From contig NZ_JAHFZZ010000006.1 in NCBI RefSeq assembly GCF_018603905.1, positions 186,001 to 250,000 on the forward strand: 64,000 bases of DNA, written 5' to 3'. Positions within the stretch are counted from its first letter, which is position 1. Each line of letters begins with the position of its first letter. A program made the translations under genes and the position numbers. This stretch comes from Nonomuraea sp. NEAU-A123 (GTDB lineage: Bacteria > Actinomycetota > Actinomycetes > Streptosporangiales > Streptosporangiaceae). Under the pieces are notes generated by a model. The model was not told where the DNA came from. It did not search any database and saw only the letters and a list, made by a program, of their open reading frames with translations. This document shows, in pieces, positions 1 through 64,000 of the stretch.

Positions 1-13
1 TTCCTTGATAAGA

Positions 14-47
14 CGAGAGCCGCGCCCCGGTCGGGGTGCGGCTCTCG
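14..47 (-). terminator. Hairpin terminator of the PRC-barrel gene
   Basis: A perfect 15-bp stem (one G-T pair) with the 4-nt loop GGTC lies 16 nt beyond the stop codon of the minus-strand PRC-barrel gene. The trailing minus-strand sequence is only weakly T-rich. Position and stem strength fit an intrinsic terminator. Confidence 0.65.
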
Positions 48-62
48 GTTCATGCAGGGAGC

Positions 63-407
63 TTAGTGCGGGAAGCGGCTGTAGTAGTCACCCAGCTGCG
101 TCCTGTACTCGGGCTCCTTGAACTTGCCCTCGTCGAACTCGGGCGCGTCCTTGATCTCGGCCTTGGTGCGCGAGACGTAGACGTTGCGCTCCTGCGGGTC
201 GATACGCGTGACGACCTTCGCGGGGAGCATGACCTTCTTGCCGAAGATCCACGGTCCGGTGTCGACGATGATGTAGCTCTCGCCGACCTCGTACGTGGCC
301 TCATCGACGGACCCGATCTTCCCGTCCGTCGCCTGGACGTGGTAACCCACGATGTCCAGACTCTGGCCGCGGTCGTAGACGTCAGGCTGATAGTCCCAGA
401 GCTCCAT
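63..407 (-). CDS. PRC-barrel domain protein
   Basis: The 114-residue product begins MELWDYQPDVYD and contains GYHVQATDGKIGSVDEAT, the typical opening of a PRC-barrel domain, followed by short beta-strand stretches (SYIIVDTG, KKVMLPAKVVTRID). The domain covers nearly the whole protein. PRC-barrel proteins are small beta-barrels used in RNA processing, photosynthetic complexes and stress roles; no specific role can be read here. The ATG is preceded by GGATGAG, a fair ribosome binding site. A strong hairpin follows the stop codon, so the gene is probably monocistronic. The family call is secure and the function unknown. Confidence 0.85.
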   Translation of the reverse strand: MELWDYQPDVYDRGQSLDIVGYHVQATDGKIGSVDEATYEVGESYIIVDTGPWIFGKKVMLPAKVVTRIDPQERNVYVSRTKAEIKDAPEFDEGKFKEPEYRTQLGDYYSRFPH

Positions 408-557
408 TGCTCATCCTCTCTCTGTCTTTCGTCTTTCTCGGGCAGGCCTTCCGCTACCCCACCTATCTCCGCTAAACACCGCGCTCTCGTATAGCGGCCT
501 TCAATGGAGCGTCAAGCCGTCTGGGTGACCCTCCTCATAACGGAGGGGGACAGATCC

Positions 558-1607
558 ATGCGGAGCAGGCTGTATGAACTCGACGGGCTCCGGTTGCTGG
601 CGGCGCTCTGTGTGGTGTTCTTCCACTACACGTTCTCGGGGTGGGCCGGTGGTCACAGCCCGGTCGTCTTCCAGGCCGAAAGCGTCTGGTCCAAGTACGG
701 CTATCTGGGTGTGGACCTGTTCTTCATGATCAGCGGATTCGTGGTGCTGATGAGCGCGTGGGGCAGGAGCCCGCGCGAGTTCGCGGTGTCGAGGGCGATC
801 CGGCTCTACCCGGCCTACTGGGTGGGCATCGCCGTCACCACGCTGGTCACGGTGACGCTGGGGGCCGGGGTCTTCTCCGTCTCCTTCGGGCAGGTGCTGG
901 CCAACCTCACGATGTTCCAGGCGGTGCCGGACGTGGCGAACGTCGACGTCGTCTACTGGACGCTGTGGGCGGAGATGCGGTTCTACCTGCTCATCCTGGT
1001 GTTCGCCTGGATCGGGATGACCCGGGGGCGGGTGCTGGCGGGGCTGTGGGCGTGGCTGGGGCTGACGCTCGCGGTCGAGGCGGGGGTGCTGCCGCCGGTG
1101 ATCGACCTGGTGGTGCAGTCGGAGTTCGCGCACTACTTCATCGCGGGGATGGCGCTGTTCATGCTCTACAAGTTCGGGCCCAGTAAGCAGGTGCTGGTGC
1201 TGGTGCCGCTCTGCCTGGGGAACGCCGTCTACCGCGCCATCGGCTACGCGGCGGCGGTGGGGGAGCGCTATTCGGTCGACTACAGCCCCGTGGTCATCGC
1301 CCTGGTGGTCATGGCGCTCTTCGCGGTCATGACGCTGGTCGCGCTCCGGGTGACGGCGCCGCTGGCCCTGCCGTGGTTGGCGACCGCGGGCGCGCTCACG
1401 TACCCGCTGTATCTGCTGCACGCGCACGTCGGTTTCATCGTGTTCGACCGGATCGGCGGGGCGGTCGACAAGTACGTTCTGCTCTTCGGGCTCATCGCGG
1501 TGATGTGCGCGGCGGCGTACGCGGTGCACCGCTTCGTCGAACGTCCGCTGGCGCCCGCGCTCAAGCGCCTGATGGCTCCCCGGCGGCAGCCGGCGGTGCT
1601 GGTCTGA
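558..1607 (+). CDS. Acyltransferase 3 family membrane protein
   Basis: The 349-residue protein starts MRSRLYELDGLRLLAALCV, the classic first helix of acyltransferase-3 (OafA/NodX-like) proteins, with the conserved R, followed by FFHY carrying the conserved His. RAIRLYPAYWVG is the second hallmark. About ten hydrophobic helices follow, ending with HRFVERPLAPALK, the usual C-terminal motif of the family. Such enzymes move acyl groups across the cytoplasmic membrane onto sugars, lipids or antibiotics. I chose the ATG at 558 over an upstream in-frame ATG at 504 because GGAGGGGGA ends 7 nt before it and homology to the family starts there. Substrate unknown; no sugar or polyketide genes adjoin it. 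Confidence 0.85.
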   Translation: MRSRLYELDGLRLLAALCVVFFHYTFSGWAGGHSPVVFQAESVWSKYGYLGVDLFFMISGFVVLMSAWGRSPREFAVSRAIRLYPAYWVGIAVTTLVTVTLGAGVFSVSFGQVLANLTMFQAVPDVANVDVVYWTLWAEMRFYLLILVFAWIGMTRGRVLAGLWAWLGLTLAVEAGVLPPVIDLVVQSEFAHYFIAGMALFMLYKFGPSKQVLVLVPLCLGNAVYRAIGYAAAVGERYSVDYSPVVIALVVMALFAVMTLVALRVTAPLALPWLATAGALTYPLYLLHAHVGFIVFDRIGGAVDKYVLLFGLIAVMCAAAYAVHRFVERPLAPALKRLMAPRRQPAVLV

Positions 1608-1662
1608 GGTTTCGGAATGGCCAGGTAGCGGATAACATCCGCGTCACAGAGAAGGGGGACAG

Positions 1663-2475
1663 GTGAGTCTCGGGTCCGAGTGGGCGCCTCCCGGCGTGGA
1701 CAGCACCACGGCGAGTGTCGCCCGCGTGCACGACGCGCTCCTGGGCGGCACCGAGAACTTCGCCGTGGACCGGGCCATCGCCCGCCGCCTGAAAGAGGCC
1801 GTGCCCGAAGTGGTGAACCTCGTCTGGTGCAACCGGGCCTTCATCGGCCGGGTCGTCGACTTCCTGGTCCGCGAGGCCGGGATCCGGCAGATCATCGACC
1901 TGGGCGCCGGGCTGCCGACGATCGAGAACACCCACGAGGTCGCCCAGTTCGCCGACCCCAACGTACGGGTCGTGTACGTCGACTGCGATCCCATGGTCGA
2001 GCCGCACGCGCGGGCGATCCTGGACGGGAACGAGCTCGCGCTGGCGATCACCGAGGACGCCAGGGACGCGGAGGCGGTGCTGCGGCATCCGAGGGTGACG
2101 CGGCTCATCGACTTCTCGCAGCCCGTCGGGCTGTTGGCGATCGGGCTGCTGCACCTGTTCCCCGACCGGGACGACCCGCATGGGCTGGTCAAGCGCTACA
2201 TGGCCGCGCTACCGTCCGGGAGCTACCTGGCGGCGTCCAACATGCTGGCCTCGATCAGCCCGCAGGCCCAGGCGCTGGAGGCCATGCTGCACGTGACGAT
2301 GGGGACCGGGTACTTCCGGCCGCGGGCGGAGATCGAGCGCTTCTTCGACGGGCTGGTGCTGGAGGAGCCCGGGGTGGTGCACTTTCCGGAGTGGCGGCCT
2401 GACGAGCGGTTGCCGGGGCCGTTGGCCACGTGGGAAGAGCTGCTGCTGGGTGGTGTGGCGCGCAAACCCGCCTGA
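1663..2475 (+). CDS. SAM-dependent methyltransferase, DUF574 type (Methyltransf_19)
   Basis: The 270-residue protein has the signature order of actinobacterial DUF574 methyltransferases: a short N-terminus with ARVHDALLGGTENFAVDR (residues 20-37), the SAM loop DLGAGLPT (79-86), the strand VRVVYVDCDPMV with its acidic residue, and LLAIGLLHLFPD. This family is abundant in actinomycetes and most members have no known substrate. The GTG start is supported by GGGGGACAG just upstream. It stands alone between a membrane acyltransferase and an exporter. Family certain, substrate unknown. Confidence 0.88.
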   Translation: MSLGSEWAPPGVDSTTASVARVHDALLGGTENFAVDRAIARRLKEAVPEVVNLVWCNRAFIGRVVDFLVREAGIRQIIDLGAGLPTIENTHEVAQFADPNVRVVYVDCDPMVEPHARAILDGNELALAITEDARDAEAVLRHPRVTRLIDFSQPVGLLAIGLLHLFPDRDDPHGLVKRYMAALPSGSYLAASNMLASISPQAQALEAMLHVTMGTGYFRPRAEIERFFDGLVLEEPGVVHFPEWRPDERLPGPLATWEELLLGGVARKPA

Positions 2476-2540
2476 ACGCGTGTCTTTGTGCTGAGATTTG
2501 TAGGTGAATCGGATGGTTCGTCGGCGCTAGGGTGGTCGTC

Positions 2541-2582
2541 GTGCCGCATCGACTGATCTGTTCCCCTCCGCCCGCCGAGTAG
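2541..2582 (+). CDS. Putative leader peptide MPHRLICSPPPAE
   Basis: A 13-codon frame, GTG to TAG, begins 7 nt after a TAGGGT -10-like box and ends in the loop of a terminator hairpin. It encodes MPHRLICSPPPAE, containing Ile-Cys-Ser and a Pro-Pro-Pro run; poly-proline is known to slow ribosomes. It lies 101 nt upstream of the EamA exporter start. If real it is a cis-acting regulatory peptide rather than a functional protein. The short length makes chance occurrence possible. Confidence 0.35.
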   Translation: MPHRLICSPPPAE

Positions 2583-2594
2583 CGGGCGGCTTTT
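2568..2594 (+). terminator. Hairpin plus T-run in the leader of the EamA gene
   Basis: CCGCCCGC pairs perfectly with GCGGGCGG around a 6-nt loop (CGAGTA) and is followed by CTTTT. This is a good intrinsic terminator for plus-strand transcripts. It lies 95 nt before the exporter start, so it acts either as the terminator of upstream transcription or as an attenuator. Confidence 0.6.
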
Positions 2595-2683
2595 CCCGAT
2601 TTTTCCGGATCTGACCAGGTCTGGGAGTGGCTGCTGCCCGCCTACCGGGCCCTTTTCCACCACTCCATCCGGAGAGATCAGTC

Positions 2684-3946
2684 ATGTCGCACGTCTCCGC
2701 GCGGCGGGGCACCTTCTACGTGTCCGTCGCCGCGACCGCCTGGGGCACCGGCGGTGCCGCCGGGTCCCTGCTCTTCCAGTCAGGCGGGCTCGGCCCCGTC
2801 GACGTCTCGTTCTGGCGCTACCTTCTGGGCGCCGCCTTCCTGTACGGGGCCGCCTGCCTGAGGTCGGCCTTCACCCGCCCGACGTCGGCTACTGTCCGCC
2901 CGACGTCGGCCGCCACCCGCCCGACGTCGGCCGCCACCCGCCCGACGTTGGTCACCACCCGCTGGGCGGGGGCAGTTACCCGCCTGAGGTCGGTCACCAC
3001 CAGCCTGAGGTCGTCCGCTGCCCACCTCACGTCCACCACCATCCGACCCACGGCAACCACCAACGGCGTCACGTCGGACGTCGTCCGGCCGGGTGATGTT
3101 GGCGGGTGGTGGCGTCGGAGTTCTCTCCTGGGTGGTGTCGGCGGGGGACGGCGTCGGCGTTCTCTGCCGAGCGATGGGGGCGGGGGCGGGCGGCGTCGTG
3201 GTTCTGTGCCGGGTCAGGTCGGCGGGGGGTGGGGTCGAGGTTTTCTGCCGGGTCGGGTCAACCGGCGGGTGCTGGTCGTCGGTGTCGGGATGGCCGTCTA
3301 TCAGACCGCCTACTTCGGCGCCATCGCGCAGTCCGGTGTGGCCGTCGCCACGGTGGTCACGATGGGCGCCACGCCGGTGTTCACCGCGCTGGGGAGCCGG
3401 TTCCTCCTGAGGGAGCACCTGGGCCGCGCCGCCCTCGCCGCGCTGGCGACGGCGCTGGGCGGCCTGTTCCTCCTCACCGGGGAGAGTGCCGCTGGGGACG
3501 TCGGTGGCGGCCGGCCGGCCGGGATCGCGCTGGCTCTGGTGTCCGCGGCCGGGTACGCCGCTGTCACCCTCTACTCGCGCCGCCACCACGACGACCCCCA
3601 GCGCACGGCTATGGGCGGGTTCGCCGTCGCGGCCGCCTGCCTCGCTCCGTTCGCCTTGGCCGGCGGGGTGCTGCCGGAGGCCGGAGTGACCCCTGTCGCC
3701 TTGCTGCTCTATCTCGGCGCGGTGCCGACCGCACTCGCCTACGCGCTGTTCTTCCGAGCCCTGACCGCGCTCAACGCCACAACCGTCTCGATCATCTCGC
3801 TCGGCGAAGCCGTCGGCGCGGCGGTGCTCGGGGTGGTGCTGTTCGGCGAGCGTCTCGCGCCCCTGGCATGGTGCGGGTGCGCGTTGTTGCTGGCGGCCGT
3901 GGTGGTGCAGGCCGTACAAGCAGGCCATACGACCGATAAGGATTAG
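2684..3946 (+). CDS. EamA/DMT-family transporter with a repeat insertion
   Basis: The 420-residue membrane protein consists of two EamA repeats, as in drug/metabolite exporters. Residues 1-63 carry the first helices (FYVSVAATAWGTGGAAGSLL, VSFWRYLLGAAFL) and residues 194-420 carry the rest (VYQTAYFGAIAQ, GGLFLLTGE, YLGAVPTALAYALFF, ISLGEAVGAAVLG). Between them, residues 64-193 are a hydrophilic low-complexity block built from tandem repeats (RPTSAAT heptads, then Arg/Gly-rich copies). Removing the block leaves about 290 residues, the normal family length. The ATG has GGAGA 8 nt upstream and a candidate attenuator precedes it. Likely an exporter of an amino acid or related metabolite; substrate not determinable. 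Confidence 0.8.
   Translation: MSHVSARRGTFYVSVAATAWGTGGAAGSLLFQSGGLGPVDVSFWRYLLGAAFLYGAACLRSAFTRPTSATVRPTSAATRPTSAATRPTLVTTRWAGAVTRLRSVTTSLRSSAAHLTSTTIRPTATTNGVTSDVVRPGDVGGWWRRSSLLGGVGGGRRRRSLPSDGGGGGRRRGSVPGQVGGGWGRGFLPGRVNRRVLVVGVGMAVYQTAYFGAIAQSGVAVATVVTMGATPVFTALGSRFLLREHLGRAALAALATALGGLFLLTGESAAGDVGGGRPAGIALALVSAAGYAAVTLYSRRHHDDPQRTAMGGFAVAAACLAPFALAGGVLPEAGVTPVALLLYLGAVPTALAYALFFRALTALNATTVSIISLGEAVGAAVLGVVLFGERLAPLAWCGCALLLAAVVVQAVQAGHTTDKD
2876..2980 (+). repeat. 21-nt tandem repeat inside the EamA gene
   Basis: Units begin at 2876, 2897, 2918, 2939 and 2960, each starting CGCCCGACGTCGG in the best copies; units 2 and 3 are identical. Diverged copies continue to about 3060. The period is a multiple of three and the array encodes Arg-Pro-Thr-Ser-Ala-Ala-Thr heptads, so the reading frame is kept. 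Confidence 0.9.
3111..3270 (+). repeat. 39/42-nt tandem repeat inside the EamA gene
   Basis: Four copies begin at 3111, 3150, 3192 and 3231. Each opens GG(C/G)GTCG.G followed by TTCTCT or a near variant, then a G-rich tail. Spacings of 39, 42 and 39 nt are all multiples of three. The array encodes Gly/Arg-rich sequence just before the third transmembrane helix of the transporter. Confidence 0.85.
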
Positions 3947-4092
3947 CGGTCGCGGAGCGGGGTGGCGATTGCGGCCGTCCTATGAGTTAGGGTCCGTACG
4001 GCGATGCTTGCCGTACCGTCGCTCCGCTCCCCGATTGAGCACACTTGACACTAAATGGGAACGGCGCTGACAAAGCATGCGTTGGAGGGATT

Positions 4093-6294
4093 GTGGCGTC
4101 GATTTCCGGAATAGTGAGAAACCTCCTGGATCGTCCGGGCGGGGTGAACCTCAGCCCGTACAAAAAGATCGTCAAGGCGGCGGCCGAACGAGCCGAACGC
4201 ATTGGCGCGCTTGAGGAGCTGCCCCAGCCGAGAATGGGTGATCTGGCCGAGTTCTGTGCTGTAGCGCGGGAGGCCGCCGACAGGACGCTCGGGCTCAGGC
4301 CGTACGACGTGCAGCTTTTGGGCACGCTCGCCCTTCTCGACGGGCAGATCGCCGAGATGGCGACCGGTGAGGGCAAGACGCTGTCGGGGGCGATGGCCGC
4401 GGCCGGGTACGCGCTGCAGGGCAAGCGGGTGCACGTGATGTCCGTCAACGACTACCTGGCCCGGCGAGACGCCGAGTGGATGGCGCCGTTCTATGAGGCG
4501 ATGGGTGTCACGGTGGGCTGGATCGACCAGAACTCCACACCCGACGAGCGGCGCGCGGCCTATGCGAAGGACGTCACATACGGACCCGTCAGCGAGATGG
4601 GCTTCGACGTGCTGCGCGACCGGCTGCGTACCGACGCGGCCGAGATCATCGTGCCCGCGCCCGAGGTGGCGCTGGTCGACGAGGCCGACTCGGTGCTCGT
4701 GGACGAGGCGCGGGTGCCGCTGGTCATGGCGGGGGCGGCCGACGAGGGCAGCGCGGTGCCCGAGATGGCGGCGCTGGTCAGGCAGCTGATCCGGGGCTAC
4801 CACTACGAGATCGACGACCAGGCGCGCAACGTCTACCTGACGACCAAGGGCGCCGACAGCGTCGAGGGCATGCTCGACGTCGAGCTGTACGACGAGAACG
4901 AGCCCGGCACGCTGATCGAGCTGAACCTGGCCCTGCACGCCCACGCCCTGCTCACCCGCGACGTCGACTACATCGTGCGCGACGGCAAGGTCCAGCTCAT
5001 CAACCCGTCGCGCGGCCGGGTGGCCGTACTCCAGCGCTGGCCCGACGGCCTGCAGGCGGCCGTGGAGGCCAAGGAGACGCTGCCGCCCAGCGAGAAGGGC
5101 GAGATCCTCGACTCGATCACCGTCCAGGGCCTGATCAAGCGTTATCCGCAGATTTCCGGCATGACCGGCACGGCGGTCGCGGTCAGCGAGCAACTCGGCG
5201 AGTTCTACGGCCTCAAGGTCGCGGTGATCCCGCCCAACCGGCCGTGCGTCCGGCAGGACGAGCCGGACCGTATCTATCCGACCGTTCCGGACAAGGACGC
5301 GGCGCTGGTCGAGGAGATCCAGGAGGCGCACGCCACCGGTCGGCCCATCCTCATCGGCACGCTCGACGTGGCCGAGTCGGAGAACCTGGCCAAGCTCCTG
5401 CAGCGGCGCGGCATGGAGCCCGTCGTACTCAACGCCAAGAACGACGCTGAAGAGGCCGCGATCATCGCCAAGGCCGGCGAGCGCGACGCCATCACCGTCT
5501 CCACACAGATGGCGGGCCGCGGCACCGACATCCGCCTCGGCGAGGGCGTCGCCGAACTGGGCGGCCTCTACGTGATCGGCTCGGGCCGCCACGCGAGCAG
5601 CCGCCTCGACGACCAGTTGCGCGGGCGCGCGGGCCGTCAGGGCGATCCCGGCGGTTCGGTGTTCTTCGTCAGCATGAAGGATGACCTCATCACCCAGTTC
5701 GTCCCCGACGAGCGGCCGCCCGCGGCCGACGCCGACGGCCTGGTACGCCACCGCCGCGGCGTCTACCTCGTGGGCCACGCCCAACGGGTCGCCGAGGGCG
5801 TCAACCTGGAGATCCACCGCAACACCTGGCGCTACACCCGCCTGCTGGAGCACCAGCGCGAGCTCATTCTGGAGTGGCGCGACAAGGTCCTGCACAGCGA
5901 CTCGGCGGCCAAGGCGCTGGCCGAGGCCGACCCCGAACGCTGGGAGGCGCTGCCGGAGGACACCCGCGACGAGACGGCCAGGCAGATCGTGCTGCACGCG
6001 ATCGACCGCTGCTGGACCGAGCACCTGGCGTTCCTGACCGACCTGCGCGAAGGCATCCACCTGCGGGCGCTCGGTCGGATGAGCCCGATCGACGAGTTCC
6101 ACCGGGAGGCCGTGGCGGAGTACAAGGCGCTGCTGACGGAGGTCGAACGCCGCTCGATGGAGTCGTTCGAGGCGCCGGAGCCCGACCTCAAGCGCCCCAC
6201 CGCGACCTGGACTTATCTGGTGCAGGACAACCCGTTCGGCACGGAGTGGGACAGGATCCTCAAGCGGGTGACATCCGCCACACGTCGCGGCTAG
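4093..6294 (+). CDS. secA2: Accessory Sec translocase ATPase SecA2
   Basis: The 733-residue protein aligns by eye along its whole length with mycobacterial SecA2. It has GLRPYDVQLLG, the Walker A motif MATGEGKT (about 89-96), NDYLARRDAEWM, Walker B DEADSVLVDEAR (from 196), the helicase motif STQMAGRGTDIRLG, QLRGRAGRQGDPG, and the SecA2-type C-terminus RPTATWTYLVQDNP. It lacks the long C-terminal linker and zinc-binding tail of housekeeping SecA1. It powers export of a subset of proteins through SecYEG. I chose GTG 4093, with GGAGGG just upstream (spacing only 3 nt), over TTG 4045, which has no ribosome binding site; start uncertain. No dedicated SecY2 or substrate gene adjoins it, as in mycobacteria. 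Confidence 0.93.
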   Translation: MASISGIVRNLLDRPGGVNLSPYKKIVKAAAERAERIGALEELPQPRMGDLAEFCAVAREAADRTLGLRPYDVQLLGTLALLDGQIAEMATGEGKTLSGAMAAAGYALQGKRVHVMSVNDYLARRDAEWMAPFYEAMGVTVGWIDQNSTPDERRAAYAKDVTYGPVSEMGFDVLRDRLRTDAAEIIVPAPEVALVDEADSVLVDEARVPLVMAGAADEGSAVPEMAALVRQLIRGYHYEIDDQARNVYLTTKGADSVEGMLDVELYDENEPGTLIELNLALHAHALLTRDVDYIVRDGKVQLINPSRGRVAVLQRWPDGLQAAVEAKETLPPSEKGEILDSITVQGLIKRYPQISGMTGTAVAVSEQLGEFYGLKVAVIPPNRPCVRQDEPDRIYPTVPDKDAALVEEIQEAHATGRPILIGTLDVAESENLAKLLQRRGMEPVVLNAKNDAEEAAIIAKAGERDAITVSTQMAGRGTDIRLGEGVAELGGLYVIGSGRHASSRLDDQLRGRAGRQGDPGGSVFFVSMKDDLITQFVPDERPPAADADGLVRHRRGVYLVGHAQRVAEGVNLEIHRNTWRYTRLLEHQRELILEWRDKVLHSDSAAKALAEADPERWEALPEDTRDETARQIVLHAIDRCWTEHLAFLTDLREGIHLRALGRMSPIDEFHREAVAEYKALLTEVERRSMESFEAPEPDLKRPTATWTYLVQDNPFGTEWDRILKRVTSATRRG

Positions 6295-6306
6295 CCGTAC
6301 CTGACA

Positions 6307-6334
6307 GAGGGTGGCAGGTATGCCTGCCACCCTC
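6307..6334 (+). terminator. Hairpin after secA2
   Basis: A perfect 12-bp inverted repeat, GAGGGTGGCAGG with loop TATG, begins 12 nt after the secA2 stop codon. No T-run follows, and the hairpin ends 5 nt before the ATG of the next gene. It may terminate secA2 transcription, or sit in the leader of the VOC gene and affect its translation. Confidence 0.55.
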
Positions 6335-6339
6335 GAACC

Positions 6340-6714
6340 ATGACAACGAAAGCGAAGCTCCTGGCCGTCACCATCGACTGCGCGGAGCCCAAGAAGATGG
6401 CCGAGTTCTGGCACCAGGTGACCGGGCTGGACATCCAGTATTCGGAGGACGAGTACGCCGCCGTGGGCGACGGTACGACGAACATCTACTTCGGCCGCGT
6501 CCCCGACCGCAAGCCGGTGGAGTGGCCCAGTTCGGACAAGCAGTTCCACCTCGACTTTCGGGTGCCGGATGTGGAGCGGGCTGTGGAGCAGTACATTGCG
6601 CTGGGGGCCACGAAGCCCGCGTTCCAGCCTGGGGTGACGGAGGAGAAGGTCGGGTGGATCGTGCTGCAGGATCCGGAGGGGCACGTGTTCTGCGTCTGTC
6701 CTGAGCAGTCCTGA
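6340..6714 (+). CDS. VOC/glyoxalase-family protein
   Basis: The 124-residue protein is a single vicinal-oxygen-chelate fold of the glyoxalase-like type common in actinomycetes. It opens LLAVTIDCAEPKKMAEFWHQVTGL (the first beta-alpha unit), has FHLDFRVPDVERAVEQYIALGA (second unit), and ends GWIVLQDPEGHVFCVCPE. Such proteins bind a metal or small ligand; many act in antibiotic resistance or detoxification. There is no ribosome binding site because a hairpin ends 5 nt before the ATG, so translation may be leaderless. Function unknown beyond the fold. Confidence 0.82.
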   Translation: MTTKAKLLAVTIDCAEPKKMAEFWHQVTGLDIQYSEDEYAAVGDGTTNIYFGRVPDRKPVEWPSSDKQFHLDFRVPDVERAVEQYIALGATKPAFQPGVTEEKVGWIVLQDPEGHVFCVCPEQS

Positions 6715-6915
6715 CTCGTCCCCAGTCAGGTGCCCGCCCTGGCGTGGAAAGGGCGGGCGGAGCTGGATGTTCCGTCATGCGGAAGACCGTGCCGGTACGG
6801 CAGGTACGTCCGTGATGAGAGGGATGTTTGGCCTAAAGGATGATTGCAGCACTTAGCTTCCCTCATAAGCTGGTGCAATGCTCTTGGAAGGATCCATGTC
6901 CCTGCGTGGGCGACG

Positions 6916-7800
6916 ATGACCTGGGTCGGCCTCGTGATCGCGCTGGCGGGGGCGCTCGGATACGCGTTCGGTGCGGCGCTGCAACAGTTCGAAGCCGTAG
7001 CGGAGGGCGCCTCCCTCAGACTGGTGAGGCGCCCTCGCTGGTGGATCGGCGGCGTCATCGGCTTCACCGGCGCGTGCCTGCACGCCGTGGCGCTGAGCCT
7101 TGCGCCACTGGTCGCCGTGCAGCCGATCAGCGTGGCCACTCTGGTGTTCGCCGTGCCGCTGGCGGCGCTGATGTACGGCCGTCGCCCGTACAAAGCGGAA
7201 ATATTTGGCTCCATCGCGGTGGCCGTCGGGTTGCTCTGGCTCATGGTGCTCCTCCCGGCGCACAACGTGACGCCGAAACTCGGCGACGGGGCCGCGATCG
7301 GGTTCATCGCCGTGATCGGCGTGATCGTCCTCGCCGCCGAACTGATCGCCAACAGACTGCGTGGACCCGGCAAGGCCCTCGTCCTGTCCGTGGGAGCCGG
7401 CGCCGTGACCGCGAGCGTGTCGACGTTCGTCCGGGCGGTCGGGGGTGGCATGCAGGGGGACTGGGGCAGGCTGTTGCACTGGTTCACACTCGCCGTGCCC
7501 GTGTTGCTGGTCTGCGCGGTCGTGCTGCTGCAACGGTCGTACGCGGTGGGCTACTTCGGCGTCGCGTACGCGGGCGTGCAGGTCGTGGACCCGATCACCT
7601 CAGTGCTCGCCGGCGCGATCCTCCTCGGCGAACCCCTCCCGACCAACCCCTCCACCGCGATCCCCGCTGTGCTGGCGGCCGCGCTCACCATCGGCGGAAC
7701 CATCACACTCAGTCGGTTGTCCCCTGATCACTCCCATCCTGTGCCGGTGGACGCCACCCGAGGATCTCGTTCATTGACCGCAACATCAGATCTGGTATGA
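6916..7800 (+). CDS. DMT-family integral membrane transporter
   Basis: The 294-residue protein has about nine to ten hydrophobic helices, starting MTWVGLVIALAGALGYAFG. LAPLVAVQPISVATLVFAVPLAALMYGRR and VVDPITSVLAGAILLGEPL are the features of the DMT/NIPA-like transporter group found in actinomycetes. The likely substrate is a small metabolite or cation. I took ATG 6916 because hydrophobic helix 1 begins there, although the ribosome binding site is weak. The last 30 codons overlap the convergent end of the FAD monooxygenase gene by 92 bp, unusually long for this window. The C-terminal tail is hydrophilic and not conserved in the family. Confidence 0.78.
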   Translation: MTWVGLVIALAGALGYAFGAALQQFEAVAEGASLRLVRRPRWWIGGVIGFTGACLHAVALSLAPLVAVQPISVATLVFAVPLAALMYGRRPYKAEIFGSIAVAVGLLWLMVLLPAHNVTPKLGDGAAIGFIAVIGVIVLAAELIANRLRGPGKALVLSVGAGAVTASVSTFVRAVGGGMQGDWGRLLHWFTLAVPVLLVCAVVLLQRSYAVGYFGVAYAGVQVVDPITSVLAGAILLGEPLPTNPSTAIPAVLAAALTIGGTITLSRLSPDHSHPVPVDATRGSRSLTATSDLV

Positions 7801-9208
7801 CCCGCGAAGCCACCGCCACCCCCACATTCCGAAGCCCAACGGCCACCGGGTTGCGCAGCTTGGTCATCTTGCAGATGGTCATCGCCATGCGCACGATGCT
7901 GGCGGTCCGCTCCAGCCGCGCAGCCGTATAGGCAGCAAGCCCGTCTCCCACATCGACGCACCCACCTGCCAGCCCCGCACCCGCCGGACCCCCGATTACC
8001 GGACCCGCGTCTGCCGGGCCTCCGTCTGCCGGGCCTCCGGCTACCGGGTCTTCACCTGCCGGACCCCCGGCTGCCAGAGTCCTGCCGGGCAGAGCTCCAC
8101 CGGGTAGGCCCTCGCCTTGGAGGCGAGGCTCCGCATCGACGCGCCGATCGCGGTTGTCCCTGTCTGGGAGGCCATCACCTGACCGGTCCCGGCCTGCGAG
8201 ATCCCCACCCAGAGGACGGCCACCTGGAGAAGCGACACCGGCGTTGAGATCACCTCTGGCCCGGAGTTCGCCCCCGACCGCGAGCTCCCCGCTGGCGGCA
8301 AGGGCGAGGATGATGGCGTCCTCGATGGCCTGGCAGGCGCCCTGGCCGAGGTTCGGGGTCATGGGGTGGGCCGCGTCCCCGATGAGCGCCACCCGGCCTC
8401 GGTGCATGGCGGGCAGCGGAGTGTCGAAGTAGTAGAGGTCGTTGCGGAGGATCCGCGCGTTGTCCGACGCGCGGATCAACGCGGGGATCGGATCGTGCCA
8501 GCCGTCGAACCTGCGCAACAGCTCCTCGCGCTCGTCCGCGTGTACGGCTCCGGTGGGTGACAGGTCGGTCGCGTAGTAGTAGACGAGTTCGTCGGTCAAC
8601 TGATGAGCCCCGAACAAGAGACCCTTGCCCCACGTCTCCGTGCTCTGGATCTCGCGGTCGAGCGCGGGCACCAGCCCCCGCCAGGCGGTGACCCCCGAGT
8701 ACACGGGACCGGGATGCTCGGGGAACAGCGCGGTGCGCGTCGCCGAATGGATGCCGTCAGCCGCCACGATCAGATCGGCCTCCATGTCACCATCGCCAGT
8801 ACGGACGACGCCCCTGTCGGCGTCCACGCCGGAGACGGTGGTGTTCAAGCGCAGGTGCTCGTGGCCCAGACCCTCCACGAGCACATCCACGAGGTCGGCG
8901 CGGAGCAGGACGACGATCGAGTCGCCGTACAGCTTCTGAGCCTTGTCCTCGGTGGTGTGCGTCAGCCAGCGCCCGTTCTGATGCCGTACCCCCACCTGAC
9001 CCTGGATCCTGGACAGCTTGCGCACGCGGTCGCCCAGGCCGATCACGTCGAGTGCCTTCAACGCGTTGGCGGCGATGGCCACGCCGGACCCGACAGGCTC
9101 CAGCTTGGGCGTGCGTTCGAGCACGATCACGTCCCAGCCCTTGCGACGTAACGCGATCCCCGCCGTCAGCCCGCCGATGCCGCCACCGATCACCACAGCT
9201 CTGGCCAT
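7709..9208 (-). CDS. FAD-dependent monooxygenase (PHBH-fold) with a low-complexity insertion
   Basis: The 499-residue flavoprotein has GGGIGG at 8-13 (FAD binding), the ADGIHS element near 150 and the GD motif LIGDAAHPMTPNLGQG at 275-290. This is the class A flavin hydroxylase pattern (salicylate or 6-hydroxynicotinate hydroxylase-like). Family members are near 390 residues. The surplus is residues 307-420, a Gly/Pro/Ala/Asp repeat block (GGPADGGPADAGPVIGGPAG) placed between the GD-motif helix and the conserved AAYTAARLERTASIVR helix. The ATG has GGGGAGG 7 nt upstream. It is transcribed divergently from a TetR gene across three palindromes, so it is probably repressed by that TetR and induced by a small aromatic or drug-like ligand. 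Confidence 0.85.
   Translation of the reverse strand: MARAVVIGGGIGGLTAGIALRRKGWDVIVLERTPKLEPVGSGVAIAANALKALDVIGLGDRVRKLSRIQGQVGVRHQNGRWLTHTTEDKAQKLYGDSIVVLLRADLVDVLVEGLGHEHLRLNTTVSGVDADRGVVRTGDGDMEADLIVAADGIHSATRTALFPEHPGPVYSGVTAWRGLVPALDREIQSTETWGKGLLFGAHQLTDELVYYYATDLSPTGAVHADEREELLRRFDGWHDPIPALIRASDNARILRNDLYYFDTPLPAMHRGRVALIGDAAHPMTPNLGQGACQAIEDAIILALAASGELAVGGELRARGDLNAGVASPGGRPLGGDLAGRDRSGDGLPDRDNRDRRVDAEPRLQGEGLPGGALPGRTLAAGGPAGEDPVAGGPADGGPADAGPVIGGPAGAGLAGGCVDVGDGLAAYTAARLERTASIVRMAMTICKMTKLRNPVAVGLRNVGVAVASRVIPDLMLRSMNEILGWRPPAQDGSDQGTTD
7949..8290 (-). repeat. Low-complexity repeat block inside the monooxygenase gene
   Basis: About 340 bp of degenerate 12-15-nt repeats around CCGGGCCTCCG(T/G)CTGC on the plus strand encodes Gly-Gly-Pro-Ala-type units. 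The block begins and ends in frame, inside a conserved enzyme domain, and the flanks match ordinary class A flavin hydroxylases. Confidence 0.75.
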
Positions 9209-9220
9209 TCCTGCCTCCCC

Positions 9221-9280
9221 AACTACGTCTGTAGTTTTCACCATACTACGCCTGTAGTTCGCTCCCACTACCGGTGTAGT
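9221..9280. promoter_or_regulatory. Three-palindrome operator between the monooxygenase and TetR genes
   Basis: Three copies of ACTAC-N4-GTAGT lie at 9222-9235, 9245-9258 and 9267-9280; the first extends to AACTAC...GTAGTT. Their centres are 23 and 22 bp apart, close to two DNA turns, so three dimers could sit on one face. They fill the space between divergent starts and overlap a TAGTCT -10-like box of the TetR gene. This is the expected layout of an autoregulated TetR repressor. Confidence 0.85.
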
Positions 9281-9290
9281 CTTAGTGATC

Positions 9291-10172
9291 GTGAAGCGCT
9301 CTGAGACCGTCGCGGACGCGGCAATCACCCTGCTGGCGGAGCGTGGCATGCGCGGGCTCACCCACCGAGCCGTCGACGAGGCCGCCGGCCTCCCACCCGG
9401 ATCAACCTCCAACCTGGCCCGCACCCGCGCGGCACTCCTGGAACTGACGCTTTCCCGCCTCACGGATCTGGAAGAACAGGCTTTGGCCTCGATCTACCGA
9501 TTCCAGAGCTCGACCGCCCCGGCCTGGCCAGCCGACGCGTTCCGGGGGACTAATCCGAGGGGCGGCACGGCTGGTTCGTCGGCGGAGTCTGGTTCGTCGG
9601 GTGGGACAGCTGACTCGCTCCGGAAGTCTGACTCGACGGGTGGGACAGCTGGTTCGGTCCGGGGGGCTGACCCGTCAGGTCGGACGGTCCAAGCGTCCGG
9701 GGGGCATGAGTCATCTCAGGGGTCTGAGCTGTCGCAGGCGTTCGAGCTGGTCCGGGCGTCGGAGCTGCCAGGCCGGGTGACCGAGTCGTCCTACGAGACC
9801 GGGCTGTCGGGTCAGATGGCTGAAGCGATTCTGGAGTCCGATTTGCCGGGGTTGGTGGCTGAGGCGCTGTACGTGCAGCTCGCCGATCGTAGGCGCACTC
9901 TGGCCCGGTACGAGCTGGCGCTGGAGGCGACCAGGCGGCCCGAGTTGCGCAAGATTTACGACGAGGCAGGGCGGCGCTTCCGTGATCCCGTCGTCGGGTT
10001 GCTGGCCGCGCTCGGGTCGCCGGATCCGGTGCGGCATGGGCGGCAGTTGGTGGCGTTCGGCGAGGGCATCATGTTCGATTCCATCGCGGGGGCAGGTGAT
10101 GCGCCCTCCCTCGACGATCTGCGGGAGGCCGTGCGGGAACTCCTGCGAGGGATGCTGGGGTCGGGCGTCTGA
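9291..10172 (+). CDS. TetR-family regulator with a low-complexity insertion
   Basis: The 293-residue protein has a standard N-terminal helix-turn-helix (SETVADAAITLLAERGMRGL, then HRAVDEAAGLPPGSTSNLAR; residues 4-45) and a C-terminal ligand domain (ALYVQLADRRRTLARYELAL onward, from about 190). Between helix 4 and the ligand domain, about residues 73-188 are a Ser/Gly/Thr-rich repeat block (SGGTADS, TGGTAGS, PSGRTVQ). Without it the protein would be near 180-190 residues, normal for TetR. The GTG at 9291 lies 8 nt after TAGTCT and is probably leaderless; GTG 9285 is the alternative. It likely represses itself and the divergent monooxygenase. Confidence 0.82.
   Translation: MKRSETVADAAITLLAERGMRGLTHRAVDEAAGLPPGSTSNLARTRAALLELTLSRLTDLEEQALASIYRFQSSTAPAWPADAFRGTNPRGGTAGSSAESGSSGGTADSLRKSDSTGGTAGSVRGADPSGRTVQASGGHESSQGSELSQAFELVRASELPGRVTESSYETGLSGQMAEAILESDLPGLVAEALYVQLADRRRTLARYELALEATRRPELRKIYDEAGRRFRDPVVGLLAALGSPDPVRHGRQLVAFGEGIMFDSIAGAGDAPSLDDLREAVRELLRGMLGSGV
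9507..9854 (+). repeat. Low-complexity repeat block inside the TetR gene
   Basis: Degenerate copies of GGTTCGTCGG(G/C)(T/G)GG and GACTCG.CGGGTGGGACAGCT recur, about 15 and 45 nt apart; the phrase CGGGTGGGACAGCTG occurs twice (near 9599 and 9638). The frame is kept throughout. The block separates the DNA-binding and ligand-binding domains. Confidence 0.75.
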
Positions 10173-10204
10173 GGTGGCGCCAGAGGGCGGTTGTGGCAGG
10201 GCGC

Positions 10205-10348
10205 CTGCGGGCCTGTCTGCGCTTCACGGAGCTCGCGAGGCGGCGGGTCTGTCTGCGTTTCGCGGGGCTTGTGAGGTGGCGGGTCTGTCCGCGCTTCACG
10301 GAGCTTGTGAGGTGGCGGGCCCGTCCGCGCGCTTCGCGGGACCCGCGT
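10205..10348 (+). repeat. Four tandem copies of a 36-nt repeat between genes
   Basis: Four copies of about 36 nt, typified by GGCGGGTCTGTCCGCGCTTC then ACGGAGCTTGTGAGGT, fill the space between the convergent TetR and pseudokinase-WD40 genes. Copy 4 ends against the stop codon of the WD40 gene. Its style (GC-rich, period a multiple of three) matches the intragenic repeat blocks on either side, but here it is non-coding. Confidence 0.85.
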
Positions 10349-10350
10349 GC

Positions 10351-13236
10351 TCAGCACACCGGTCGATACGGCACCTCGGACAGGTACTCGTTCCAGTCCG
10401 GCTGTGAGAGGCCGCCGTACCGGAAGCAGATCGACGCCGCTGAGCGGGCTGGGTCGGGTGGTGGTGTCGCGTGGGCGAGGTCGATGGTGAGGACCGTGCC
10501 GTGGTCGGCCAGTACGCGGAGCCAGCGTCCGTCCGGGGCGAGGGCGGCCTGGGCGGGGTGGTCGGTGCCGGTGGCCGGCACCTGGCGGTCCGTGAGGCGG
10601 GTGCCGTCTGCGACGCGCCAGACCCGGACGCGGTCGCTGTCCGTGCTGGCCAGCAGTTGACCGTCGGTGCTGAAGCGGAGGTGACCGGGTGACGGCCGGA
10701 GTCGCGCGGGGAGCACGGGTACGCCGTTCAGCGCGTAGATCTGCACCCCGGTCTCCTCGGCGATCGCCACCCGCTCACCCTCGGGGCTGAACACCGCGTA
10801 CTCCCACGGCATCCTGTCCAGCCACGGCGCCGGGGTGCGGGCGCCCGTGGACAGGCGTACGACCTCCGAACGCGTCCCCGCGAACACCAGCGCCACCCTG
10901 TCACGCGGCCCCACCACCACATATTGGCCGACGAACGTGGCCCGGCCGGTCCGCAGGTTCCAGGCCCAGCGCTCGCCAGACTGGCGGGCCGCGGCGAACA
11001 GCAGCCCGCCCCCCGGACTGAACCAGGCCGACTGCTGCCCCGGCGCGCCCAGCCCCCGGCCGAAGGGCGGTCCCACGCCTGCGCCCGAGGTCGTGTTCCA
11101 CAGGTACGACCGGTCGACGCCGACGAGCGCCAGCGTCTGGCCGTCGGGGGACCAGGCCATCGCCCGTACGCTCTGGGCGGGACCGGCGGTCGTGGCCAGT
11201 TGCCTGCCGGAAAGGGTGTCGTACACCCGGAGTGTCCCGTCGGTCAGCGCGGCCAGCCGGGTGCCGTCGTCGCTGAGGGCGTCGAGCGAGCGGGCGCCCC
11301 CGAACGGGGCGGCGAACACGTCCACCGCCGGATCGGCCGCCGAGTCCGCCAGCGCGGCACGGGCCTCCGCGACCGGGGCCAGGCGCCACGCGGCCAGGCT
11401 CAGCCTGCGCGCCGTCACGGGGTCGGCCGCCCGCAGCGCCCGCGCCCTGGACGCCGCCACCCTGGCCATGGCCTGGTCGAGCCGCCCGTCGGCCGAGCCG
11501 TTCTGCCAGATGGCGACGACGATCGCCGCCAAGACCGCGACGAGTGTCACCGAGGCCAGGACCGCCATGGCCCGGCGCCGGCCGCGGGCCCGGCCGCGCA
11601 CCAGCGCGCGTCCCCCGTCCAGGAACGCCTGCTCCGCGGCGCTCAACGTCACCCGCCGCCGCCCGCTCGCCGCCCACACCAGCGCCCTGTCCAGCTCGTC
11701 CTCCTGGAACAGGTCGGTCTCCCGCCGCCCGCCCGCCTCCCACCGCCGTGCCGCCCTGGTCAGGTCCCGGTGTACGGCGAGGCCGTCGCGTTCGGCGTCG
11801 AGCCACTCGTGCAGGCGCGGCCAGGCCCGCAGGAGTGCCGCATGAGCGATGATCACGCCGTCCCCGCCGGGAGCGCGGCTCTGGTCGGCCAGCTCCGGCT
11901 CGGGGTTCTGTGCGGCGGGGGTGTGGCTAGGGCTGGGGGAGTTCGGGCCGTGGTTCTGCACGGCGGGGGTCTGGCGAGGGCTGGTGGAGTTCGGGGCGTG
12001 GCTCTGCGCGAGGTCAGATGAGTTCTGCGCGGCCAGGCTTGGGTGCGGTGTGGGTGCGGCCAGGCTCGGGTTGGGGGCAGGCGTGGACAGGGTCGGGTGG
12101 AGGGCGGGTGCGCTGGGGTTGTGGTTCGGCGCGGTGGGTGCGCTGGGGCTGTGGTTGGGTGCGGCGGGGGAGCTCGGGTCGTGGGTCTGGGTGATCAGGC
12201 CCGCTTCGGTGTACGTCGTGAGGACGCGGTCCATGGCGGCCTGTTCCGGAGGGCGGCCGGTGACCAGTTCGGTACGGGTGGCGCGACGGCGGGTGTCGGT
12301 GCCGTCGGGGGCCATCCCCACCAGGCGCAGGAACACCTCCGGCACCAGGTCCTGGTCCGCCCGGCTGAGCTGGAGATAGAGGCTCTCCGCCCGCGCGCCC
12401 AGCGGCGGGTCGTCCACAGGCTCCGGCGGCAGCAGGCGCCCTTGCTGGGACTGCGGCACATCGAGCAGCGACAGCAGCAGCTGATGCGCACTCGGCCGCC
12501 GATCCGGGTCCCGCCGGAGCGCCGCCAGCACGAGCTCCCGAAGCGGCCGATCAAGCCGATCGAGCAGCCGATCGGACTGATCAACCGGCCGGCCCCGAAC
12601 AGGTGCCCGAGACGGCTCGTCACGCGACCGGCCCGCCACGGGCGCCTGGTCACGCGACCGGTCCGCCACGGGCACCTGGTCACGCGACCGGCCTGATACG
12701 GGCGCCTGGTCAGGTAATCGGTCCTGCCCGTCGGGCGGCGGGAATGCGCCGGAGGGGCCATAGGCCGCGAACACCAGCAGCCTGCCCCATCCCCGCACAT
12801 CCCCCGGCGCCCCACTCCCATCACCCCCGAGGCCGAGCCCGACCAGCCGCGGCCCCTCAGCCCCCAGCACGACCCGGTCCGGCGTGAGCCCCCCGTGCAC
12901 CGCCCCAGCCTCATGGATCGCCGCCAGCGCGGTGGCCGTGGCCGCCGCCAGCAGGTACAGGTCGTCCCCTTCGTACGGCCCGCGCCGCCCGACCACCTCC
13001 CCCAGCGTCGGCCCGGGGATGTACTCGCTGACCAGATACGGCACATCCCCATCGAGACAGGCGTCCACCACCCGCGCGACAGACCGCGCCCGCACCTGCA
13101 TGGCCGCCTTGACCTGGAACGAGGGCCGAGAAGGGAGAAGGGTGAGCGCATACCGAGTGCCCGACTCGTCGTAAGCGTCATGGACGGCGGCGCCGAGCCG
13201 GGAGCCTAACCAGTAGCCCCCCAGCCGGTCAGTCAT
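10351..13236 (-). CDS. Pseudokinase / winged-helix / transmembrane / WD40 protein
   Basis: The 961-residue protein begins with a protein-kinase fold (residues 1-260: YLVSEYIPGPTLGEVV, AIHEAGAVHGGLTPDRVVL, LAALRRDPDRRPSAHQLL). The ATP-binding Lys position reads ALTLLPS, the HRD loop reads HGG and the DFG position reads GLG, so the kinase is probably inactive. Residues 285-545 resemble the helical/winged-helix region that follows the NTPase in STAND-type proteins (VFLRLVGMAPDGTDTRRRA, HAALLRAWPRLHEWL), but no P-loop is present. A transmembrane helix (556-577) follows, then WD40-like blades to the end (MAWSPDGQTLALVG, FSTDGQLLASTDSDRVRVW). Two repeat blocks interrupt it (172-222 and 352-460). 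Likely a membrane-anchored signalling or scaffold protein. Confidence 0.75.
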   Translation of the reverse strand: MTDRLGGYWLGSRLGAAVHDAYDESGTRYALTLLPSRPSFQVKAAMQVRARSVARVVDACLDGDVPYLVSEYIPGPTLGEVVGRRGPYEGDDLYLLAAATATALAAIHEAGAVHGGLTPDRVVLGAEGPRLVGLGLGGDGSGAPGDVRGWGRLLVFAAYGPSGAFPPPDGQDRLPDQAPVSGRSRDQVPVADRSRDQAPVAGRSRDEPSRAPVRGRPVDQSDRLLDRLDRPLRELVLAALRRDPDRRPSAHQLLLSLLDVPQSQQGRLLPPEPVDDPPLGARAESLYLQLSRADQDLVPEVFLRLVGMAPDGTDTRRRATRTELVTGRPPEQAAMDRVLTTYTEAGLITQTHDPSSPAAPNHSPSAPTAPNHNPSAPALHPTLSTPAPNPSLAAPTPHPSLAAQNSSDLAQSHAPNSTSPRQTPAVQNHGPNSPSPSHTPAAQNPEPELADQSRAPGGDGVIIAHAALLRAWPRLHEWLDAERDGLAVHRDLTRAARRWEAGGRRETDLFQEDELDRALVWAASGRRRVTLSAAEQAFLDGGRALVRGRARGRRRAMAVLASVTLVAVLAAIVVAIWQNGSADGRLDQAMARVAASRARALRAADPVTARRLSLAAWRLAPVAEARAALADSAADPAVDVFAAPFGGARSLDALSDDGTRLAALTDGTLRVYDTLSGRQLATTAGPAQSVRAMAWSPDGQTLALVGVDRSYLWNTTSGAGVGPPFGRGLGAPGQQSAWFSPGGGLLFAAARQSGERWAWNLRTGRATFVGQYVVVGPRDRVALVFAGTRSEVVRLSTGARTPAPWLDRMPWEYAVFSPEGERVAIAEETGVQIYALNGVPVLPARLRPSPGHLRFSTDGQLLASTDSDRVRVWRVADGTRLTDRQVPATGTDHPAQAALAPDGRWLRVLADHGTVLTIDLAHATPPPDPARSAASICFRYGGLSQPDWNEYLSEVPYRPVC
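11857..12183 (-). repeat. Pro/Ser/Ala-rich repeat block in the pseudokinase-WD40 gene
   Basis: Degenerate repeats encode NHSPSAPTAP/NHNPSAPALH and later QTPAVQNHGP/HTPAAQNPEP. The block interrupts the helical region just before the conserved HAALLRAWPRL helix. The frame is kept. Confidence 0.75.
12571..12723 (-). repeat. 30-nt tandem repeat in the pseudokinase C-lobe
   Basis: Near-identical 30-nt units containing GGTCACGCGACCGG recur at about 12646, 12676 and 12706 (plus-strand view), encoding decapeptides of the form RSRDQAPVAG. The array sits between the kinase activation region and the last kinase helices. Confidence 0.85.
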
Positions 13237-13249
13237 GCGGCCCTTTCGG

Positions 13250-13828
13250 CTAACGGTTCAGGCGAGCTCGGTGGTGTGGCCACTCCTCTTCGAGGATGCC
13301 GAAATAGACCGTGTCGCGCCAGGTGCCGTCCGGCCTCATGCGCTGGCGCCGCAGTGTCCCCTCATGCACCCCACCGATGCGCTTGATGGCGTTCTGCGAC
13401 CGCTCGTTCAGCACGTCCGTCTTGAGCATGACGCGGTTGTAGCCCAGCTTGTCGAAGGCGTGGTCGATAAGCAACAGCTTGCAGGAGGTGTTGACCGCCG
13501 TACGCCAGACCGCCCGGCCGTACCAGGTCCAGCCGATCTCGACACTCTTCTCGAACCCGGGCACGTTGCTGTACGTCGTCCAGCCGACAGCCCGCCCCGA
13601 CGACTTGTGCACGACCGCGAAAGGGACGTGCTTGCCGTCCGTGAGGAGGCCGCGGGCGATCTCCGCCAGCTCCGGCTCGGCACGTGGCGGCGGGACCGGC
13701 ATCCAGCGCCAGACCTCCTCGTCCCCGCCTCCGGCGAGGAACAGGTCGGGGATGTGCTCCATGGTGAGCGGCTCAAGGCGGACGACGTCGTTCTCGAGCA
13801 CCACAGGAGAGGGCAGGTTCGCGGTCAT
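13250..13828 (-). CDS. GNAT-family N-acetyltransferase (RimJ/RimL-like)
   Basis: The 192-residue protein fits RimJ-type acetyltransferases: VVRLEPLTMEHIPDLFLA at the start, FAVVHKSSGRAVGWTTYSNV and VEIGWTWYGRAVWRTAVN in the core, and KTDVLNERSQNAIKRIGGVHEG, the acetyl-CoA binding helix. Substrates of such enzymes range from ribosomal proteins to antibiotics and peptides; none is indicated here. ATG 13828 is the likely start, with an in-frame GTG at 13837 as the alternative; neither has a strong ribosome binding site. It ends 14 bp before the start of the WD40 gene, so the two could form one transcript. Confidence 0.85.
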   Translation of the reverse strand: MTANLPSPVVLENDVVRLEPLTMEHIPDLFLAGGGDEEVWRWMPVPPPRAEPELAEIARGLLTDGKHVPFAVVHKSSGRAVGWTTYSNVPGFEKSVEIGWTWYGRAVWRTAVNTSCKLLLIDHAFDKLGYNRVMLKTDVLNERSQNAIKRIGGVHEGTLRRQRMRPDGTWRDTVYFGILEEEWPHHRARLNR

Positions 13829-13908
13829 GGCGGTCACCCTAAAACAAGATCCAGATCACCCTTATGGCCACCTGCCCGGTTTTACCGGTGACCACCTGTC
13901 GACACTCA

Positions 13909-13924
13909 TACCGGCCGGTCGGTA
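13909..13924. promoter_or_regulatory. TetR-type palindrome before the acyl-CoA dehydrogenase operon
   Basis: TACCGGCCGGTCGGTA is an 8+8 palindrome with one mismatched pair, ending 11 bp before the ATG of the first dehydrogenase gene. It matches the site in front of the TetR gene at the other end of the operon (17917-17932), sharing ACCG and GGTCGGT, so it is very likely the TetR operator. Confidence 0.75.
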
Positions 13925-13935
13925 GGGTCACGGGT

Positions 13936-15134
<1,199 letters not shown>

Positions 15135-15138
<4 letters not shown>

Positions 15139-16295
15139 ACGAGGCGGACATCAAGCACCGCATAGACGCCTTTCGAGGCGCGAACGACCCAGAAAACCGG
15201 CTGGAGTTCCTGCGGGCCAGGTTCGACGCCGGGCTGGCGTGGGTCTGGTTCCCCGAGGGGCTCGGCGGGCTGGGCGTGTCGCGGGAGCTGCAGCAGGTCG
15301 TCGAGCGGGAGCTCGCCGACACGCCCCAGCTCAACACCGGCGTGCAGGGCATCGGCCTGGGCATGGCGGCGCCGACGATCCTGGCGTTCGGCACGGACGA
15401 GCAGCGGCGCCGCTTCCTCCGGCCGCTGTGGACGGGCGAGGAGATCTGGTGCCAGCTCTTCAGCGAGCCTGGCGCGGGGTCCGACCTGGCGACGCTGGCC
15501 ACCAAGGCGGTCAGGGACGGCGACGAATGGGTCGTCGACGGCCAGAAGGTATGGACGTCCGGCGCGCACCACTCCCGGTGGGCGATCCTCGTGACTCGTA
15601 CCGACCCGGACGTGCCCAAGCACCGCGGCATGACGTACTTCATCTGCGACATGCACGCGCCGGGCGTCGAGGTGCGCCCGCTGCGGCAGATCACCGGGGA
15701 GGCCGAGTTCAACGAGGTGTTCCTCACCGGCGTGCGGCTCTCCGACGACCTGCGGCTCGGTGAGGTCGGCGACGGCTGGCGGGTCGCCCAGACCACGCTG
15801 ATGAACGAGCGCGTCGCGATCGGCGGCGCCCCCGTACGGCGCGGCGGCGGCATGATCGGCCCCGTGCTCGACACCTGGCACGAGCACCCCGAGCTGCGCA
15901 CGCACGACCTGCACCAGCGGCTGCTGTCGCTGTGGGTGGAGTCGGAGGTGACCCGCCTGTCCGGGGTACGGCTGCGCGAGCAGCTCGTCGCGGGGCAACC
16001 CGGTCCGGAGGGGTCGGGCATGAAGCTGTCGTTCGCCAAGCTGAACCAGGCGCTGTCGGGCCTCGACGTCGAGCTCAAGCGCGACCTCGGCTACGACGAC
16101 TGGACCTTCCGCCGCTCGGAGGACGTCGACTTCTACGGGCGTGGCGCCGGCTACCGCTACCTGCGCGCCAAGGGCAACTCGATCGAGGGCGGCACCTCGG
16201 AGATCCTGCGCAACATCATCTCCGAACGGGTGCTCGGCCTACCCTCCGAACCCCGCGTCGACAAGGACGTCCCTTGGAAGGACCTGCCCCGATGA
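15135..16295 (+). CDS. Acyl-CoA dehydrogenase (second of three, catalytic-Glu type)
   Basis: The 386-residue protein has the FadE signatures LFSEPGAGSDLATLATKA, WVVDGQKVWTSGAH, and near the end IEGGTSEILRNIISERVLGLP, which holds the catalytic Glu of the usual acyl-CoA dehydrogenase type. GTG 15135 overlaps the upstream stop codon (GTGA) and has GAGG 6 nt before it. The next gene overlaps by ATGA. With the shorter partner downstream it probably forms an alpha2beta2 heterotetramer, as known for the actinobacterial steroid enzymes ChsE1-ChsE2; that pairing is inferred from gene order. Confidence 0.88.
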
Positions 16296-17356
16296 CCCTG
16301 CTGTACTCGGAGGTCGAGGAGGAACTGCGCGCCGCCGTGCGCGGCCTGCTCGCCGACCGCTGCCCGCCCGCCGCGGTGCTCAAGCGGGTGGAGTCCGACC
16401 CCTACGACCTCGACCTGTGGAAGACGCTCGCCGGGGAGATCGGCGTGGCGGGCCTGCTCATTCCCGAGCAGTACGGAGGCGCGGGCGCTTCGGCCCGCGA
16501 GGCCGCTGTCGTGCTGGAGGAGCTCGGCCGGGGCGTCACACCGGTCCCGTTCTTCACCAGTGCCGTCCTGGCCACCCACGCGCTGCTGGCGACGGGCTCG
16601 GCGGACCTGCTGGGCGAGCTGGCCGAGGGCCGGACGACCGCGGCCCTGGTGGTGTCGTTCGCCGCCTCGCCGTACCGGCCGTGGCGGGGTTCGTCGGTGA
16701 ATCTGGACGGCGGGACGCTGTCCGGGACCGTGTCCGCGGTCGCGGGGGCGGAGGTGGCCGACGTGCTGCTGGTGCCGGTCGGCGGGGAGCTGTACGCGGT
16801 CGAGGCCGCGGACGCCGCCGTCGAGGTCATACCGTCGCTGGATCTGACCCGTCCGGTCGCCACGGTCCGCATCGTAGGGGCGCCCGCGCGGTTGCTGGGG
16901 CCGTGCGATCTGGCCGAGGTGCTGCGGTTCGGTGCGGGTCTGCTCGCCTCCGAGCAGCTCGGGGTGGCGGAGTGGTGTCTGGACACCACGCTCGCGTACG
17001 TGAAGGAACGCCACCAGTTCGCCCGCCCGATCGGCTCGTTCCAGGCCATCAAGCACCGGCTGGCCGATCTCTGGCTCGACGTGGTCAGGGCGAGGGCCGC
17101 CGCCCGTGCCGCCGCCGGTGACGACTCGGCCGTGACGGTCGCCGTGGCCCAGGCGTGGAACGCGGGTGTCGCCGTACACGCGGCCGAGGAGGCCCTGCAG
17201 TTGCACGGCGGGATCGGGATGACGTGGGAGCACCCCCTGCATCTCTACCTCAAGCGCGCCAAAGCCTGCGAGACGGCGCTCGGCACACCCGGAGACCACC
17301 GGGAGGCGCTGGCCTCACTCGCCGACGTGCCCGGCCCCGAGGGAGGTCAGCAGTAG
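16292..17356 (+). CDS. Acyl-CoA dehydrogenase-like partner subunit (third of three)
   Basis: The 354-residue protein has the dehydrogenase fold (LLIPEQYGGAGASAREAAVV, VKERHQFARPIGSFQAIKHR, LQLHGGIGMTWEHPLHLYL) but no EG.(T/G).E catalytic segment; its end reads KRAKACETALGTPGDHREAL. Short members lacking the Glu serve as FAD-holding partner subunits in heteromeric actinobacterial dehydrogenases. It starts inside the upstream stop codon (ATGA) and its end overlaps the convergent TetR gene by 42 bp. The role as partner of the preceding gene is inferred. Confidence 0.85.
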   Translation: MTLLYSEVEEELRAAVRGLLADRCPPAAVLKRVESDPYDLDLWKTLAGEIGVAGLLIPEQYGGAGASAREAAVVLEELGRGVTPVPFFTSAVLATHALLATGSADLLGELAEGRTTAALVVSFAASPYRPWRGSSVNLDGGTLSGTVSAVAGAEVADVLLVPVGGELYAVEAADAAVEVIPSLDLTRPVATVRIVGAPARLLGPCDLAEVLRFGAGLLASEQLGVAEWCLDTTLAYVKERHQFARPIGSFQAIKHRLADLWLDVVRARAAARAAAGDDSAVTVAVAQAWNAGVAVHAAEEALQLHGGIGMTWEHPLHLYLKRAKACETALGTPGDHREALASLADVPGPEGGQQ

Positions 17357-17905
17357 GTCGGCGAAGTGCTTGCCCACCTGGGCGCCGGTCAGCGGTCCGT
17401 CCGTGTGGTACCAGGTGCCCAGGTGGTGCACCGAGCCGAAGAAGTAGTCGACGACGAGCTCGGCCGGGACGCGTTCGCTGAACACCCCCTCGCGCTGGCC
17501 CTCGATCACCAGGTCGCGGAAGCGCTCGTGGTAGCGGCGGCGCTCGGCTCGTACGGTCTTGCGCGTCTCGGGCGCGAGCAGGTGCATCGACCGGAAGAAG
17601 ATCTTGGAGTCGTCGAGGTTCGCGGTGGTGGTCTCGATGACATCGGCCGCCGCCGCGTGCAGCCGCTCGGCGACCGTGCCGGGGCCGTCGGCGATCTCGG
17701 TCAGGCGCTCCATCTGCATGCGCAGCACCCGGCCGTAGATCTCATGCAGCAGATCATCCTTGGAGTCGAAATAGTGGTACATGGCGCCTTTGGTGACGCC
17801 GGCGGCCAGTACGATCTCCTGCACGGAGGCGCCCTCAAAGCCCCGCTCCGCGAAAAGCCGGGTCGCTTCGCCCAGCAGCCTCCTGCGTACCGGTTCGTCC
17901 TTCAC
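17315..17905 (-). CDS. TetR-family repressor of the acyl-CoA dehydrogenase operon
   Basis: The 196-residue regulator has the TetR DNA-binding domain at its N-terminus: RRLLGEATRLFAERGFEGAS, QEIVLAAGVTKGAMYHYF and DSKDDLLHEI. The rest is a helical ligand domain of usual length. The GTG start has no ribosome binding site and lies 12 bp from an ACCGAC..GGTCGGT palindrome like that before the dehydrogenase operon. It probably represses both itself and the three convergent dehydrogenase genes and is released by an acyl-CoA or acid ligand. Regulation is inferred from the paired operators. Confidence 0.85.
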   Translation of the reverse strand: MKDEPVRRRLLGEATRLFAERGFEGASVQEIVLAAGVTKGAMYHYFDSKDDLLHEIYGRVLRMQMERLTEIADGPGTVAERLHAAAADVIETTTANLDDSKIFFRSMHLLAPETRKTVRAERRRYHERFRDLVIEGQREGVFSERVPAELVVDYFFGSVHHLGTWYHTDGPLTGAQVGKHFADLLLTSLGAGHVGE

Positions 17906-17916
17906 GTGTCACAGCA

Positions 17917-17932
17917 TACCGACTGGTCGGTT
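17917..17932. promoter_or_regulatory. TetR-type palindrome before the TetR gene
   Basis: TACCGACTGGTCGGTT carries ACCGAC and GTCGGT arms. It matches the site at 13909-13924 at the other end of the dehydrogenase operon in 13 of 16 positions. Placed 12 bp upstream of the GTG, it fits autoregulation. Confidence 0.75.
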
Positions 17933-18076
17933 GATGCCATCCCAGCAGGTGCTATTTCCGTAACCTTAGGGTCCCCTTGCTTCCGTTGGAGTCAGGTGGG
18001 GTATTAATTAACTCGGCGAGGGATCTTCGGCGTGGCAGATCCCGATGGTTGCAGCGACTCATTGGGGGAGTTTGCC

Positions 18077-18841
18077 GTGCCTGGTGGCTCTATCTACGTG
18101 CAGCAGGACGAGAAGTTCACTGGGGCATCCCCTCAGTGGTACTACGAGAAGTTCTGGCGCGAGGACGCCAACAACCGCAAGCGATCAAGGATGATCAAGG
18201 CGGCCGTTGGCTTCGCGGCGGGCATCGGCCTGGCGCTCCGCTTCGACCTGGGGCTCACCGCCCTCTACGGCCTCGCGTTCGCGGGCCTCGTGGCCGGCAT
18301 CGACTGGTATGTCGCCTGGCGCTCCTTCCGCCTGACCGCGGTCTGGCGGGGCCGGCGGCGCGGCGAGGTGATCACCGGCCGGATGCTCCGCCGCTCGCTC
18401 GGCAAGCACGGCTACAGCGTCCTCGACGGCCGGGCTATCAGGGAGCAGGCGTCCATCGACCACCTCGTGATCGGCCCCGGCGGCGTGTGGGTCATCGACA
18501 ACGAGTCGTGGAGCCCCGACACCGAGATCGCCACCTACTGCGACCGGCTCTTCTTCGGCGAGAAGTACGGCAGCAAGGTGGCCAAGTCCCTGGTCGAGAC
18601 CTCCAACGCCTTCGCCGAGTTGCTGACCCGCGAGACCGGGATCCCGGTGACGATCACCCCGCTGCTCGCCGTGCACTGCGGCCTGCTGCCGCGCGGCGGC
18701 CAGGTCACCGCCGAGGGCCTCACGCTGCTCAAGCCGAGCCTGGCGGCCAAGCGCATCAAGGCGATCGCCGGAGAGGTGCTCGACGAGCAGCAGATCGAGC
18801 TGCTCACCCGCACCGCCGCTCGGGAGCTCCAGCGTGCCTGA
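18077..18841 (+). CDS. NERD-domain membrane protein
   Basis: The 254-residue protein has two hydrophobic segments near residues 40-76 (KAAVGFAAGIGLALRF, LYGLAFAGLVAGIDWYVAW). A nuclease-related domain follows: GEVITGRMLRRSLGKHGYSV, EQASIDHLVIGPGGVWVIDN. NERD domains belong to the PD-(D/E)XK superfamily, but the usual D..(E/D)xK triad is not clear: the strand ends DNESW rather than (E/D)xK, so nuclease activity is doubtful. GTG 18077 is chosen over GTG 18032 because GGGGGAG ends 6 nt before it. It converges on the VWA gene with a 5-bp gap. Cellular role unknown. Confidence 0.78.
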   Translation: MPGGSIYVQQDEKFTGASPQWYYEKFWREDANNRKRSRMIKAAVGFAAGIGLALRFDLGLTALYGLAFAGLVAGIDWYVAWRSFRLTAVWRGRRRGEVITGRMLRRSLGKHGYSVLDGRAIREQASIDHLVIGPGGVWVIDNESWSPDTEIATYCDRLFFGEKYGSKVAKSLVETSNAFAELLTRETGIPVTITPLLAVHCGLLPRGGQVTAEGLTLLKPSLAAKRIKAIAGEVLDEQQIELLTRTAARELQRA

Positions 18842-18846
18842 CTCGC

Positions 18847-20199
18847 TCAGGCGAGGTCTTCGATGAACGCGGTGAGCTGCGCGACGTTGCGGCACTCGTA
18901 CATCGGCACGACCGCGTCGTAGTCGGTGGCGATGGAGTCGCCCGTGTCCCACTGCTGCCGCGGCTCCGGGTTCAGCCAGTACGCGTGCCGGGCCTTGGCG
19001 GCCAGGGCGCGCAGGGTGTCGACGGCGGCCGGCTGGTAGTTGGAACGGGCGTCGCCGAGGATCAGCAGCGACGTCTTGGAGCCGATCGCGTCGCCGTAGC
19101 GCTCGGCGAACCGCTCGAAGGAATGGCCGTAGTTCGTCCGCCCGAAGCGCACCATGTCCGCCTCGTTGGCCAGCCGGGTCATCGCCTCCACCACGTCCGC
19201 GCCGGGGACGAAGAAGCGGGTGATCTCGTCGACCGTGTCCACGAACCCGAACGCCCGTACCTTGGTGAACTGCTCCCTCAGCGCGTACGTGAGCAGCAGC
19301 GTGAAGTGCGCGAACGACGAGACCGAGTCGCTGGTGTCGCAGAGGATCACCAGCTCGGGCTTGTGCGGCCGGGGCGGCTTGAAATGCGTGGTCAGTGGGA
19401 CGCCGCCGCTCTGCAGTGAGGCCCGCATGGTGCGGCGGAAGTCGAGACGGCCGCGTTTGCCCTTCCGATGCTTGATCGTCAGCCTGGCCGCCAGGCGCCG
19501 GGCCAGCGGGTAGACCTCGCGTCGCAGTCGGGCCAGGTCCGCCTTGGTGATGCGGAGGAAGTCGAGCTGGTCGAGCGGGGGGCGGACGGCCGAGCGGGCG
19601 ATGCGTTCGACGCCGGAGTCCTCGGCGATGCGGCGGCGCACGTCGGTGGCGACCGCGTCCTCGAAGCGCTTGATGCCGGCGTTCACCCGCTGCCGCGCGG
19701 TCTTCTCGGCCAGCCCACCGCGCTCCTGACCGGCCAGGACCTCTTGGAGGATCCGCGCCATCAGCGTCTCGGGGGACAGCGCGCGCAGGACGCTGTAGGA
19801 GAACCAGTTCTGGCGGCCGGGACCCGCCGGCTGCCGGCCGAACCGCCCGACCATGGCCCTGGCGAACTCCCGCATCTCGGCCTCGCCGCCATCGGTGAGC
19901 AGCCGGGCCAGGTGGTCGCGTAGCTCGCTGAGGTCTTCGCCTTTGGGGCCTTCGCCGTACAGGCCGGTCGTGGAGGACGGAAACCACAGGTCGAACAGCA
20001 TGTCGAACCCGGGGCGGTACCCCGGCTTCTTGACCAGCGTCGCAGCGTAGGCGGCGCGCAGCGACTCGCGCTCGGTCAGGTCGATCACCCGCAGCGCCCG
20101 CACCGCGTCGAGCCCTTCGGCCAGCGACACGGGCAGCCCCGCCTCCCGCAGCGCATGCACGAACCCGACATGCCTGTCGACCAGCGACGTGTCACTCAT
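18847..20199 (-). CDS. VWA (CoxE-like) domain protein
   Basis: The 450-residue protein has a long alpha-helical N-terminal half and a C-terminal von Willebrand A domain of the CoxE type, with the MIDAS start CDTSDSVSSFAHF and the downstream Asp in LLILGDARSNYQP. It overlaps the MoxR ATPase gene by 8 bp. MoxR-VWA pairs act as chaperone modules that insert metals or activate enzymes, as in CO dehydrogenase and methanol dehydrogenase maturation. No oxidoreductase client is near, so the target is unknown. The start ATG is fixed by the overlap. Confidence 0.85.
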   Translation of the reverse strand: MSDTSLVDRHVGFVHALREAGLPVSLAEGLDAVRALRVIDLTERESLRAAYAATLVKKPGYRPGFDMLFDLWFPSSTTGLYGEGPKGEDLSELRDHLARLLTDGGEAEMREFARAMVGRFGRQPAGPGRQNWFSYSVLRALSPETLMARILQEVLAGQERGGLAEKTARQRVNAGIKRFEDAVATDVRRRIAEDSGVERIARSAVRPPLDQLDFLRITKADLARLRREVYPLARRLAARLTIKHRKGKRGRLDFRRTMRASLQSGGVPLTTHFKPPRPHKPELVILCDTSDSVSSFAHFTLLLTYALREQFTKVRAFGFVDTVDEITRFFVPGADVVEAMTRLANEADMVRFGRTNYGHSFERFAERYGDAIGSKTSLLILGDARSNYQPAAVDTLRALAAKARHAYWLNPEPRQQWDTGDSIATDYDAVVPMYECRNVAQLTAFIEDLA

Positions 20200-21031
20200 G
20201 AGGCAGCCCGAGCTCCTTGGCCGCGCGAACGTGGTCGGAGGCGTGCTTGAGCACCACGCCCAGCGTGCCCGCCACGGTCGCCGCGTCCAGTTCGTCGCGC
20301 CCCAGGGCGAGCAGCGTGTTCGCCCAGTCGACCGTCTCGGCCACCGACGGCGCCTTCTTCAGCTCCAGGGACCGCAGCGTGGCGACGGTCCTGGCCAACT
20401 GCTCGGCCAGGTCCGCGCGGATCGTCGGCACCTGGCTGAGCACGATGTCGCGCTCGCGTTCCGGCGTCGGGTACTCGATGTGCAGATAGAGACAGCGCCG
20501 CTTGAGCGCCTCGGACAGCTCGCGGGTCGCGTTGGAGGTCAGCACGACGTACGGTTTGCGCACCGCGCTGATGGTGCCCAGCTCCGGGATCGTCACCTGA
20601 AAGTCCGACAGGAGCTCCAGCAGCAGCCCCTCGACCTCCACATCCGCCTTGTCCGTCTCGTCGATGAGCAGCACGGTCGGCACCCCGGCCCTGATCGCCT
20701 TGAGCAGCGGCCGCTCCAGCAGGAACTCCTCGCTGAAGATGTCGTCATCGGCACTGGTGGCCTGGATGCGCAGGAGCTGCTTCTTGTAGTTCCACTCGTA
20801 CAGGGCCCTGGCCTCGTCGAGCCCCTCGTAGCACTGCAACCTGATCAGCTCGGAGCCGGTGGCCAGCGCCACGGCCTTGGCCAGCTGCGTCTTGCCCACC
20901 CCCGCTGGGCCTTCGACCAGCAGCGGCTTGCCGAGGGCGGCGGCGAGGAACACCGAGGTGGAGATGGCGTCGTCGGAGAGATAGTCAACGGCGGCGAGCC
21001 GCTCGGTCACGGCGGCGGGCGAGTCGAACAT
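20192..21031 (-). CDS. MoxR-family AAA+ ATPase
   Basis: The 279-residue ATPase has Walker A GPAGVGKTQ (41-49), Walker B VLLIDETDKAD, the sensor VVLTSNATRELSEALKRRCL with its arginine finger, and a short lid domain. It corresponds to the CoxD-type MoxR branch. It is the first gene of a two-gene operon with the overlapping VWA protein, with which it most likely forms a chaperone pair. The ATG start lies about 60 bp upstream of the tRNA-Lys promoter, on the opposite strand. Confidence 0.9.
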   Translation of the reverse strand: MFDSPAAVTERLAAVDYLSDDAISTSVFLAAALGKPLLVEGPAGVGKTQLAKAVALATGSELIRLQCYEGLDEARALYEWNYKKQLLRIQATSADDDIFSEEFLLERPLLKAIRAGVPTVLLIDETDKADVEVEGLLLELLSDFQVTIPELGTISAVRKPYVVLTSNATRELSEALKRRCLYLHIEYPTPERERDIVLSQVPTIRADLAEQLARTVATLRSLELKKAPSVAETVDWANTLLALGRDELDAATVAGTLGVVLKHASDHVRAAKELGLPHE

Positions 21032-21090
21032 CGATGCTCCTGTCTGAATGCCGAACTTTATTCTAGCGGCAGGCAGGCAGGTGATACCGA

Positions 21091-21120
21091 TTCGACCAGG
21101 ATGCGGAGTGCCGGTATATT
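21091..21120 (+). promoter_or_regulatory. Probable promoter of tRNA-Lys
   Basis: TTCGAC and TATATT are separated by 18 bp, and the tRNA begins 11 bp after TATATT. Spacing and position fit a housekeeping-sigma promoter. Confidence 0.55.
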
Positions 21121-21131
21121 CCTCTCTGCAA

Positions 21132-21205
21132 GCGCCGTTAGCTCAGTTGGTTAGAGCAGCTGACTCTTAATCAGCGGGTCCGGGGTTCGAGTCCCTGACG
21201 GCGCA
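21132..21205 (+). tRNA. tRNA-Lys (anticodon CTT)
   Basis: The 74-nt sequence folds into a full cloverleaf. The acceptor stem is GCGCCGT/ACGGCGC with discriminator A, the D-loop region reads TTAGCTCAGTTGGTTAGAGC, the anticodon arm is CTGACTCTTAATCAG with CTT, and the T-arm is CCGGGGTTCGAGTCCCTG. The CCA end is not encoded. A terminator follows within 5 nt. Confidence 0.98.
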
Positions 21206-21209
21206 CAGC

Positions 21210-21244
21210 GAAACCCCGGCTCATCTATCTTGAGCCGGGGTTTC
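21210..21244 (+). terminator. Terminator of tRNA-Lys
   Basis: A perfect 14-bp stem, GAAACCCCGGCTCA paired with TGAGCCGGGGTTTC, encloses a 7-nt loop and is followed by TTTG. It also contains the stop codon of the minus-strand unknown gene downstream, so it can act in both directions. Confidence 0.85.
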
Positions 21245-21946
21245 TTTGTCTACCGACCGGCCTGGCTGTGCCCAGGGAGGTGGCCGGTCCCGCGCGGCCG
21301 AGATCGCTTTCGGGGTGGGCCGTCCAGCAGACTGCGGAACCCTTTCGAGCGGTATTCCCAGCGCCTCCGCCCAATGCCGACGCCAGGAGAGTCGTCGTTG
21401 GGCTTCGCGTTCCACGCGGGTTTGAGCCTTGAGGCGGCGGCGCTCGACTTCGGTGCGGGCCGCGCTCTCCGACCGGAGCCAGGGCGGCGGATTTCGCAGC
21501 AGGCCTGCCACATGCTGGGCCGACCAGCGGCCGCTGCCGGGACGCAGCTGTCGGATCACATCGACCGGCAGGCTGAACAGCTCGGCCACCGATGCGTCGG
21601 AGAGCCGGGTGGCTGCCCGGATGGCCGCGTCGACGGCTGCCTGCTCGGCGCGGTGGCGCCGGGACGCGTCCGCCACGGCACGGCTTGCCGCCGCTTGGGC
21701 GGCTCGGCGTAGCTCCTCATCGGCTCGGGCGTGCAGGAACCAGGCAGGTGGTGAGGAAAGCAGCTCACGCAGGGCCGGAGCGTACAGGTGGTCGCCGAGG
21801 CGCGGAAAATCGGCGGGGAACGCATCAACAGGCACGCCGAGGGCATCCGTTGGCGCGGTCAGCAGGGTGACCACCTCGCTTGCGAGGGGGAGGAGCGAGC
21901 CGAGCATGGCATCGAGGTCAGGGCGGGACAGCCGGGCTCTCCGCAT
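21221..21946 (-). CDS. Unknown protein with HTH-like segment, possibly 5'-truncated
   Basis: I do not recognise this 241-residue protein. It is Arg/Ala-rich and helical. Two stretches look related, LLSSPPAWFLHARADEELRR and LLRNPPPWLRSESAARTEVE, and the segment between (DASVAELFSLPVDVIRQLRP) resembles a helix-turn-helix. The C-terminal tail is polar and its stop codon lies inside the tRNA terminator. The ATG has no ribosome binding site and sits exactly where the neighbouring plus-strand gene is broken off, so the 5' end may be missing too. It may be a remnant of island DNA inserted next to the tRNA gene. Coding status is moderately likely. Confidence 0.45.
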   Translation of the reverse strand: MRRARLSRPDLDAMLGSLLPLASEVVTLLTAPTDALGVPVDAFPADFPRLGDHLYAPALRELLSSPPAWFLHARADEELRRAAQAAASRAVADASRRHRAEQAAVDAAIRAATRLSDASVAELFSLPVDVIRQLRPGSGRWSAQHVAGLLRNPPPWLRSESAARTEVERRRLKAQTRVEREAQRRLSWRRHWAEALGIPLERVPQSAGRPTPKAISAARDRPPPWAQPGRSVDKETPAQDR

Positions 21947-23144
21947 GGGCTCGCCGCTGCCCGCGCCCCATCGTGCTGCTCGTGGACGAGATCGACTCGA
22001 TCCATGGCGATGAGTTGATCAGCGTTCTCCGGCAGCTCCGCCAGGGATACAACAGCTTCCCGGTGCCGTTCCCGCACAGTGTGGCGCTGTGCGGGATGCG
22101 TGACGTGCGCGACTACAAGACAGCCTCGGGCGGCGACCCGTCAAGGCTGGTCGGCCCCTCGCCGTTCAACATCCTTGCCGAGTCGATGCGGCCGGCGGAC
22201 TTTACCTTCGAGCAGGTGGCCGAGCTGTACGGCCAGCACACCGACGCCACCGGCCAGGAGTTCACCGCGCACGCGATACAGCGCGCCTTCCACGCCAGCC
22301 AAGGGCAGCCGTGGCTGGTCAACGCCCTCGCCCGCGAGATCATCCGCGAGACGCGCATCCCGGAAAGTCAGTCGATCACCGAAGAGCACATGAACCAGGC
22401 GGTCGAGCGGCTCATCGTCGCCCGCGCCGTTCACCTGGACTCCATGGCCGCCAAGCTGCGTGAGGACGCGTCCAGCGCATCATCGAGCCACTCCTCACCG
22501 GCGAAGTGCGGGAGAACGTCTATGACGATGACCTCGCCTACGTCCGCGATCTCGGCCTCATCACCCAGAAACCGCCGGTCCAGGTCGCCAACCCGATTTA
22601 TCAGGAAGTCATCGTGCGGGTCCTCAGCCAGGACGTCGAGGCCGAGATCCTGCTCGACCGCTCAGCCTTCTTCACCTCGGACGGGCGGCTCGACATGCCG
22701 GGGATCCTGCAGGGGTTCCTCACCTTCTGGCGGCGCAACGGCGAGATCCTGCAGAGCCGTGAGACCTATCACGAGGCCGCCTGCCACCTGATCTTCATGG
22801 CTTGGCTGCACCGGGTGGTCAACGGCGGCGGTGTGATCGACCGTGAGTACGCCCTGGGCCGTGGTCGCATGGACATCTGCATCCAATGGCCCTACACAGA
22901 CGCCGACGGCAAGCGCGGCTGGCAGTGGGAGGCCATCGAACTCAAGGTCCATCACCCCAGACAGCCCGACCCCGTCGAAGACGGCCTGCACCAGCTCGAC
23001 GGATACCTCGATCATCTCGACCTGAGCCACGGCATCCTCATCGTCTTCGACCGCCGGCCCACTGCCCCACACCTCCTGGAGCGCACCGCCATCGAACAGG
23101 TCACCAGCCCGCGCGGTCACGCCGTCACCCTCGTCCGGGCATGA
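21937..23144 (+). pseudogene. AAA ATPase / PD-(D/E)XK nuclease-like gene, 5'-truncated and frameshifted
   Basis: Translation gives PIVLLVDEIDSIHGDELISV (Walker B), GMRDVRDYKTASGG, QGQPWLVNALAREI and AVHLDSMAAKLRED in one frame. It then continues in a second frame as RVQRIIEPLLTGEVRENVYD, DDLAYVRDLGLITQ, DGRLDMPGILQGF, and the nuclease-like core GRGRMDICIQWP then WEAIELKVHH (D..ExK). This is the architecture of the AAA-ATPase-like/PDDEXK_9 proteins. The frame changes at 22462-22468, where one base appears lost between KLRE and RVQR. The N-terminal part with Walker A is absent; homology begins abruptly near 21940. Two independent lesions make this a pseudogene. Confidence 0.8.
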
Positions 23145-23467
23145 AGGCTCACACGCTGACATCCTGGGGTCAGACCAGGCGACGCCGACCCACGGGTCCG
23201 GTACGCCCTGCCGTCGGGTCCGGTACGCCCTGCCGTATTCGCAGATGGCCCACGTGCCGCAGGCCGGCGGGGACGTGGAGATCTTCATGTGCGGCAGGGT
23301 GACGAGCGGCCCGTTGGCCTCGCGCGAGGGCTGATCGGCTGCGAACTCCCGTACGGCGATCGTGAAGGTTCCCGAGATGGATCCGGGGATTCACAGGTCG
23401 GCGGGTTCCCTGAGCCCGTCCTGCGCGCCGAACGCGAGCAGGGCAGGCTCGGCTCCGGCCCGGGTGT
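23145..23467. other. Gene-poor remnant region
   Basis: No convincing gene lies between the broken ATPase gene and the ferredoxin gene. It holds a perfect 21-nt direct duplication and a 29-codon frame (23245-23334, MAHVPQAGGDVEIFMCGRVT...) that could be the tail of a lost gene. It looks like decayed DNA. Confidence 0.5.
23194..23237 (+). repeat. 22-nt direct tandem duplication
   Basis: GGGTCCGGTACGCCCTGCCG followed by TC or TA occurs twice head to tail (23194-23215 and 23216-23237), with only the last base different. It is not part of a longer array. Confidence 0.9.
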
Positions 23468-23662
23468 CTATTCGTCCAGGACGATGGCCCCAGCGGGGCA
23501 GACCGCGGCGGTCTCGCGGACCGCCGCGTGCTGGTCCTCGCCGGGCTCAGCATCCAGCAGGATGACGATGCCGTCATCGTCGCGCTGGTCGAAGACCGCT
23601 GGGGCGATCAGCACGCACTGGCCGGCGCCGCAGCACTTCTCCTCGTCAACAGTGATCTTCAT
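23468..23662 (-). CDS. Single-cluster ferredoxin (3Fe-4S type), P450 partner
   Basis: The 64-residue protein starts MKITVDEEKCCGAGQCVLIA and ends VCPAGAIVLDE. The cysteines form C-x5-C then CP near the end, with Gly-Ala in place of the middle cysteine of a 4Fe-4S motif, as in actinobacterial 3Fe-4S ferredoxins that feed electrons to P450s. Its ATG lies 2 bp after the P450 stop codon and has GGTGG 5 nt upstream, so the two are cotranscribed and very likely act together. No dedicated reductase gene adjoins. Confidence 0.9.
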   Translation of the reverse strand: MKITVDEEKCCGAGQCVLIAPAVFDQRDDDGIVILLDAEPGEDQHAAVRETAAVCPAGAIVLDE

Positions 23663-23664
23663 TG

Positions 23665-24864
23665 TTACCACCTCACCGGAAGCTTGAGCAGGCCGCCGAC
23701 GGCGAGACCGTCCAACCGCTCCAGCTCCTCCACCGGCACCGCCAGGACCAGCGTCGGGAGCTTGCGCAGCAGGACCTCCAGCACGACCTGCAGCTCGGTG
23801 CGGGCCAGCGCCTGGCCGAGGCAGGAGTGGGCGCCGGAGCCGAAGGCCAGGTGCGGGTTGGGGCTGCGGGTCAAGTCCAACCGGTCGGCGGCATCGAAGG
23901 CGCCCTCGTCGCGGTTGGCGGCGGCCATGCTGCAGATCACCGTGGTGCCCTTCGGCAACACCGTGCCGCCGACCTCGGTCTCCTCGGGCAGATAGCGGGG
24001 CAGGCCGAAGCCGGAGTTGGCGTCGAAGCGCAGAGACTCCTCCACCGCGGTGCGGATCAGCGACGGGTCGGCCAGCAGCCGCTCCCAGCGTGTGCGGTCG
24101 GCCAGCAGCATCGCCACCATCTTGCCGATCATGTTGGCGGTGGTCTCGTGCCCGGCGACCAGCAGCGCCATCCCGGTGACCAGCACCTGCAGCTCCGTCA
24201 GCCCGCCGTCCTCCGGCCCGCCTGCCGCGATCAGCTCGCTGAGCAGGTCGTCACCAGGTTCGGCGCGCTTGGCGGCGAGGTGGTCCGACATGTACTGAAA
24301 GAACTCGGCCTGCGCGGCGTCGATCTCGGACTTCTCGTACTTGGTCAGGTTGAGCAGGGTGTCGGACCAGTAGGAGAACCGCTCGCGGTCGGCGGCGGGT
24401 ACGCCGAGCATGTCGCAGATGACGTAGACCGGCAGCGGGAAGCCCAGCGACGCCTTGAGGTCGGCGGGCCGGCCGCGCTCGACCATCTCGTCGATCAATT
24501 GCTCGGCGATCCGCGCCATCTGGGGGCGCAGGGCGGACATGCGCTTGGCGGTGAACCACTTGCCGACCAGGCGCCTCCAGCGCTGGTGCTCCTCGCCGCC
24601 GTCCGGGATGATCGCCGCCATCTCGCTGCTGAACAGGCCGCCATCGTCGGTGTCCGACAGCCGGGCCGCGTCCGGGGCGTTGAGCAGGCGGCTGAGGCGC
24701 GGGTCGGCGAGCACCTGCTTGACGTCCTCGTAGCGGGTCAGCAGCGTCGCCTGGTCGCCGCTGGGCAGCTGCACGTGCGCCACCGGGCACTCGCCGCGCA
24801 GCTTCGCCCATTCGGCGGGCGGTTCCAGCGCGGTGTCGTTGGGGATCGGATAGGCCAGGGTCAT
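23665..24864 (-). CDS. Cytochrome P450
   Basis: The 399-residue soluble bacterial P450 has the I-helix oxygen-binding motif AGHETT (237-242), the ExxR motif EESLR (275-279), and the heme loop FGSGAHSCLG (341-350) with the axial Cys348. Length is normal. It is followed at once by its ferredoxin gene and is divergent from a TetR gene with palindromes between. Substrate class cannot be assigned; the operon is probably de-repressed by a ligand of the TetR protein. The ATG overlaps no other gene. Confidence 0.95.
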   Translation of the reverse strand: MTLAYPIPNDTALEPPAEWAKLRGECPVAHVQLPSGDQATLLTRYEDVKQVLADPRLSRLLNAPDAARLSDTDDGGLFSSEMAAIIPDGGEEHQRWRRLVGKWFTAKRMSALRPQMARIAEQLIDEMVERGRPADLKASLGFPLPVYVICDMLGVPAADRERFSYWSDTLLNLTKYEKSEIDAAQAEFFQYMSDHLAAKRAEPGDDLLSELIAAGGPEDGGLTELQVLVTGMALLVAGHETTANMIGKMVAMLLADRTRWERLLADPSLIRTAVEESLRFDANSGFGLPRYLPEETEVGGTVLPKGTTVICSMAAANRDEGAFDAADRLDLTRSPNPHLAFGSGAHSCLGQALARTELQVVLEVLLRKLPTLVLAVPVEELERLDGLAVGGLLKLPVRW

Positions 24865-24913
24865 GCGGCTACTCCTTGGAAGAGGCGGTGGTCGCCAGAG
24901 GGCTCATTGTTAG

Positions 24914-24945
24914 CCTACATCTGTAGGAAAACCGACATATGTCGG
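24914..24945. promoter_or_regulatory. Two palindromes between the P450 and TetR genes
   Basis: CCTACATCTGTAGG (24914-24927, 5-bp arms) and the perfect 14-bp palindrome CCGACATATGTCGG (24932-24945) lie side by side, 18 bp centre to centre. An outer pair, AGCCTA (24912) and TAGGCT (24953), encloses both, and TAGGCT is also the likely -10 box of the TetR gene. This fits an autorepressed TetR operator. Confidence 0.75.
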
Positions 24946-24964
24946 AATACGATAGGCTGATGTC

Positions 24965-25555
24965 GTGGCCATGATCAAGACCCAATCGAGCGACCGGCGC
25001 GTCCGCCGCACCCGAGCGGCCTTGGCCCGCGCGCTGATCCAGCTCGTCGCGGAGCAGGAGCTGGCCAGAATCAGCGTCTCGGACGTCGCCGAACTCGCCG
25101 AAGTGAGCCGCTCGTCCTTCTACGACCACTACCGCGACGTGCACGAACTGGCCGAGGACGCCTGTACGGCGATGATCGACGACCTGCTCGAGGCGGTGCC
25201 GAAGCCCTCGCTCGACTCCGGCGACCTGGCCCAGGACACGACCGCGTCGCTGACCGCCTTCTTCGCCAGCCTGGCCGAGCACGCCGGGCTCTTCCGCGCG
25301 CTGCTGGGGCCGCAGGGCAGCGCGCGCGTCATCGACCACATTCGCGCTCGGATCACCGAGGCGACCAGCGATCATCTGCTCGACGATTTTTCGCCCGTTC
25401 CGCCCGATGTCACGGCGGCGTTCACCGCCGGGGCGCTCATCGGGGTGTCGGTCGACTGGCTCCAGCGCGGATGTCCGCGAACCCCGGCCGAGATGGCCGC
25501 CGCCACCTGGCCCCTGCTGAACGCGCTCTATCGCCTGGAGTCCGGTGACGACTGA
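24965..25555 (+). CDS. TetR-family regulator of the P450 operon
   Basis: The 196-residue protein has an N-terminal helix-turn-helix (RRTRAALARALIQLVAEQEL, ARISVSDVAELAEVSRSSFY, DHYRDVHELAED) and a TetR ligand domain whose C-terminal part resembles TetR_C_7/AcrR-like regulators (FTAGALIGVSVDWLQRGCPR). GTG 24965 stands 6 nt after TAGGCT, suggesting a leaderless transcript; ATG 24971 is the alternative. It is divergent from the P450-ferredoxin pair with palindromes between, so it is the likely repressor of both directions. Confidence 0.85.
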   Translation: MAMIKTQSSDRRVRRTRAALARALIQLVAEQELARISVSDVAELAEVSRSSFYDHYRDVHELAEDACTAMIDDLLEAVPKPSLDSGDLAQDTTASLTAFFASLAEHAGLFRALLGPQGSARVIDHIRARITEATSDHLLDDFSPVPPDVTAAFTAGALIGVSVDWLQRGCPRTPAEMAAATWPLLNALYRLESGDD

Positions 25556-25583
25556 GGGCCACGGCCATGGCTGGGGTCCTACT

Positions 25584-26117
25584 TCAGTGTGACGCGCGGG
25601 CCTGCAGGAGGTCGGCCAGGAGGTGCAGCAGGGCCGCCGCCGTGGTCGCGGACGTGATGGCCTGCTCGCTGATCAGCCGCTGGATGCCCAGCACCGGCAG
25701 CCATTCGGCCCGTTCGTGAGCCTGGTCGCCGGTCGGCGCGGCGATGAAGGTGGCCTGGTAGGCGACGAAGATCACGTGGTCGCTGTCGGCGACGTCCTCG
25801 GCTGTGCGGACCCGGATCAGTGGCAGCAGGGGCCCGGGTCGCCAGCCGGTCTGCTCCTCCACCAGACGGGCCGCGGCCTGCTCGGGGTTTTCGTCCGGGC
25901 CGATCTCGCCGAGTGGGATCTCCCAGCCCCACGTGTCGGTGATGGGGCGGTGCCGCCACAGCAACAGCGCGCGCCCGTCACGGAAGACCACCGCTCCGGC
26001 GGCTTGCGGCGTGCGGATGAAGGGCTGCTCCACATGCTCTCCGTCGGTCAGTTCGAGGTCCACGACGCGGAGATCGACGCCGTTCGCCGCGTAGAGCAGC
26101 CTTTCCGACCGACGCAT
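25584..26117 (-). CDS. Nudix-fold protein with a degenerate Nudix box
   Basis: The 177-residue protein has the Nudix layout (AAGAVVFRDGRALLLWRHRP, then the box, then FVAYQATFIAAPTGDQAHER). The box reads GEIGPDENPEQAAARLVEEQ then TGW. Against Gx5Ex7REUxEExGU, the Glu after the Arg is Leu and the last of the Glu pair is Gln, so metal binding is probably weakened. It may be a ligand-binding or altered hydrolase. It converges on the TetR gene with a 28-bp gap and is divergent from a sigma factor gene. Fold likely, activity doubtful. Confidence 0.8.
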   Translation of the reverse strand: MRRSERLLYAANGVDLRVVDLELTDGEHVEQPFIRTPQAAGAVVFRDGRALLLWRHRPITDTWGWEIPLGEIGPDENPEQAAARLVEEQTGWRPGPLLPLIRVRTAEDVADSDHVIFVAYQATFIAAPTGDQAHERAEWLPVLGIQRLISEQAITSATTAAALLHLLADLLQARASH

Positions 26118-26275
26118 GGGATGCTCCTCACCGATTCGCCGGGGACTTGCTCCTTCGAGGATAGGCCGCCCAGCCGCCGAGGCGCGGTGATGGGCGGATT
26201 AGCCTGGGTAGATGCGGGGCACGGATCGGCCCGGATGTCATGGATGTCCCGACGTCTGACCGGAGGGAAGCGATC

Positions 26276-26914
26276 GTGAGGTCTTTCGCGGGCGGAGGGT
26301 TGCCCTCGGATGACGTCATTGTCCGGGCCCTCCGCGCGGGTGATGAGGCGATGTTCGCGGCGCTGCTCGACACCTGGTCCCGGGGCATGTTGCGAGTGGC
26401 CAGGTCCTACGTGTCCACCGACCACTCCGCGGAAGAGGTCGTCCAGGACACCTGGCTGGCGGTGATCGGCGGGATCGACGGCTTCGAGGGCCGTTCCTCG
26501 GTCAAGACGTGGATATTCCGCATCGTGGTCAACATGGCGAAGAAGCGCGGTGTCCGTGAGCGGCGCACGCTGCCGTGGAGCGCCTTCGAGGAAGACGGCG
26601 GCAACTCCGCGGGCCCGCACTTCGACCCGGTGCCGCCGGGCGGCTGGACGGATCCGCCCGCGGCATGGCCGACGCCTGAGGGGGAGGCGCTGGCCTCGGA
26701 GGTGCGTGGCATGATCGGCGAGATTCTGGCCAGGCTGCCGCCCCGGCAGCGCATCGTGATCACCCTGCGGGACGTGGAGGGATGCACCTCCGACGAGGTG
26801 TGCGAGATCCTGAAGATCTCCGCGGCCAACCAGCGGGTCCTGTTGCATCGCGCCCGCGTCGCGGTGCGCGGCTGGCTCGCGGACTATTTCGAGTCCGTGG
26901 GACAGCCGGACTAG
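26276..26914 (+). CDS. ECF-type RNA polymerase sigma factor
   Basis: The 212-residue protein has region 2 (MFAALLDTWSRGMLRVARSY, EEVVQDTWLAVIGGIDGFEG, SSVKTWIFRIVVNMAKKRG) and region 4 (ILARLPPRQRIVITLRDVEG, TSDEVCEILKISAANQRVLL, HRARVAVRGWL). A longer Pro/Gly-rich linker joins them. GTG 26276 is chosen because GGAGGG lies 8 nt upstream, while ATG 26240 has none. The next gene is a zinc-finger anti-sigma factor, so the pair probably forms a switch responding to redox or envelope stress. It lies upstream of the ergothioneine genes, but a regulatory link is only a possibility. Confidence 0.9.
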   Translation: MRSFAGGGLPSDDVIVRALRAGDEAMFAALLDTWSRGMLRVARSYVSTDHSAEEVVQDTWLAVIGGIDGFEGRSSVKTWIFRIVVNMAKKRGVRERRTLPWSAFEEDGGNSAGPHFDPVPPGGWTDPPAAWPTPEGEALASEVRGMIGEILARLPPRQRIVITLRDVEGCTSDEVCEILKISAANQRVLLHRARVAVRGWLADYFESVGQPD

Positions 26915-26982
26915 CTCCTTCCGCTCCGCGCAGCGGCACAATAGGTGAAACGGTTCATCCAGGAGACAAGGCGGTCGGCGTC

Positions 26983-27222
26983 GTGAAGCGCTTCACATGC
27001 GACGAGCTGGTGGATCTCATCACCGCCTACCTTGACGACGCGCTCGATCCGACCGAGCGCGAGGGCGTGCGCGCGCACCTGGCCTGTTGCCAGGGGTGTA
27101 GCCGCTACTTCGAACAGTTCCGCGCGACCATCGTCGCCTTAGGCGACCCGCCCCCGGAGAAACTCCCCATCGACGTGCGCGACCGGCTCATGTCCGCGTT
27201 TCGCGAGCGGCGGCCGTCATAA
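26983..27222 (+). CDS. zf-HC2 anti-sigma factor
   Basis: The 79-residue protein starts MKRFTCDELVDLITAYLDDA and contains RAHLACCQGCSRYF, the H-x3-C-x2-C zinc motif of ZAS anti-sigma factors such as RsrA-like proteins. It lacks a transmembrane segment, so it is cytosolic. It follows the ECF sigma gene by 68 bp and most likely sequesters that sigma factor. The GTG is the first usable in-frame start; the nearest AGGAG is about 16 nt upstream, so translation initiation may be weak. Confidence 0.88.
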   Translation: MKRFTCDELVDLITAYLDDALDPTEREGVRAHLACCQGCSRYFEQFRATIVALGDPPPEKLPIDVRDRLMSAFRERRPS

Positions 27223-27385
27223 GGCCCTCCAGGTGACGTAGCGGCCGGTCACGCCGCATCCGATATCCGAAAAATCCGTCTGTAACGCTTGCGCCCTTCG
27301 CGGGTCTGTAGATGGGGACGCCGTTGCCTGCGGCGGATCGCTGGACGCGGACCATCAAGACCCATGCGCCATGCGAGGGGGGCCG

Positions 27386-28591
27386 ATGATCGGGCTTACA
27401 GCCGAGAGTACGCCGCTGCGGGACGCCTCAGCGGTGGCGGACTTCGCGCGTCGCTGCTTCCGTCCCGCCGCCGCGGACCGGGTGGGCGTGGAGCTGGAAT
27501 TCCTGATCTTCGACCGTACGGCGGCGGCCCGGCAGGTCCCGCTGGCCAGGATCGAGCGGGCCCTGCCCGAACTGCCCGGCGGCAGCCAGGTGACCTTCGA
27601 ACCGGGCGGACAGCTCGAACTCTCCGGCCCGGCGGGCCCGCTGGCGGAGGCGCTGGCCCGCCTGGAAGGCGACGTGGCCGCCGTACGCGCCGCCCTGCGA
27701 GCGTCAGGGCTGGTGCTGGGCGGAGTCGGCCTCGATCCGGTACGCCCGGCCCGCCGCCAGCTACGTCTGCCCCGATACGACGCGATGGCCGAGTTCCTCG
27801 GCGTGCCGTACGGACAACTCATGATGTGCTCGACCGCGTCGATCCAGGTCAACCTGGACCTGGGCGAGCGGCCGGCGGCGCGCTGGGATCGGGCGCACGC
27901 GCTCGGCCCCGTGCTGATGGCCGCCTTCGCCAACTCGCCGCTGAGCGATGGTCGGCCGTGCGGCTGGATGTCGGGCCGCCAGGCCGTCTGGGATCACCTC
28001 GACCCCACCAGAACCTCACCCGTGCCCGCCTCGGGCGATCCGGCCGCGGACTGGGCCGAATACCTGATGGATGCCCGGCTCATGCTGGTGCGAGAGGGGG
28101 AGCAGAGCTATCGCCCGGTCCGTGACGGCTCCACGTTCCGCGACTGGCTGACGGCCGACGGCGGGCGACGGCCCACCGCCGAGGACCTGGCCTACCACGC
28201 CACGACACTGTTTCCACCGGTGCGGCCCCGGGGTTGGCTGGAGATCCGCTATCTCGACGCCCAGCACCCGGCGATCTGGCCGGTCTGTGTGGCCGTGACC
28301 CATGCCCTCGTCATGGACGATCGCGCCGCCGACGCCGCGATGGCCGCGGCGGAGCCGTACCGCGGGCTGTGGGGGGTGGCGGCGCGATGCGGACTGGCCG
28401 ACCCGCACCTGCGCCGGGTCGCCGAGGTGTGCTTCCGCGCCGCGCTGGAGGCGCTGCCGCGTTGCGGCGCGGGTCCCGGCCTGGTCGGCGAGGTGGCCGC
28501 GTTCGCCGACCGGCACGTGAGCACGGGCCGCTCACCGGCGTCCGACCTGCTGGATATCCCGAACTGGCCGAGCGATGAGGGATGGGAATGA
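27386..28591 (+). CDS. egtA: Glutamate-cysteine ligase EgtA
   Basis: The 401-residue enzyme makes gamma-glutamylcysteine, the sulfur donor of actinobacterial ergothioneine synthesis. It has the GCS2-family features VGVELEFLIFDRT, TFEPGGQLELSGP, MMCSTASIQVNLD and RGWLEIRYLDAQ. ATG 27386 is preceded by a strong GAGGGGGG, preferred over ATG 27371. Its stop overlaps the egtB start (ATGA). It is the first gene of a five-gene egtABCDE run. Confidence 0.93.
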   Translation: MIGLTAESTPLRDASAVADFARRCFRPAAADRVGVELEFLIFDRTAAARQVPLARIERALPELPGGSQVTFEPGGQLELSGPAGPLAEALARLEGDVAAVRAALRASGLVLGGVGLDPVRPARRQLRLPRYDAMAEFLGVPYGQLMMCSTASIQVNLDLGERPAARWDRAHALGPVLMAAFANSPLSDGRPCGWMSGRQAVWDHLDPTRTSPVPASGDPAADWAEYLMDARLMLVREGEQSYRPVRDGSTFRDWLTADGGRRPTAEDLAYHATTLFPPVRPRGWLEIRYLDAQHPAIWPVCVAVTHALVMDDRAADAAMAAAEPYRGLWGVAARCGLADPHLRRVAEVCFRAALEALPRCGAGPGLVGEVAAFADRHVSTGRSPASDLLDIPNWPSDEGWE

Positions 28592-29880
28592 ACGACTTCA
28601 AGGAACGCATCGCGGCCGAGCTCATCGCGGTGCGCGACCGGTCACTCACCTACACGGCGGCGGAGGACGACCTGCTGGTACGCCAGCACTCCCAGCTGAT
28701 GTCGCCACTGGTGTGGGACCTGGCGCACGTGGGCAACTACGAGGAGCTCTGGGTGCTGCGCGAGGCCGGCGGCATCGACCCGCTCCGGCCCGAGATCGAC
28801 GACATCTACGACGCGTTCAAGACACCGCGCAAGGACCGCCCCAGCCTGCCCTTCCTGGGTCCGGCCGAGGCCCGCCGCTACATCGAGGGCGTACGCGGGC
28901 GGGTGCTCGACGTCCTCGACGCGATCGACCTGGACGGACCGGCCCCGCTGCACCGCGACGGCTTCGTGTTCGGCCTGGTGATCCAGCACGAGCATCAGCA
29001 CGACGAGACCATGCTCGCCACCCTGCAACTGTCCGGGCAACCCGGGCTGGTGCGCGACGGCGATCTTCCACGGGGCCGGAGCGAGGGGCCGGAAGAGGTC
29101 TTCGTGCCCGCGGGCTCCTTCCTCATGGGCACCGACACCCTGCCCTGGGCTTACGACAACGAACGGCCGGCCCACCGGGTGGACCTGCCCGCGTACTGGA
29201 TCGACCGGCTGCCCGTGGGCAACCGCGCCTACCAGGCGTTCATCGAGGACGGCGGCTATGAGGACGCGCGCTGGTGGTCGGCGGAGGGCTGGCAGTGGAG
29301 GCAGCGGAGCGGGGTCTTCGCCCCGCTGTTCTGGGCCAGGGACGGCGGCGCCTGGTGGCGTACCCGCTTCGGCCGTACCGAGCCGGTCCCGATGGACGAG
29401 CCGGTCCAGCACGTGAGCTGGTACGAGGCCGACGCCTACGCCCGCTGGGCGGGCAAACGGCTCCCTACCGAGGCCGAATGGGAGAAGGCCTGCGGCTGGG
29501 ACCCTCGGGCCGAGAAAGCGCACAGGTACCCATGGGGTGAGGACGCCCCAGGCCCCGACCGGGCGAACCTCGGGCACCGCGCCGCCCATCCCGCGCCGCT
29601 GGGCGCCTACCCGGCCGGGGCCGGCGCCTACGGGGCCGAGCAGATGGTGGGTGACGTCTGGGAGTGGACGGCCTCCTGGTTCCAGCCCTATCCCGGTTTC
29701 CGCACTTTTCCGTACAAGGAGTACAGCGAGGTGTTCTTCGGCCAGGAGTACCGGGTGCTGCGCGGCGGCTCCTGGGCGGCCGATCCGGCGGCGGTGCGGA
29801 CCACGTTCAGGAACTGGGACTACCCGATCCGCCGGCAGATCTTCACCGGCTTCCGCTGTGCCCGTTCGGAGCCGGCCTGA
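28588..29880 (+). CDS. egtB: Hercynylcysteine sulfoxide synthase EgtB
   Basis: The 430-residue non-haem iron enzyme joins gamma-glutamylcysteine to hercynine with oxygen. The N-terminal DinB-like domain supplies the iron ligands (WDLAHVGNYEE and IQHEHQHDETM). The C-terminal FGE-sulfatase/C-type lectin domain begins at VFVPAGSFLMGTDTLPWAYD and holds KRLPTEAEWEKACGW and GDVWEWTASWF, ending RTTFRNWDYPIRRQIFTGFR. ATG 28588 overlaps the egtA stop and has GAGGG 6 nt upstream. Length and motifs are normal. Confidence 0.95.
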   Translation: MNDFKERIAAELIAVRDRSLTYTAAEDDLLVRQHSQLMSPLVWDLAHVGNYEELWVLREAGGIDPLRPEIDDIYDAFKTPRKDRPSLPFLGPAEARRYIEGVRGRVLDVLDAIDLDGPAPLHRDGFVFGLVIQHEHQHDETMLATLQLSGQPGLVRDGDLPRGRSEGPEEVFVPAGSFLMGTDTLPWAYDNERPAHRVDLPAYWIDRLPVGNRAYQAFIEDGGYEDARWWSAEGWQWRQRSGVFAPLFWARDGGAWWRTRFGRTEPVPMDEPVQHVSWYEADAYARWAGKRLPTEAEWEKACGWDPRAEKAHRYPWGEDAPGPDRANLGHRAAHPAPLGAYPAGAGAYGAEQMVGDVWEWTASWFQPYPGFRTFPYKEYSEVFFGQEYRVLRGGSWAADPAAVRTTFRNWDYPIRRQIFTGFRCARSEPA

Positions 29881-30587
29881 TGTGCAGGCACGCGGCCTGG
29901 CTGGGCGCCGCCCGCTCGCTCACCCGGCTCATTCACGAGCCGGAACATGGCCTGTTGAAACAGTCGTACGCGCCGCGGCGGCAGCGCCACGGCATGATCA
30001 ACGCCGACGGGTACGGCATGGGCTGGTACGAACAGAGTCGTGCGGACCCGGTGCGTTATCGCCGTTCCGTGCCCATCTGGACCGACGCCAACCTGCCCGG
30101 GCTTGCGCGGATCGCCCGCTCGACCTGCCTGCTGGCGGCCGTGCGCTCGGCCACCGTCGGCATGCCGATCGAGGAGAGCGCCACCCCGCCGTTCACCGAC
30201 GGGCGGTGGCTGCTCAGCCACAACGGCCGCGTCGCGCGGGACGCGGTCAGGGACCTGGCCGACGACGCCGAGAGCGCGTGTGACGCCGCCTGGGTCGCCG
30301 CCGCCGTGTTCCAGCGCGGGCACTCCGGGCTCGGCCTGGGCGAGGCGCTCGCCGAGGTGGTCGTCCACGCCGGGGAGAAGGACCCCGGCGCCCGCCTGAA
30401 CCTGCTCGCCTGCGACGGCGCGTCGATCGCCGCCACCGTCTGGGGCGACACCCTCTTCCATCACCGACTTCACGACGGCGTGCTCGTGGCCAGCGAGCCG
30501 CTCGACGACCTGCCCGGATGGCAGGCGGTACCCGAGCGCAGCCTGCTGACCGTCACCCGCGACGACGTACACGTCCAGCCGTTGTAA
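29880..30587 (+). CDS. egtC: Gamma-glutamyl hercynylcysteine sulfoxide amidohydrolase EgtC
   Basis: The 235-residue class II glutamine amidotransferase removes the glutamyl group from the EgtB product. Its catalytic Cys2 is exposed in the start MCRHAAWLGA, and HGMINADGYGMGWYE and WLLSHNGRV are family motifs. The ATG shares one base with the egtB stop codon. Normal length. Confidence 0.94.
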   Translation: MCRHAAWLGAARSLTRLIHEPEHGLLKQSYAPRRQRHGMINADGYGMGWYEQSRADPVRYRRSVPIWTDANLPGLARIARSTCLLAAVRSATVGMPIEESATPPFTDGRWLLSHNGRVARDAVRDLADDAESACDAAWVAAAVFQRGHSGLGLGEALAEVVVHAGEKDPGARLNLLACDGASIAATVWGDTLFHHRLHDGVLVASEPLDDLPGWQAVPERSLLTVTRDDVHVQPL

Positions 30588-30605
30588 TCCACTCGGGGAG
30601 GCCTC

Positions 30606-31574
30606 ATGCCCGTCAGCCAGTCCACCGTGCATGTGATCAACCATCTTGACCGCGGCTATCTACGCCAGGCACTCGAACACGACGTCAGGACCGGGTTGAC
30701 GGCTGTCCCCAAGTGGCTGCCGCCCAAGTGGTTCTACGACGCGGCGGGCAGCGAGTTGTTCTCCCGCATCACCCGGTTGCCCGAGTACTACCCGACCCGG
30801 CGCGAGCTCGCCATCCTGCGCGCGCGGGCCGCGGACCTGGCCGCCGCCAGCGGTGCGGACACGCTGGTCGAGCTGGGCTCGGGTACCAGCGAGAAGACCG
30901 TCCTGCTGCTCGAGGCGCTCGCCGCGCGCGTCTACACGCCGGTGGACGTCGACGCGGTCACCCTGTCGGCGGCGGCGCACCGGCTGGCCGGGCGCTTCCC
31001 CGGGCTGCGGGTGCGGGCGGTGTGCGCCGACTTCGAGCGCCATCTGGCGTTGCTGCCGCGTACCGGGCGGCGGATGGTGGCCTTCCTCGGCGGCACGATC
31101 GGGAACCTCGAACCTGCCGCCCGCGCGGTGTTCTTGAAAGACCTGCGGGCCACGCTCCGGCCCGGGGACACGTTCCTGCTCGGGGCGGACCTGGTGAAGG
31201 ACACCAGGCGGCTGGTCGCGGCCTACGACGATGCGGCCGGGGTGACGGCCGCCTTCAACAGGAACGTGCTGCGGGTGATCAACCGGGAGCTGGACGCGGA
31301 CTTCGACCCGGAGGCGTTCGAGCACGTGGCGCTGTACGACGAGCGGCACGAGTGGATCGAGATGCGGCTGCGGGCAAGCCGGGACATGCGGGTGCGGATC
31401 GGCGGGCTGGGGCTGGTCGCCGACTTCGTGGCGGGGGAGGAGGTGCGGACCGAGATCAGCGCCAAGTTCCGGCCGGAGGGACTGCGGGCGGAGCTCGCGG
31501 ACGCGGGGTTCGAGGTGCGTCGTCGCTATACGGACCCGGCTGGGGACTTCACCCTGATCCTGGCCGAGGCGTGA
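30606..31574 (+). CDS. egtD: L-histidine N-alpha-methyltransferase EgtD
   Basis: The 322-residue enzyme trimethylates histidine to hercynine using SAM. It has [28 protein letters not shown], the SAM loop [22 protein letters not shown] and [20 protein letters not shown], all characteristic of EgtD. The ATG has CGGGGAGG 7 nt upstream. The next gene overlaps the stop codon. Confidence 0.95.
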
Positions 31575-32689
31575 GCGTTGGCACCCTGTGGCGGGCTGGG
31601 CGCAGCGAGGTGCCGCCCGGGCATCTCGACGCGGCCGGGTGCAACGTGCCCAGCGACCGGGTGCTCGACGCGGTCGTGGCGCAGCTACGGCTGGAACGGC
31701 AGCGCGGCGGCTACGCGGCCGTCCCGGACCTGACCGCGGCGAAGTCGGCTCTGGCCGAGCTGGTCGGCGCCGGTCCGGCGGACGTGGCCTTCCTGGAGAG
31801 CGGGACAGCGGCGATGGCGGCGCTGCTGGGCGGCTGGCGGCTCGCACCGGGCAGCAGCGTCGGCTACACACGCACCGAGTACGGCAGCACGCTGATGCTG
31901 CTGCGCCGCCTCGCCGAACAGCGGGACTGGAAGCTCCTCGAACTGCCCGTGGACGACGACGGCCGCCTCGAGCTGGACGGCCTGCGGGCCGGGCTGGCCC
32001 TGATGATCCTCTCCCACATCGGCTCCCACCGCGGCGTCGTGCAACCGGCGGCGGAGATCGGGGCGCGGTGCCGCGCGGCGGGGATCCCTCTCGTGCTGGA
32101 CGTCTGCCAGTCGCTCGGGCACGTGGAGGTGCGCGGGGCGGGCGCGAGCGCGTACGTGGGGACCTCGCGCAAGTGGCTGGCCGGGCCGCGCGGCGTCGGC
32201 TTCCTGATCGTGCCCGACCTCACCCCCGCCATGGACGCCGCGGCCCCCACCCTCGGGGGGCACCTCTGGAACGAACCGTTACCGCTGCCACTGCCCGGCG
32301 CGGTGCGGTATGAGAGCTCGGAGGGAGCGATCGCGGCCCGGGTCGGGCTCGGCGTGGCCGTACTCGAGCAGCACGCGCTCGGCCCGTCCACGGTGCAAGC
32401 GGCTCTGGCCGACCTCGGTCGTACGGCACGCGGCCTGCTCGACGGGGCCGGGGGCTGGCGCGTGGCCGAACCGCTCGACGAGCCGTCCGCCCTCGTCACG
32501 CTCAGGCCCCCGCCGAGCGACACGGCCGAGCACGCCGCCGCCCGGGCGGCGGAGGCATCCCTGCTGGTCAGCGTCGTGCCGACCAGCCGGGCACCGTTGG
32601 ACCTGCGCGAGCCCGTGCTTCGCGTCTCCCCACCGCTCGGCACATCTATGGAGACCTTGCACACCCTGGCCCGCGTCCTCGCCCGCTGA
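31571..32689 (+). CDS. egtE: Ergothioneine beta-lyase EgtE
   Basis: The 372-residue PLP enzyme of the aminotransferase class V fold cleaves hercynylcysteine sulfoxide to ergothioneine. The PLP Lys lies in [20 protein letters not shown], and [14 protein letters not shown] carries the Asp that contacts the cofactor nitrogen. The GTG start overlaps the egtD stop (GTGA). It ends 4 bp before the convergent carboxyltransferase gene, closing the ergothioneine cluster. Confidence 0.9.
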
Positions 32690-32693
32690 CGCC

Positions 32694-34145
32694 TCAGCTC
32701 CGCTGACGGTGTGCGGTGAGCTGCTGGAGCAGCTGCGCCCCGATCGCCGCGGACACTCTCCGGCAGAAGTCCTCGGGGTTCTCGTGCGCGGGAACGGGTT
32801 CGGGCACGACTGCCTGCACCACCCCGTCCGTCAGCAGCTCGTGGGAGCCGACACGCTGCCTGCGTGCCATGTCGGCCGCCAGCCGGGTGCTGCCGTGCAG
32901 GATCACGCTCGCGCCCTCTGGTGGCAGGGGCGCGAGCCACGCGTGCTCGGCGGCGATGCGCGCTCGGCTGGGGAGAAGGGCGAGGGCGCCGCCACCGCAG
33001 CCCTCTCCCAGGAGTACCGACACGGATGGCACGGTGAGCTGGACGAGGTCGGCCAGGCAGCGGGCGATCTCGCCGGCGAGAGCCCGCTCCTCCGCCTCTG
33101 CCGAGAGCTCGGCTCCGGGGGTGTCGACGACGCAGACCAGCGGGCGCCCCAACTGCTGGGCGAGACGCATGCCGCGGCGCGCGGCACGCAGGTCACCGGG
33201 GCCGAGCGGGCCTTCGCGAGCCTGAGCGCGCCGGTCCTGACCGATCACGACGCACGCGACCCCCTGGAAGGACGCCAGGGCACACACCATGCCCTGGCCG
33301 GGCTCACCCGCGCCCGTCCCCGACAAGGCGACGACATCGCCGGCCCCGACGCGCAACAGCTCACGGACTCCTGGCCGGTCAGGGTGCCGGCTGAGCCGAA
33401 TGGAGTCCCAGGGATCCCTCGCCAGCGCCACCACGGCGGTGTCGAGGGTGACGTCCGTAGCTCTGACCAGTGGCCCGGCCAGCAGGGTGAGTGCCCTCGG
33501 GGCGACGTCGGCGAGCTGGTCGGCGGTCACGACCGCGTCGATGACGCCCTTGGCGACCAGATTCTCGGCCACTTGGACACCGTCGGGAAACGGCCGCCCG
33601 TTGAGTGCCTCGTAGACCGAGGGCCCCAGGAAGCCGACCAAGGCGCCCGGCTCCGCCACGGTGACGTGCCCGAGCGACCCCCACGACGCGAACACCCCTC
33701 CGGTGGTGGGGTGTCGCAGATACACCAGGTACGGCAGGCCGGCCGCCTTGTGCTCGACGACGGCCCGGGAGATGTCCACCATCGTGACGAAGGCCGGGGT
33801 GCCTTCCTGCATCCGGGTGCCGCCGGAGGAGGGCGCGGCGATGAGGGGCAACCGCTCGGCCGTCGCGCGGCGCACGGCCGTCACGATGCGCTCGGCCGCG
33901 TCACGACCGATCGACCCGCCGAGGAAGCGGAACTCGCTCACGACGAGTGCCACGTCGTGACCCCCGATCCTGGCTCGGCCGGTGACGACGGCCTCGTCCG
34001 TTCCGGAACGTTCCCGGGCCTTGAACAGTGCCTTCTCGTACTCGGGATCCCGGTCGACGGGTACGACGGGCACGTCCCACGACTGCCAGGAGCCCGGGTC
34101 GACGTTCGCCTCGATCACCTCGAGGGCACCCGGCCGATGCGTCAC
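32694..34145 (-). CDS. Acyl-CoA carboxyltransferase, beta-alpha fusion
   Basis: The 483-residue protein joins an AccD-like half (VVSEFRFLGGSIGRDAAERI, APSSGGTRMQEGTPAFVTM) to an AccA-like half (QLGRPLVCVVDTPGAELSAE, VLLGEGCGGGALALLP). The N-terminal zinc finger of AccD is missing. Such fusions transfer carboxyl groups between carboxybiotin and acyl-CoA, or work in malonyl-type decarboxylases. No biotin carboxylase or biotin carrier gene is nearby, so it must borrow one or act as a decarboxylase subunit. It is the last gene of the minus-strand catabolic operon and overlaps the CoA-transferase gene (GTGA). Confidence 0.82.
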   Translation of the reverse strand: MTHRPGALEVIEANVDPGSWQSWDVPVVPVDRDPEYEKALFKARERSGTDEAVVTGRARIGGHDVALVVSEFRFLGGSIGRDAAERIVTAVRRATAERLPLIAAPSSGGTRMQEGTPAFVTMVDISRAVVEHKAAGLPYLVYLRHPTTGGVFASWGSLGHVTVAEPGALVGFLGPSVYEALNGRPFPDGVQVAENLVAKGVIDAVVTADQLADVAPRALTLLAGPLVRATDVTLDTAVVALARDPWDSIRLSRHPDRPGVRELLRVGAGDVVALSGTGAGEPGQGMVCALASFQGVACVVIGQDRRAQAREGPLGPGDLRAARRGMRLAQQLGRPLVCVVDTPGAELSAEAEERALAGEIARCLADLVQLTVPSVSVLLGEGCGGGALALLPSRARIAAEHAWLAPLPPEGASVILHGSTRLAADMARRQRVGSHELLTDGVVQAVVPEPVPAHENPEDFCRRVSAAIGAQLLQQLTAHRQRS

Positions 34146-35326
34146 CGGACCACGTCGCCGACCCAGCGCCGCACCGACTCCCCGTGCTGGTCGAGGACGG
34201 GCGGCGGCCGGTGCGAGGTCCGGGTGCGCTCCTGCCCGGACAGTTCGAAGAAGCGCAGCGGCGGCCCGGGCAGCGTGAGCGGCCCCAGGGTCTCGTGCGT
34301 GACGTCGATGGCCAGGCCCTGGCTCAGGGTCTGATCCCAGGTGTAGACCTCGTCCAGGGCGCGCACCTTGCCCGCCGGGATGGCCAGCTCGTGCAGCCGG
34401 TCGAGCAGGTCACCGGCGCTCCAGTTCGCGAAGGCCCGTTCGACCAGCTCGATGACCTGATCACGTGACGCGACGCGTTGGGCGTTCGTGGCCATGCCCG
34501 GCTCCGCGGGGTCGAGGCCGAAGCCCGCGCAGAACTTCCGCCACAGCCCCTCACTCCCCACGGCGATCTGCACCGCTCCGTCGGCGCACCGGAAGAGCCC
34601 GTAGGGGGAGATGGAGGCGTGGTGATTGCCCGACGCCCGGCCGACCTCGCCGGCGACCGTCCAGCGGGTCCCCTGAAAGGCGTGGACGCCGACAGCCGCG
34701 GCCAGCAGCGAGGTGCGGACGACCTGGCCGCGGCCGGTCGACTCCCGCTGGCGCAGCGCCGCCAGGACACCGTAGGCGCCGTACATGCCGGCGAGCAGAT
34801 CGCAGATCGGCGTCCCGAACCGCTGCGGGTCATCCGGCGCCGATCCGGTCAGGGACATCAGGCCACCCTCACCCTGGGCGATCTGGTCATAACCCGGCCG
34901 GCCGCCTTCGGGACCGTCGTGGCCGAAGCCGGTGATCGACAGCTGCACGAGCCGCGGGTTGAGCTCCCGTAGCACGTCGGCGCCCAGCCCGAGCCGTTCC
35001 ATGACTCCGGTCCGGAAGTTCTCCACCAGCACGTCCGCCCGTCGTACCAGGGCGAGCAGGACCTCGCGGTCGGCGTCGTCCTTGAGGTCCAGGCAGACGG
35101 ACTCCTTGTTCCGGTTGGCCGACAGGAAGTACGTCGACTCTCGTTCCCCCTCGTCCCCGACGAAGGGTGGCCCCCAGCCTCGGGTGTCGTCTCCGTGGCC
35201 CGGTGCCTCGACCTTGACCACCCGGGCACCGAGATCGCCCAGCATCATCGTCGCGTGCGGCCCCGCCAGGGCACGCGACAGGTCGACCACGAGCACACCG
35301 TCGAGGGGCCCGAGGGCGGCGCTCAT
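34142..35326 (-). CDS. Class III CoA-transferase (CaiB/BaiF family)
   Basis: The 394-residue enzyme has family III CoA-transferase motifs: VVDLSRALAGPHATMMLGDL, ARVVKVEAPGHGDDTRGWGP, NRNKESVCLDLK, and PGYDQIAQGEGGLMSLTG, where the Asp is the probable acyl-forming nucleophile. It would activate an organic acid as a CoA thioester, using succinyl-CoA or a similar donor. The ATG at 35326 overlaps the FAH gene stop (ATGA), and its own end overlaps the carboxyltransferase, so all three are translationally coupled. Confidence 0.88.
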   Translation of the reverse strand: MSAALGPLDGVLVVDLSRALAGPHATMMLGDLGARVVKVEAPGHGDDTRGWGPPFVGDEGERESTYFLSANRNKESVCLDLKDDADREVLLALVRRADVLVENFRTGVMERLGLGADVLRELNPRLVQLSITGFGHDGPEGGRPGYDQIAQGEGGLMSLTGSAPDDPQRFGTPICDLLAGMYGAYGVLAALRQRESTGRGQVVRTSLLAAAVGVHAFQGTRWTVAGEVGRASGNHHASISPYGLFRCADGAVQIAVGSEGLWRKFCAGFGLDPAEPGMATNAQRVASRDQVIELVERAFANWSAGDLLDRLHELAIPAGKVRALDEVYTWDQTLSQGLAIDVTHETLGPLTLPGPPLRFFELSGQERTRTSHRPPPVLDQHGESVRRWVGDVVR

Positions 35327-36192
35327 GCGTTCAGCGCATCGTGGCGCTCCTGGTTGGCCACGATCGGGTTCCGCAGCACGCCGAGCCGCTCGACCTCGAC
35401 CTCCACCTCGTCGCCGGCTCGCAGGAGCCACGGCGGCGTCCGGGAGTAGCCGACCCCCGACGGGGTTCCGGTGGCGAGCAGGTCGCCCGGGTGAAGGGTG
35501 AAGGTCCGGCTGATGAGCGAGAGCGTGTCGCCGACCGTGTAGACCATCTCGTCGGTACTGCCCTGCTGCACCACGGTGCCGTTGACCCGCGTCTCCACCT
35601 TGAGCCCGTCACGCAGGTCGCCCACGTCGGCAGCCGGTACGAGCGGCCCGAGCGGACCGGAACGATCCCCGTTCTTGCCCAGCGTCCACTGGGAGGTGAA
35701 CTTCTGCGCCCGGCGCGAGGTCACGTCGTTGAACGCGGAGTAGCCGACCACGGCCGCCAAGGCGTCCTCGGGGGTGGCGTCGACCAGGGTCTCACCGACC
35801 CAGGCCACCACCTCACCCTCCCAGTCCACCCCGTCCTCGTCGGACGGCACCGGGATGCCCGCCCCGCCGACGGTGAGCGAGCTCGGCCACCGCGCGAACA
35901 GAGTGGGGTACTGCGGCACACCCTCGCTCGCGTAGGAACCCTCCGCGACGTGCTTGAGGTAGTTCAGCCCGATACAGATGACCCGCGCGCCCGGCAGCAC
36001 CGGAGGTACGAGCTCGACATCGTCCAGCGGCAGCGTGGCCACCACTTCCGCCGAGCCGGTCAACCAGCGCCGGGGATCGGCCCAGAACTCCTCCAGAGGC
36101 GCGAGGACGCCGACCTCGAGACCGTTGTCCGCCAGGGTCCCCACGAGGACCGATCCATCGGTGTGGTGCAGTCCCACGATGCGCATGGACAT
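35323..36192 (-). CDS. Fumarylacetoacetate hydrolase-family protein
   Basis: The 289-residue enzyme has the FAH fold: GARVICIGLNYLKHVAEG, DWEGEVVAWVGE with acidic metal ligands, VVGYSAFNDVTSRRAQ, and DLLATGTPSGVGY. Family members hydrolyse or decarboxylate and isomerise ring-cleavage products, such as HpcE in homoprotocatechuate breakdown or acylpyruvate hydrolases. Its place in an operon with a semialdehyde dehydrogenase supports a role after ring opening. GGAGA lies 6 nt before the ATG. Confidence 0.88.
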   Translation of the reverse strand: MSMRIVGLHHTDGSVLVGTLADNGLEVGVLAPLEEFWADPRRWLTGSAEVVATLPLDDVELVPPVLPGARVICIGLNYLKHVAEGSYASEGVPQYPTLFARWPSSLTVGGAGIPVPSDEDGVDWEGEVVAWVGETLVDATPEDALAAVVGYSAFNDVTSRRAQKFTSQWTLGKNGDRSGPLGPLVPAADVGDLRDGLKVETRVNGTVVQQGSTDEMVYTVGDTLSLISRTFTLHPGDLLATGTPSGVGYSRTPPWLLRAGDEVEVEVERLGVLRNPIVANQERHDALNA

Positions 36193-36207
36193 GTGTTGTC
36201 TCCTTCG

Positions 36208-37674
36208 TCAGACCGGCAGCGCCGCGTAGGTGGTGTCGAGGTATTCCGTGATGCCTTCGAGGCCGCCCTCGCGACCGAGCCCGGACTGCTTGACGCCGCC
36301 GAAGGGCGCGGCCGCGTTCGACACGACGCCGAGGTTGACCCCGACCATGCCGCTGGCCAGGTCTCCGACCATGCGCAGCGCACGCTCCAGGTCACGCGTG
36401 TAGACGTAGCTCACCAGTCCGTAGGGCGTGCCATTGGCCGCGGCCACCGCCGCCGCCTCCTCGCGGAAGGTGGTGATCGGGGCGAGCGGTCCGAAGATCT
36501 CCTCGTCGAGCAGCGCCGTCCCCGGCGCGACATCGCTCAGGACGGTGGGCTCCACGAACCGGCCCTTCGCCGGTCCGCCGCCCACCTCGATCGTGGCGCC
36601 ACGGTCGAGAGCGTCGGCCACCAGCCGCTCGAACTTCGCGACCGCCGCGTCATCGATGAGCGGCCCGACCTCGGCGCCGTCCTGCCAGCCGGCGGCGACC
36701 GTCATCGCTCCCATGCGGTCCGCGAGCCTGCTGGTGAACTCGGGGGCGAGCGACTCCGCGATGATGAAGCGGTTGGCCGCCGTACAGGCCTGGCCGATGT
36801 TGCGCATCTTGGCCAGCAACGCACCCTCGACCGCGGCGTCGAGATCGGCGTCCGCGCACACGATGAAAGGAGCGTTTCCGCCCAGTTCCATCGAGGTCCT
36901 CATGACGTGGGCCGAGCATTGGGCCAGCAGGAGCTTGCCCACCTCGGTCGACCCGGTGAAGGAGAGCTTGCGGGCCAGCCCGGACTCGATCACCGTGCTG
37001 ACGACCTCGGCGGGGCGGGACGTGGTGACGACGTTGACCGCGCCTGCCGGAGCACCGCACTCCTCGATGATCTGCGCGAGGAGCAGGCTGGTCAGGGGTG
37101 TCTGCTCGGCCGGCTTGAGCACGGACGGGCAGCCGGCGGCGATCGCCGGGGCGATCTTGCGCGCCCCCATCGCCAGGGGGAAGTTCCACGGCGTGACGAG
37201 CAGGCAGGGCCCCACCGCCTTGTGCTGGACGAGAATGCGGGTCAGCCCGTTCGGCGACAGCCGGTAGTCCCCTCCGATGCGGAGGGCCTCGTCGGCGAAC
37301 CAGCCGAAGAAGTCGGCGGCGTAGGCCACCTCCCCGCGGGACTCGGTGATCGGCTTGCCCATCTCCAGGGTGATGAGCAGTGCGAGCTCGTCCGTACGCT
37401 CGCGCAGCGTGGCCTCGACCCGGCGCAGCAACGCGGCGCGCCGCGCCGGGGACAGGGCCGCCAAGGCGGGCTGCGCATCGGCGGCGGCCCGGATCGCGTC
37501 CAGCGCGTCCTGCGCGTCGGCGTCGGCGACCTCGATCAGCGTCTCACCGGTCGCGGGGTTGTCCACCGGGAACGTCGCGCCACCCGCGGCCGGGCGCCAG
37601 CGCCCGCCGACCAGCAGCGTCGAGGGGATGGCCGGGAGTGAGGGGGCAAGGGTGGGCGTGGCCAACGCGGTCAT
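36208..37674 (-). CDS. NAD(P)-dependent semialdehyde dehydrogenase (GabD/ALDH family)
   Basis: The 488-residue enzyme aligns with succinate-semialdehyde dehydrogenases: TPWNFPLAMGARKIAPA, LSFTGSTEVGKLLL, the general base in SMELGGNAPF, and the catalytic Cys in GQACTAANRF. It would oxidise an aldehyde product of ring cleavage, for example succinic or a muconic semialdehyde, to the acid. It lies 15 bp before the FAH gene and 42 bp after the cyclase gene on the same strand, within the minus-strand operon. Confidence 0.88.
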   Translation of the reverse strand: MTALATPTLAPSLPAIPSTLLVGGRWRPAAGGATFPVDNPATGETLIEVADADAQDALDAIRAAADAQPALAALSPARRAALLRRVEATLRERTDELALLITLEMGKPITESRGEVAYAADFFGWFADEALRIGGDYRLSPNGLTRILVQHKAVGPCLLVTPWNFPLAMGARKIAPAIAAGCPSVLKPAEQTPLTSLLLAQIIEECGAPAGAVNVVTTSRPAEVVSTVIESGLARKLSFTGSTEVGKLLLAQCSAHVMRTSMELGGNAPFIVCADADLDAAVEGALLAKMRNIGQACTAANRFIIAESLAPEFTSRLADRMGAMTVAAGWQDGAEVGPLIDDAAVAKFERLVADALDRGATIEVGGGPAKGRFVEPTVLSDVAPGTALLDEEIFGPLAPITTFREEAAAVAAANGTPYGLVSYVYTRDLERALRMVGDLASGMVGVNLGVVSNAAAPFGGVKQSGLGREGGLEGITEYLDTTYAALPV

Positions 37675-37716
37675 CGATTCCTTCTCTCATGCGGTCTCAA
37701 GACGGTCGTCGTTGCC

Positions 37717-38679
37717 TCACAGCACCGCGATCCCGCCAACGGGACACCCGGACGCGCCGGTGATGGGCAGCGCGGGCGCGGTGAAGAGGAACTCGTACTT
37801 CTCGTAGCGGGCGCAGGCGGTCGCGAGCTCCTGGAAGTCGAAGATCTCGCCGATGGCCAGTCCCATGTGGACCAGTGCCACGACGTGGAAGGGCTGGAAG
37901 CAGTCGATCTCGTTGGGACGGACCTCGACGCCCCAGGTGTCCGAGGCGACCGCGGCGATCTCCCGCTCGTGGAACCACGGGGCGGTGTGGAGCGAGACGC
38001 CCGGGGCGGCGCCGCCCGCGTAGTCGCTCCACGCGTGCCGGCGAGCCTCGAGGAAACCGGTGCGGATGAGCACCGCGTCCCCGCGCTGGATCTGTACGCC
38101 CTGGGCTGCCGCGGTCGCCTCCAGCTCCTCGACGGAGATCGCGTAGCCGGGCTCGAGAGAGTCCACGCCCAGGTGCCGGGCCACGTCAAGCAGCACGCCG
38201 CGCAGCACGAACTTGCCCGCGTAGTTCTCCACGCCGTTCTTGGCCGCCCCGTTGGAGGAGACGAGGCCGGCGGAGCGCCCGTTGTACATCTTCCCCTTCC
38301 AGAAGATGTGGGAGAGCGAGTCCCACTGGGTGCCGGCCTGGTTGGGCACGATGAGAATGTCGTCGGAACGCCCGTAACCCTTGGCCGGGCCGAACCCGGC
38401 CGGCAGGATGTCCTGCGCTCCGGCCAGGTGGTCGGCTCCCGTCGCCGTCATCACGTTGCGCGGGTTGGCGCGCAGGGTGCCGGTCTGAGGGCCGCGCTGG
38501 TCGTAGGGGAGCGAGCAGGAGATGGTCACGCCGTGCTCGACGAGGGCCGCGGCGCGCCGCACTTCCTCGGGCCCGACGTAGTTCATCGTCCCGAGCGAGT
38601 CCTCCTCGCCCCAACGGCCCCAGTTCGTGCACTGCTCGATGTAGCGATCGAGGACGTCTGCTCCGCGGAAGTCGGACAT
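37717..38679 (-). CDS. Cyclase/kynurenine formamidase-family hydrolase
   Basis: The 320-residue protein belongs to the PF04199 cyclase family, metal-dependent amide/ester hydrolases. It has GRWGEEDSLGTMNYVGPEEV, GTQWDSLSHIFWKGKMYNG and a C-terminal ASGCPVGGIAVL. The usual HxGTHxDxPxH metal motif appears as QAGTQWDSLSH, as in the longer (about 320-residue) subfamily. ATG 38679 has GGAGATGAG just upstream. It sits second in the minus-strand operon, after the prephenate-dehydratase-like gene. It may hydrolyse a lactone or amide intermediate. Confidence 0.85.
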   Translation of the reverse strand: MSDFRGADVLDRYIEQCTNWGRWGEEDSLGTMNYVGPEEVRRAAALVEHGVTISCSLPYDQRGPQTGTLRANPRNVMTATGADHLAGAQDILPAGFGPAKGYGRSDDILIVPNQAGTQWDSLSHIFWKGKMYNGRSAGLVSSNGAAKNGVENYAGKFVLRGVLLDVARHLGVDSLEPGYAISVEELEATAAAQGVQIQRGDAVLIRTGFLEARRHAWSDYAGGAAPGVSLHTAPWFHEREIAAVASDTWGVEVRPNEIDCFQPFHVVALVHMGLAIGEIFDFQELATACARYEKYEFLFTAPALPITGASGCPVGGIAVL

Positions 38680-38701
38680 CTCATCTCCATGGTCATGGGG
38701 G

Positions 38702-39526
38702 TCAGGAAACGGTTGACGTGGCGAAGACGCCGACCAGCCGGGAGCCGAAGGCCTCGATCGCCTGGTCGGTGAGGGGCTCACCACTCCGCGTACGCAGCAC
38801 CAGGAGGTAGCGGTAGCGGAAGATCTCGCCGGTGGGCGCGTTCGTGATCGTGCGCACGGCCAACCCGAGCGGGGCCAGGCGCGCGAGAGTCTCGTCGAGC
38901 TCGTCACTGCCGTCGACGCGTACCGCCAGATGGTCGGCGCCGGGGGAGACCTCCAGCGCGGAGGTGAGCGCCCACCACCCGCCGGCGCTGCCGTCGTCGA
39001 TGTCGCGCTCGATGATGTCCAGGCCGAGCGCCCGGGCCACGGCCTCGGTGCCGATCACGGCAGTCGAGCCGTCGCCGTCGAGCACCTCTCGCGCCGCGGC
39101 CACGGAGTTCTGCCGGTGGATCTCGACCGTCGCCGCGGGCAGCCGCTCCGCCAGGAAGCGACGGCACTGCCGGATGGAGCCGTGCCCACCCACCTGCTTG
39201 ATGTCGTCCAGGCGGCTGCCCGGCTTGCCCAGCAGGGCGCAGTGGTACGGCACCACGATCTCGTCGCTGACGAAGAGCTTCTCTCCGGCAAGGATGCGAG
39301 CGGCGGTCTCGGTGCACGCGGTGTTGGAGGTCTCCGACGTCAGCACGCCCAGGTCGATCCGGCCGTCGAGGACGGCGGCGACGACGTCGTCCATCGTCGG
39401 GAGGTACTCCAGCCCACCCAGCTCGGGCCTGCGGCCGAGCAGCGCCTGTGTCGCCTGCCCCGCGAAGGTGAGTTCGCTGCCCAGCGTGCCGACCCGCCGC
39501 GCCGCCCGGTGGTCAGTATCGCTCAC
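38702..39526 (-). CDS. Prephenate-dehydratase-like protein lacking the catalytic motif
   Basis: The 274-residue protein resembles the PheA dehydratase domain: RRVGTLGSELTFAGQATQAL, GRIDLGVLTSETSNTACTET, HGSIRQCRRFLAERLP, and an ACT-like tail (ADHLAVRVDGSDELDETLAR). At the place of the catalytic Thr-Arg-Phe it reads AGGWWALTSA, so true prephenate dehydratase activity is unlikely. The fold is that of periplasmic binding proteins and has produced other activities (BacA-type prephenate decarboxylase). GTG 39526 follows GGGAGGA. It is the first gene of the catabolic operon behind a GntR-type site, so a role in aromatic breakdown is more likely than phenylalanine synthesis. Confidence 0.7.
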   Translation of the reverse strand: MSDTDHRAARRVGTLGSELTFAGQATQALLGRRPELGGLEYLPTMDDVVAAVLDGRIDLGVLTSETSNTACTETAARILAGEKLFVSDEIVVPYHCALLGKPGSRLDDIKQVGGHGSIRQCRRFLAERLPAATVEIHRQNSVAAAREVLDGDGSTAVIGTEAVARALGLDIIERDIDDGSAGGWWALTSALEVSPGADHLAVRVDGSDELDETLARLAPLGLAVRTITNAPTGEIFRYRYLLVLRTRSGEPLTDQAIEAFGSRLVGVFATSTVS

Positions 39527-39548
39527 GGCGTCCTCCCGGCAACTGGAT

Positions 39549-39560
39549 AGTGTATTCAGT
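39549..39560. promoter_or_regulatory. Putative GntR operator before the minus-strand catabolic operon
   Basis: AGTGTATTCAGT (ACTGAATACACT on the minus strand) is a variant of the CTGTATACAC motif found in four other promoter regions of this island. It lies 23 bp upstream of the first gene of the operon. Confidence 0.5.
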
Positions 39561-39609
39561 ACGCGACAACATAACATGCCTCCTGGGTGACTGACGATGG
39601 GGCTTGGTG

Positions 39610-39650
39610 TGAGGCCGGTCTCAGAAGGGCTCGGCGTGAGACCGGTCTCA
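39610..39650. repeat. Two copies of a TGAG-CCGG-CTCA palindrome
   Basis: TGAGGCCGGTCTCA (39610-39623) and the perfect palindrome TGAGACCGGTCTCA (39637-39650) are spaced 27 bp, with a partial third copy (GCCGATCTCAG) next to the GntR stop codon. They lie between the GntR gene and the operon it precedes. They could be a second regulator site or RNA hairpins ending GntR transcription. Confidence 0.6.
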
Positions 39651-39659
39651 GAGCCGATC

Positions 39660-40406
39660 TCAGGCGCCGGGGTGCTCGCTGCCGTCCTCGACCCAGCTCA
39701 TGCGGACGAGCCGGTCACGGGTGTGCCCGACATGGGCCTCTATCTCGGCGCGGATCTCGTCCTCGTCGCCCCGCTCCACGGCCTTGAGGATGGCCTGGTG
39801 CTCGGCGAGCACCTCCTTGCGGCGCGGGAGATCCGGAGCGGCCAGGTGGACGTAGCGATAGATCCGGAACCGTACCTCGTCGATGATGGTGGACACCGCG
39901 GAGCCGCGACCGTGGAGCGAGCGATGGAACTGCATGTCCGCCTGGAGCCACTCCTCGGCCGACATGCCCAGATCCATGGCACTCGCGGCGGCCCGGGCCG
40001 CTGGAAGGTCCACGTCGAGGTACTTGGGCCGTGATCGCGCACGGAGCGTGGCGAAGGTCTCCAACGTCTGACGCAGGTCGAAGAGCTCAAGCACCTGCTC
40101 CCGGGAGAGCTTCGTGACGACGTAGCGTTGGAAGGGGTTGGCGTCGAGCAGGCGTTCTGCCTGAAGCCTTCGCAAGGCCTCACGCACCGGCACCCGGCTC
40201 ACGCCGAGGTTGTTGGCGAGCTCGACCTGGTTGATCTCGGTCCCGGCCGGGATCTCTCCGCGAATGATGGCGTCATGGACACGCTCGTAGACGCGGTCTC
40301 CCAGCGTCGTACGTGAGACGGCATCCATGCCTGCGCCCGTGGACGTCCGGTTGAGGCTATCGCGCTCCCTGCCGCCCATCGGAGGGGTTGTCGACTTCTT
40401 CGGCAT
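39660..40406 (-). CDS. GntR-family (FCD) regulator of the catabolic island
   Basis: The 248-residue protein has a winged helix-turn-helix (GDRVYERVHDAIIRGEIPAG, ELANNLGVSRVPVREALRRL) and a C-terminal FCD ligand domain (ELFDLRQTLETFATLRAR, DMQFHRSLHG, EHQAILKAVERGDEDEIRAE), as in regulators of organic-acid catabolism. I chose ATG 40406 because a TATACT -10 box lies 6 nt before it, a leaderless arrangement; ATG 40328 is the alternative. A GTATAC site overlaps its promoter and similar sites precede four other transcription units here, so it is the likely local regulator. Confidence 0.85.
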   Translation of the reverse strand: MPKKSTTPPMGGRERDSLNRTSTGAGMDAVSRTTLGDRVYERVHDAIIRGEIPAGTEINQVELANNLGVSRVPVREALRRLQAERLLDANPFQRYVVTKLSREQVLELFDLRQTLETFATLRARSRPKYLDVDLPAARAAASAMDLGMSAEEWLQADMQFHRSLHGRGSAVSTIIDEVRFRIYRYVHLAAPDLPRRKEVLAEHQAILKAVERGDEDEIRAEIEAHVGHTRDRLVRMSWVEDGSEHPGA

Positions 40407-40411
40407 TCCCG

Positions 40412-40438
40412 GAGTATATATGTCAGGCGTATACAGTT
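40412..40438. promoter_or_regulatory. GntR gene promoter with GTATAC operator
   Basis: On the minus strand, AAACTGTATACGC (40427-40439) is followed by a TATACT -10 box (40413-40418) that ends 6 nt before the ATG. The operator lies between the -10 and -35 positions, which fits autorepression. Confidence 0.65.
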
Positions 40439-40479
40439 TCCAGAAACCAATCATTGAGGAGATCACCGCGACCTCGCGT

Positions 40480-41496
40480 TCACTCCAGGTTGCGGCCGAC
40501 GAAGTACTCCTCGTCCGGGTCGTCCGTCACCCACAGCCCCGAGTCCACCAGCGCTCGCCGGAACGCCGCCATCTCGCCGCTGTGCAGGCGGTTCGCCGGT
40601 ACACGCATCGGCCCGCCGTTGAAGCCCGCGAGCCACGCCTGGTACTTCCACGCGGCCCGGTTCACGGAGTGGGCGTGGGGGACCGGCGCGACGTTGCCGT
40701 TGGCCCGCCATGCGGGGGCGATCTTCCAGAGCAGATCCATGGCCTGGTCGACCTTGCCCTCCCGGGCCAGGGCCAGCATCCGCGGAGCGGTGTCGCCGTA
40801 GTACTCGGTGTTGGAGGTCGCGATCACCCGCAGGGGGACGAGTGCGGCCAGCGCGATGGCCTCCTGGATGATCGGCATGGTGATCAGCACCTTCTCCGAG
40901 AGCCGGTGCCAGGCGTGCGCGAAGCCGGCGACCGACGGGAACCCGCCTTCGGCCTTGATCGAGACGACGTTCGGCGCGGCGTCGACCAGATCGGCGAGCA
41001 TGTCGATCGGCAACGAGGCGGAGTGGAGCCGCTCGAAGCCCCAGTGCGTCATCGGGAAGAGGATGACGGCCAGGTCGGTCGCGTCGCAGAACGCCTTGGT
41101 GTAGTCGTGGAGCTCCTGCAGGGACTTCGGGTAGAAGCACGGCGGGTACGACAACAGCGCGAGGCGGGCTCCGGCGGCCGCGGCACGCCGCGCGGCGACG
41201 ATGTTCTCCTCCAGCGTGTTGAACGACGCGTGGAAGATCAGGTTGAGCCGGTCCCCGGCCTCGTCGTGTGCGATCTCGGTGAAGCGGATGTACTCGTCGA
41301 GGGTGATGTTGACCTCGCTGACGAGCAGCGTGCCCGTGAACCCGAGCTCGATCACCCGTCGGACGTCATGGCGGATGCCGCGTTCGTTCAGGCGGGTCAG
41401 GTCGGCCGAGAAGCTCGGGATGACCACGTTGTTGACGCCGTGAAAGTGCTCATGGGCCCAGTCCCGCACGTCGTTCTTGCCGATAGCGCTCGTCAT
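40480..41496 (-). CDS. Dihydrodipicolinate synthase-family (DapA/NanA) lyase
   Basis: The 338-residue TIM-barrel protein has GTLLVSEVNITLDEYIRFTE, ALLSYPPCFYPKSLQELHDY and the Schiff-base Lys in NVVSIKAEGG. The family catalyses aldol additions or cleavages with pyruvate. In aromatic catabolism, relatives such as NahE (hydratase-aldolase) split ring-cleavage side chains. It lies 39 bp after the ornithine-cyclodeaminase-family gene on the same strand. The GxTGE loop of true DapA is altered, so it is not a lysine-pathway enzyme. Confidence 0.82.
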   Translation of the reverse strand: MTSAIGKNDVRDWAHEHFHGVNNVVIPSFSADLTRLNERGIRHDVRRVIELGFTGTLLVSEVNITLDEYIRFTEIAHDEAGDRLNLIFHASFNTLEENIVAARRAAAAGARLALLSYPPCFYPKSLQELHDYTKAFCDATDLAVILFPMTHWGFERLHSASLPIDMLADLVDAAPNVVSIKAEGGFPSVAGFAHAWHRLSEKVLITMPIIQEAIALAALVPLRVIATSNTEYYGDTAPRMLALAREGKVDQAMDLLWKIAPAWRANGNVAPVPHAHSVNRAAWKYQAWLAGFNGGPMRVPANRLHSGEMAAFRRALVDSGLWVTDDPDEEYFVGRNLE

Positions 41497-41535
41497 GTGT
41501 GATTCAGTCTCCTCGTGTTGTGAGATGTCGGGTGG

Positions 41536-42525
41536 TCAGCGGCGGCTCTTGGGTATGGCCAGGTCGTCCCAGTTGGTCCCGAGACCGGCCTCGACCGAGC
41601 GTCGGTACACCAGCTCGGCGGCGACGAGGTCCTGGAGAGCGGTTCCGACGGACTTGAAGATGGTGAGGTCCCCCTGCGGGTCCTCGGGAAGCGACGCCTT
41701 GCCCTGCAGCAGGTCGCTGAGGCGCAGGACGGTGCTGAGGCTGCCGCCCTCGTCGACGAACTCCCGGATGTCGCCGGACTCATCCGCGATCTGCTCCGGA
41801 TCGGCGTCGAAGACGAGGGTGCCCGCCCGCCTGAAGACGGCCGTGTCGAGCTCGCGCAGGTCGCGGTGGGTGGAGCCGATCGCGCTGATGTGCAGGCCGG
41901 GACGGAGCCATGCGGACTCACACGCGATCGGGCCTCCGTAGCCGGTGTTCGTCGCGGTGATCACATGGTCGACGTCGGCGCAGGCCTCCGCGGCCGTGGC
42001 GGCCGGCACTATCGACAGGTCGAGCTCCTCGCGCAGGCGGCCGGCGAGTCGCTCCCGGCTCGCCGGGTTCGGGCTGAACACCTTGACCTCGTCGATCTCG
42101 TTCACCGCGGCGAAGGTACGCAGGTGTGTCTCGGCCTCCAGCCCGGACCCGAGAACGCCGAGGCGTGTCGCCTTCACCCCGAGGGCCCGCGCGGCGACCG
42201 CGCTGGTCGCGGCGGTCCGCGCCGCTGTCAGGTAGCAGGCGTCCATCGTCGCCAGAACCTCGCCGGTCTCGATGGAGGCGAGCATGATCAGGTAGCGGAC
42301 GCCCACGCCGTTGCCGCCGAAGAACGTCTTGAGCCCCATGACACCCGCATGGGGCACAACAGCGGGCATGACGCGGAAGAACCGGCCACCACCCGCGAGG
42401 TTCACCCGCCCGGGAATGTCGGCGGGGGCCTGCGCATCGATCCGGATGGCGCGGTCGATCGCCTCGACGAGCGAGGCCGGATCGAGGACGCTGCTCACCG
42501 AGCGGTCATCAAGCAGAAGAGTCAT
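41536..42525 (-). CDS. Ornithine cyclodeaminase/mu-crystallin-family protein
   Basis: The 329-residue protein has the OCD pattern: IPGRVNLAGGGRFFRVMPAV, GLKTFFGGNGVGVRYLIMLA, TAARTAATSAVAARALG, the nucleotide loop LGVLGSGLEAETHLRTF, and TATNTGYGGPIACESAWLRP. Members are NAD(P)-dependent cyclodeaminases, ketimine reductases or imino-acid dehydrogenases. It is first of a two-gene unit with the DapA-family lyase, behind a CTGTATAC site. It suggests that a nitrogen-containing or imine intermediate may occur in the pathway, which is inference. Confidence 0.85.
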   Translation of the reverse strand: MTLLLDDRSVSSVLDPASLVEAIDRAIRIDAQAPADIPGRVNLAGGGRFFRVMPAVVPHAGVMGLKTFFGGNGVGVRYLIMLASIETGEVLATMDACYLTAARTAATSAVAARALGVKATRLGVLGSGLEAETHLRTFAAVNEIDEVKVFSPNPASRERLAGRLREELDLSIVPAATAAEACADVDHVITATNTGYGGPIACESAWLRPGLHISAIGSTHRDLRELDTAVFRRAGTLVFDADPEQIADESGDIREFVDEGGSLSTVLRLSDLLQGKASLPEDPQGDLTIFKSVGTALQDLVAAELVYRRSVEAGLGTNWDDLAIPKSRR

Positions 42526-42621
42526 GGGCGATCCCTCAGGAAGCGGCGCAGCGGTCGTATAGACGCGGCGGTCGTATAGAGCGGAGTCGGCCGATCAGCA
42601 CCCGGCCTTGACGAACGCGAC

Positions 42622-42634
42622 AACTGTATACACT
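42622..42634. promoter_or_regulatory. Putative GntR operator before the OCD-family gene
   Basis: AACTGTATACACT matches the site family AACTGTATAC(A/T)C. It lies about 97 bp upstream of the minus-strand OCD-family gene and about 130 bp upstream of the plus-strand VOC gene, so it could serve both. Confidence 0.65.
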
Positions 42635-42766
42635 CTAGTGACAACTTTGCACGCGTCAAGTCACCATTCATCGTTGGGAGTCCTGAGGGGCCCCGCCGTG
42701 GAAGGTGCGCCAAGAATCGCCCAATTGCCTGCAAACTATCCGTAGTAGGCAAAAACCGGAGGAACC

Positions 42767-43729
42767 ATGGAGCAGTCAGTAGAGCGTCTTGGATACGTCG
42801 TGATGGGTGTCCCGGACCTTGCCGAGTCGACGAAGTTCTACTCGAACGTCGGCCATCTCACCGTGCACGACTCCTCGGACGCGGCAAGCTTCCTCGGCGG
42901 CGGCTACGACCACCATTGGCTGCGGTTGGAGGAGAACCAGCACCGGCGCGGGCTGATGCGCGTGGGCTTCCAACTCGCCAATGACGAGGCGTTGTCCGAC
43001 GTCGCGAACCGGCTGGACGAGCGCGGCATCCGGTGGCAGGAGATCGGCGACCTGGAAGGCGACGGGGTCGACCGCGGTCTCCGGTTCGTCGACCCCGACG
43101 GGGTCGAGATCGACGCCTACACCGACATGCTGTGCCGGGCCGTGAAGCCGACCCAGGACGTCGTGCGCATGACGGAGATGCTGCACGCGGTGTGGTTCTC
43201 GGCGGACCCCGTCGCGGCGCATCGGTTCTATGCCGACGTCCTCGGGTTCCGGGCGTCGGACTGGATCAAGCGCAACGCGGTGTTCATGCGGTCGGCGAAC
43301 AACTACCACCACTCGCTCGGCATCTTCCGTTCGAGCCCCCAGCGCGCCGCGTCCATGGACCACTTCTGCATCCTCGTGGAGAACATCGACGACGTGATGC
43401 GGGCCAGGAACATCGCCCTGCGTCAGGGCGCGCAGCTCCAGAAGGACGTGCTCCGGCACGCCGCGTCCGGCTCGATCAGCGTCTACATCGCCGACCCGAT
43501 GACCGGCATCTCCTTCGAGTTCTGCACCGAGCACGACATCGTCGACCCGGACCACCGGCCCCGCCTGCTGGAGGGCTCGCCGATCACGCGTGACGTGTGG
43601 CAGGCGGGCAGTCCGGGGCTGGCCAAGAACGCGCCGCTGGGGGCCACCTCGGACACGCCACTCACGCGGACGGCCAAGGAGAGCGGAGGGGAGAGCAGCG
43701 TCGCCGACCTGGCCAACTCCATCGCCTGA
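42767..43729 (+). CDS. Two-domain VOC protein, extradiol-dioxygenase-like
   Basis: The 320-residue protein has two VOC domains: residues 5-125 (ERLGYVVMGVPDLAESTKFY) and 135-260 (EMLHAVWFSADPVAAHRFYA). The second domain keeps the 2-His-1-carboxylate layout of type I extradiol dioxygenases: His140 in LHAVW, His199 in MDHFCILV and Glu251 in SFEFC. It would cleave a catechol-type ring next to the hydroxyls. The C-terminal 50 residues are polar and extra. The ATG follows GGAGG by 4 nt. It is monocistronic, ending in a strong bidirectional terminator. Confidence 0.85.
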   Translation: MEQSVERLGYVVMGVPDLAESTKFYSNVGHLTVHDSSDAASFLGGGYDHHWLRLEENQHRRGLMRVGFQLANDEALSDVANRLDERGIRWQEIGDLEGDGVDRGLRFVDPDGVEIDAYTDMLCRAVKPTQDVVRMTEMLHAVWFSADPVAAHRFYADVLGFRASDWIKRNAVFMRSANNYHHSLGIFRSSPQRAASMDHFCILVENIDDVMRARNIALRQGAQLQKDVLRHAASGSISVYIADPMTGISFEFCTEHDIVDPDHRPRLLEGSPITRDVWQAGSPGLAKNAPLGATSDTPLTRTAKESGGESSVADLANSIA

Positions 43730-43761
43730 GGTTCGCGGCCCCCGGGCGCGGCGAGCCGTGA

Positions 43762-43799
43762 GCACGTCGGCCGAGGATCATCACCCTCGGCCGACGTGC
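43762..43799. terminator. Bidirectional terminator
   Basis: A perfect 15-bp stem, GCACGTCGGCCGAGG with its complement and an 8-nt loop, lies in the 82-bp gap between two convergent genes (VOC dioxygenase and the decarboxylase-like protein). Confidence 0.85.
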
Positions 43800-43811
43800 C
43801 GGCCTGTGCTG

Positions 43812-44792
43812 TCACGTATCGCGGAGGCTCTCCGCGACGAACTGTTCGACGTCCCAGTGGGTGGTCGTCAGTCCGTCCAGGTTCGACTGCCGCGCGGCCA
43901 GGTCCAGCATCGCCTTGTTGGCGGCGAACCCGTACGGAAACGGGTCCGCCCCGAAGGCCGAAGCCTGCCAGTCCATGTCGTCATTCCCATCGAGGAAGAC
44001 GCCGGCGGCCTTGCGGTCGCGCCGGTACGCCTCCTGCTTGGCGGCTTCGAACGCCGCGAAAAGCGCCTCGGGCACCCACGGCTCCTTCTCGACGAGGCGA
44101 CGCTGGACGAGCACGGCGTGGTTGACCGGCAGAAAACCGGTCTTCCGCGCGAAGTCCGCCATGAACTGACGGCCCCCATCCGGGAAGAGCCGCGCCACCT
44201 TGCCCGTCGAGGTGTCGATCGCGGTCCCGCCCGCGGGGAACGAGGCGTCCAGCTCCCCGGCCTGGAGCATGCGATTCACCGCGCCGTCGCCGGTCCAGTG
44301 CAGGGTGACGCCTTTGGGGGGATTCGATTCGAGGCCCATCTGCCGGCCGTGGCTCTCCTCGCCCTGCCGTCCGATGTACCACTCGATGTCCTGGGGCCGG
44401 ATGCCCCAGAGCACCTCGAGCTGCGCGCGGAACCAGAGGCCCGCGGTCATGGTGTAGTCAGGGATCCCGAACTTCTTGCCCTTCAGGTCGGCGCCGCTCT
44501 CGATGCCCGCGTTGGTGTTGACCCACGTGTTCAGCCCGAGTGTGGCCTTGCTGGCGAAGACCGGGATCAGCACCCAATCCCACAGGTCCTTCGGCCGCTC
44601 GCGGGTGACCATGAAGTTCGAGATGGAGAACTCGAACACGTCGTGCGCGCTGTCGCGGAGATGCATCGAGTGCAGGTCGCCCGCTTTGCCGCCCTCCCAC
44701 GTGATCTCCATGCCCGTCGGCTGGATGGTGCCGTCGACGAGCGGTGCCACACGCCGGTTGGGGGAGAACGTGCCGCGCAGCCGCAGTGTCAT
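43812..44792 (-). CDS. 4,5-dihydroxyphthalate decarboxylase-like protein (binding-protein fold)
   Basis: The 326-residue protein has no signal peptide or lipobox. It resembles Pht5-type 4,5-dihydroxyphthalate decarboxylases: VAPLVDGTIQPTGMEITW, DVFEFSISNFMV, LIPVFASKATLGLNTWVNTN, LKGKKFGIPDYTMTAGLWFR. These enzymes use the fold of periplasmic binding proteins and decarboxylate a dihydroxy-aromatic acid. A cytosolic substrate-binding role is the alternative. GGAGG precedes the ATG. It is divergent from the ABC importer operon, sharing a region with two GTATAC sites, and is its own transcript. Confidence 0.75.
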   Translation of the reverse strand: MTLRLRGTFSPNRRVAPLVDGTIQPTGMEITWEGGKAGDLHSMHLRDSAHDVFEFSISNFMVTRERPKDLWDWVLIPVFASKATLGLNTWVNTNAGIESGADLKGKKFGIPDYTMTAGLWFRAQLEVLWGIRPQDIEWYIGRQGEESHGRQMGLESNPPKGVTLHWTGDGAVNRMLQAGELDASFPAGGTAIDTSTGKVARLFPDGGRQFMADFARKTGFLPVNHAVLVQRRLVEKEPWVPEALFAAFEAAKQEAYRRDRKAAGVFLDGNDDMDWQASAFGADPFPYGFAANKAMLDLAARQSNLDGLTTTHWDVEQFVAESLRDT

Positions 44793-44830
44793 TCCCGGCC
44801 TCCGATCTTGGAGATTGACTTATGTGGCAA

Positions 44831-44842
44831 GAGTATACAGTT
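44831..44842. promoter_or_regulatory. Putative GntR operator before the decarboxylase-like gene
   Basis: GAGTATACAGTT (AACTGTATACTC on the minus strand) lies 38 bp upstream of the minus-strand ATG and contains a TATACT -10-like box on that strand, so a bound repressor would block transcription. Confidence 0.65.
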
Positions 44843-44868
44843 GCCAGCCAGCAATCTGGATGTAACTC

Positions 44869-44905
44869 TTGACACACGTTCCGGCATCAGTAATCTGTAT
44901 ACACC
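44869..44905 (+). promoter_or_regulatory. Promoter and GntR-type operator of the importer/Rieske operon
   Basis: TTGACA (44869-44874) and TAATCT (44891-44896) are 16 bp apart, a good housekeeping promoter. TCTGTATACACC (44894-44905) overlaps the -10 box and the expected start site. A repressor on that site would block the whole plus-strand operon. The leader to the first gene is about 185 nt. Confidence 0.7.
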
Positions 44906-45090
44906 TGGACCTGTTACGGCGTTGAGCTGGGCCGTTACGGACTCCGAGCAAGGGCACGGTCGCAGACTCCGGCAGCCGGCACCGCACAAGCACGAGGACA
45001 GCAACCGTTCGTGGATCCCAGGAACCTCGTATCGGAGAGGACGTTCCCCGGCTGCTCAGGCAGACGAGGCAGGCTGAGGAGGACTGAGAA

Positions 45091-45993
45091 TTGGGCGACG
45101 CTTCGCCTGTAGAGCCCGGCACCGGCAACACTGAGGTGCCCGTGGTGGAGTTCAAGGATGTGACGGTGTCTTACCCCGGCAAGGGGGTGATCCGTCCTGC
45201 TGTGGTGGATGTCAACCTCACCGTGTCCAAGGGACGCTTCGTATGCGTGGTCGGACCCAGCGGGTGTGGCAAGTCCACACTGCTGCACGTGTGCTCGGGC
45301 CTGTTGAAGGTGACCGGTGGGACATTCCGGTACCAGGGCAAGGAATGGAACAAGCTCCACCAGGGGATCGGGTACGTCACCCAGCGGGAGACGCTGCTGC
45401 CCTGGAAGACGGTCCTGGGTAACATCGCGCTTCCGCTCAAGCTCAATGGCGTGTCGCGAGCGGAGCGGCGCGAGAGAGCGGCCGAAATGGCGGCGAGCGT
45501 CGGTCTCGGTGATTGGCTCAACCGTTACCCGCGAGAGCTCTCCGGAGGCATGCGGCAGCGCGTCCAGCTCGCGCGCACACTGGTCACCGCGCCGACGCTG
45601 CTGCTCATGGACGAGCCGTTCGGTGCCCTCGACGCCGTGCTCCGGGTGCGGATGCAGGAGTTCCTGAAGTCCCGGATCGAGGGGACCGACCTCACCACGA
45701 TCTTCGTGACCCACGACCTGACCGAGGCGCTGACCATCGGTGACGAGGTGGTCGCCATGGCGGGAGCGCCAGGGAGGATCGACCAGATCGACAAGCTCGA
45801 GGATCTCCCGCGCGGGGTCTCGCCTGTCGAGCTCCGGCAGTCGCCGGCGTACGCGGCGCACGAAGCCAGGCTGTGGAAGACGATCGCCGGCAACCTGTCG
45901 GACGACGGCGTCGCTCTGAGCCACTCCGCTTCGGAACATGACGGCGACCACGCCATGACTGCCGCGACCCGCGGCGGGAGGGAAATCTCATGA
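45091..45993 (+). CDS. ABC importer ATPase (SsuB/TauB type)
   Basis: The 300-residue ATPase has Walker A GPSGCGKST (55-63), signature LSGGMRQRVQLAR, Walker B LLLMDEPFGALDA and the switch His in VTHDLTEAL. It belongs to the nitrate/sulfonate/taurine importer class, whose members also take up phthalate-like and other aromatic acids. The TTG start has GAGGAGGA 7-8 nt upstream. Its stop overlaps the permease start (ATGA). It opens a ten-gene plus-strand operon. Confidence 0.9.
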   Translation: MGDASPVEPGTGNTEVPVVEFKDVTVSYPGKGVIRPAVVDVNLTVSKGRFVCVVGPSGCGKSTLLHVCSGLLKVTGGTFRYQGKEWNKLHQGIGYVTQRETLLPWKTVLGNIALPLKLNGVSRAERRERAAEMAASVGLGDWLNRYPRELSGGMRQRVQLARTLVTAPTLLLMDEPFGALDAVLRVRMQEFLKSRIEGTDLTTIFVTHDLTEALTIGDEVVAMAGAPGRIDQIDKLEDLPRGVSPVELRQSPAYAAHEARLWKTIAGNLSDDGVALSHSASEHDGDHAMTAATRGGREIS

Positions 45994-46844
45994 CGACAGT
46001 GGCGCCCAAGTCGGCGTCCAGAGCGACGTCTGATACGGCCACGCCGGTGGACGGGCAGGACCATCGTCGGGAGCGAGTGCTCGATCAGGTCAGGCTCTGG
46101 GCCATCCGGATCGCCATCGTGGTGGTCTTCTGCTCAACCTGGCAGTTCGCCAGCGGCCGGATCTTCCCCGTGTTCATCGTCTCGAGTCCGACACTGGTCC
46201 TCGAACGCTTCGGCGAGTTCATGCAGGGCGGCAAGCTCCTGTCGGACCTGGCCTACACCATGCAGGCCTGCGGCATCGGTTTCGCGATCGGCGCGCTGAT
46301 CGGCAGCACGCTGGGCCTGCTCTTCGGCATCTACGAGTCCGTCTCGCGGGTCATCGCGCCGTTCGCCGCCATGCTCTACTCGACGCCGAAGATCATGTTG
46401 TCACCGCTCATCGTGGTCTGGGTCGGCGTCGACCTCACCATGAAAGTGTTCGTCGCGACGTTCTCGTGCATGTGGGTGATCTTCTACAACGTGTGGAACG
46501 CCACCCGGCACATCGATCGCAACCTGCTCGACCAGTTCCGGTTGATGGGCGCGAGCCAGCGCCAGATCCTCACCGGTCTGTATCTTCCCGCGGCGACGAC
46601 CTGGCTGCTCACCAGCCTTCGTGTCGCGTTCCCCATCGCGCTGATCGGCGCGGTGGTCGGCGAGTTCGTGGCGTCATCGGAGGGCCTGGGTCACCTGGCT
46701 CTCGACTCCGGCCAGCGCTACGACTCCGCGGGAGTGCTCGTCGCGGTGCTGACGATCACCCTCACGGCAATGATCATCGATTCGGTTCTGCGGGCGATCC
46801 AGCGCAAGGTGGCGCTGTGGCAAGGCGAAGGAGTACGAGGATGA
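45990..46844 (+). CDS. ABC importer permease (SsuC type)
   Basis: The 284-residue membrane protein has six or so helices and the BPD_transp_1 EAA-like loop in DQFRLMGASQRQILTGLYLP. LGLLFGIYESVSRVIAPFAA and STPKIMLSPLIVVWVGVD are typical of SsuC/TauC permeases. A 35-residue polar N-terminal extension precedes helix 1. It overlaps the ATPase and the binding-protein genes by 4 bp each, so the three are coupled. Confidence 0.9.
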   Translation: MTTVAPKSASRATSDTATPVDGQDHRRERVLDQVRLWAIRIAIVVVFCSTWQFASGRIFPVFIVSSPTLVLERFGEFMQGGKLLSDLAYTMQACGIGFAIGALIGSTLGLLFGIYESVSRVIAPFAAMLYSTPKIMLSPLIVVWVGVDLTMKVFVATFSCMWVIFYNVWNATRHIDRNLLDQFRLMGASQRQILTGLYLPAATTWLLTSLRVAFPIALIGAVVGEFVASSEGLGHLALDSGQRYDSAGVLVAVLTITLTAMIIDSVLRAIQRKVALWQGEGVRG

Positions 46845-47896
46845 CCAGGTCAAACGCGGGGTGGACGCACCGGCTGGCGCGTATCACCTCGGGCGTGTTG
46901 CTCGGGGCCATGGTCCTGACCGCCTGTGGCAGCGGCGGCGGTGGGACGATCACGGCGGACGCCAAGACCGGCAACCGGAAGATCCGGATCGCGGCGCCGT
47001 TCATCTCGACCATGAACTCGGCCGTCCTGTACGCACAGGGCACCGGCATCTTCAAGAAGTACAACATCGAGACGGAGTTCGTGGAGGTCCACGGCGCCGC
47101 CGGCCTGCAGGCGACCCTCGGCGGTAGCACCGACATGGCGATCACCTCGTCGGTGAACCCGGTGGCCGCCCTGCAGCAGGGCCAGGAGTTCCCGATCATC
47201 GCGCAGATCGGGAACGGATTCCCCGAGTCGGTCCTCGTCAGTGCCGCCGCGTGGAAGGAGAGCGGCCTGAAGGACGACTCGCCGCTGAAGGACAAGATGA
47301 AGTTCCTCGTCGGCAAGTCGTGGGGCGTCTCCAGCCCCCAGGGGTCGAGCAGCTACATGGCCAGGTACATGTTCCAGTTGGCCGGCCTGTCCGACAAGGA
47401 GTTCAAGATGAACTCGCTGGGCTCCGCCCCCGGGATTCTGGCCGCACTCAAGAGCCAGAAGGTCGTCGCGGGCAGTATGGGTTCGCCCTACCCGCAGGTG
47501 GCGGAGGCCGAGGGTTACGCCCATGTCTTCATCGACGTCAGCGGTGGTGAGGTGCCTGAGGTGACCAACACCCTGACCTCGGTCGTCGCGGTCACCCCGG
47601 ACTTCTACAAGAACAACGGCAAGCTCATCGAAGACTTCAGGAAGGCTCTCGGGGAGGCGCAGAAGCTGGTCTACGACGACTCCAAAACGGTCGACGAGTG
47701 GGTCTACAACGCGCACTTCAAGGGCAGCCCCAAGGAGGCCGTGCTGAAGGGCGTTCAGGACCAGCGCGACGGCAATGCCATCGCGAAGCAGCCTGAGGTC
47801 AAGGCGGAGGCTGCCGAGAGGCTGGTCACCTTCATGAAGAAGACGGGCCAGCCCGTGCCGGACGACTGGCGCAAGATCTTCGTGGACCTGAAGTAG
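46841..47896 (+). CDS. ABC importer substrate-binding lipoprotein (NMT1/SsuA type)
   Basis: The 351-residue protein has a lipoprotein signal (positive N-terminus, hydrophobic GVLLGAMVLTAC, lipobox LTAC with Cys29) and then a binding-protein domain (KIRIAAPFISTMNSAVLYAQ, YNIETEFVEVHGAAGLQATL, GSTDMAITSSVNPVAALQ). It captures the ligand outside the membrane for the adjacent permease. The ligand is probably the aromatic acid or a similar carboxylate broken down by the rest of the island. A hairpin follows the stop codon. Confidence 0.9.
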   Translation: MTRSNAGWTHRLARITSGVLLGAMVLTACGSGGGGTITADAKTGNRKIRIAAPFISTMNSAVLYAQGTGIFKKYNIETEFVEVHGAAGLQATLGGSTDMAITSSVNPVAALQQGQEFPIIAQIGNGFPESVLVSAAAWKESGLKDDSPLKDKMKFLVGKSWGVSSPQGSSSYMARYMFQLAGLSDKEFKMNSLGSAPGILAALKSQKVVAGSMGSPYPQVAEAEGYAHVFIDVSGGEVPEVTNTLTSVVAVTPDFYKNNGKLIEDFRKALGEAQKLVYDDSKTVDEWVYNAHFKGSPKEAVLKGVQDQRDGNAIAKQPEVKAEAAERLVTFMKKTGQPVPDDWRKIFVDLK

Positions 47897-47903
47897 GACG
47901 TAT

Positions 47904-47931
47904 GTGGGTGCGGGGGCGGCCCCGCACCCAC
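47904..47931 (+). terminator. Intra-operon hairpin
   Basis: A perfect 12-bp stem, GTGGGTGCGGGG with loop GCGG, lies 7 bp after the binding-protein stop codon and 39 bp before the aldehyde dehydrogenase. It has no T-run. It may be a partial terminator or an RNA stabiliser that lets the importer genes be expressed above the enzymes. Confidence 0.6.
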
Positions 47932-47970
47932 GAGCGTGGTCAGATCCCGGCTTGAAAACAAGGAGTACAG

Positions 47971-49416
47971 GTGTCGGAATTCATTGATGGCCGGATGCTC
48001 ATCGGCGGCGAGCTTGTGGAGAGCCGTACCTCGAACTGGTTGGAGTCGGTGAACCCGGCCAACGAGGAGGTCATCGGCCGGGTGCCGGCTGCCGGACCGG
48101 AGGACGTGGACGCGGCGGTGCAGGCCGCGCTGGGCGCCTTCGACGCGTGGGCCGGACTGTCGATGACCGAACGTGCCCAAGCGCTGCGCGGCTACGCGCA
48201 GCGCCTGCGGGAAGAGGGGAAGCGCATCCTCGACGTCGAGGTCCGCGACACCGGCAACAGCATCGCCAAGCTCCGTCATGACGTCGCGAGCGCGGTGCGG
48301 GGGATCGAGTACTTCGCCGGTCTTGGGACCGAGCTCAAGGGTGAGACGATTCCGGCCAGCGCCGATGCGCTGCACTACTCCGTCCGCCAGCCTTACGGGG
48401 TGGTGGGGCGGATCGTCCCGTTCAACCACCCGATCCTGTTCGCCGCGAAGTTCGGGGCCCCGCTCATGGCGGGCAACTGCGTGGTGATCAAGCCATCGGA
48501 GCAGTCTCCCTTGTCGGCGACCATACTCGCCGAGATCGTCCGGGAGACGCTCCCGGCCGGGGTGGTCAACATCGTGACCGGTGACGGCGCCGGCGCCGGT
48601 GTCCCGCTGGTGCGTCACCCGCTGGTGAAGCGGATCTCCTTCATCGGCTCCGTGCCGACGGGAATGGCGATCCAGCGCGCGGCCGCCGAGGTGGCCGTCA
48701 AACACGTCAGTCTCGAACTGGGCGGCAAGAACCCGATGATCGTGTTCCCCGACGCCGATCCCGACGAGGTCGCGTCGAACGCGGTCGCCGGCATGAACTT
48801 CGCCTGGATGGGGCAGTCCTGCGGCTCGATGAGCCGGATCCTGCTCCCGGACTCGCTCTATGACGCCGTCCTCGAGCGCGTGGTCGCGAAGGTCGCGACG
48901 ATCGTCCAGGGAGACCCGGCCAAGGAGGAGACCGGCGCGGGCCCGATGAACTCGCGGGCCCAGTACGACAAGACCCTCCGCTACATCCAGGCGGGAATCG
49001 AGGACGGCGCGCGCCTGGTCGCCGGCGGCACCCGTCCGGAAGGTGCCGAGTTCGAGCGCGGCTACTGGATCCGCCCGACGGTCTTCGCCGACGTCACCCC
49101 GCAGATGCGCATCTTCCGGGAAGAGATCTTCGGCCCGGTGATGTCCCTGATCCGCTACCGGGACGTCGACGAGGCGATAGAGCTGGCCAACGACGTCGAA
49201 TACGGCCTGACCGCGTCCATCTGGACCAACGACCTGAAGCTGGCCATGCGAGCCTCGCGCGAGGTCCGCGCCGGCTACGTCTGGGTGAACGGCGTGTCGC
49301 GGCACTTCCTCGGCACCGGGTTCGGCGGCTTCAAGAACTCCGGCACCGGGCGTGAAGAGTGCTTCGACGAGATGCTCAGCTACACCGAGACGAAGACGGT
49401 GCACGTCCGTGTGTGA
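47971..49416 (+). CDS. Aldehyde dehydrogenase
   Basis: The 481-residue enzyme has VPFNHPILFAAKFGAPLMAG, ISFIGSVPTGMAIQRAA, the general base in SLELGGKNPM and the catalytic Cys in GQSCGSMSRI. C-terminal FGGFKNSGTGREECFDEM is the oligomerisation end. It would oxidise an aldehyde, perhaps the one made by the neighbouring ThDP enzyme. The GTG start has AGGAG 5 nt upstream. It is fourth in the operon. Confidence 0.9.
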   Translation: MSEFIDGRMLIGGELVESRTSNWLESVNPANEEVIGRVPAAGPEDVDAAVQAALGAFDAWAGLSMTERAQALRGYAQRLREEGKRILDVEVRDTGNSIAKLRHDVASAVRGIEYFAGLGTELKGETIPASADALHYSVRQPYGVVGRIVPFNHPILFAAKFGAPLMAGNCVVIKPSEQSPLSATILAEIVRETLPAGVVNIVTGDGAGAGVPLVRHPLVKRISFIGSVPTGMAIQRAAAEVAVKHVSLELGGKNPMIVFPDADPDEVASNAVAGMNFAWMGQSCGSMSRILLPDSLYDAVLERVVAKVATIVQGDPAKEETGAGPMNSRAQYDKTLRYIQAGIEDGARLVAGGTRPEGAEFERGYWIRPTVFADVTPQMRIFREEIFGPVMSLIRYRDVDEAIELANDVEYGLTASIWTNDLKLAMRASREVRAGYVWVNGVSRHFLGTGFGGFKNSGTGREECFDEMLSYTETKTVHVRV

Positions 49417-49446
49417 GCGCCTCGAGCAGTTGCGAATGGAGTCCCT

Positions 49447-51207
49447 GTGAAGCCCGAAGCGCTCAACGTACCGATTACTGAACGCCCTCCCCTGGAATGG
49501 GGCAGCGACGCCATCGCCGAACTGCTCAGCCGGCTTGACCTGCCCTACATCGCCATGGTTCCCGGCTCGAGCTACCGGGGACTGCACGACAGCCTCGTGA
49601 ACTACCTCGGCAACACCGGGCCGCAGATGATCGTGTGCCTGCACGAGGAGCACTCCGTCGCCATCGCGCAGGGGTACGCCAAGGTGACCGGCCGGCCGAT
49701 GCTCGTCGGACTCCACAGCAACGTGGGTCTGATGCACGCCGCGATGGCGATCTACAACGCCTACTGCGACCGTGCCCCCATGGTCCTGATCGGCGCGACC
49801 GGGCCGCTGGACGCCGCGAAGCGCCGGCCGTGGATCGACTGGGTGCACACCTCCGCCGACCAGGCGGCGATCGTCCGCCACTACGTGAAGTGGGACGACC
49901 AGCCCGGCTCGGTGGAGGCGGCGCTGGAGTCGCTGATGCGCGGCAACCTCCTCACCCGGACCGAGCCGTCCGCCCCGGTCTACATCTGCCTGGACTCGGA
50001 GATCCAGGAGTGCGAGGTCGGCGCCGCTCTCGAGATTCCGCAGCCCGAGCGGTACCCGGTCGCCACGGACCCCGCGCCCGACTCGGGCACGGTCGACGAG
50101 ATCCTCGCGATGCTCGCCTCGGCCGAGCGGCCACTGATCCTGCTCGGGCGGAGTGGTCGCACCGAGGAGGAGTGGAACCGGCGGGTGGCCCTGGTCGAGG
50201 CGCTGGGCGTCTGCTGCCTGACCGACATGCGCATGCCGGCCGCCTTCCCCACCGAGCATCCGAGTCACCCCGCCAAGCCCGGAGCGGGCCGGCTGAGCAA
50301 GTCCGGCGTCGAGTTGGTGCGGCAGAGCGACCTGATCCTCAGCCTGAACTGGACGGAGCTCTCGGGAACCCTCGCCGCGGCGTTCGGAGACGGCCCGCGG
50401 CCCACGGTGGTCACCTGCAAGAACCTGGGAGCCCTGCTCAACGGGTGGACCAAGGATCATTTCGCGCTGGTCTCCTCGGACCTGGAGGTCACGGCCGGCG
50501 CGGACCAGATGGTCTCGGCCCTGCTGGCCCGGGTGGGCGAGATCCCGCCGGTCGAGCGGCCTGACTGGCCTCCGGTGTTGGCGGCGACGCGGCCGAGCAG
50601 CCGCCCGGAGGTCGAGGGCGACCCCATCTTGATGTCCGACCTCGCCTCCGCGATCCGCGAGGCCGCCGGCAGCAGGAAGATCACCTACACCACGCTGCCG
50701 CTGGGATGGTCCGCGGAGGACGCGCTGTTCGCCGAGCCGCTGGACTACCTGGGCCGCGACGGTGGCGGTGGTGTCGGTTCCGGGCCCGGTATCGCCGTCG
50801 GGGCCGCGCTGGCCCTGGACGGGACGGGCCGCGTGCCGGTCGCCGTGCTGGGAGACGGCGACTACCTGATGGGCAGCTCGGCACTCTGGACCGCGGCGCA
50901 CTACCGGCTGCCGCTGCTGGTGATCGTCGCGAACAACCGGTCGTACTTCAACGACGAGGGACACCAGCAGCAGGTCGCGCAGAGGCGCTCGCGTCCGGTC
51001 GAGAACCGCTCCGTGGGGCAGCATCTGCGCGACCCCGACCCGGACCTGGCGACGATCGCTCGTGGCCACGGGCTGTCGGCGTACGGGCCGGTCCTGGACC
51101 CGAGTGAGCTGCAACCGGTGCTCAGCAAGGCATTCGACGAGGTCCGCGCGGGCGGCACGGTGGTCGTGGACGTCCGGGTCAATCCGTACGGCTACGGTCG
51201 CGCTTGA
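49447..51207 (+). CDS. ThDP-dependent enzyme (benzoylformate decarboxylase/acetolactate synthase-like)
   Basis: The 586-residue protein shows the three domains of ThDP decarboxylases. The N-terminal PYR domain has the cofactor-activating Glu in CLHEEHSVAIAQGYAKV, a middle domain follows, and the C-terminal PP domain has the ThDP/Mg motif GDGDYLMGSSALWTAAHYRL to VIVANN. GGVGSGPGIAVGAALAL precedes it. Such enzymes decarboxylate 2-keto acids or ligate aldehydes. With an aldehyde dehydrogenase upstream, conversion of an aromatic 2-keto acid to an aldehyde and then an acid is plausible. GTG start with GGAG upstream. Confidence 0.85.
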   Translation: MKPEALNVPITERPPLEWGSDAIAELLSRLDLPYIAMVPGSSYRGLHDSLVNYLGNTGPQMIVCLHEEHSVAIAQGYAKVTGRPMLVGLHSNVGLMHAAMAIYNAYCDRAPMVLIGATGPLDAAKRRPWIDWVHTSADQAAIVRHYVKWDDQPGSVEAALESLMRGNLLTRTEPSAPVYICLDSEIQECEVGAALEIPQPERYPVATDPAPDSGTVDEILAMLASAERPLILLGRSGRTEEEWNRRVALVEALGVCCLTDMRMPAAFPTEHPSHPAKPGAGRLSKSGVELVRQSDLILSLNWTELSGTLAAAFGDGPRPTVVTCKNLGALLNGWTKDHFALVSSDLEVTAGADQMVSALLARVGEIPPVERPDWPPVLAATRPSSRPEVEGDPILMSDLASAIREAAGSRKITYTTLPLGWSAEDALFAEPLDYLGRDGGGGVGSGPGIAVGAALALDGTGRVPVAVLGDGDYLMGSSALWTAAHYRLPLLVIVANNRSYFNDEGHQQQVAQRRSRPVENRSVGQHLRDPDPDLATIARGHGLSAYGPVLDPSELQPVLSKAFDEVRAGGTVVVDVRVNPYGYGRA

Positions 51208-51220
51208 GGGTGGGGTTTTC

Positions 51221-51415
51221 ATGAAGCTGTTCATCGAGGTGGAGAAGTGCTGCGGGTTCGGCGAGTGCATCGCCCTCGCGCCCGATCTGTTCCGCATGGG
51301 TGATGACAACCGTGCGCAGCTCATCGGTGACGGGACGGTGGACCAGGCCGACGAGGAGCGTGCGGGCACTGCGGCCTTCGCCTGCCCGGCGGAGGCCATC
51401 GGAGTGGAGGAATGA
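51221..51415 (+). CDS. Single-cluster ferredoxin (3Fe-4S type), oxygenase electron carrier
   Basis: The 64-residue protein starts MKLFIEVEKCCGFGECIALA and ends ACPAEAIGVEE, the same C-x5-C...CP pattern as the P450 ferredoxin at 23.5 kb. It sits directly before a ferredoxin reductase gene (ATGA overlap) and before the Rieske oxygenase, so it most likely carries electrons from the reductase to the oxygenase. Three-component oxygenases more often use a Rieske or plant-type ferredoxin, so this pairing is notable. Confidence 0.88.
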   Translation: MKLFIEVEKCCGFGECIALAPDLFRMGDDNRAQLIGDGTVDQADEERAGTAAFACPAEAIGVEE

Positions 51416-52620
51416 CCGACCGCAGTGACGTTCTGATCGTCGGTGGTTCCATCGCCGGTGTGCGGACCGCCGAGGGGCTGCGCCGGCTCTCCTTCGAGGG
51501 CAGCATCACCGTCCTGGAAGCGGGCCCGGACCTCCCGTACGACCGTCCCGCGCTGTCGAAGCAGGTCCTCGCGGGAGGTGAGAGCGCCGAGTCGGTCAGA
51601 TTGCGCTCGCAGGCGGATCTGGACAAGGCCCGGATCGAGCTGCGGCGGGGCTGCCGCGGCGTCGGCCTCGACGTCGACGCCCGCACGGTACGCCTGGACG
51701 ACGGCACCGTGATCGAGTACTCCGACCTGGTCATCGCCACGGGCTCCGCGCCCCGGAGGCTGCCCACGGCCCCGGCGGGCCCCGGTGTCCACTACCTGCG
51801 CACGGTGCGGGATGCCCTGGATCTTCGCGACGCCATCGACGGTCCGGTCCGGGTCGTGGTCGTGGGAGCCGGTTTCATCGGTTCGGAGGTGGCCGCCGCG
51901 GCGGCTGCGAGATCGGCGAGCGTCACCGTGGTCGAGCCGTACGCGTTTCCGCTCAGCCGGGTTCTCGGTGACCTCGTCGGCAAGCGGCTCGCGCGGCTGC
52001 ACGAGAGCAAGGGGGTCCAGCTCGTCCTGGGCCGCTCGGTGCGGGAGGTCGGCGATGACGGTGCGGGCGGTAAGCGCGTCGTTCTCGACGACGGCACGAC
52101 GTTGGACTGTGACGTGGTGGTCGTCGGCGTCGGCGCGATTCCCCACACGGACTGGCTGGCCGGTTCGGGGCTCGACGTGGCCGACGGCGTCGTCTGCGAT
52201 GAGTTCTGCCGCGCGAGCGCGCCGCACGTCTTCGCGGCCGGTGACGTCGCACGCTGGCCGAACGAGCTGTTCGCCGAGTCGATGCGCATCGAGCACTGGA
52301 CGAACGCCGTCGAGCAAGCGGGGGTTGTGGCGTGGAACATCCTGCATCCGGACAATCCGCGCGCCTACGCGCCGGTTCCGTACGTGTGGTCGGATCAGTA
52401 CGGGAGCCGGCTGCAGATCGTCGGCCGACCGCGGGCCGAGGACGAGGTGCGGATCGTGCTCGATGATCCAGCCGGCGACAGCCTGGTCGCGTTGTATGTC
52501 CGCGATCAGGGCCTCGTCGGCGCCTTCGGGTTGAACGCGCCGTCGCGGATGCTCGTGTTGCGTCGCTCACTGGCCGCGCGGGCGTCGCTGGACGAGGTCA
52601 TGGCGACCTTTACGTTGTGA
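51412..52620 (+). CDS. FAD-dependent ferredoxin reductase
   Basis: The 402-residue flavoprotein has two Rossmann motifs: VLIVGGSIAGVRTAEGLRR for FAD and VVVVGAGFIGSEVAAAAAAR for NAD(P)H. YDRPALSKQVLAGG, VIATGSAPRRLP and HVFAAGDVARWP are typical of the BphA4/ThcD class that reduces oxygenase ferredoxins. It overlaps the ferredoxin gene by 4 bp. It completes the electron chain for the Rieske oxygenase that follows. Confidence 0.92.
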   Translation: MTDRSDVLIVGGSIAGVRTAEGLRRLSFEGSITVLEAGPDLPYDRPALSKQVLAGGESAESVRLRSQADLDKARIELRRGCRGVGLDVDARTVRLDDGTVIEYSDLVIATGSAPRRLPTAPAGPGVHYLRTVRDALDLRDAIDGPVRVVVVGAGFIGSEVAAAAAARSASVTVVEPYAFPLSRVLGDLVGKRLARLHESKGVQLVLGRSVREVGDDGAGGKRVVLDDGTTLDCDVVVVGVGAIPHTDWLAGSGLDVADGVVCDEFCRASAPHVFAAGDVARWPNELFAESMRIEHWTNAVEQAGVVAWNILHPDNPRAYAPVPYVWSDQYGSRLQIVGRPRAEDEVRIVLDDPAGDSLVALYVRDQGLVGAFGLNAPSRMLVLRRSLAARASLDEVMATFTL

Positions 52621-52654
52621 GAGACCTTTGAGTTGTGAGAGAGAAGGTTAAGTT

Positions 52655-53965
52655 ATGGCTCAATATGCTGAACTGATTCAGCCGGGCCGTGTGCACTCCG
52701 CGGTCTTCACCAGCGAAGACATCTACGAGGCCGAGCTCGAGAACATATTTTATCGCTACTGGATGTTCGTGGCGCATGAGTCGGAGATTCCGCAGCCGGG
52801 CGACTACTGCACGAAGTGGATCGGCCAGAAGCAGGTCATCGTCTCGCGAGCCGCCGATGGTGAGATCGGCGTCTTCTTCAACCGCTGCCGGCACCGCGGT
52901 GCCGCCGTGTGCATGGAGGAGTACGGCAACGCGTCCTTCTTCCGCTGCCCGTACCACGGCTGGACGTACAACTCCTCGGGTGATCTGGTCGGCGTTCCCT
53001 ACCCGTCCCGATACGGCGACGACTTCGACAAGAGCTCGCTCGGTCTCGCCAAGGTCGCCCGCGTCGGGTCCGTCGCGGGGTTCATCTTCGCGTCGATGGC
53101 CGAGGAAGGACCCACGCTGGCCGAGCATCTGGGCAAGGCGGCCGGCTACCTGGAGGACTTCGTCAAGGCGTCGCCTCTGTCCACCGTGAGCCTGTCGGCG
53201 GGCACGTCCAAGTCGACGTTCTGGGGCAACTGGAAGTTCGTGGGCATGGACGGCTACCACACCAACTTCACCCACAAGACGGTGCTCGACCTGCGCCAGC
53301 GCAAGCAGGGCGCTTCGTACAGCCGAGGCGCCGGCAACTCCGACAAGTCGTCGAACGAGAGCTGGGACCTGGGCAACGGTCACTGCCGCCTGGACCTGAC
53401 CGGGAAGGACAAGGTCGCCGTCGGGTCCGCGTCGAACACGTCGATCGCCGCCAACATCCCCGACACCGACGACGGCCGGGAGTACATGCGCCTGATGACC
53501 GAGACCTACGGAGACGAGGCTCCCGAGGTCATTCGCCGGTCCCGTGACGTGCACATCCACGTCTGGCCGAACCTGCAGCTGATCGGTTCTCAGGTACGCG
53601 TCATCCGCTCGCTCGCCGCGGGACGTACCGAGGTGATGAGCTATCCGGCGATGCTGGACGGTGTCCCGGACTCCATCAACACCGAGAGGATCCGCTCCTT
53701 CGAGTGGTTCAGCGGCGTCGCCAGCTTCGGCACCCCCGACGACACCGAGGTCTTCGAGCGCAACCAGATCGGGCTGCAGTCCGACTACATCCCGTGGCTG
53801 GTTCTCGGACGTGGGCTGACGGTCGCGCCTCAGGAGGACGGTTCGCTGGTCGGCAACGTCACCGACGAGGTGCCGCAGCGCGCGCAGATGCAGGCATGGC
53901 TGAGAGCCATGGGTCCCGAGAGCGCGGTCGACGTCGCCGTCCGGACCGAAGGCGAGGCGAAGTGA
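52655..53965 (+). CDS. Rieske ring-hydroxylating oxygenase, alpha subunit
   Basis: The 436-residue protein has the Rieske cluster ligands C78-x-H80 and C98-x2-H101 (FNRCRHRGAAVC, FFRCPYHGWTYN), and the mononuclear iron site in MDGYHTNFTHKT (Asp199, His202, His207). It would add oxygen to an aromatic ring, in most relatives forming a cis-dihydrodiol. The ATG has AGAGAAGG upstream. The beta subunit gene overlaps its end and the electron-transfer genes precede it, so a complete three-component oxygenase is encoded. Confidence 0.94.
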   Translation: MAQYAELIQPGRVHSAVFTSEDIYEAELENIFYRYWMFVAHESEIPQPGDYCTKWIGQKQVIVSRAADGEIGVFFNRCRHRGAAVCMEEYGNASFFRCPYHGWTYNSSGDLVGVPYPSRYGDDFDKSSLGLAKVARVGSVAGFIFASMAEEGPTLAEHLGKAAGYLEDFVKASPLSTVSLSAGTSKSTFWGNWKFVGMDGYHTNFTHKTVLDLRQRKQGASYSRGAGNSDKSSNESWDLGNGHCRLDLTGKDKVAVGSASNTSIAANIPDTDDGREYMRLMTETYGDEAPEVIRRSRDVHIHVWPNLQLIGSQVRVIRSLAAGRTEVMSYPAMLDGVPDSINTERIRSFEWFSGVASFGTPDDTEVFERNQIGLQSDYIPWLVLGRGLTVAPQEDGSLVGNVTDEVPQRAQMQAWLRAMGPESAVDVAVRTEGEAK

Positions 53966-54447
53966 CCGACATGGCCTTGCTCGGCGACGTGACCGAGTTC
54001 CTGCTCCTTGAGGCCGAGCTGGCCGACGCGAACGCGTACGATGAGTGGCTCGCGCTGTGGGACGATCCGTGCACCTATTGGGTGCCCTGCAATCGTGACG
54101 ACTACGACCCGACGAAGCACGTCTCGATCATCTACGACGATCGCGCCCGCCTCGAGGAACGCTGCTTCCGGCTGACGACCGGAGGGGCTCACTCGCAGGA
54201 GCCCCAGTCGAAGGTGTGCCGGATGGTCGGCAGCATCCGCGTCGTGGACGCGCAGGGTGCGGACGACACCGTCGAGGTCACCGCCCGGGTGATCATGGTC
54301 GAGCTGCGGCTGGGCCGTAAGTCGGTCTACGCCGCCCGCTGCCACTACACCTTGTGGCGCTCGCCTTCGGGCTTCAAACTGCGCCGTAAGAAAGTGATGT
54401 TGCTCGACGCCGACGAGCCGCTGGGCAACATGACGTTCCTGATCTGA
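53962..54447 (+). CDS. Ring-hydroxylating dioxygenase, beta subunit
   Basis: The 161-residue protein has the small-subunit fold of aromatic dioxygenases: VTEFLLLEAELADANAYDEW, LALWDDPCTYWVPCNRDDYD, VSIIYDDRARLEERCFRLTT and a C-terminal FKLRRKKVMLLDADEPL. It has no redox centre and stabilises the alpha subunit. The GTG at 53962 overlaps the alpha stop (GTGA); ATG 53971 is an alternative. Confidence 0.92.
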   Translation: MTDMALLGDVTEFLLLEAELADANAYDEWLALWDDPCTYWVPCNRDDYDPTKHVSIIYDDRARLEERCFRLTTGGAHSQEPQSKVCRMVGSIRVVDAQGADDTVEVTARVIMVELRLGRKSVYAARCHYTLWRSPSGFKLRRKKVMLLDADEPLGNMTFLI

Positions 54448-54461
54448 TCTTGGGGTGTGCC

Positions 54462-54725
54462 ATGACTGGCCTCAACGGTTCGAAGCGGCCGGACAGCCGC
54501 GCTGAGCCGCTCGATGCTTTCGTCGACGGAGTAGTGGTCGGCAACGAATTCGCTTCGATCGAGATATCGGTCGACACGTCAGGGCGCGTACACAGAGCGG
54601 TCCTGAGAGACATCACGTCCGGCCAGGCCCGCTACATCGATCCGCTCGTGCTCCAGGCGCTGGTCTACATGTCCGACGAGGTGATGCAGTCCCTGGCGGA
54701 TCCGAACCTGATCGTGTCGGACTAG
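54462..54725 (+). CDS. Unknown 87-residue protein at the end of the Rieske operon
   Basis: I do not recognise this protein. It is acidic and has the segment DGVVVGNEFASIEISVDTSG then RVHRAVLRDITSGQARYIDP, which looks like a small beta-sheet domain, and ends in a short helix (VLQALVYMSDEVMQSLADPN). No cysteines, transmembrane segment or signal are present. It starts 14 bp after the beta subunit with GGGGTG upstream, and a terminator follows, so it is cotranscribed with the oxygenase. It could be an oxygenase accessory or regulatory protein. Confidence 0.7.
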   Translation: MTGLNGSKRPDSRAEPLDAFVDGVVVGNEFASIEISVDTSGRVHRAVLRDITSGQARYIDPLVLQALVYMSDEVMQSLADPNLIVSD

Positions 54726-54749
54726 CTTTCACGTTCCCCTGGACGGGGG

Positions 54750-54786
54750 TCACCACCGCGAGCGCCACGGGCGGGCGCGGTGGTGA
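54750..54786 (+). terminator. Terminator of the importer/Rieske operon
   Basis: An 11-bp perfect stem, TCACCACCGCG paired with CGCGGTGGTGA, with a 15-nt GC-rich loop, lies 25 bp after the last gene and is followed by AAGTTTC. It closes the plus-strand operon. Confidence 0.7.
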
Positions 54787-54884
54787 AAGTTTCATCGGCG
54801 TTCTCGGTCTTGTCCAAGGTCGGTGTGGGTGCCCCGCTTCCGGGTGGGGGACGCTCTTGCGAGGTAAACCGGTTCAGCAGATCG

Positions 54885-54900
54885 TTGGGAGCGCTCCCAA
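54885..54900. promoter_or_regulatory. CebR/CelR-type operator before the GH5 gene
   Basis: TTGGGAGCGCTCCCAA is a perfect 16-bp palindrome containing TGGGAGCGCTCCCA, the established binding site of the LacI-family cellobiose-responsive repressors CelR (Thermobifida) and CebR (Streptomyces). It lies 70 bp before the start of the cellulase-type gene. No LacI gene is in the window, so the repressor would be encoded elsewhere. Confidence 0.93.
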
Positions 54901-54970
54901 AACGGGGCGGGCGCTGCTTGGCCGCTTCAAGAAAGCGGTGTACCCATCGGTTTCGTCACGGAGGACCCTC

Positions 54971-56755
54971 ATGCCATTCCGCCGGAGCTTGTGGCGCAGA
55001 GCCTTGACGGCCGCGGTCGCCGTACTGCTGGCCGGATTCGGGCTCGCCACCGTCCAGAGCGCGGCCGACGCCGCCGTGTCGTGTTCGGCCACCTATACCA
55101 AGAGCTGGGACAGCGGCAGCGGGTTCGGCGCCACCATCACGGTGACCAACACCGGTGACCCGCTGACGAGCTGGACCCTGAGCTTCGACTTCCCCAACAA
55201 TCAGGTGATCACCCAGATGTGGGAAGGCGTACCCACCCCGGCGACGCCCACCCCGGCGGGCGCGGTCATCACCATCAAGCCGGTCTCCTACAACGCCGCC
55301 AAAGGCACCGGGGCGACCTGGACCGTCGGCTTCAACGGCACCTACACCGGTGGCGTCAACAACAACCCGCCCAGCGTCTCATGCACCGGCACCGGTGCCG
55401 GCGGGACGCAGCAGGCACTGGTGGCCTCCTCCACCAGCGTGAACGTGCCCGAGGGCGGGACCGGCGCCTTCACGGTCCGCCTGCAGGCCCAGCCGAGCGG
55501 CAACGTGACGGTCACCAGCACCGCGGGCACCGGTGACAGCAACATCACCGTGACCGGCGGCGCCACCCTGACCTTCACCACGTCCAACTGGAACACCCCG
55601 CAAACGGTGACGTTGAGCGCTTCGGAGGACAGCGACACCACGAACGGCACCCGGCCGATCACCGTGACCTCCAGCGGCTTGACGTCGGTGACGGTGAACG
55701 CCACCGAGGTCGACAACGACGGCAGCACAGGGGGCGCGGCACCCGCTCTGCACGTCTCGGGGAACCGGCTGGTCACCGCCGCCGGCGCCACCTACCGTCT
55801 GCTGGGCGTCAACCGGGCCAGCGGCGAGTTCGCCTGCGTGCAGGGCAAGGGCATGTGGGACAGCGGCCCGGTGGATCAGGCCTCGGTCGACGCGATGAAG
55901 GCCTGGAACATCCACACGGTCCGGATCCCGCTGAACGAGGAGTGCTGGAACGGCACCAACGGCACGCCCAGCGGCGCCACCTACCAGCAGAACGTCAAAG
56001 ACTACGTGAACCTGCTGGTCGCCAACGGCATCACGCCGATCGTGGAGATGCACTGGAACTACGGCCAGTACACCGGCCAGGGCGCCGGCTGCTCGGACAC
56101 CACGGCGACCTGCCAGAAGCCGATGCCCGATGCCCAGTACGCGCCGACGTTCTGGACCGGGGTGGCAGGCGCTTTCAAGAGCAACAACGCGGTCGTCTTC
56201 GACCTGTTCAACGAGCCCTACCCGGACGCGGCCGCGAACTGGGACGCCACCGCCGGCTGGAAGTGCTGGCGCGACGGCGGCACCTGCACCGGCATCGGCT
56301 ACCCGGTGGCCGGCATGCAGTCGCTGGTCAACACGGTACGCGCCACCGGCGCGACCAATGTGATCATGCTCGGCGGGCTGGCCTGGTCCAACGACCTGAG
56401 CCAGTGGCTGACCTACAAGCCGACCGATCCGACCGGCAACCTGATGGCCGCCTGGCACACCTACAACTTCAACACCTGCTCCAACACCGCCTGCTGGAAC
56501 AGCCAGGTCGGCGCCGTCGCGGCACAGGTGCCGGTGCAGGCCGGCGAGATCGGCCAGAACTCCTGCGCCCACGACTACATCGACCAGGTGATGAGCTGGG
56601 CCGACGCGCACGGCGTCGGGTACACGGCCTGGACCTGGAACCCATGGGGCTGCAGCCAGGGCAACGTGCTCATCACCGACTACAGCGGCACCCCCACCAG
56701 CACCTACGGCGAGGGCTTCAAGGCACACCTGCTCACCCAGAACCCACTCTCATAG
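54971..56755 (+). CDS. Secreted GH5 glycoside hydrolase with CBM2
   Basis: The 594-residue secreted enzyme has a signal peptide (RRSLWRRALTAAVAVLLAGF, cleavage near ADAAVS). A family 2 cellulose-binding module follows (about 36-140: CSATYTKSWDSGSGFGATIT, WTLSFDFPNNQVITQMWEG), then a beta-sandwich domain resembling Calx-beta (about 146-245) and a GH5 catalytic domain. The acid/base is Glu415 in FDLFNEPYPD and the nucleophile is probably Glu526 in QAGEIGQN. It would cut cellulose, mannan or a related glucan. The ATG at 54971 has GGAGGA 5 nt upstream, and the CebR-type operator indicates induction by cello-oligosaccharides. Confidence 0.9.
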   Translation: MPFRRSLWRRALTAAVAVLLAGFGLATVQSAADAAVSCSATYTKSWDSGSGFGATITVTNTGDPLTSWTLSFDFPNNQVITQMWEGVPTPATPTPAGAVITIKPVSYNAAKGTGATWTVGFNGTYTGGVNNNPPSVSCTGTGAGGTQQALVASSTSVNVPEGGTGAFTVRLQAQPSGNVTVTSTAGTGDSNITVTGGATLTFTTSNWNTPQTVTLSASEDSDTTNGTRPITVTSSGLTSVTVNATEVDNDGSTGGAAPALHVSGNRLVTAAGATYRLLGVNRASGEFACVQGKGMWDSGPVDQASVDAMKAWNIHTVRIPLNEECWNGTNGTPSGATYQQNVKDYVNLLVANGITPIVEMHWNYGQYTGQGAGCSDTTATCQKPMPDAQYAPTFWTGVAGAFKSNNAVVFDLFNEPYPDAAANWDATAGWKCWRDGGTCTGIGYPVAGMQSLVNTVRATGATNVIMLGGLAWSNDLSQWLTYKPTDPTGNLMAAWHTYNFNTCSNTACWNSQVGAVAAQVPVQAGEIGQNSCAHDYIDQVMSWADAHGVGYTAWTWNPWGCSQGNVLITDYSGTPTSTYGEGFKAHLLTQNPLS

Positions 56756-56791
56756 AACCGCTCGGCCGGGTCCGTCAGCCGGCGGGCCCGG
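56748..56791 (+). repeat. 44-bp 3'-end block, copy 1
   Basis: The block starting TCTCATAGAACC spans the GH5 stop codon and the left part of its terminator. A second copy at 57904-57947, downstream of the esterase gene, matches it at 38 of 44 positions. The two flank the esterase gene. Confidence 0.8.
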
Positions 56792-56797
56792 CCGAGC
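56760..56797 (+). terminator. Terminator after the GH5 gene
   Basis: A 14-bp stem with one G-T pair, GCTCGGCCGGGTCC against GGGCCCGGCCGAGC, has a 10-nt loop and is followed by TCTCTT. It separates the GH5 and esterase genes. Confidence 0.7.
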
Positions 56798-56816
56798 TCT
56801 CTTCCTGGAGCCAGCC

Positions 56817-57872
56817 ATGCGTCGCAGATCCCACCTGTACGCCTTCATCACCGCGCTCCTCGTGACGGTCGCCTTCGGCGTCGCCCTGCCCGCACGGTCG
56901 GCGGCGGCCCCCGTCCGTATCATGCCGCTCGGTGACTCCATCACCGCCGGGCCCGGCTGCTGGCGCGCCCTGCTCTGGAACCACTTACAGACAGCCGGAT
57001 ACACGAACATCGACTTCGTCGGCAGCGTCCCCGACGGCGGCTGCAACTACGGGTTCTCCTACGACGGCGACAACGAGGGCCACGGCGGCTACGCCGCGAC
57101 CGGCATCGCCGACCAGAATCAACTGCCGCCGTGGCTGGACGCGGCCAAGCCCGACATCGTCCTCATGCACCTGGGCACCAACGACATGTGGGGCGGCTTC
57201 ATCCCCACCAGCACCGTCCTCGCCGCATACACCAAGCTGGTCGGCCAGATGCGGGCGAACAACCCGAACATGAAGATCATCGTGGCCAAGATCATCCCCA
57301 TGAACCCGTCCGGCTGCCCCACCTGCGCGGCCAGCGTGGTGGCGCTCGACAACGCGATCCCGGGCTGGGCCGCCGGCCTCACGACCGCACAGTCGCCCAT
57401 CGTCGTCGCCGACCTATGGACTGGCTTCAACACGGTCACCGACACCGGCGATGGAGTCCACCCCAACGACACCGGCTTCCAGAAGATGGCCGACCGCTGG
57501 TACCCGCCACTCGCCCAGGTACTCAACGGCGTGACCCCGCCGACCTCACCCAGCCCCACCACTGGTGCCCGGTGCACCGCCACCTACAAGGTGATCTCCC
57601 AGTGGGGCGGCGCCTTCCAAGGCGAGATCACGGTGAAGAACGACTCCTCAGCCGCCTCCTCCGCCTGGACGACCACCTTCACCTTCGCCAACGGCCAGCA
57701 GATCACCCAATCCTGGAACACCACACTCACCCAGAACGGAGCCACCGTCACCGCACGCAACGCGAGCTACAACGGCAACCTGCCGGCCGGCGCGTCCACG
57801 ACCTTCGGCTTCACCGCCACCTGGAACAACACCACCAACGCACTACCCCAATTGAACTGCTCACTCAGCTGA
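56817..57872 (+). CDS. Secreted SGNH-hydrolase esterase (CE3-like) with C-terminal CBM2
   Basis: The 351-residue secreted protein has a signal peptide (LYAFITALLVTVAFGVALPA, then RSAAAP). An SGNH hydrolase domain follows with the nucleophile Ser in MPLGDSITAG, LHLGTND..-type block III (MHLGTNDMWGG) and the catalytic Asp/His in TGDGVHPNDTG. After a Pro/Ser/Thr linker (TPPTSPSPTTG) comes a family 2 cellulose-binding module (CTATYKVISQWGGAFQGEIT to LNCSLS). This matches actinomycete CE3-type acetylxylan esterases. GGAG precedes the ATG. It lies 61 bp after the GH5 gene and would act with it on plant cell wall. Confidence 0.88.
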   Translation: MRRRSHLYAFITALLVTVAFGVALPARSAAAPVRIMPLGDSITAGPGCWRALLWNHLQTAGYTNIDFVGSVPDGGCNYGFSYDGDNEGHGGYAATGIADQNQLPPWLDAAKPDIVLMHLGTNDMWGGFIPTSTVLAAYTKLVGQMRANNPNMKIIVAKIIPMNPSGCPTCAASVVALDNAIPGWAAGLTTAQSPIVVADLWTGFNTVTDTGDGVHPNDTGFQKMADRWYPPLAQVLNGVTPPTSPSPTTGARCTATYKVISQWGGAFQGEITVKNDSSAASSAWTTTFTFANGQQITQSWNTTLTQNGATVTARNASYNGNLPAGASTTFGFTATWNNTTNALPQLNCSLS

Positions 57873-57903
57873 GCACATCGCGGGGCGCCACCTCAACGTC
57901 GAA

Positions 57904-57947
57904 TCTCATAGAACCACTCGATCGGGTCCGCCATCTGGCGGGCCCGG
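57904..57947 (+). repeat. 44-bp 3'-end block, copy 2
   Basis: Diverged copy of the block at 56748-56791 (38 of 44 identical), beginning TCTCATAGAACC. Here the TAG is not in a gene: it lies 32 bp after the esterase stop codon. It includes the hairpin at 57923-57946. Confidence 0.8.
57923..57946 (+). terminator. Terminator after the esterase gene
   Basis: A 10-bp stem with one G-T pair, CGGGTCCGCC against GGCGGGCCCG, has the loop ATCT. It is the counterpart of the hairpin after the GH5 gene. The remaining 200 bp to the next gene hold nothing I can identify. Confidence 0.6.
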
Positions 57948-58149
57948 CGCGGCCGGGAGCATGGTCAGAAGAGGACATCCGGGCCAGCACGTCGGCCAGG
58001 GCCGTCTCCTTCGCTGATGTCCAGCCGTACTTTGACCCCCAGGCACATCACATGGGGATGGGATCACGACCGATACCCACCCCCACCTGGGAATACGATC
58101 CCGTATGGTCCCCTGGAGTCCAGGGCGGTTCGGGCCGATCGTCACTCAG

Positions 58150-58926
58150 CTAGTCACCCGGGATCCGGCCCGTGGGCTGGGGATGTTGCCACACGTCACG
58201 GCCATTGCTCCACAGCTCGGAGGCATGGTAGGCGAATCGGTCGAACAGGCCATCATCCTGGTACCGCCGCAGGTGCAGCATGGGCGAGTCGTGACCGACG
58301 AGCTTGGCCAGATGGGGCGTGACGAGAATCTCCGCGTCGAACCGGAACACGCTCATGGCGATGTGCTCGTCGCCGTACCGGGCCTCGATGCCGGGGATGC
58401 CACGTAGATGCTCGATCTCCGACAGCGTGATCCGGATGCGGGTGGAGACGGTCAACGGGACGTTCTCCACTTCTTCACGGTTGTGTGTGACGTCGCTATC
58501 GGGGTCACCGAGGAGAAACCGGATCTTGCAGCCCTGCTGGGCCTTCCGCTTGAGTACCTTCGCCAGGTTCGGGTGTTCCAGCCACAGGAAGTAGTTTGTG
58601 TAGCCAGCGAACACGATCTCGTTGCGTGCCGCATTGATGAGGTTACGCCAGACTGATTTCGGGCATGCGGAGCGATACGGGTAAACGGACAGCACTTCTT
58701 TGTCCGGTCCCGTTTTCACGGTATTGCGAATTGCGTCGGGCCATAGCACGGCTGTCTCAACTCCTAGTGCCTCTGCGGCGGCCCACTGGTGCCGTAGGTG
58801 CGGGACACGAGCCTCGTCCTGCAACCAGCGTTCCACCGTCTTGGCGTCCACGCCACACCGGTCGGCCAAGTTCTGGCTCGTGACCTGGGCGTTCAGCATG
58901 GCGCTGCGTAGGGCGACGTTGGCCAC
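58150..58926 (-). CDS. XRE-type regulator with C-terminal DUF5919-like domain
   Basis: The 258-residue protein has an N-terminal helix-turn-helix (LRSAMLNAQVTSQNLADRCG, VDAKTVERWLQDEARVPHLR). The larger domain (SVWRNLINAARNEIVFAGYT, KAQQGCKIRFLLGDPDSDVT, FRFDAEILVTPHLAKLVGHD) recalls phospholipase-D-like/DUF5919 domains of actinomycete regulators, but no HKD motif is seen. The GTG start has no clear ribosome binding site. It is divergent from three unknown genes across an inverted pair of GGACGT-rich sites, and is probably their regulator. Confidence 0.8.
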   Translation of the reverse strand: MANVALRSAMLNAQVTSQNLADRCGVDAKTVERWLQDEARVPHLRHQWAAAEALGVETAVLWPDAIRNTVKTGPDKEVLSVYPYRSACPKSVWRNLINAARNEIVFAGYTNYFLWLEHPNLAKVLKRKAQQGCKIRFLLGDPDSDVTHNREEVENVPLTVSTRIRITLSEIEHLRGIPGIEARYGDEHIAMSVFRFDAEILVTPHLAKLVGHDSPMLHLRRYQDDGLFDRFAYHASELWSNGRDVWQHPQPTGRIPGD

Positions 58927-58944
58927 GGTACACCTCGGGCTGGA

Positions 58945-58992
58945 GGACGTCAGGGACGTTTTGAGCGTAACGCCATAACGTCCTGGACGTCT
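58945..58992. promoter_or_regulatory. Inverted pair of GGACGT-rich modules between divergent genes
   Basis: GGACGTCAGGGACGTT (58945-58960) and AACGTCCTGGACGTCT (58977-58992) are inverted copies matching at 13 of 16 positions and 16 bp apart. They lie between the XRE/DUF5919 gene and the operon of three unknown genes, the expected place for its operator. Confidence 0.6.
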
Positions 58993-59038
58993 AAATAACG
59001 CGGTAGGTTCGTCACTCTTCGGTAAGCACGCTGATCAC

Positions 59039-59254
59039 ATGTCCTCACCCGTAATTCTCGAAGACCTCCAGGAAGCTTTTCCTGGTTGGTGCATTTGGCG
59101 CAGTTCCGCAGGTCGCCTCTGGGCAACTCGGAACGGCCGACGTCTGTCACAGTACGAGGTGGATCACGGCCTTTGCCAGACGATCGATGCCGACGACGTC
59201 GCCCAACTCGCCAAGCAGTTGAGGGAGCAGGAAATAGCGGAGCAGGCGCTGTGA
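59039..59254 (+). CDS. Unknown small protein, first of three
   Basis: I do not recognise this 71-residue protein. It reads ILEDLQEAFPGWCIWRSSAG, RLWATRNGRRLSQYEVDHGL, then a helix (DDVAQLAKQLREQEIAEQAL). Similar short proteins with a W-R-S..G-R-W-A-T-R pattern are common beside XRE regulators in streptomycetes and relatives. Its stop codon overlaps the next GTG start. Probably a cytosolic partner in a regulator-associated module. Confidence 0.75.
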   Translation: MSSPVILEDLQEAFPGWCIWRSSAGRLWATRNGRRLSQYEVDHGLCQTIDADDVAQLAKQLREQEIAEQAL

Positions 59255-59595
59255 GCATCCCTTCGTCCCGGCCGGAGAAGCACGCCGCCGATGTCCTGGC
59301 CGATGCTCTCGCTGCTCAGGGTGTCTCCACAGACGTGCACGACGGCTATGGCCTGAGTCTGGTATCCGTTTGGATCGGGCTCGTGGTCTGGTGCGACGGC
59401 GAGTGGTACTGGTGGCGGGCCGGCTGGGACGACCGGCGCAAGCGGGTGCTGTACGCTCGCCATCCCGCAGCGGAGCCATCGCGGGCTGCACGGCGGATCG
59501 CCTTCCGCTATGCGGATCTCCGGAGGCAGCATCCCCTCTCGGAAACGATCCGCGATCTTCCCTCTCCAGAGGCAGCGGAATCAGGCACCGGATGA
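59251..59595 (+). CDS. Unknown protein, second of three
   Basis: This 114-residue protein is unknown to me. It has a Trp-rich core (GLSLVSVWIGLVVWCDGEWY then WWRAGWDDRRKRVLYARHPA) and a basic helix (PSRAARRIAFRYADLRRQHP). It starts at GTG overlapping the upstream stop (GTGA) and ends in an ATGA overlap with the third gene, so the three are translationally coupled. No catalytic motif is visible. Confidence 0.75.
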   Translation: MSIPSSRPEKHAADVLADALAAQGVSTDVHDGYGLSLVSVWIGLVVWCDGEWYWWRAGWDDRRKRVLYARHPAAEPSRAARRIAFRYADLRRQHPLSETIRDLPSPEAAESGTG

Positions 59596-60032
59596 AGGAG
59601 CCCCGCGAGAAGCTGGGATGCCGGGTCGAGATCGTGGACATGCTGCACAGTCCTGCTCGTACTCGAGCCGTCGGCGAGTTGCTGATCGGACAGCGTGGGA
59701 TGGTGGCTGATGTCCTACGTGGTGGCACGCTCGCACTGGTCGCACTGGACGGTGACTGGGCCGACCTTCCGGGCGAGGTGCGGCGCTGGCCCGTTCACTG
59801 GGACGATCTACTGGTCTCCCCAATAGAGAGCCAGCCAACTGCCCCTGCTACCGATTATCGCATTGGATTGTCCGGCTCGGGTCGCGAAACGGTACAGCAC
59901 GCAGTGGCCGCAGGCACTAAGAAGAGCCTATGTGGAGAGGCGGTTTATCCTCTACCAATCTGTGGTTGGACACTTTCTTTCTCTCCCACGGCCACACGCA
60001 CGTGTCCGCGCTGCACCCGTCTGGCGGTGTAG
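59592..60032 (+). CDS. Unknown protein with C-terminal cysteine pair, third of three
   Basis: The 146-residue protein is not recognised. The first half has a beta-rich segment (RGMVADVLRGGTLALVALDG, DWADLPGEVRRWPVHWDDLL). The C-terminal half has Cys residues in KKSLCGEAVYPLPICGW and TCPRCTRL, which could form a zinc ribbon. It is coupled to the previous gene (ATGA) and convergent with the SEC-C gene. Confidence 0.7.
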   Translation: MKEPREKLGCRVEIVDMLHSPARTRAVGELLIGQRGMVADVLRGGTLALVALDGDWADLPGEVRRWPVHWDDLLVSPIESQPTAPATDYRIGLSGSGRETVQHAVAAGTKKSLCGEAVYPLPICGWTLSFSPTATRTCPRCTRLAV

Positions 60033-60066
60033 GTGTCGTAAGTCAGCCAGTGAGACGGCTGCACTG

Positions 60067-61056
60067 CTATTCGGGTAAGGCATCAGATCCTCCATTCGAG
60101 CCTCCGGAAATACCATGACATCGCTTATGCTTGCGATTGCTGCCGCAAGGGCACGGCTCGTTTCTGCCTACTTTTAAACTACTAGTATGAAAGGTCTTGA
60201 AGTTCGCAACTCCGAAGCTCCATTCAAATGCCCTTCTCAGTTCCGACGGCATCCTCATTGGCTCATGAGCTAGACAGTAGGAATATTCGTCATCGTCATC
60301 GGCGAAGACTCTGACGCCAACACCTAGGACTGGCTTACGGCCACGCCCCTGCTCTCTCCATTCGGCAGCACGCAAACTAGTTAAACCCGCAAGCTGAGCA
60401 ACCCAAGCCTTCCTGTCTGGATGATTCTCCATAAGATCACACATATAGACGAGCGGCCTATCGACAAGCAAAACAGATCCACTTATCCGATGGCGAAGCG
60501 ACCTCAACTCCTCCTGCTTGCGCATAATCCATCGTCCGGCATATGCCTGACCCGCCGCAGGAACGTTGTCGAGGAAGTCAAGGATCGAACGATAGTCTCC
60601 TATCGGCATGCCAGGCAATATCTCATTCTCGCCCCAGGTGCGATCGAGTAGCTGGCGATAAGAGTTTACGCCCACTGGATCAGCAACTGCAGCAAACGAC
60701 GTCCACCCGCGAGCCCCCTTGGCTTGCGCAGCAAACGCTTGATCATGTTCGACCATGGAAGCGAATCGAGAGAACTCGCGACCGAGCGGAACGGCGACAT
60801 CTGCCCCGTTCCTTATTACCGTATTTGCATACCTCAGCACCTCATGAATCGATCGCAGATGGTGATTCAATCCATGCCAGTCCTTCAGGGTAATGCAGAA
60901 CGCGTCGGCATGGGATGGCGGCACTACTTCGGGAACGCGGGGGTGATCGACTACTACTATAGTCGGCCATCGGGAAGAGCTGACATTTAGAGTTATTTCA
61001 AGTACATCACGTTGTGTGCTTCCCAGGACTAGTGCGCGTACAGGAATAGCCGACAA
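60067..61056 (-). CDS. SEC-C motif protein, C-terminal part of a frameshifted gene
   Basis: This 329-codon frame ends with VGRNEPCPCGSNRKHKRCHG, a SEC-C zinc-binding motif. It includes RWPTIVVVDHPRVPEVVPPS and FAHAEPM-like central stretches typical of long SEC-C proteins. It has only a TTG as possible start, no ribosome binding site, and overlaps the frame upstream (61029-61418) by 28 bp. Related proteins are one chain, so a single-base lesion near 61045 has probably split the gene. Base composition is visibly lower in GC than the neighbours, with ATA, TTA and AGA-type codons, which suggests horizontal transfer. Confidence 0.6.
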   Translation of the reverse strand: MSAIPVRALVLGSTQRDVLEITLNVSSSRWPTIVVVDHPRVPEVVPPSHADAFCITLKDWHGLNHHLRSIHEVLRYANTVIRNGADVAVPLGREFSRFASMVEHDQAFAAQAKGARGWTSFAAVADPVGVNSYRQLLDRTWGENEILPGMPIGDYRSILDFLDNVPAAGQAYAGRWIMRKQEELRSLRHRISGSVLLVDRPLVYMCDLMENHPDRKAWVAQLAGLTSLRAAEWREQGRGRKPVLGVGVRVFADDDDEYSYCLAHEPMRMPSELRRAFEWSFGVANFKTFHTSSLKVGRNEPCPCGSNRKHKRCHGISGGSNGGSDALPE

Positions 61057-61418
61057 CGGTTGACCAGCATCTTGGAAGGCAGCGATCGTACGTTTGGAAC
61101 CCCGACCTGTCTAACGGCCTTAGTGACATGCTTATTTATCCAGCCAGCCGCTGCAGATTCAGAATCCCTTAACCCTTCGCGACGCGAACGCGCCTTAATC
61201 TGAATGATAGCGCCACCTGCGCCACAATAAATGACTCCATCGCCTACCTCTCGGACGCTTGATCCTTTGCTAATCAAAGGCACGCTATAGACGAATTCCG
61301 GCACTCCAAGGACTGCTGCGATTTCTCTAACTCTGCGTTCAACCGCAAGAACTCGGCTATAGGGCACTGGTTCCCCTTCATCGATATCAGAGACTGCGCA
61401 GGCCATAGCTTTCTGCAA
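61029..61418 (-). CDS. N-terminal part of the frameshifted SEC-C gene
   Basis: The 129-codon frame contains DGVIYCGAGGAIIQIKARSR, which resembles a restriction-endonuclease-like strand (I-x-x-QIKAR), and AAGWINKHVTKAVRQVGVPN. It stops at TAG after CRLFLYAH. Sense continues in another frame at 61056, as SAIPVRALVLGSTQRDVLEI. Proteins with a nuclease-like N-terminus and a SEC-C tail are known as single chains, so this is read as the 5' part of a disrupted gene. Programmed frameshifting or a sequencing error are alternatives. Confidence 0.55.
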   Translation of the reverse strand: MQKAMACAVSDIDEGEPVPYSRVLAVERRVREIAAVLGVPEFVYSVPLISKGSSVREVGDGVIYCGAGGAIIQIKARSRREGLRDSESAAAGWINKHVTKAVRQVGVPNVRSLPSKMLVNRCRLFLYAH

Positions 61419-61790
61419 GAAGCCGACAACGCACTGCGAGAGCTTTCAGTTGACCTATCAGGGCGACTTCAGTGGCAGACGGATCGATTGCTCCTCAACT
61501 CCAAGTTACCTTCCGCCCGATCACCTCGGTGCCGCAGCGCTCCCGCCGGAGGCATAACGGTTGAAGAGTCGTCCCCCCTTATACGAGCGGAGCAGCCGGC
61601 GCCCATGCGAAGTACCCGAAGGGCCGCGAAGCGGTGGGGCCGGCGGCTGAGTGGTGACGGTGCGGAGGTCGGCCGCGGAGGTTGTGCGGCGGTGCCGCCC
61701 GAGGTCGGCCCTCAGGTCACATACCCGGGGCGGCAGGCGGGTGCGAGGCCGTGTGAACACCATCCCTTGGTCGGCTACCACCCCCGCTGG
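61419..61790. other. Intergenic region without a recognised gene
   Basis: The first 100 bp share the lower GC of the SEC-C gene; GC rises sharply after about 61560. The second part is in frame with the downstream XRE gene and could encode an N-terminal extension (from ATG 61605), but that extension is Arg/Gly-rich and unlike any domain. I see no RNA gene or repeat. Confidence 0.4.
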
Positions 61791-62075
61791 GTGCGCCCAG
61801 AGCCGCCGGCGGACGACCTCGAGCGGATCGCGATCCGCGAGGCGCTGGCCTTCGGCAAGGCTCTGTACGACCGGCGGACCGCCCTCGGTCTGACCGTCGC
61901 GGAACTCGCCCAGCGAGCGGGCCTGACCGTCGATGAGATCGAGTGCATCGAGGAGGGCGGCACCGCGCCCACGGTCGCACTGCTCCGGCTCCTTGCCGCT
62001 GCTCTCGACGCGGATGTCCGGCTCACTTCTGGACACGATCTCGGCTCTCTGTGGTTCGAGGCTCATGCGGCCTGA
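61791..62075 (+). CDS. XRE-family helix-turn-helix protein
   Basis: The 94-residue protein has a Cro/CI-type helix-turn-helix: FGKALYDRRTALGLTVAELA, QRAGLTVDEIECIEEGGTAP, TVALLRLLAAALDADVRLTS. Similar short proteins are the antitoxins of HigBA-type systems or stand-alone regulators; no toxin gene adjoins. The start is uncertain: GTG 61791 gives the usual family length, but it lacks a ribosome binding site and the frame is open upstream to ATG 61605. It lies 67 bp before the Wadjet genes and may regulate them. Confidence 0.7.
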   Translation: MRPEPPADDLERIAIREALAFGKALYDRRTALGLTVAELAQRAGLTVDEIECIEEGGTAPTVALLRLLAAALDADVRLTSGHDLGSLWFEAHAA

Positions 62076-62142
62076 CCTGAGAGACACGACCGACAAGGGA
62101 AATCCCCGTTCGACGCGGAGGACATGAGGGACACTTGACCTC

Positions 62143-63663
62143 ATGTCCTCGTCGCCCCAGGAGCCTCAGCCTTTCGCGCATCTGAGTGCGCCGAATGCCG
62201 CCCTCTACCGCGACGTGCTGCGCACCTTCGTCAGCGCCAAAGAGCGGTTCATCGTGCACCTGCGCCCCGAGGACGTGGCTGTCGAGCTGCGGCGCGACAG
62301 TGACGAGCAGTTGGCGGGCGCGCTGGACAAGCTGGTGGAGTGGGGCAATCTACGCGCCGACGCCGACACCGGCCGAGTCACCACGGTCGAGGAGTTCCAC
62401 CGCAAACGACTGCTGTTCCAGCTCACCCCGGCCGGTCAGGCCGCCGAGCAGGCCATCGCTTTCTACGAGGAGGCGATCGGGCGGCGCGGCTCGCTGCAGT
62501 CGGTGGCGCTGGCCGACATCGCCGAGCAGTTGCAGTCGCTGGCCCTGCTCGCCGGGGAGGACGAACCCGATCCCGCGAGGGTGCACCTGCTGTTGCTGTC
62601 GCTGGCCGAGCGGTTCTCCTCGCTGGCCGACAACGCTCAGGCGTTCATGGCGTCGCTGCGGCGGGCCATCGACTTCTCCGACGGCGACGTGGACGGGTTC
62701 GTCGCCTACAAGGAGCGGCTGATCGACTACATCAACCGGTTCATCGCCGACCTGGCCAACTCGGGGGCGCGCATCGCGGCGCTGCTCGTCGAGCTGGAGG
62801 GCAGCGATCACGAGCGGTTGCTGGTGCTGGCTGCCCGGCGCGAGGCCGCCGACGCGGTGCCGGACGGTGAGGATCAGGGGCAGGCCCAGGAGAAGGCGCT
62901 CGGCTCGTGGCAGAACCGGTGGCGCGGGCTGACGGACTGGTTCGTCAGCCAGGACGCCGGCCATCCTTCGCAGGCCCGGCTGCTGCGGCAGGCGGCGGTG
63001 ACCGCGATCAAGCAGCTCATCGACACGGTCGGGCTGCTCAACGAGCGGCGCGCGGGCCGCTCCGACCGTACGGCCGACTTCCGTACGCTGGCCCGCTGGT
63101 TCGCCGAGGCGCCCGACGAGGCGTCGATGCACCGGCTGTGGCGGGCGGCGTTCGGGCTGAGCTCGGCTCGGCATCTGAGCGTCACCGCGTCCACGCTGGG
63201 CGAATGGCAGGACGTGCCGGCCGCCACGCCCTGGGCGCAGGCGCCGCCGATCAGGATCTCGCCGCAGCTGCGCCGTACCGGCTCCTATGAGCGGCGGGGC
63301 AAGCCGAACAAGGTGACCGACCGCACGCGGGGCCGCCGGCTGCTGCTGGAGCAGGCCGAGCGTGAGGCGGCCGAGACCGCGGCGGCGCGGGCGCGGCTGC
63401 GTACGGACGGGCCGGTGCTGCTGTCGGAGCTGGACGTGCTCGATCCGCGTGCCTTCCGGCTCTTCCTCGGCCTGCTGGGCGACGCGCTGGCCGCGCGGCA
63501 CCCGGACGACGTCGAGGTGAAGACCGTGACGAGCGACGGCTCTCTTGAGGTACGGCTGGCGCTGGTCCCCGGCGGCGACCTGGTCGAGATCCGTACCGAC
63601 GACGGCGTACTGACCGGTCCTGAGCACGTCGTCGAGATCACCGACCTGATGGTGGCGCCATGA
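62143..63663 (+). CDS. Wadjet-family DUF2397 (TIGR02677) protein
   Basis: The 506-residue protein matches the TIGR02677/DUF2397 family: RDVLRTFVSAKERFIVHLRP, LDKLVEWGNLRADADTGRVT, FHRKRLLFQLTPAGQAAEQA, and a long helical middle with KERLIDYINRFIADLANSGA. This is the kleisin/winged-helix-type subunit of an SMC-like Wadjet complex, which recognises and cleaves plasmids by loop extrusion in the characterised systems. It is translationally coupled (ATGA) to a DUF2398 gene, the expected second component. The SMC-like and nuclease components should follow beyond the window. Confidence 0.88.
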   Translation: MSSSPQEPQPFAHLSAPNAALYRDVLRTFVSAKERFIVHLRPEDVAVELRRDSDEQLAGALDKLVEWGNLRADADTGRVTTVEEFHRKRLLFQLTPAGQAAEQAIAFYEEAIGRRGSLQSVALADIAEQLQSLALLAGEDEPDPARVHLLLLSLAERFSSLADNAQAFMASLRRAIDFSDGDVDGFVAYKERLIDYINRFIADLANSGARIAALLVELEGSDHERLLVLAARREAADAVPDGEDQGQAQEKALGSWQNRWRGLTDWFVSQDAGHPSQARLLRQAAVTAIKQLIDTVGLLNERRAGRSDRTADFRTLARWFAEAPDEASMHRLWRAAFGLSSARHLSVTASTLGEWQDVPAATPWAQAPPIRISPQLRRTGSYERRGKPNKVTDRTRGRRLLLEQAEREAAETAAARARLRTDGPVLLSELDVLDPRAFRLFLGLLGDALAARHPDDVEVKTVTSDGSLEVRLALVPGGDLVEIRTDDGVLTGPEHVVEITDLMVAP

Positions 63664-64000
63664 CGCCGGAGGAGGAGCAGGCCCAGCGGCGTGCCGCGCT
63701 GCGCGCGCTGCTGGCCACCCCGCTGCTGCGCGACCCGGACAAGCTGGTGCTGGTCCGGCGCCATCTGAGCGAGCTACGTGACTGGCTGACCCGCGAGACG
63801 GGCTGGCGACTGGTCGTCGACTCCGAGAACGCGCGGCTGTTCAAGACGGCCCCGGACCCGTCCGATGCCACCCATCCCGCGCGCGGGAGGGCCGGCGAGC
63901 CGTACGGCCGGCGGCGCTACGTGGTGCTCTGCCTGGCCCTCGCCATGCTGGAACGGGCCGACGCGCAGACCACGCTCGGCGGGCTCGCCGAAGAGGTGCT
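63660..64000 (+). CDS. Wadjet-family DUF2398 (TIGR02678) protein, partial
   Basis: The frame is open to the window end (113 codons). It starts MTPEEEQAQRRAALRALLAT and has LVRRHLSELRDWLTRETGWR, LFKTAPDPSDATHPARGR and RRYVVLCLALAMLERADAQT, matching the N-terminus of TIGR02678 proteins, the KITE-like winged-helix subunit of this Wadjet type. ATG 63660 overlaps the DUF2397 stop codon. Only the 5' part is present. Confidence 0.85.
   Translation, partial: MTPEEEQAQRRAALRALLATPLLRDPDKLVLVRRHLSELRDWLTRETGWRLVVDSENARLFKTAPDPSDATHPARGRAGEPYGRRRYVVLCLALAMLERADAQTTLGGLAEEV

Follow-up and report, generated by a model that had tools for sequence, protein, structure and literature searches.

Bacterial coding minisatellites (VNTRs) consist of head-to-tail units that lie in-frame in genes and vary in length between close relatives; a 2014 review by Zhou and others is said to deal with them. 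Rickettsia palindromic elements are in-frame insertions in conserved proteins as well, and they are copies of shared families. As far as the available text of the source goes, the closest published phenomenon to the repeats described here is the amino-acid tandem repeats of archaeal Borgs (PMC9879509), in which genic units are divisible by three, turn over fast and have independent origins, and the encoded peptides are commonly disordered. The same text describes a hotspot in which as many as five proteins bear repeats, and Borg repeats that are perfect at the amino-acid level, A-rich, extrachromosomal, and virtually absent from the host (PMC9879509). For prokaryotic low-complexity regions, the accessible portion of PMC6821194 describes segments rich in Gly, Ala, Pro, and Ser that may arise by slippage, and its title argues for their conservation and function. 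Among the matches listed in a search of open-licence literature, in the portions of text available, no report on such repeats in Nonomuraea or Streptosporangiaceae was found.

The repeats analyzed here are probably a new instance of a known phenomenon, coding minisatellites, with an unusually clear allelic series. Like VNTRs they are head-to-tail, in-frame, and variable in length, compared here between species with one genome per species; the proteins that carry them are an exporter, an enzyme, and regulators. Their periods in the cluster (15 to 48 nt) are within the minisatellite range of 10 to 100 nt. They share fast turnover, independent origins, and a cluster of repeat-bearing proteins with the Borg repeats, but compared with the available account of the latter (PMC9879509) they are GC-rich, degenerate rather than perfect (69 to 89% match within the cluster arrays), located on a contig syntenic with relatives, and distributed genus-wide. 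The segments are rich in Gly, Ala, Pro, and Ser, similar to the low-complexity regions treated in the accessible portion of PMC6821194; however, the Nonomuraea blocks are not conserved.

Repeat blocks in a 10-kb gene cluster

The window, a stretch of 64,000 nucleotides (C56:186001-250000), belongs to a 660-kb contig (C56; GC approximately 70%) of the 12.7-Mb genome (G000) of a soil actinomycete, and its nearest named relatives are Nonomuraea. Its first 6 kb are matched in 54 of 54 genomes of the genus, its own included. N. guangzhouensis (G053; locus L045; hereafter the sibling) is the nearest relative, with 94.6% DNA identity over the chained alignment and differences at 8.4% of fourfold sites; a third species (G043; locus L121) has 92.0% identity and differs at 14% of fourfold sites. 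C56 chains over long stretches with G053, G043, and a further genome (G024). At the studied locus G043 lacks the FAD and TetR genes, so that window positions 7804 and 10346 are adjacent there (the sites are present in 43 other loci for FAD and 46 for TetR), and it also lacks most of an acyltransferase gene (504 to 1607), with window positions 549 and 1552 lying 6 bases apart.

Five repeat-rich, in-frame blocks of 52 to 129 residues, each read on the strand of its gene, were delimited in four genes, and TRF reports eight non-overlapping arrays between 2849 and 12712. The EamA-family exporter gene (ORF at 2627 to 3946, forward strand; Pfam EamA, 3.8e-27) carries a block of 129 residues (387 nt) at 2873 to 3259, with arrays of period 21 at 2849 to 3018 and period 39 at 3088 to 3259. 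The FAD-dependent monooxygenase gene, taken from MARAVVIGG (7709 to 9208, reverse strand; 499 residues plus stop; Pfam FAD_binding_3, 9.4e-22), has a 113-residue block (339 nt) at 7946 to 8284 that contains a weak period-15 array at 7983 to 8075. In the TetR-family regulator gene (9285 to 10172, forward strand; 295 residues; Pfam TetR_C_31, 1.7e-27; 44 orthologues), the loop with its insert spans 127 residues (381 nt) at 9483 to 9863 and includes a period-39 array at 9586 to 9685. An intergenic array of period 36 (10207 to 10330) lies between the TetR gene and the convergent kinase-like/nSTAND1/WD40 gene (10351 to 13236, reverse strand; Pfam nSTAND1, 1.7e-21; WD40, 9.9e-9; Pkinase, 1.1e-5, below its cut-off). 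The latter gene holds two blocks: block 1 (11863 to 12177; 105 residues, 315 nt), with arrays of period 48 at 11904 to 12007 and period 30 at 12103 to 12184, and block 2 (12556 to 12711; 52 residues, 156 nt), with a period-30 array at 12619 to 12712.

Seven of the eight arrays have TRF scores of 108 to 171, and the FAD array scores 67. In chance controls of one run each (600-kb Markov and 630-kb triplet-shuffled sequence), no array reached a score of at least 100, the threshold for a strong array used throughout; weaker arrays numbered 16 and 36, with maximum scores of 73 and 97, respectively. The FAD array alone is thus within the chance range, and the FAD block is supported instead by comparison with relatives.

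Block length in relatives was defined as the gap between conserved flanks, both of which were required, in 79 of 80 named loci (L120 was missing) and in G043. The EamA gap measures 387 nt in the window, -3 to 90 nt (median 12) at 36 other loci, 390 nt in the sibling, and 87 nt in G043; the FAD gap measures 339 nt in the window, -12 to 99 nt (median 0) at 43 other loci, and 621 nt in the sibling; and the TetR gap measures 381 nt in the window, 51 to 174 nt (17 to 58 residues; median 69 nt) at 46 other loci, and 327 nt in the sibling. For kinase block 1 the gap is 315 nt (three other loci, -6 to 45 nt; sibling, 228 nt; G043, 6 nt), and for kinase block 2 it is 156 nt (four other loci, -15 to 0 nt; sibling, 6 nt; G043, 93 nt), a fifth locus (L044, 670 nt) having been dropped as a spurious pairing. 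Every measured gap except that of L044 is divisible by three. Of the loci examined, N. guangzhouensis is alone in having four of the five blocks, with other lengths and units, and G043 has two short versions, in EamA and kinase block 2. The TetR protein has 295 residues in the window, approximately 276 in the sibling, and 178 to 230 in 43 other orthologues, as counted after a filter of 170 to 330 residues. Array length therefore varies between species that are 94.6% identical, and at the intergenic array the sibling is approximately 107 nt longer, which is not a multiple of three. Shorter repeats occupy the same loops elsewhere (the FAD loop of L041 and L063, the TetR loop of L060), and their presence in a few other species suggests that these loops are generally tolerant. 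Since the other loci are short or empty and the sibling lengths differ, the long blocks are young, being found only in a small clade and differing even between siblings.

The initial annotation of this DNA, made from its letters and open reading frames, had described repeat blocks of 50 to 130 residues, in multiples of three, in four unrelated neighboring proteins, together with an intergenic array. The TRF arrays and the gap lengths bear this out, and the short gaps in relatives agree with its placement of the blocks at loops and their absence from most homologues; as the blocks are not conserved in relatives, they do not behave as ordinary conserved domains. Its list of units was recovered by TRF for 21, 39, 15, 30, and 36 nt, but a 45-nt FAD unit is not shown by TRF, and the 48-nt kinase-like array had been missed.

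Array density and the reading frame

The array habit is general, though uneven. In three stretches of the same genome (1.03 of 12.7 Mb), strong arrays amount to 44.4 (C56), 21.9 (C12), and 64.1 (C1) per Mb; other Nonomuraea samples give 47.5 (G053), 50 (G043), 57.5 (G024), 30 (G010), and 40 (G006), and two genomes from other families of the class give 20 and 80. Around the SecA gene, with 68 of the 80 named loci pooled, the values per Mb are 57 for other Nonomuraea, 82 for Streptosporangium, 137 for Planobispora/Planomonospora, 6 for Herbidospora/Acrocarpospora, 54 for Microbispora/Microtetraspora/Planotetraspora, 58 for Saccharothrix, and 34 for Actinokineospora. In an Escherichia coli K-12 control, 200 kb contain 4 strong arrays (20 per Mb), and arrays scoring at least 50 amount to 40 per Mb. 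The corresponding values for 27 other Nonomuraea loci are 57 and 262 per Mb, which means that a large excess is seen for weak arrays only. On C56 itself, arrays outside the window recur from 288 kb and are found upstream at 48 to 49, 129, and 138 kb, with array groups at 288 to 290, 308 to 335, and 401 to 411 kb, and sibling indels comparable to those of the cluster occur all along the part of the contig aligned to the sibling.

Periods were classified in four contig samples, which overlap by synteny so that the counts are not independent, using codon-model gene calls and a separate class for possible 5' extensions. Within called genes the period is divisible by three in 45 of 45 strong arrays, some cluster arrays not being among these 45 because the home-made gene caller trims repeat-rich starts (EamA and TetR among them), and in 235 of 246 arrays scoring at least 50. 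Between genes the fractions are 8/15 and 24/56, a lean toward multiples of three that is not significant against one third (P = 0.09 for both counts). "Mixed" and "possible extension" arrays (60 of 362 at a score of at least 50; 21 of 81 strong) are outside both the coding and the intergenic counts. Genic units divisible by three, with most intergenic ones not so, are thus a feature shared with the Borg repeats as the available text presents them (PMC9879509), but the rule is looser here, since some weak genic arrays break it and roughly half of the intergenic arrays have periods divisible by three. Labeling of arrays as genic or intergenic by translated similarity was rejected, because wrong frames also match in GC-rich conserved DNA: with the sibling in the database 29 of 56 labels were ambiguous, and when G024 was the only genome compared, arrays known to be genic were labeled intergenic.

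Strong arrays occur at approximately 31 per Mb of called coding sequence versus approximately 121 per Mb of intergenic sequence, and the ratio of 0.26 lies near one third, the value predicted if frame filtering were the sole influence. Among the strong arrays of the 27 other Nonomuraea loci, counted irrespective of whether they are genic, 15 of 30 have a period divisible by three. Indels between G000 and G053 were counted as repeat-associated when they lay no more than 30 bases from a TRF array in either species (approximately 333 kb aligned). Among those of at least 9 nt in coding sequence, 35 of 43 are multiples of three, and outside called genes 11 of 26 are; ten chain gaps of more than 3 kb were dropped, and six indels at gene edges, of which three are multiples of three, were left out of both counts.

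Origin of the units and constraint on the peptides

For a test of seeds, 24 sibling differences were selected and 23 could be scored. The unit matches the own site of the shorter allele better than any other site in 13 of the 23, and better than the median in 20; where the own site was not best (10/23), two neighboring sites of one array tie and eight have no seed by score. In the protein at C56:318102-318660, 26-residue repeats stand at a place where the sibling has the DES-RTRD stretch just once. At C56:286602-289878, a protein of 1091 residues carries two more large repeat insertions (180 and 222 nt, both in frame), neither of which is present in the 962-residue sibling orthologue; here ALAPGSALTLDLAQG repeats correspond to one APGSALAP in the sibling, with no clear seed by DNA score. 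Copying of the units from the conserved flanks was not supported by 26 flank tests, in which the cluster units showed no resemblance to the flanks (best, EamA left, P = 0.023; EamA right, P = 0.069). Kinase block 2 is 150 nt longer than in the sibling, which is exactly five 30-nt units, and has no seed; because the right end of the 93-nt loop of G043 is common with the window, the difference may equally well reflect a loss in the sibling or a gain in the window.

A search of the whole genome returned no match for MutS (MutS_V) and one match for NucS. The absence of MutS is general in this phylum, and loops of at least 15 nt are not known as usual substrates of mismatch repair; for these reasons, and because NucS ignores indels, a special repair deficiency explains little as a cause. 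That NucS leaves indels uncorrected is stated in the available text of PMC8228993.

Between the siblings, dN/dS (Nei-Gojobori) is 0.14 in the flanks of EamA, 0.23 in those of TetR and FAD, and 0.24 in those of the kinase-like gene. The block ratios, which are rough owing to inflated dS, are 0.76 for EamA, 0.67 for TetR (alignment unsure), 0.50 for FAD, and 1.05 for kinase block 1; the value of 0.33 for kinase block 2 comes from nine codons, too few to use. The higher dS of blocks than of flanks (for instance, 0.49 versus 0.145 in FAD) most likely results from units aligned to non-equivalent units. Taken roughly, these ratios suggest weak constraint on the four blocks. AlphaFold2 was run on 40 sequences of TetR, the one block modeled of five, and gave a confident TetR fold with 157 of 295 residues at a pLDDT of at least 90 and a block-mean pLDDT of 39 to 59 at residues 81 to 170; the fold is predicted to stay intact around a low-confidence segment that is itself predicted to be disordered.

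Proposed tandem duplication and competing explanations

We consider it likely that the blocks are coding minisatellites produced by genome-wide tandem duplication and filtered by selection for frame and for tolerant loops. Short stretches, mostly of 12 to 80 nt, would be tandemly duplicated across the chromosome, probably by slipped-strand replication or unequal exchange, a route that we only infer because 10 of 23 events have no winning own site, the units are unlike the flanks, and kinase block 2 is seedless. Copies would then diverge and be gained and lost quickly, as is seen between the sibling species, and inside genes mainly frame-keeping events would survive, as the array and indel counts show. 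Surviving blocks would sit at loops already variable between species, which is the case for these genes, and their peptide would be weakly constrained, on the rough ratios of four blocks, and disordered in the TetR prediction. The 10-kb cluster would represent the high end of the distribution across the genome, to which the proximity of several tolerant genes would contribute.

Raised repeat formation within these 10 kb above the genome-wide rate, caused, for example, by replication stalling or breaks, is the alternative for which most can be said, though we regard it as unlikely. The cluster is the densest 10 kb of the 630 kb scanned, with P = 0.0002 for strong arrays unmerged (7/28), P = 0.0098 when merged within 500 bp (5/23), and P = 0.02 for unmerged arrays scoring at least 60. 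The corresponding region of the sibling has four strong arrays, whose units are partly different, and G043 lacks FAD and TetR at the locus. Furthermore, in 28 other Nonomuraea loci the orthologues of the four genes hold arrays at approximately twice the density of the DNA around them (strong arrays, 9/31, P = 0.067; score of at least 60, 23/84, P = 0.011). However, P rises to 0.44 when strong arrays are merged within 1.5 kb (3/19), and to 0.22 and 0.96 at a score of at least 60 merged within 500 bp and 1.5 kb; much of the excess therefore consists of several arrays in one gene. Of the six countings, three thus give nominal significance, in a window that was picked for its clustered look, and we read the cluster as modest; the other array groups on the contig also speak against a hotspot. 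The "local process" of the initial annotation is mostly wrong, the density of the contig being that of the genus, and its other suggestion, a protein-level habit of linker expansion, stands. Its statement that genes from 13 kb onward are free of such repeats holds for strong arrays inside the window but fails for the same contig from 288 kb and upstream.

That the disordered peptides are selected linkers, kept for docking or tuning, is very unlikely. At four of the five sites two species keep an in-frame block, and dN/dS is below one in the FAD and EamA blocks, but the siblings differ in sequence, unit, and length, block dN/dS is about two- to fivefold the flank values, and the other loci examined manage without blocks of such size. 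A mobile or dispersed repeat family of the Rickettsia palindromic element type could account for blocks with clean edges, relative to relatives, in several unrelated genes; however, no second copy of the EamA block exists in the whole 12.7-Mb genome, and searches with the units of the strong C56 arrays (1.03 Mb of own genome and 400 kb of sibling; E, 1e-3) hit nothing beyond the site of origin or the sibling. No sequence shared between blocks was detected by comparing the EamA block with the whole genome and the strong C56 units with 1.03 Mb. The blocks therefore resemble the Rickettsia elements as in-frame inserts, but in these searches no block matched a second site, which makes insertion of such a family vanishingly improbable and agrees with the initial view that this is not one copied element. 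Just as remote is an assembly artefact: tandem repeats are a known cause of assembly errors, according to the available text of PMC6868369, but the separate assembly of the sibling has arrays at four of five sites, so an artefact of one genome, raised at the outset as a way the finding could fail, is hard to sustain; in addition, the reading frames are uninterrupted, and many assemblies contain arrays of this kind.

A broader proposal is that unusually active tandem duplication in Nonomuraea and related actinomycetes keeps adding disordered loops to ordinary enzymes, and that stretches such as these 10 kb are local hotspots of it. We hold this to be unlikely; if true, in-frame repeat growth would be one of the main causes of length differences between the proteins of sibling species. 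Because close species carry the same loop empty, short, or long, the locus provides a natural allelic series for studying how repeats come to be accommodated in folded proteins and how weakly selection opposes them as long as the reading frame is preserved.

Lengths and starts of repeat-bearing genes are easily misannotated. The longest FAD ORF (to 9463) overlaps the TetR start in antisense (9285 to 9463), and in the sibling this extension and the remainder of the gene are in different frames; for both reasons the true start is likely MARAVVIGG, and automatic annotation may overextend the gene. In N. jiangxiensis (L055), the FAD/TetR pair is surrounded by five strong arrays of its own (14993 to 19157), apparently mostly at sites other than those of the window. 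Toward the end of the window, G+C falls to 0.539 at 60001 to 61000, compared with 0.62 to 0.63 in the neighboring kilobases and approximately 0.69 over most of the window, and this segment is possibly acquired DNA.
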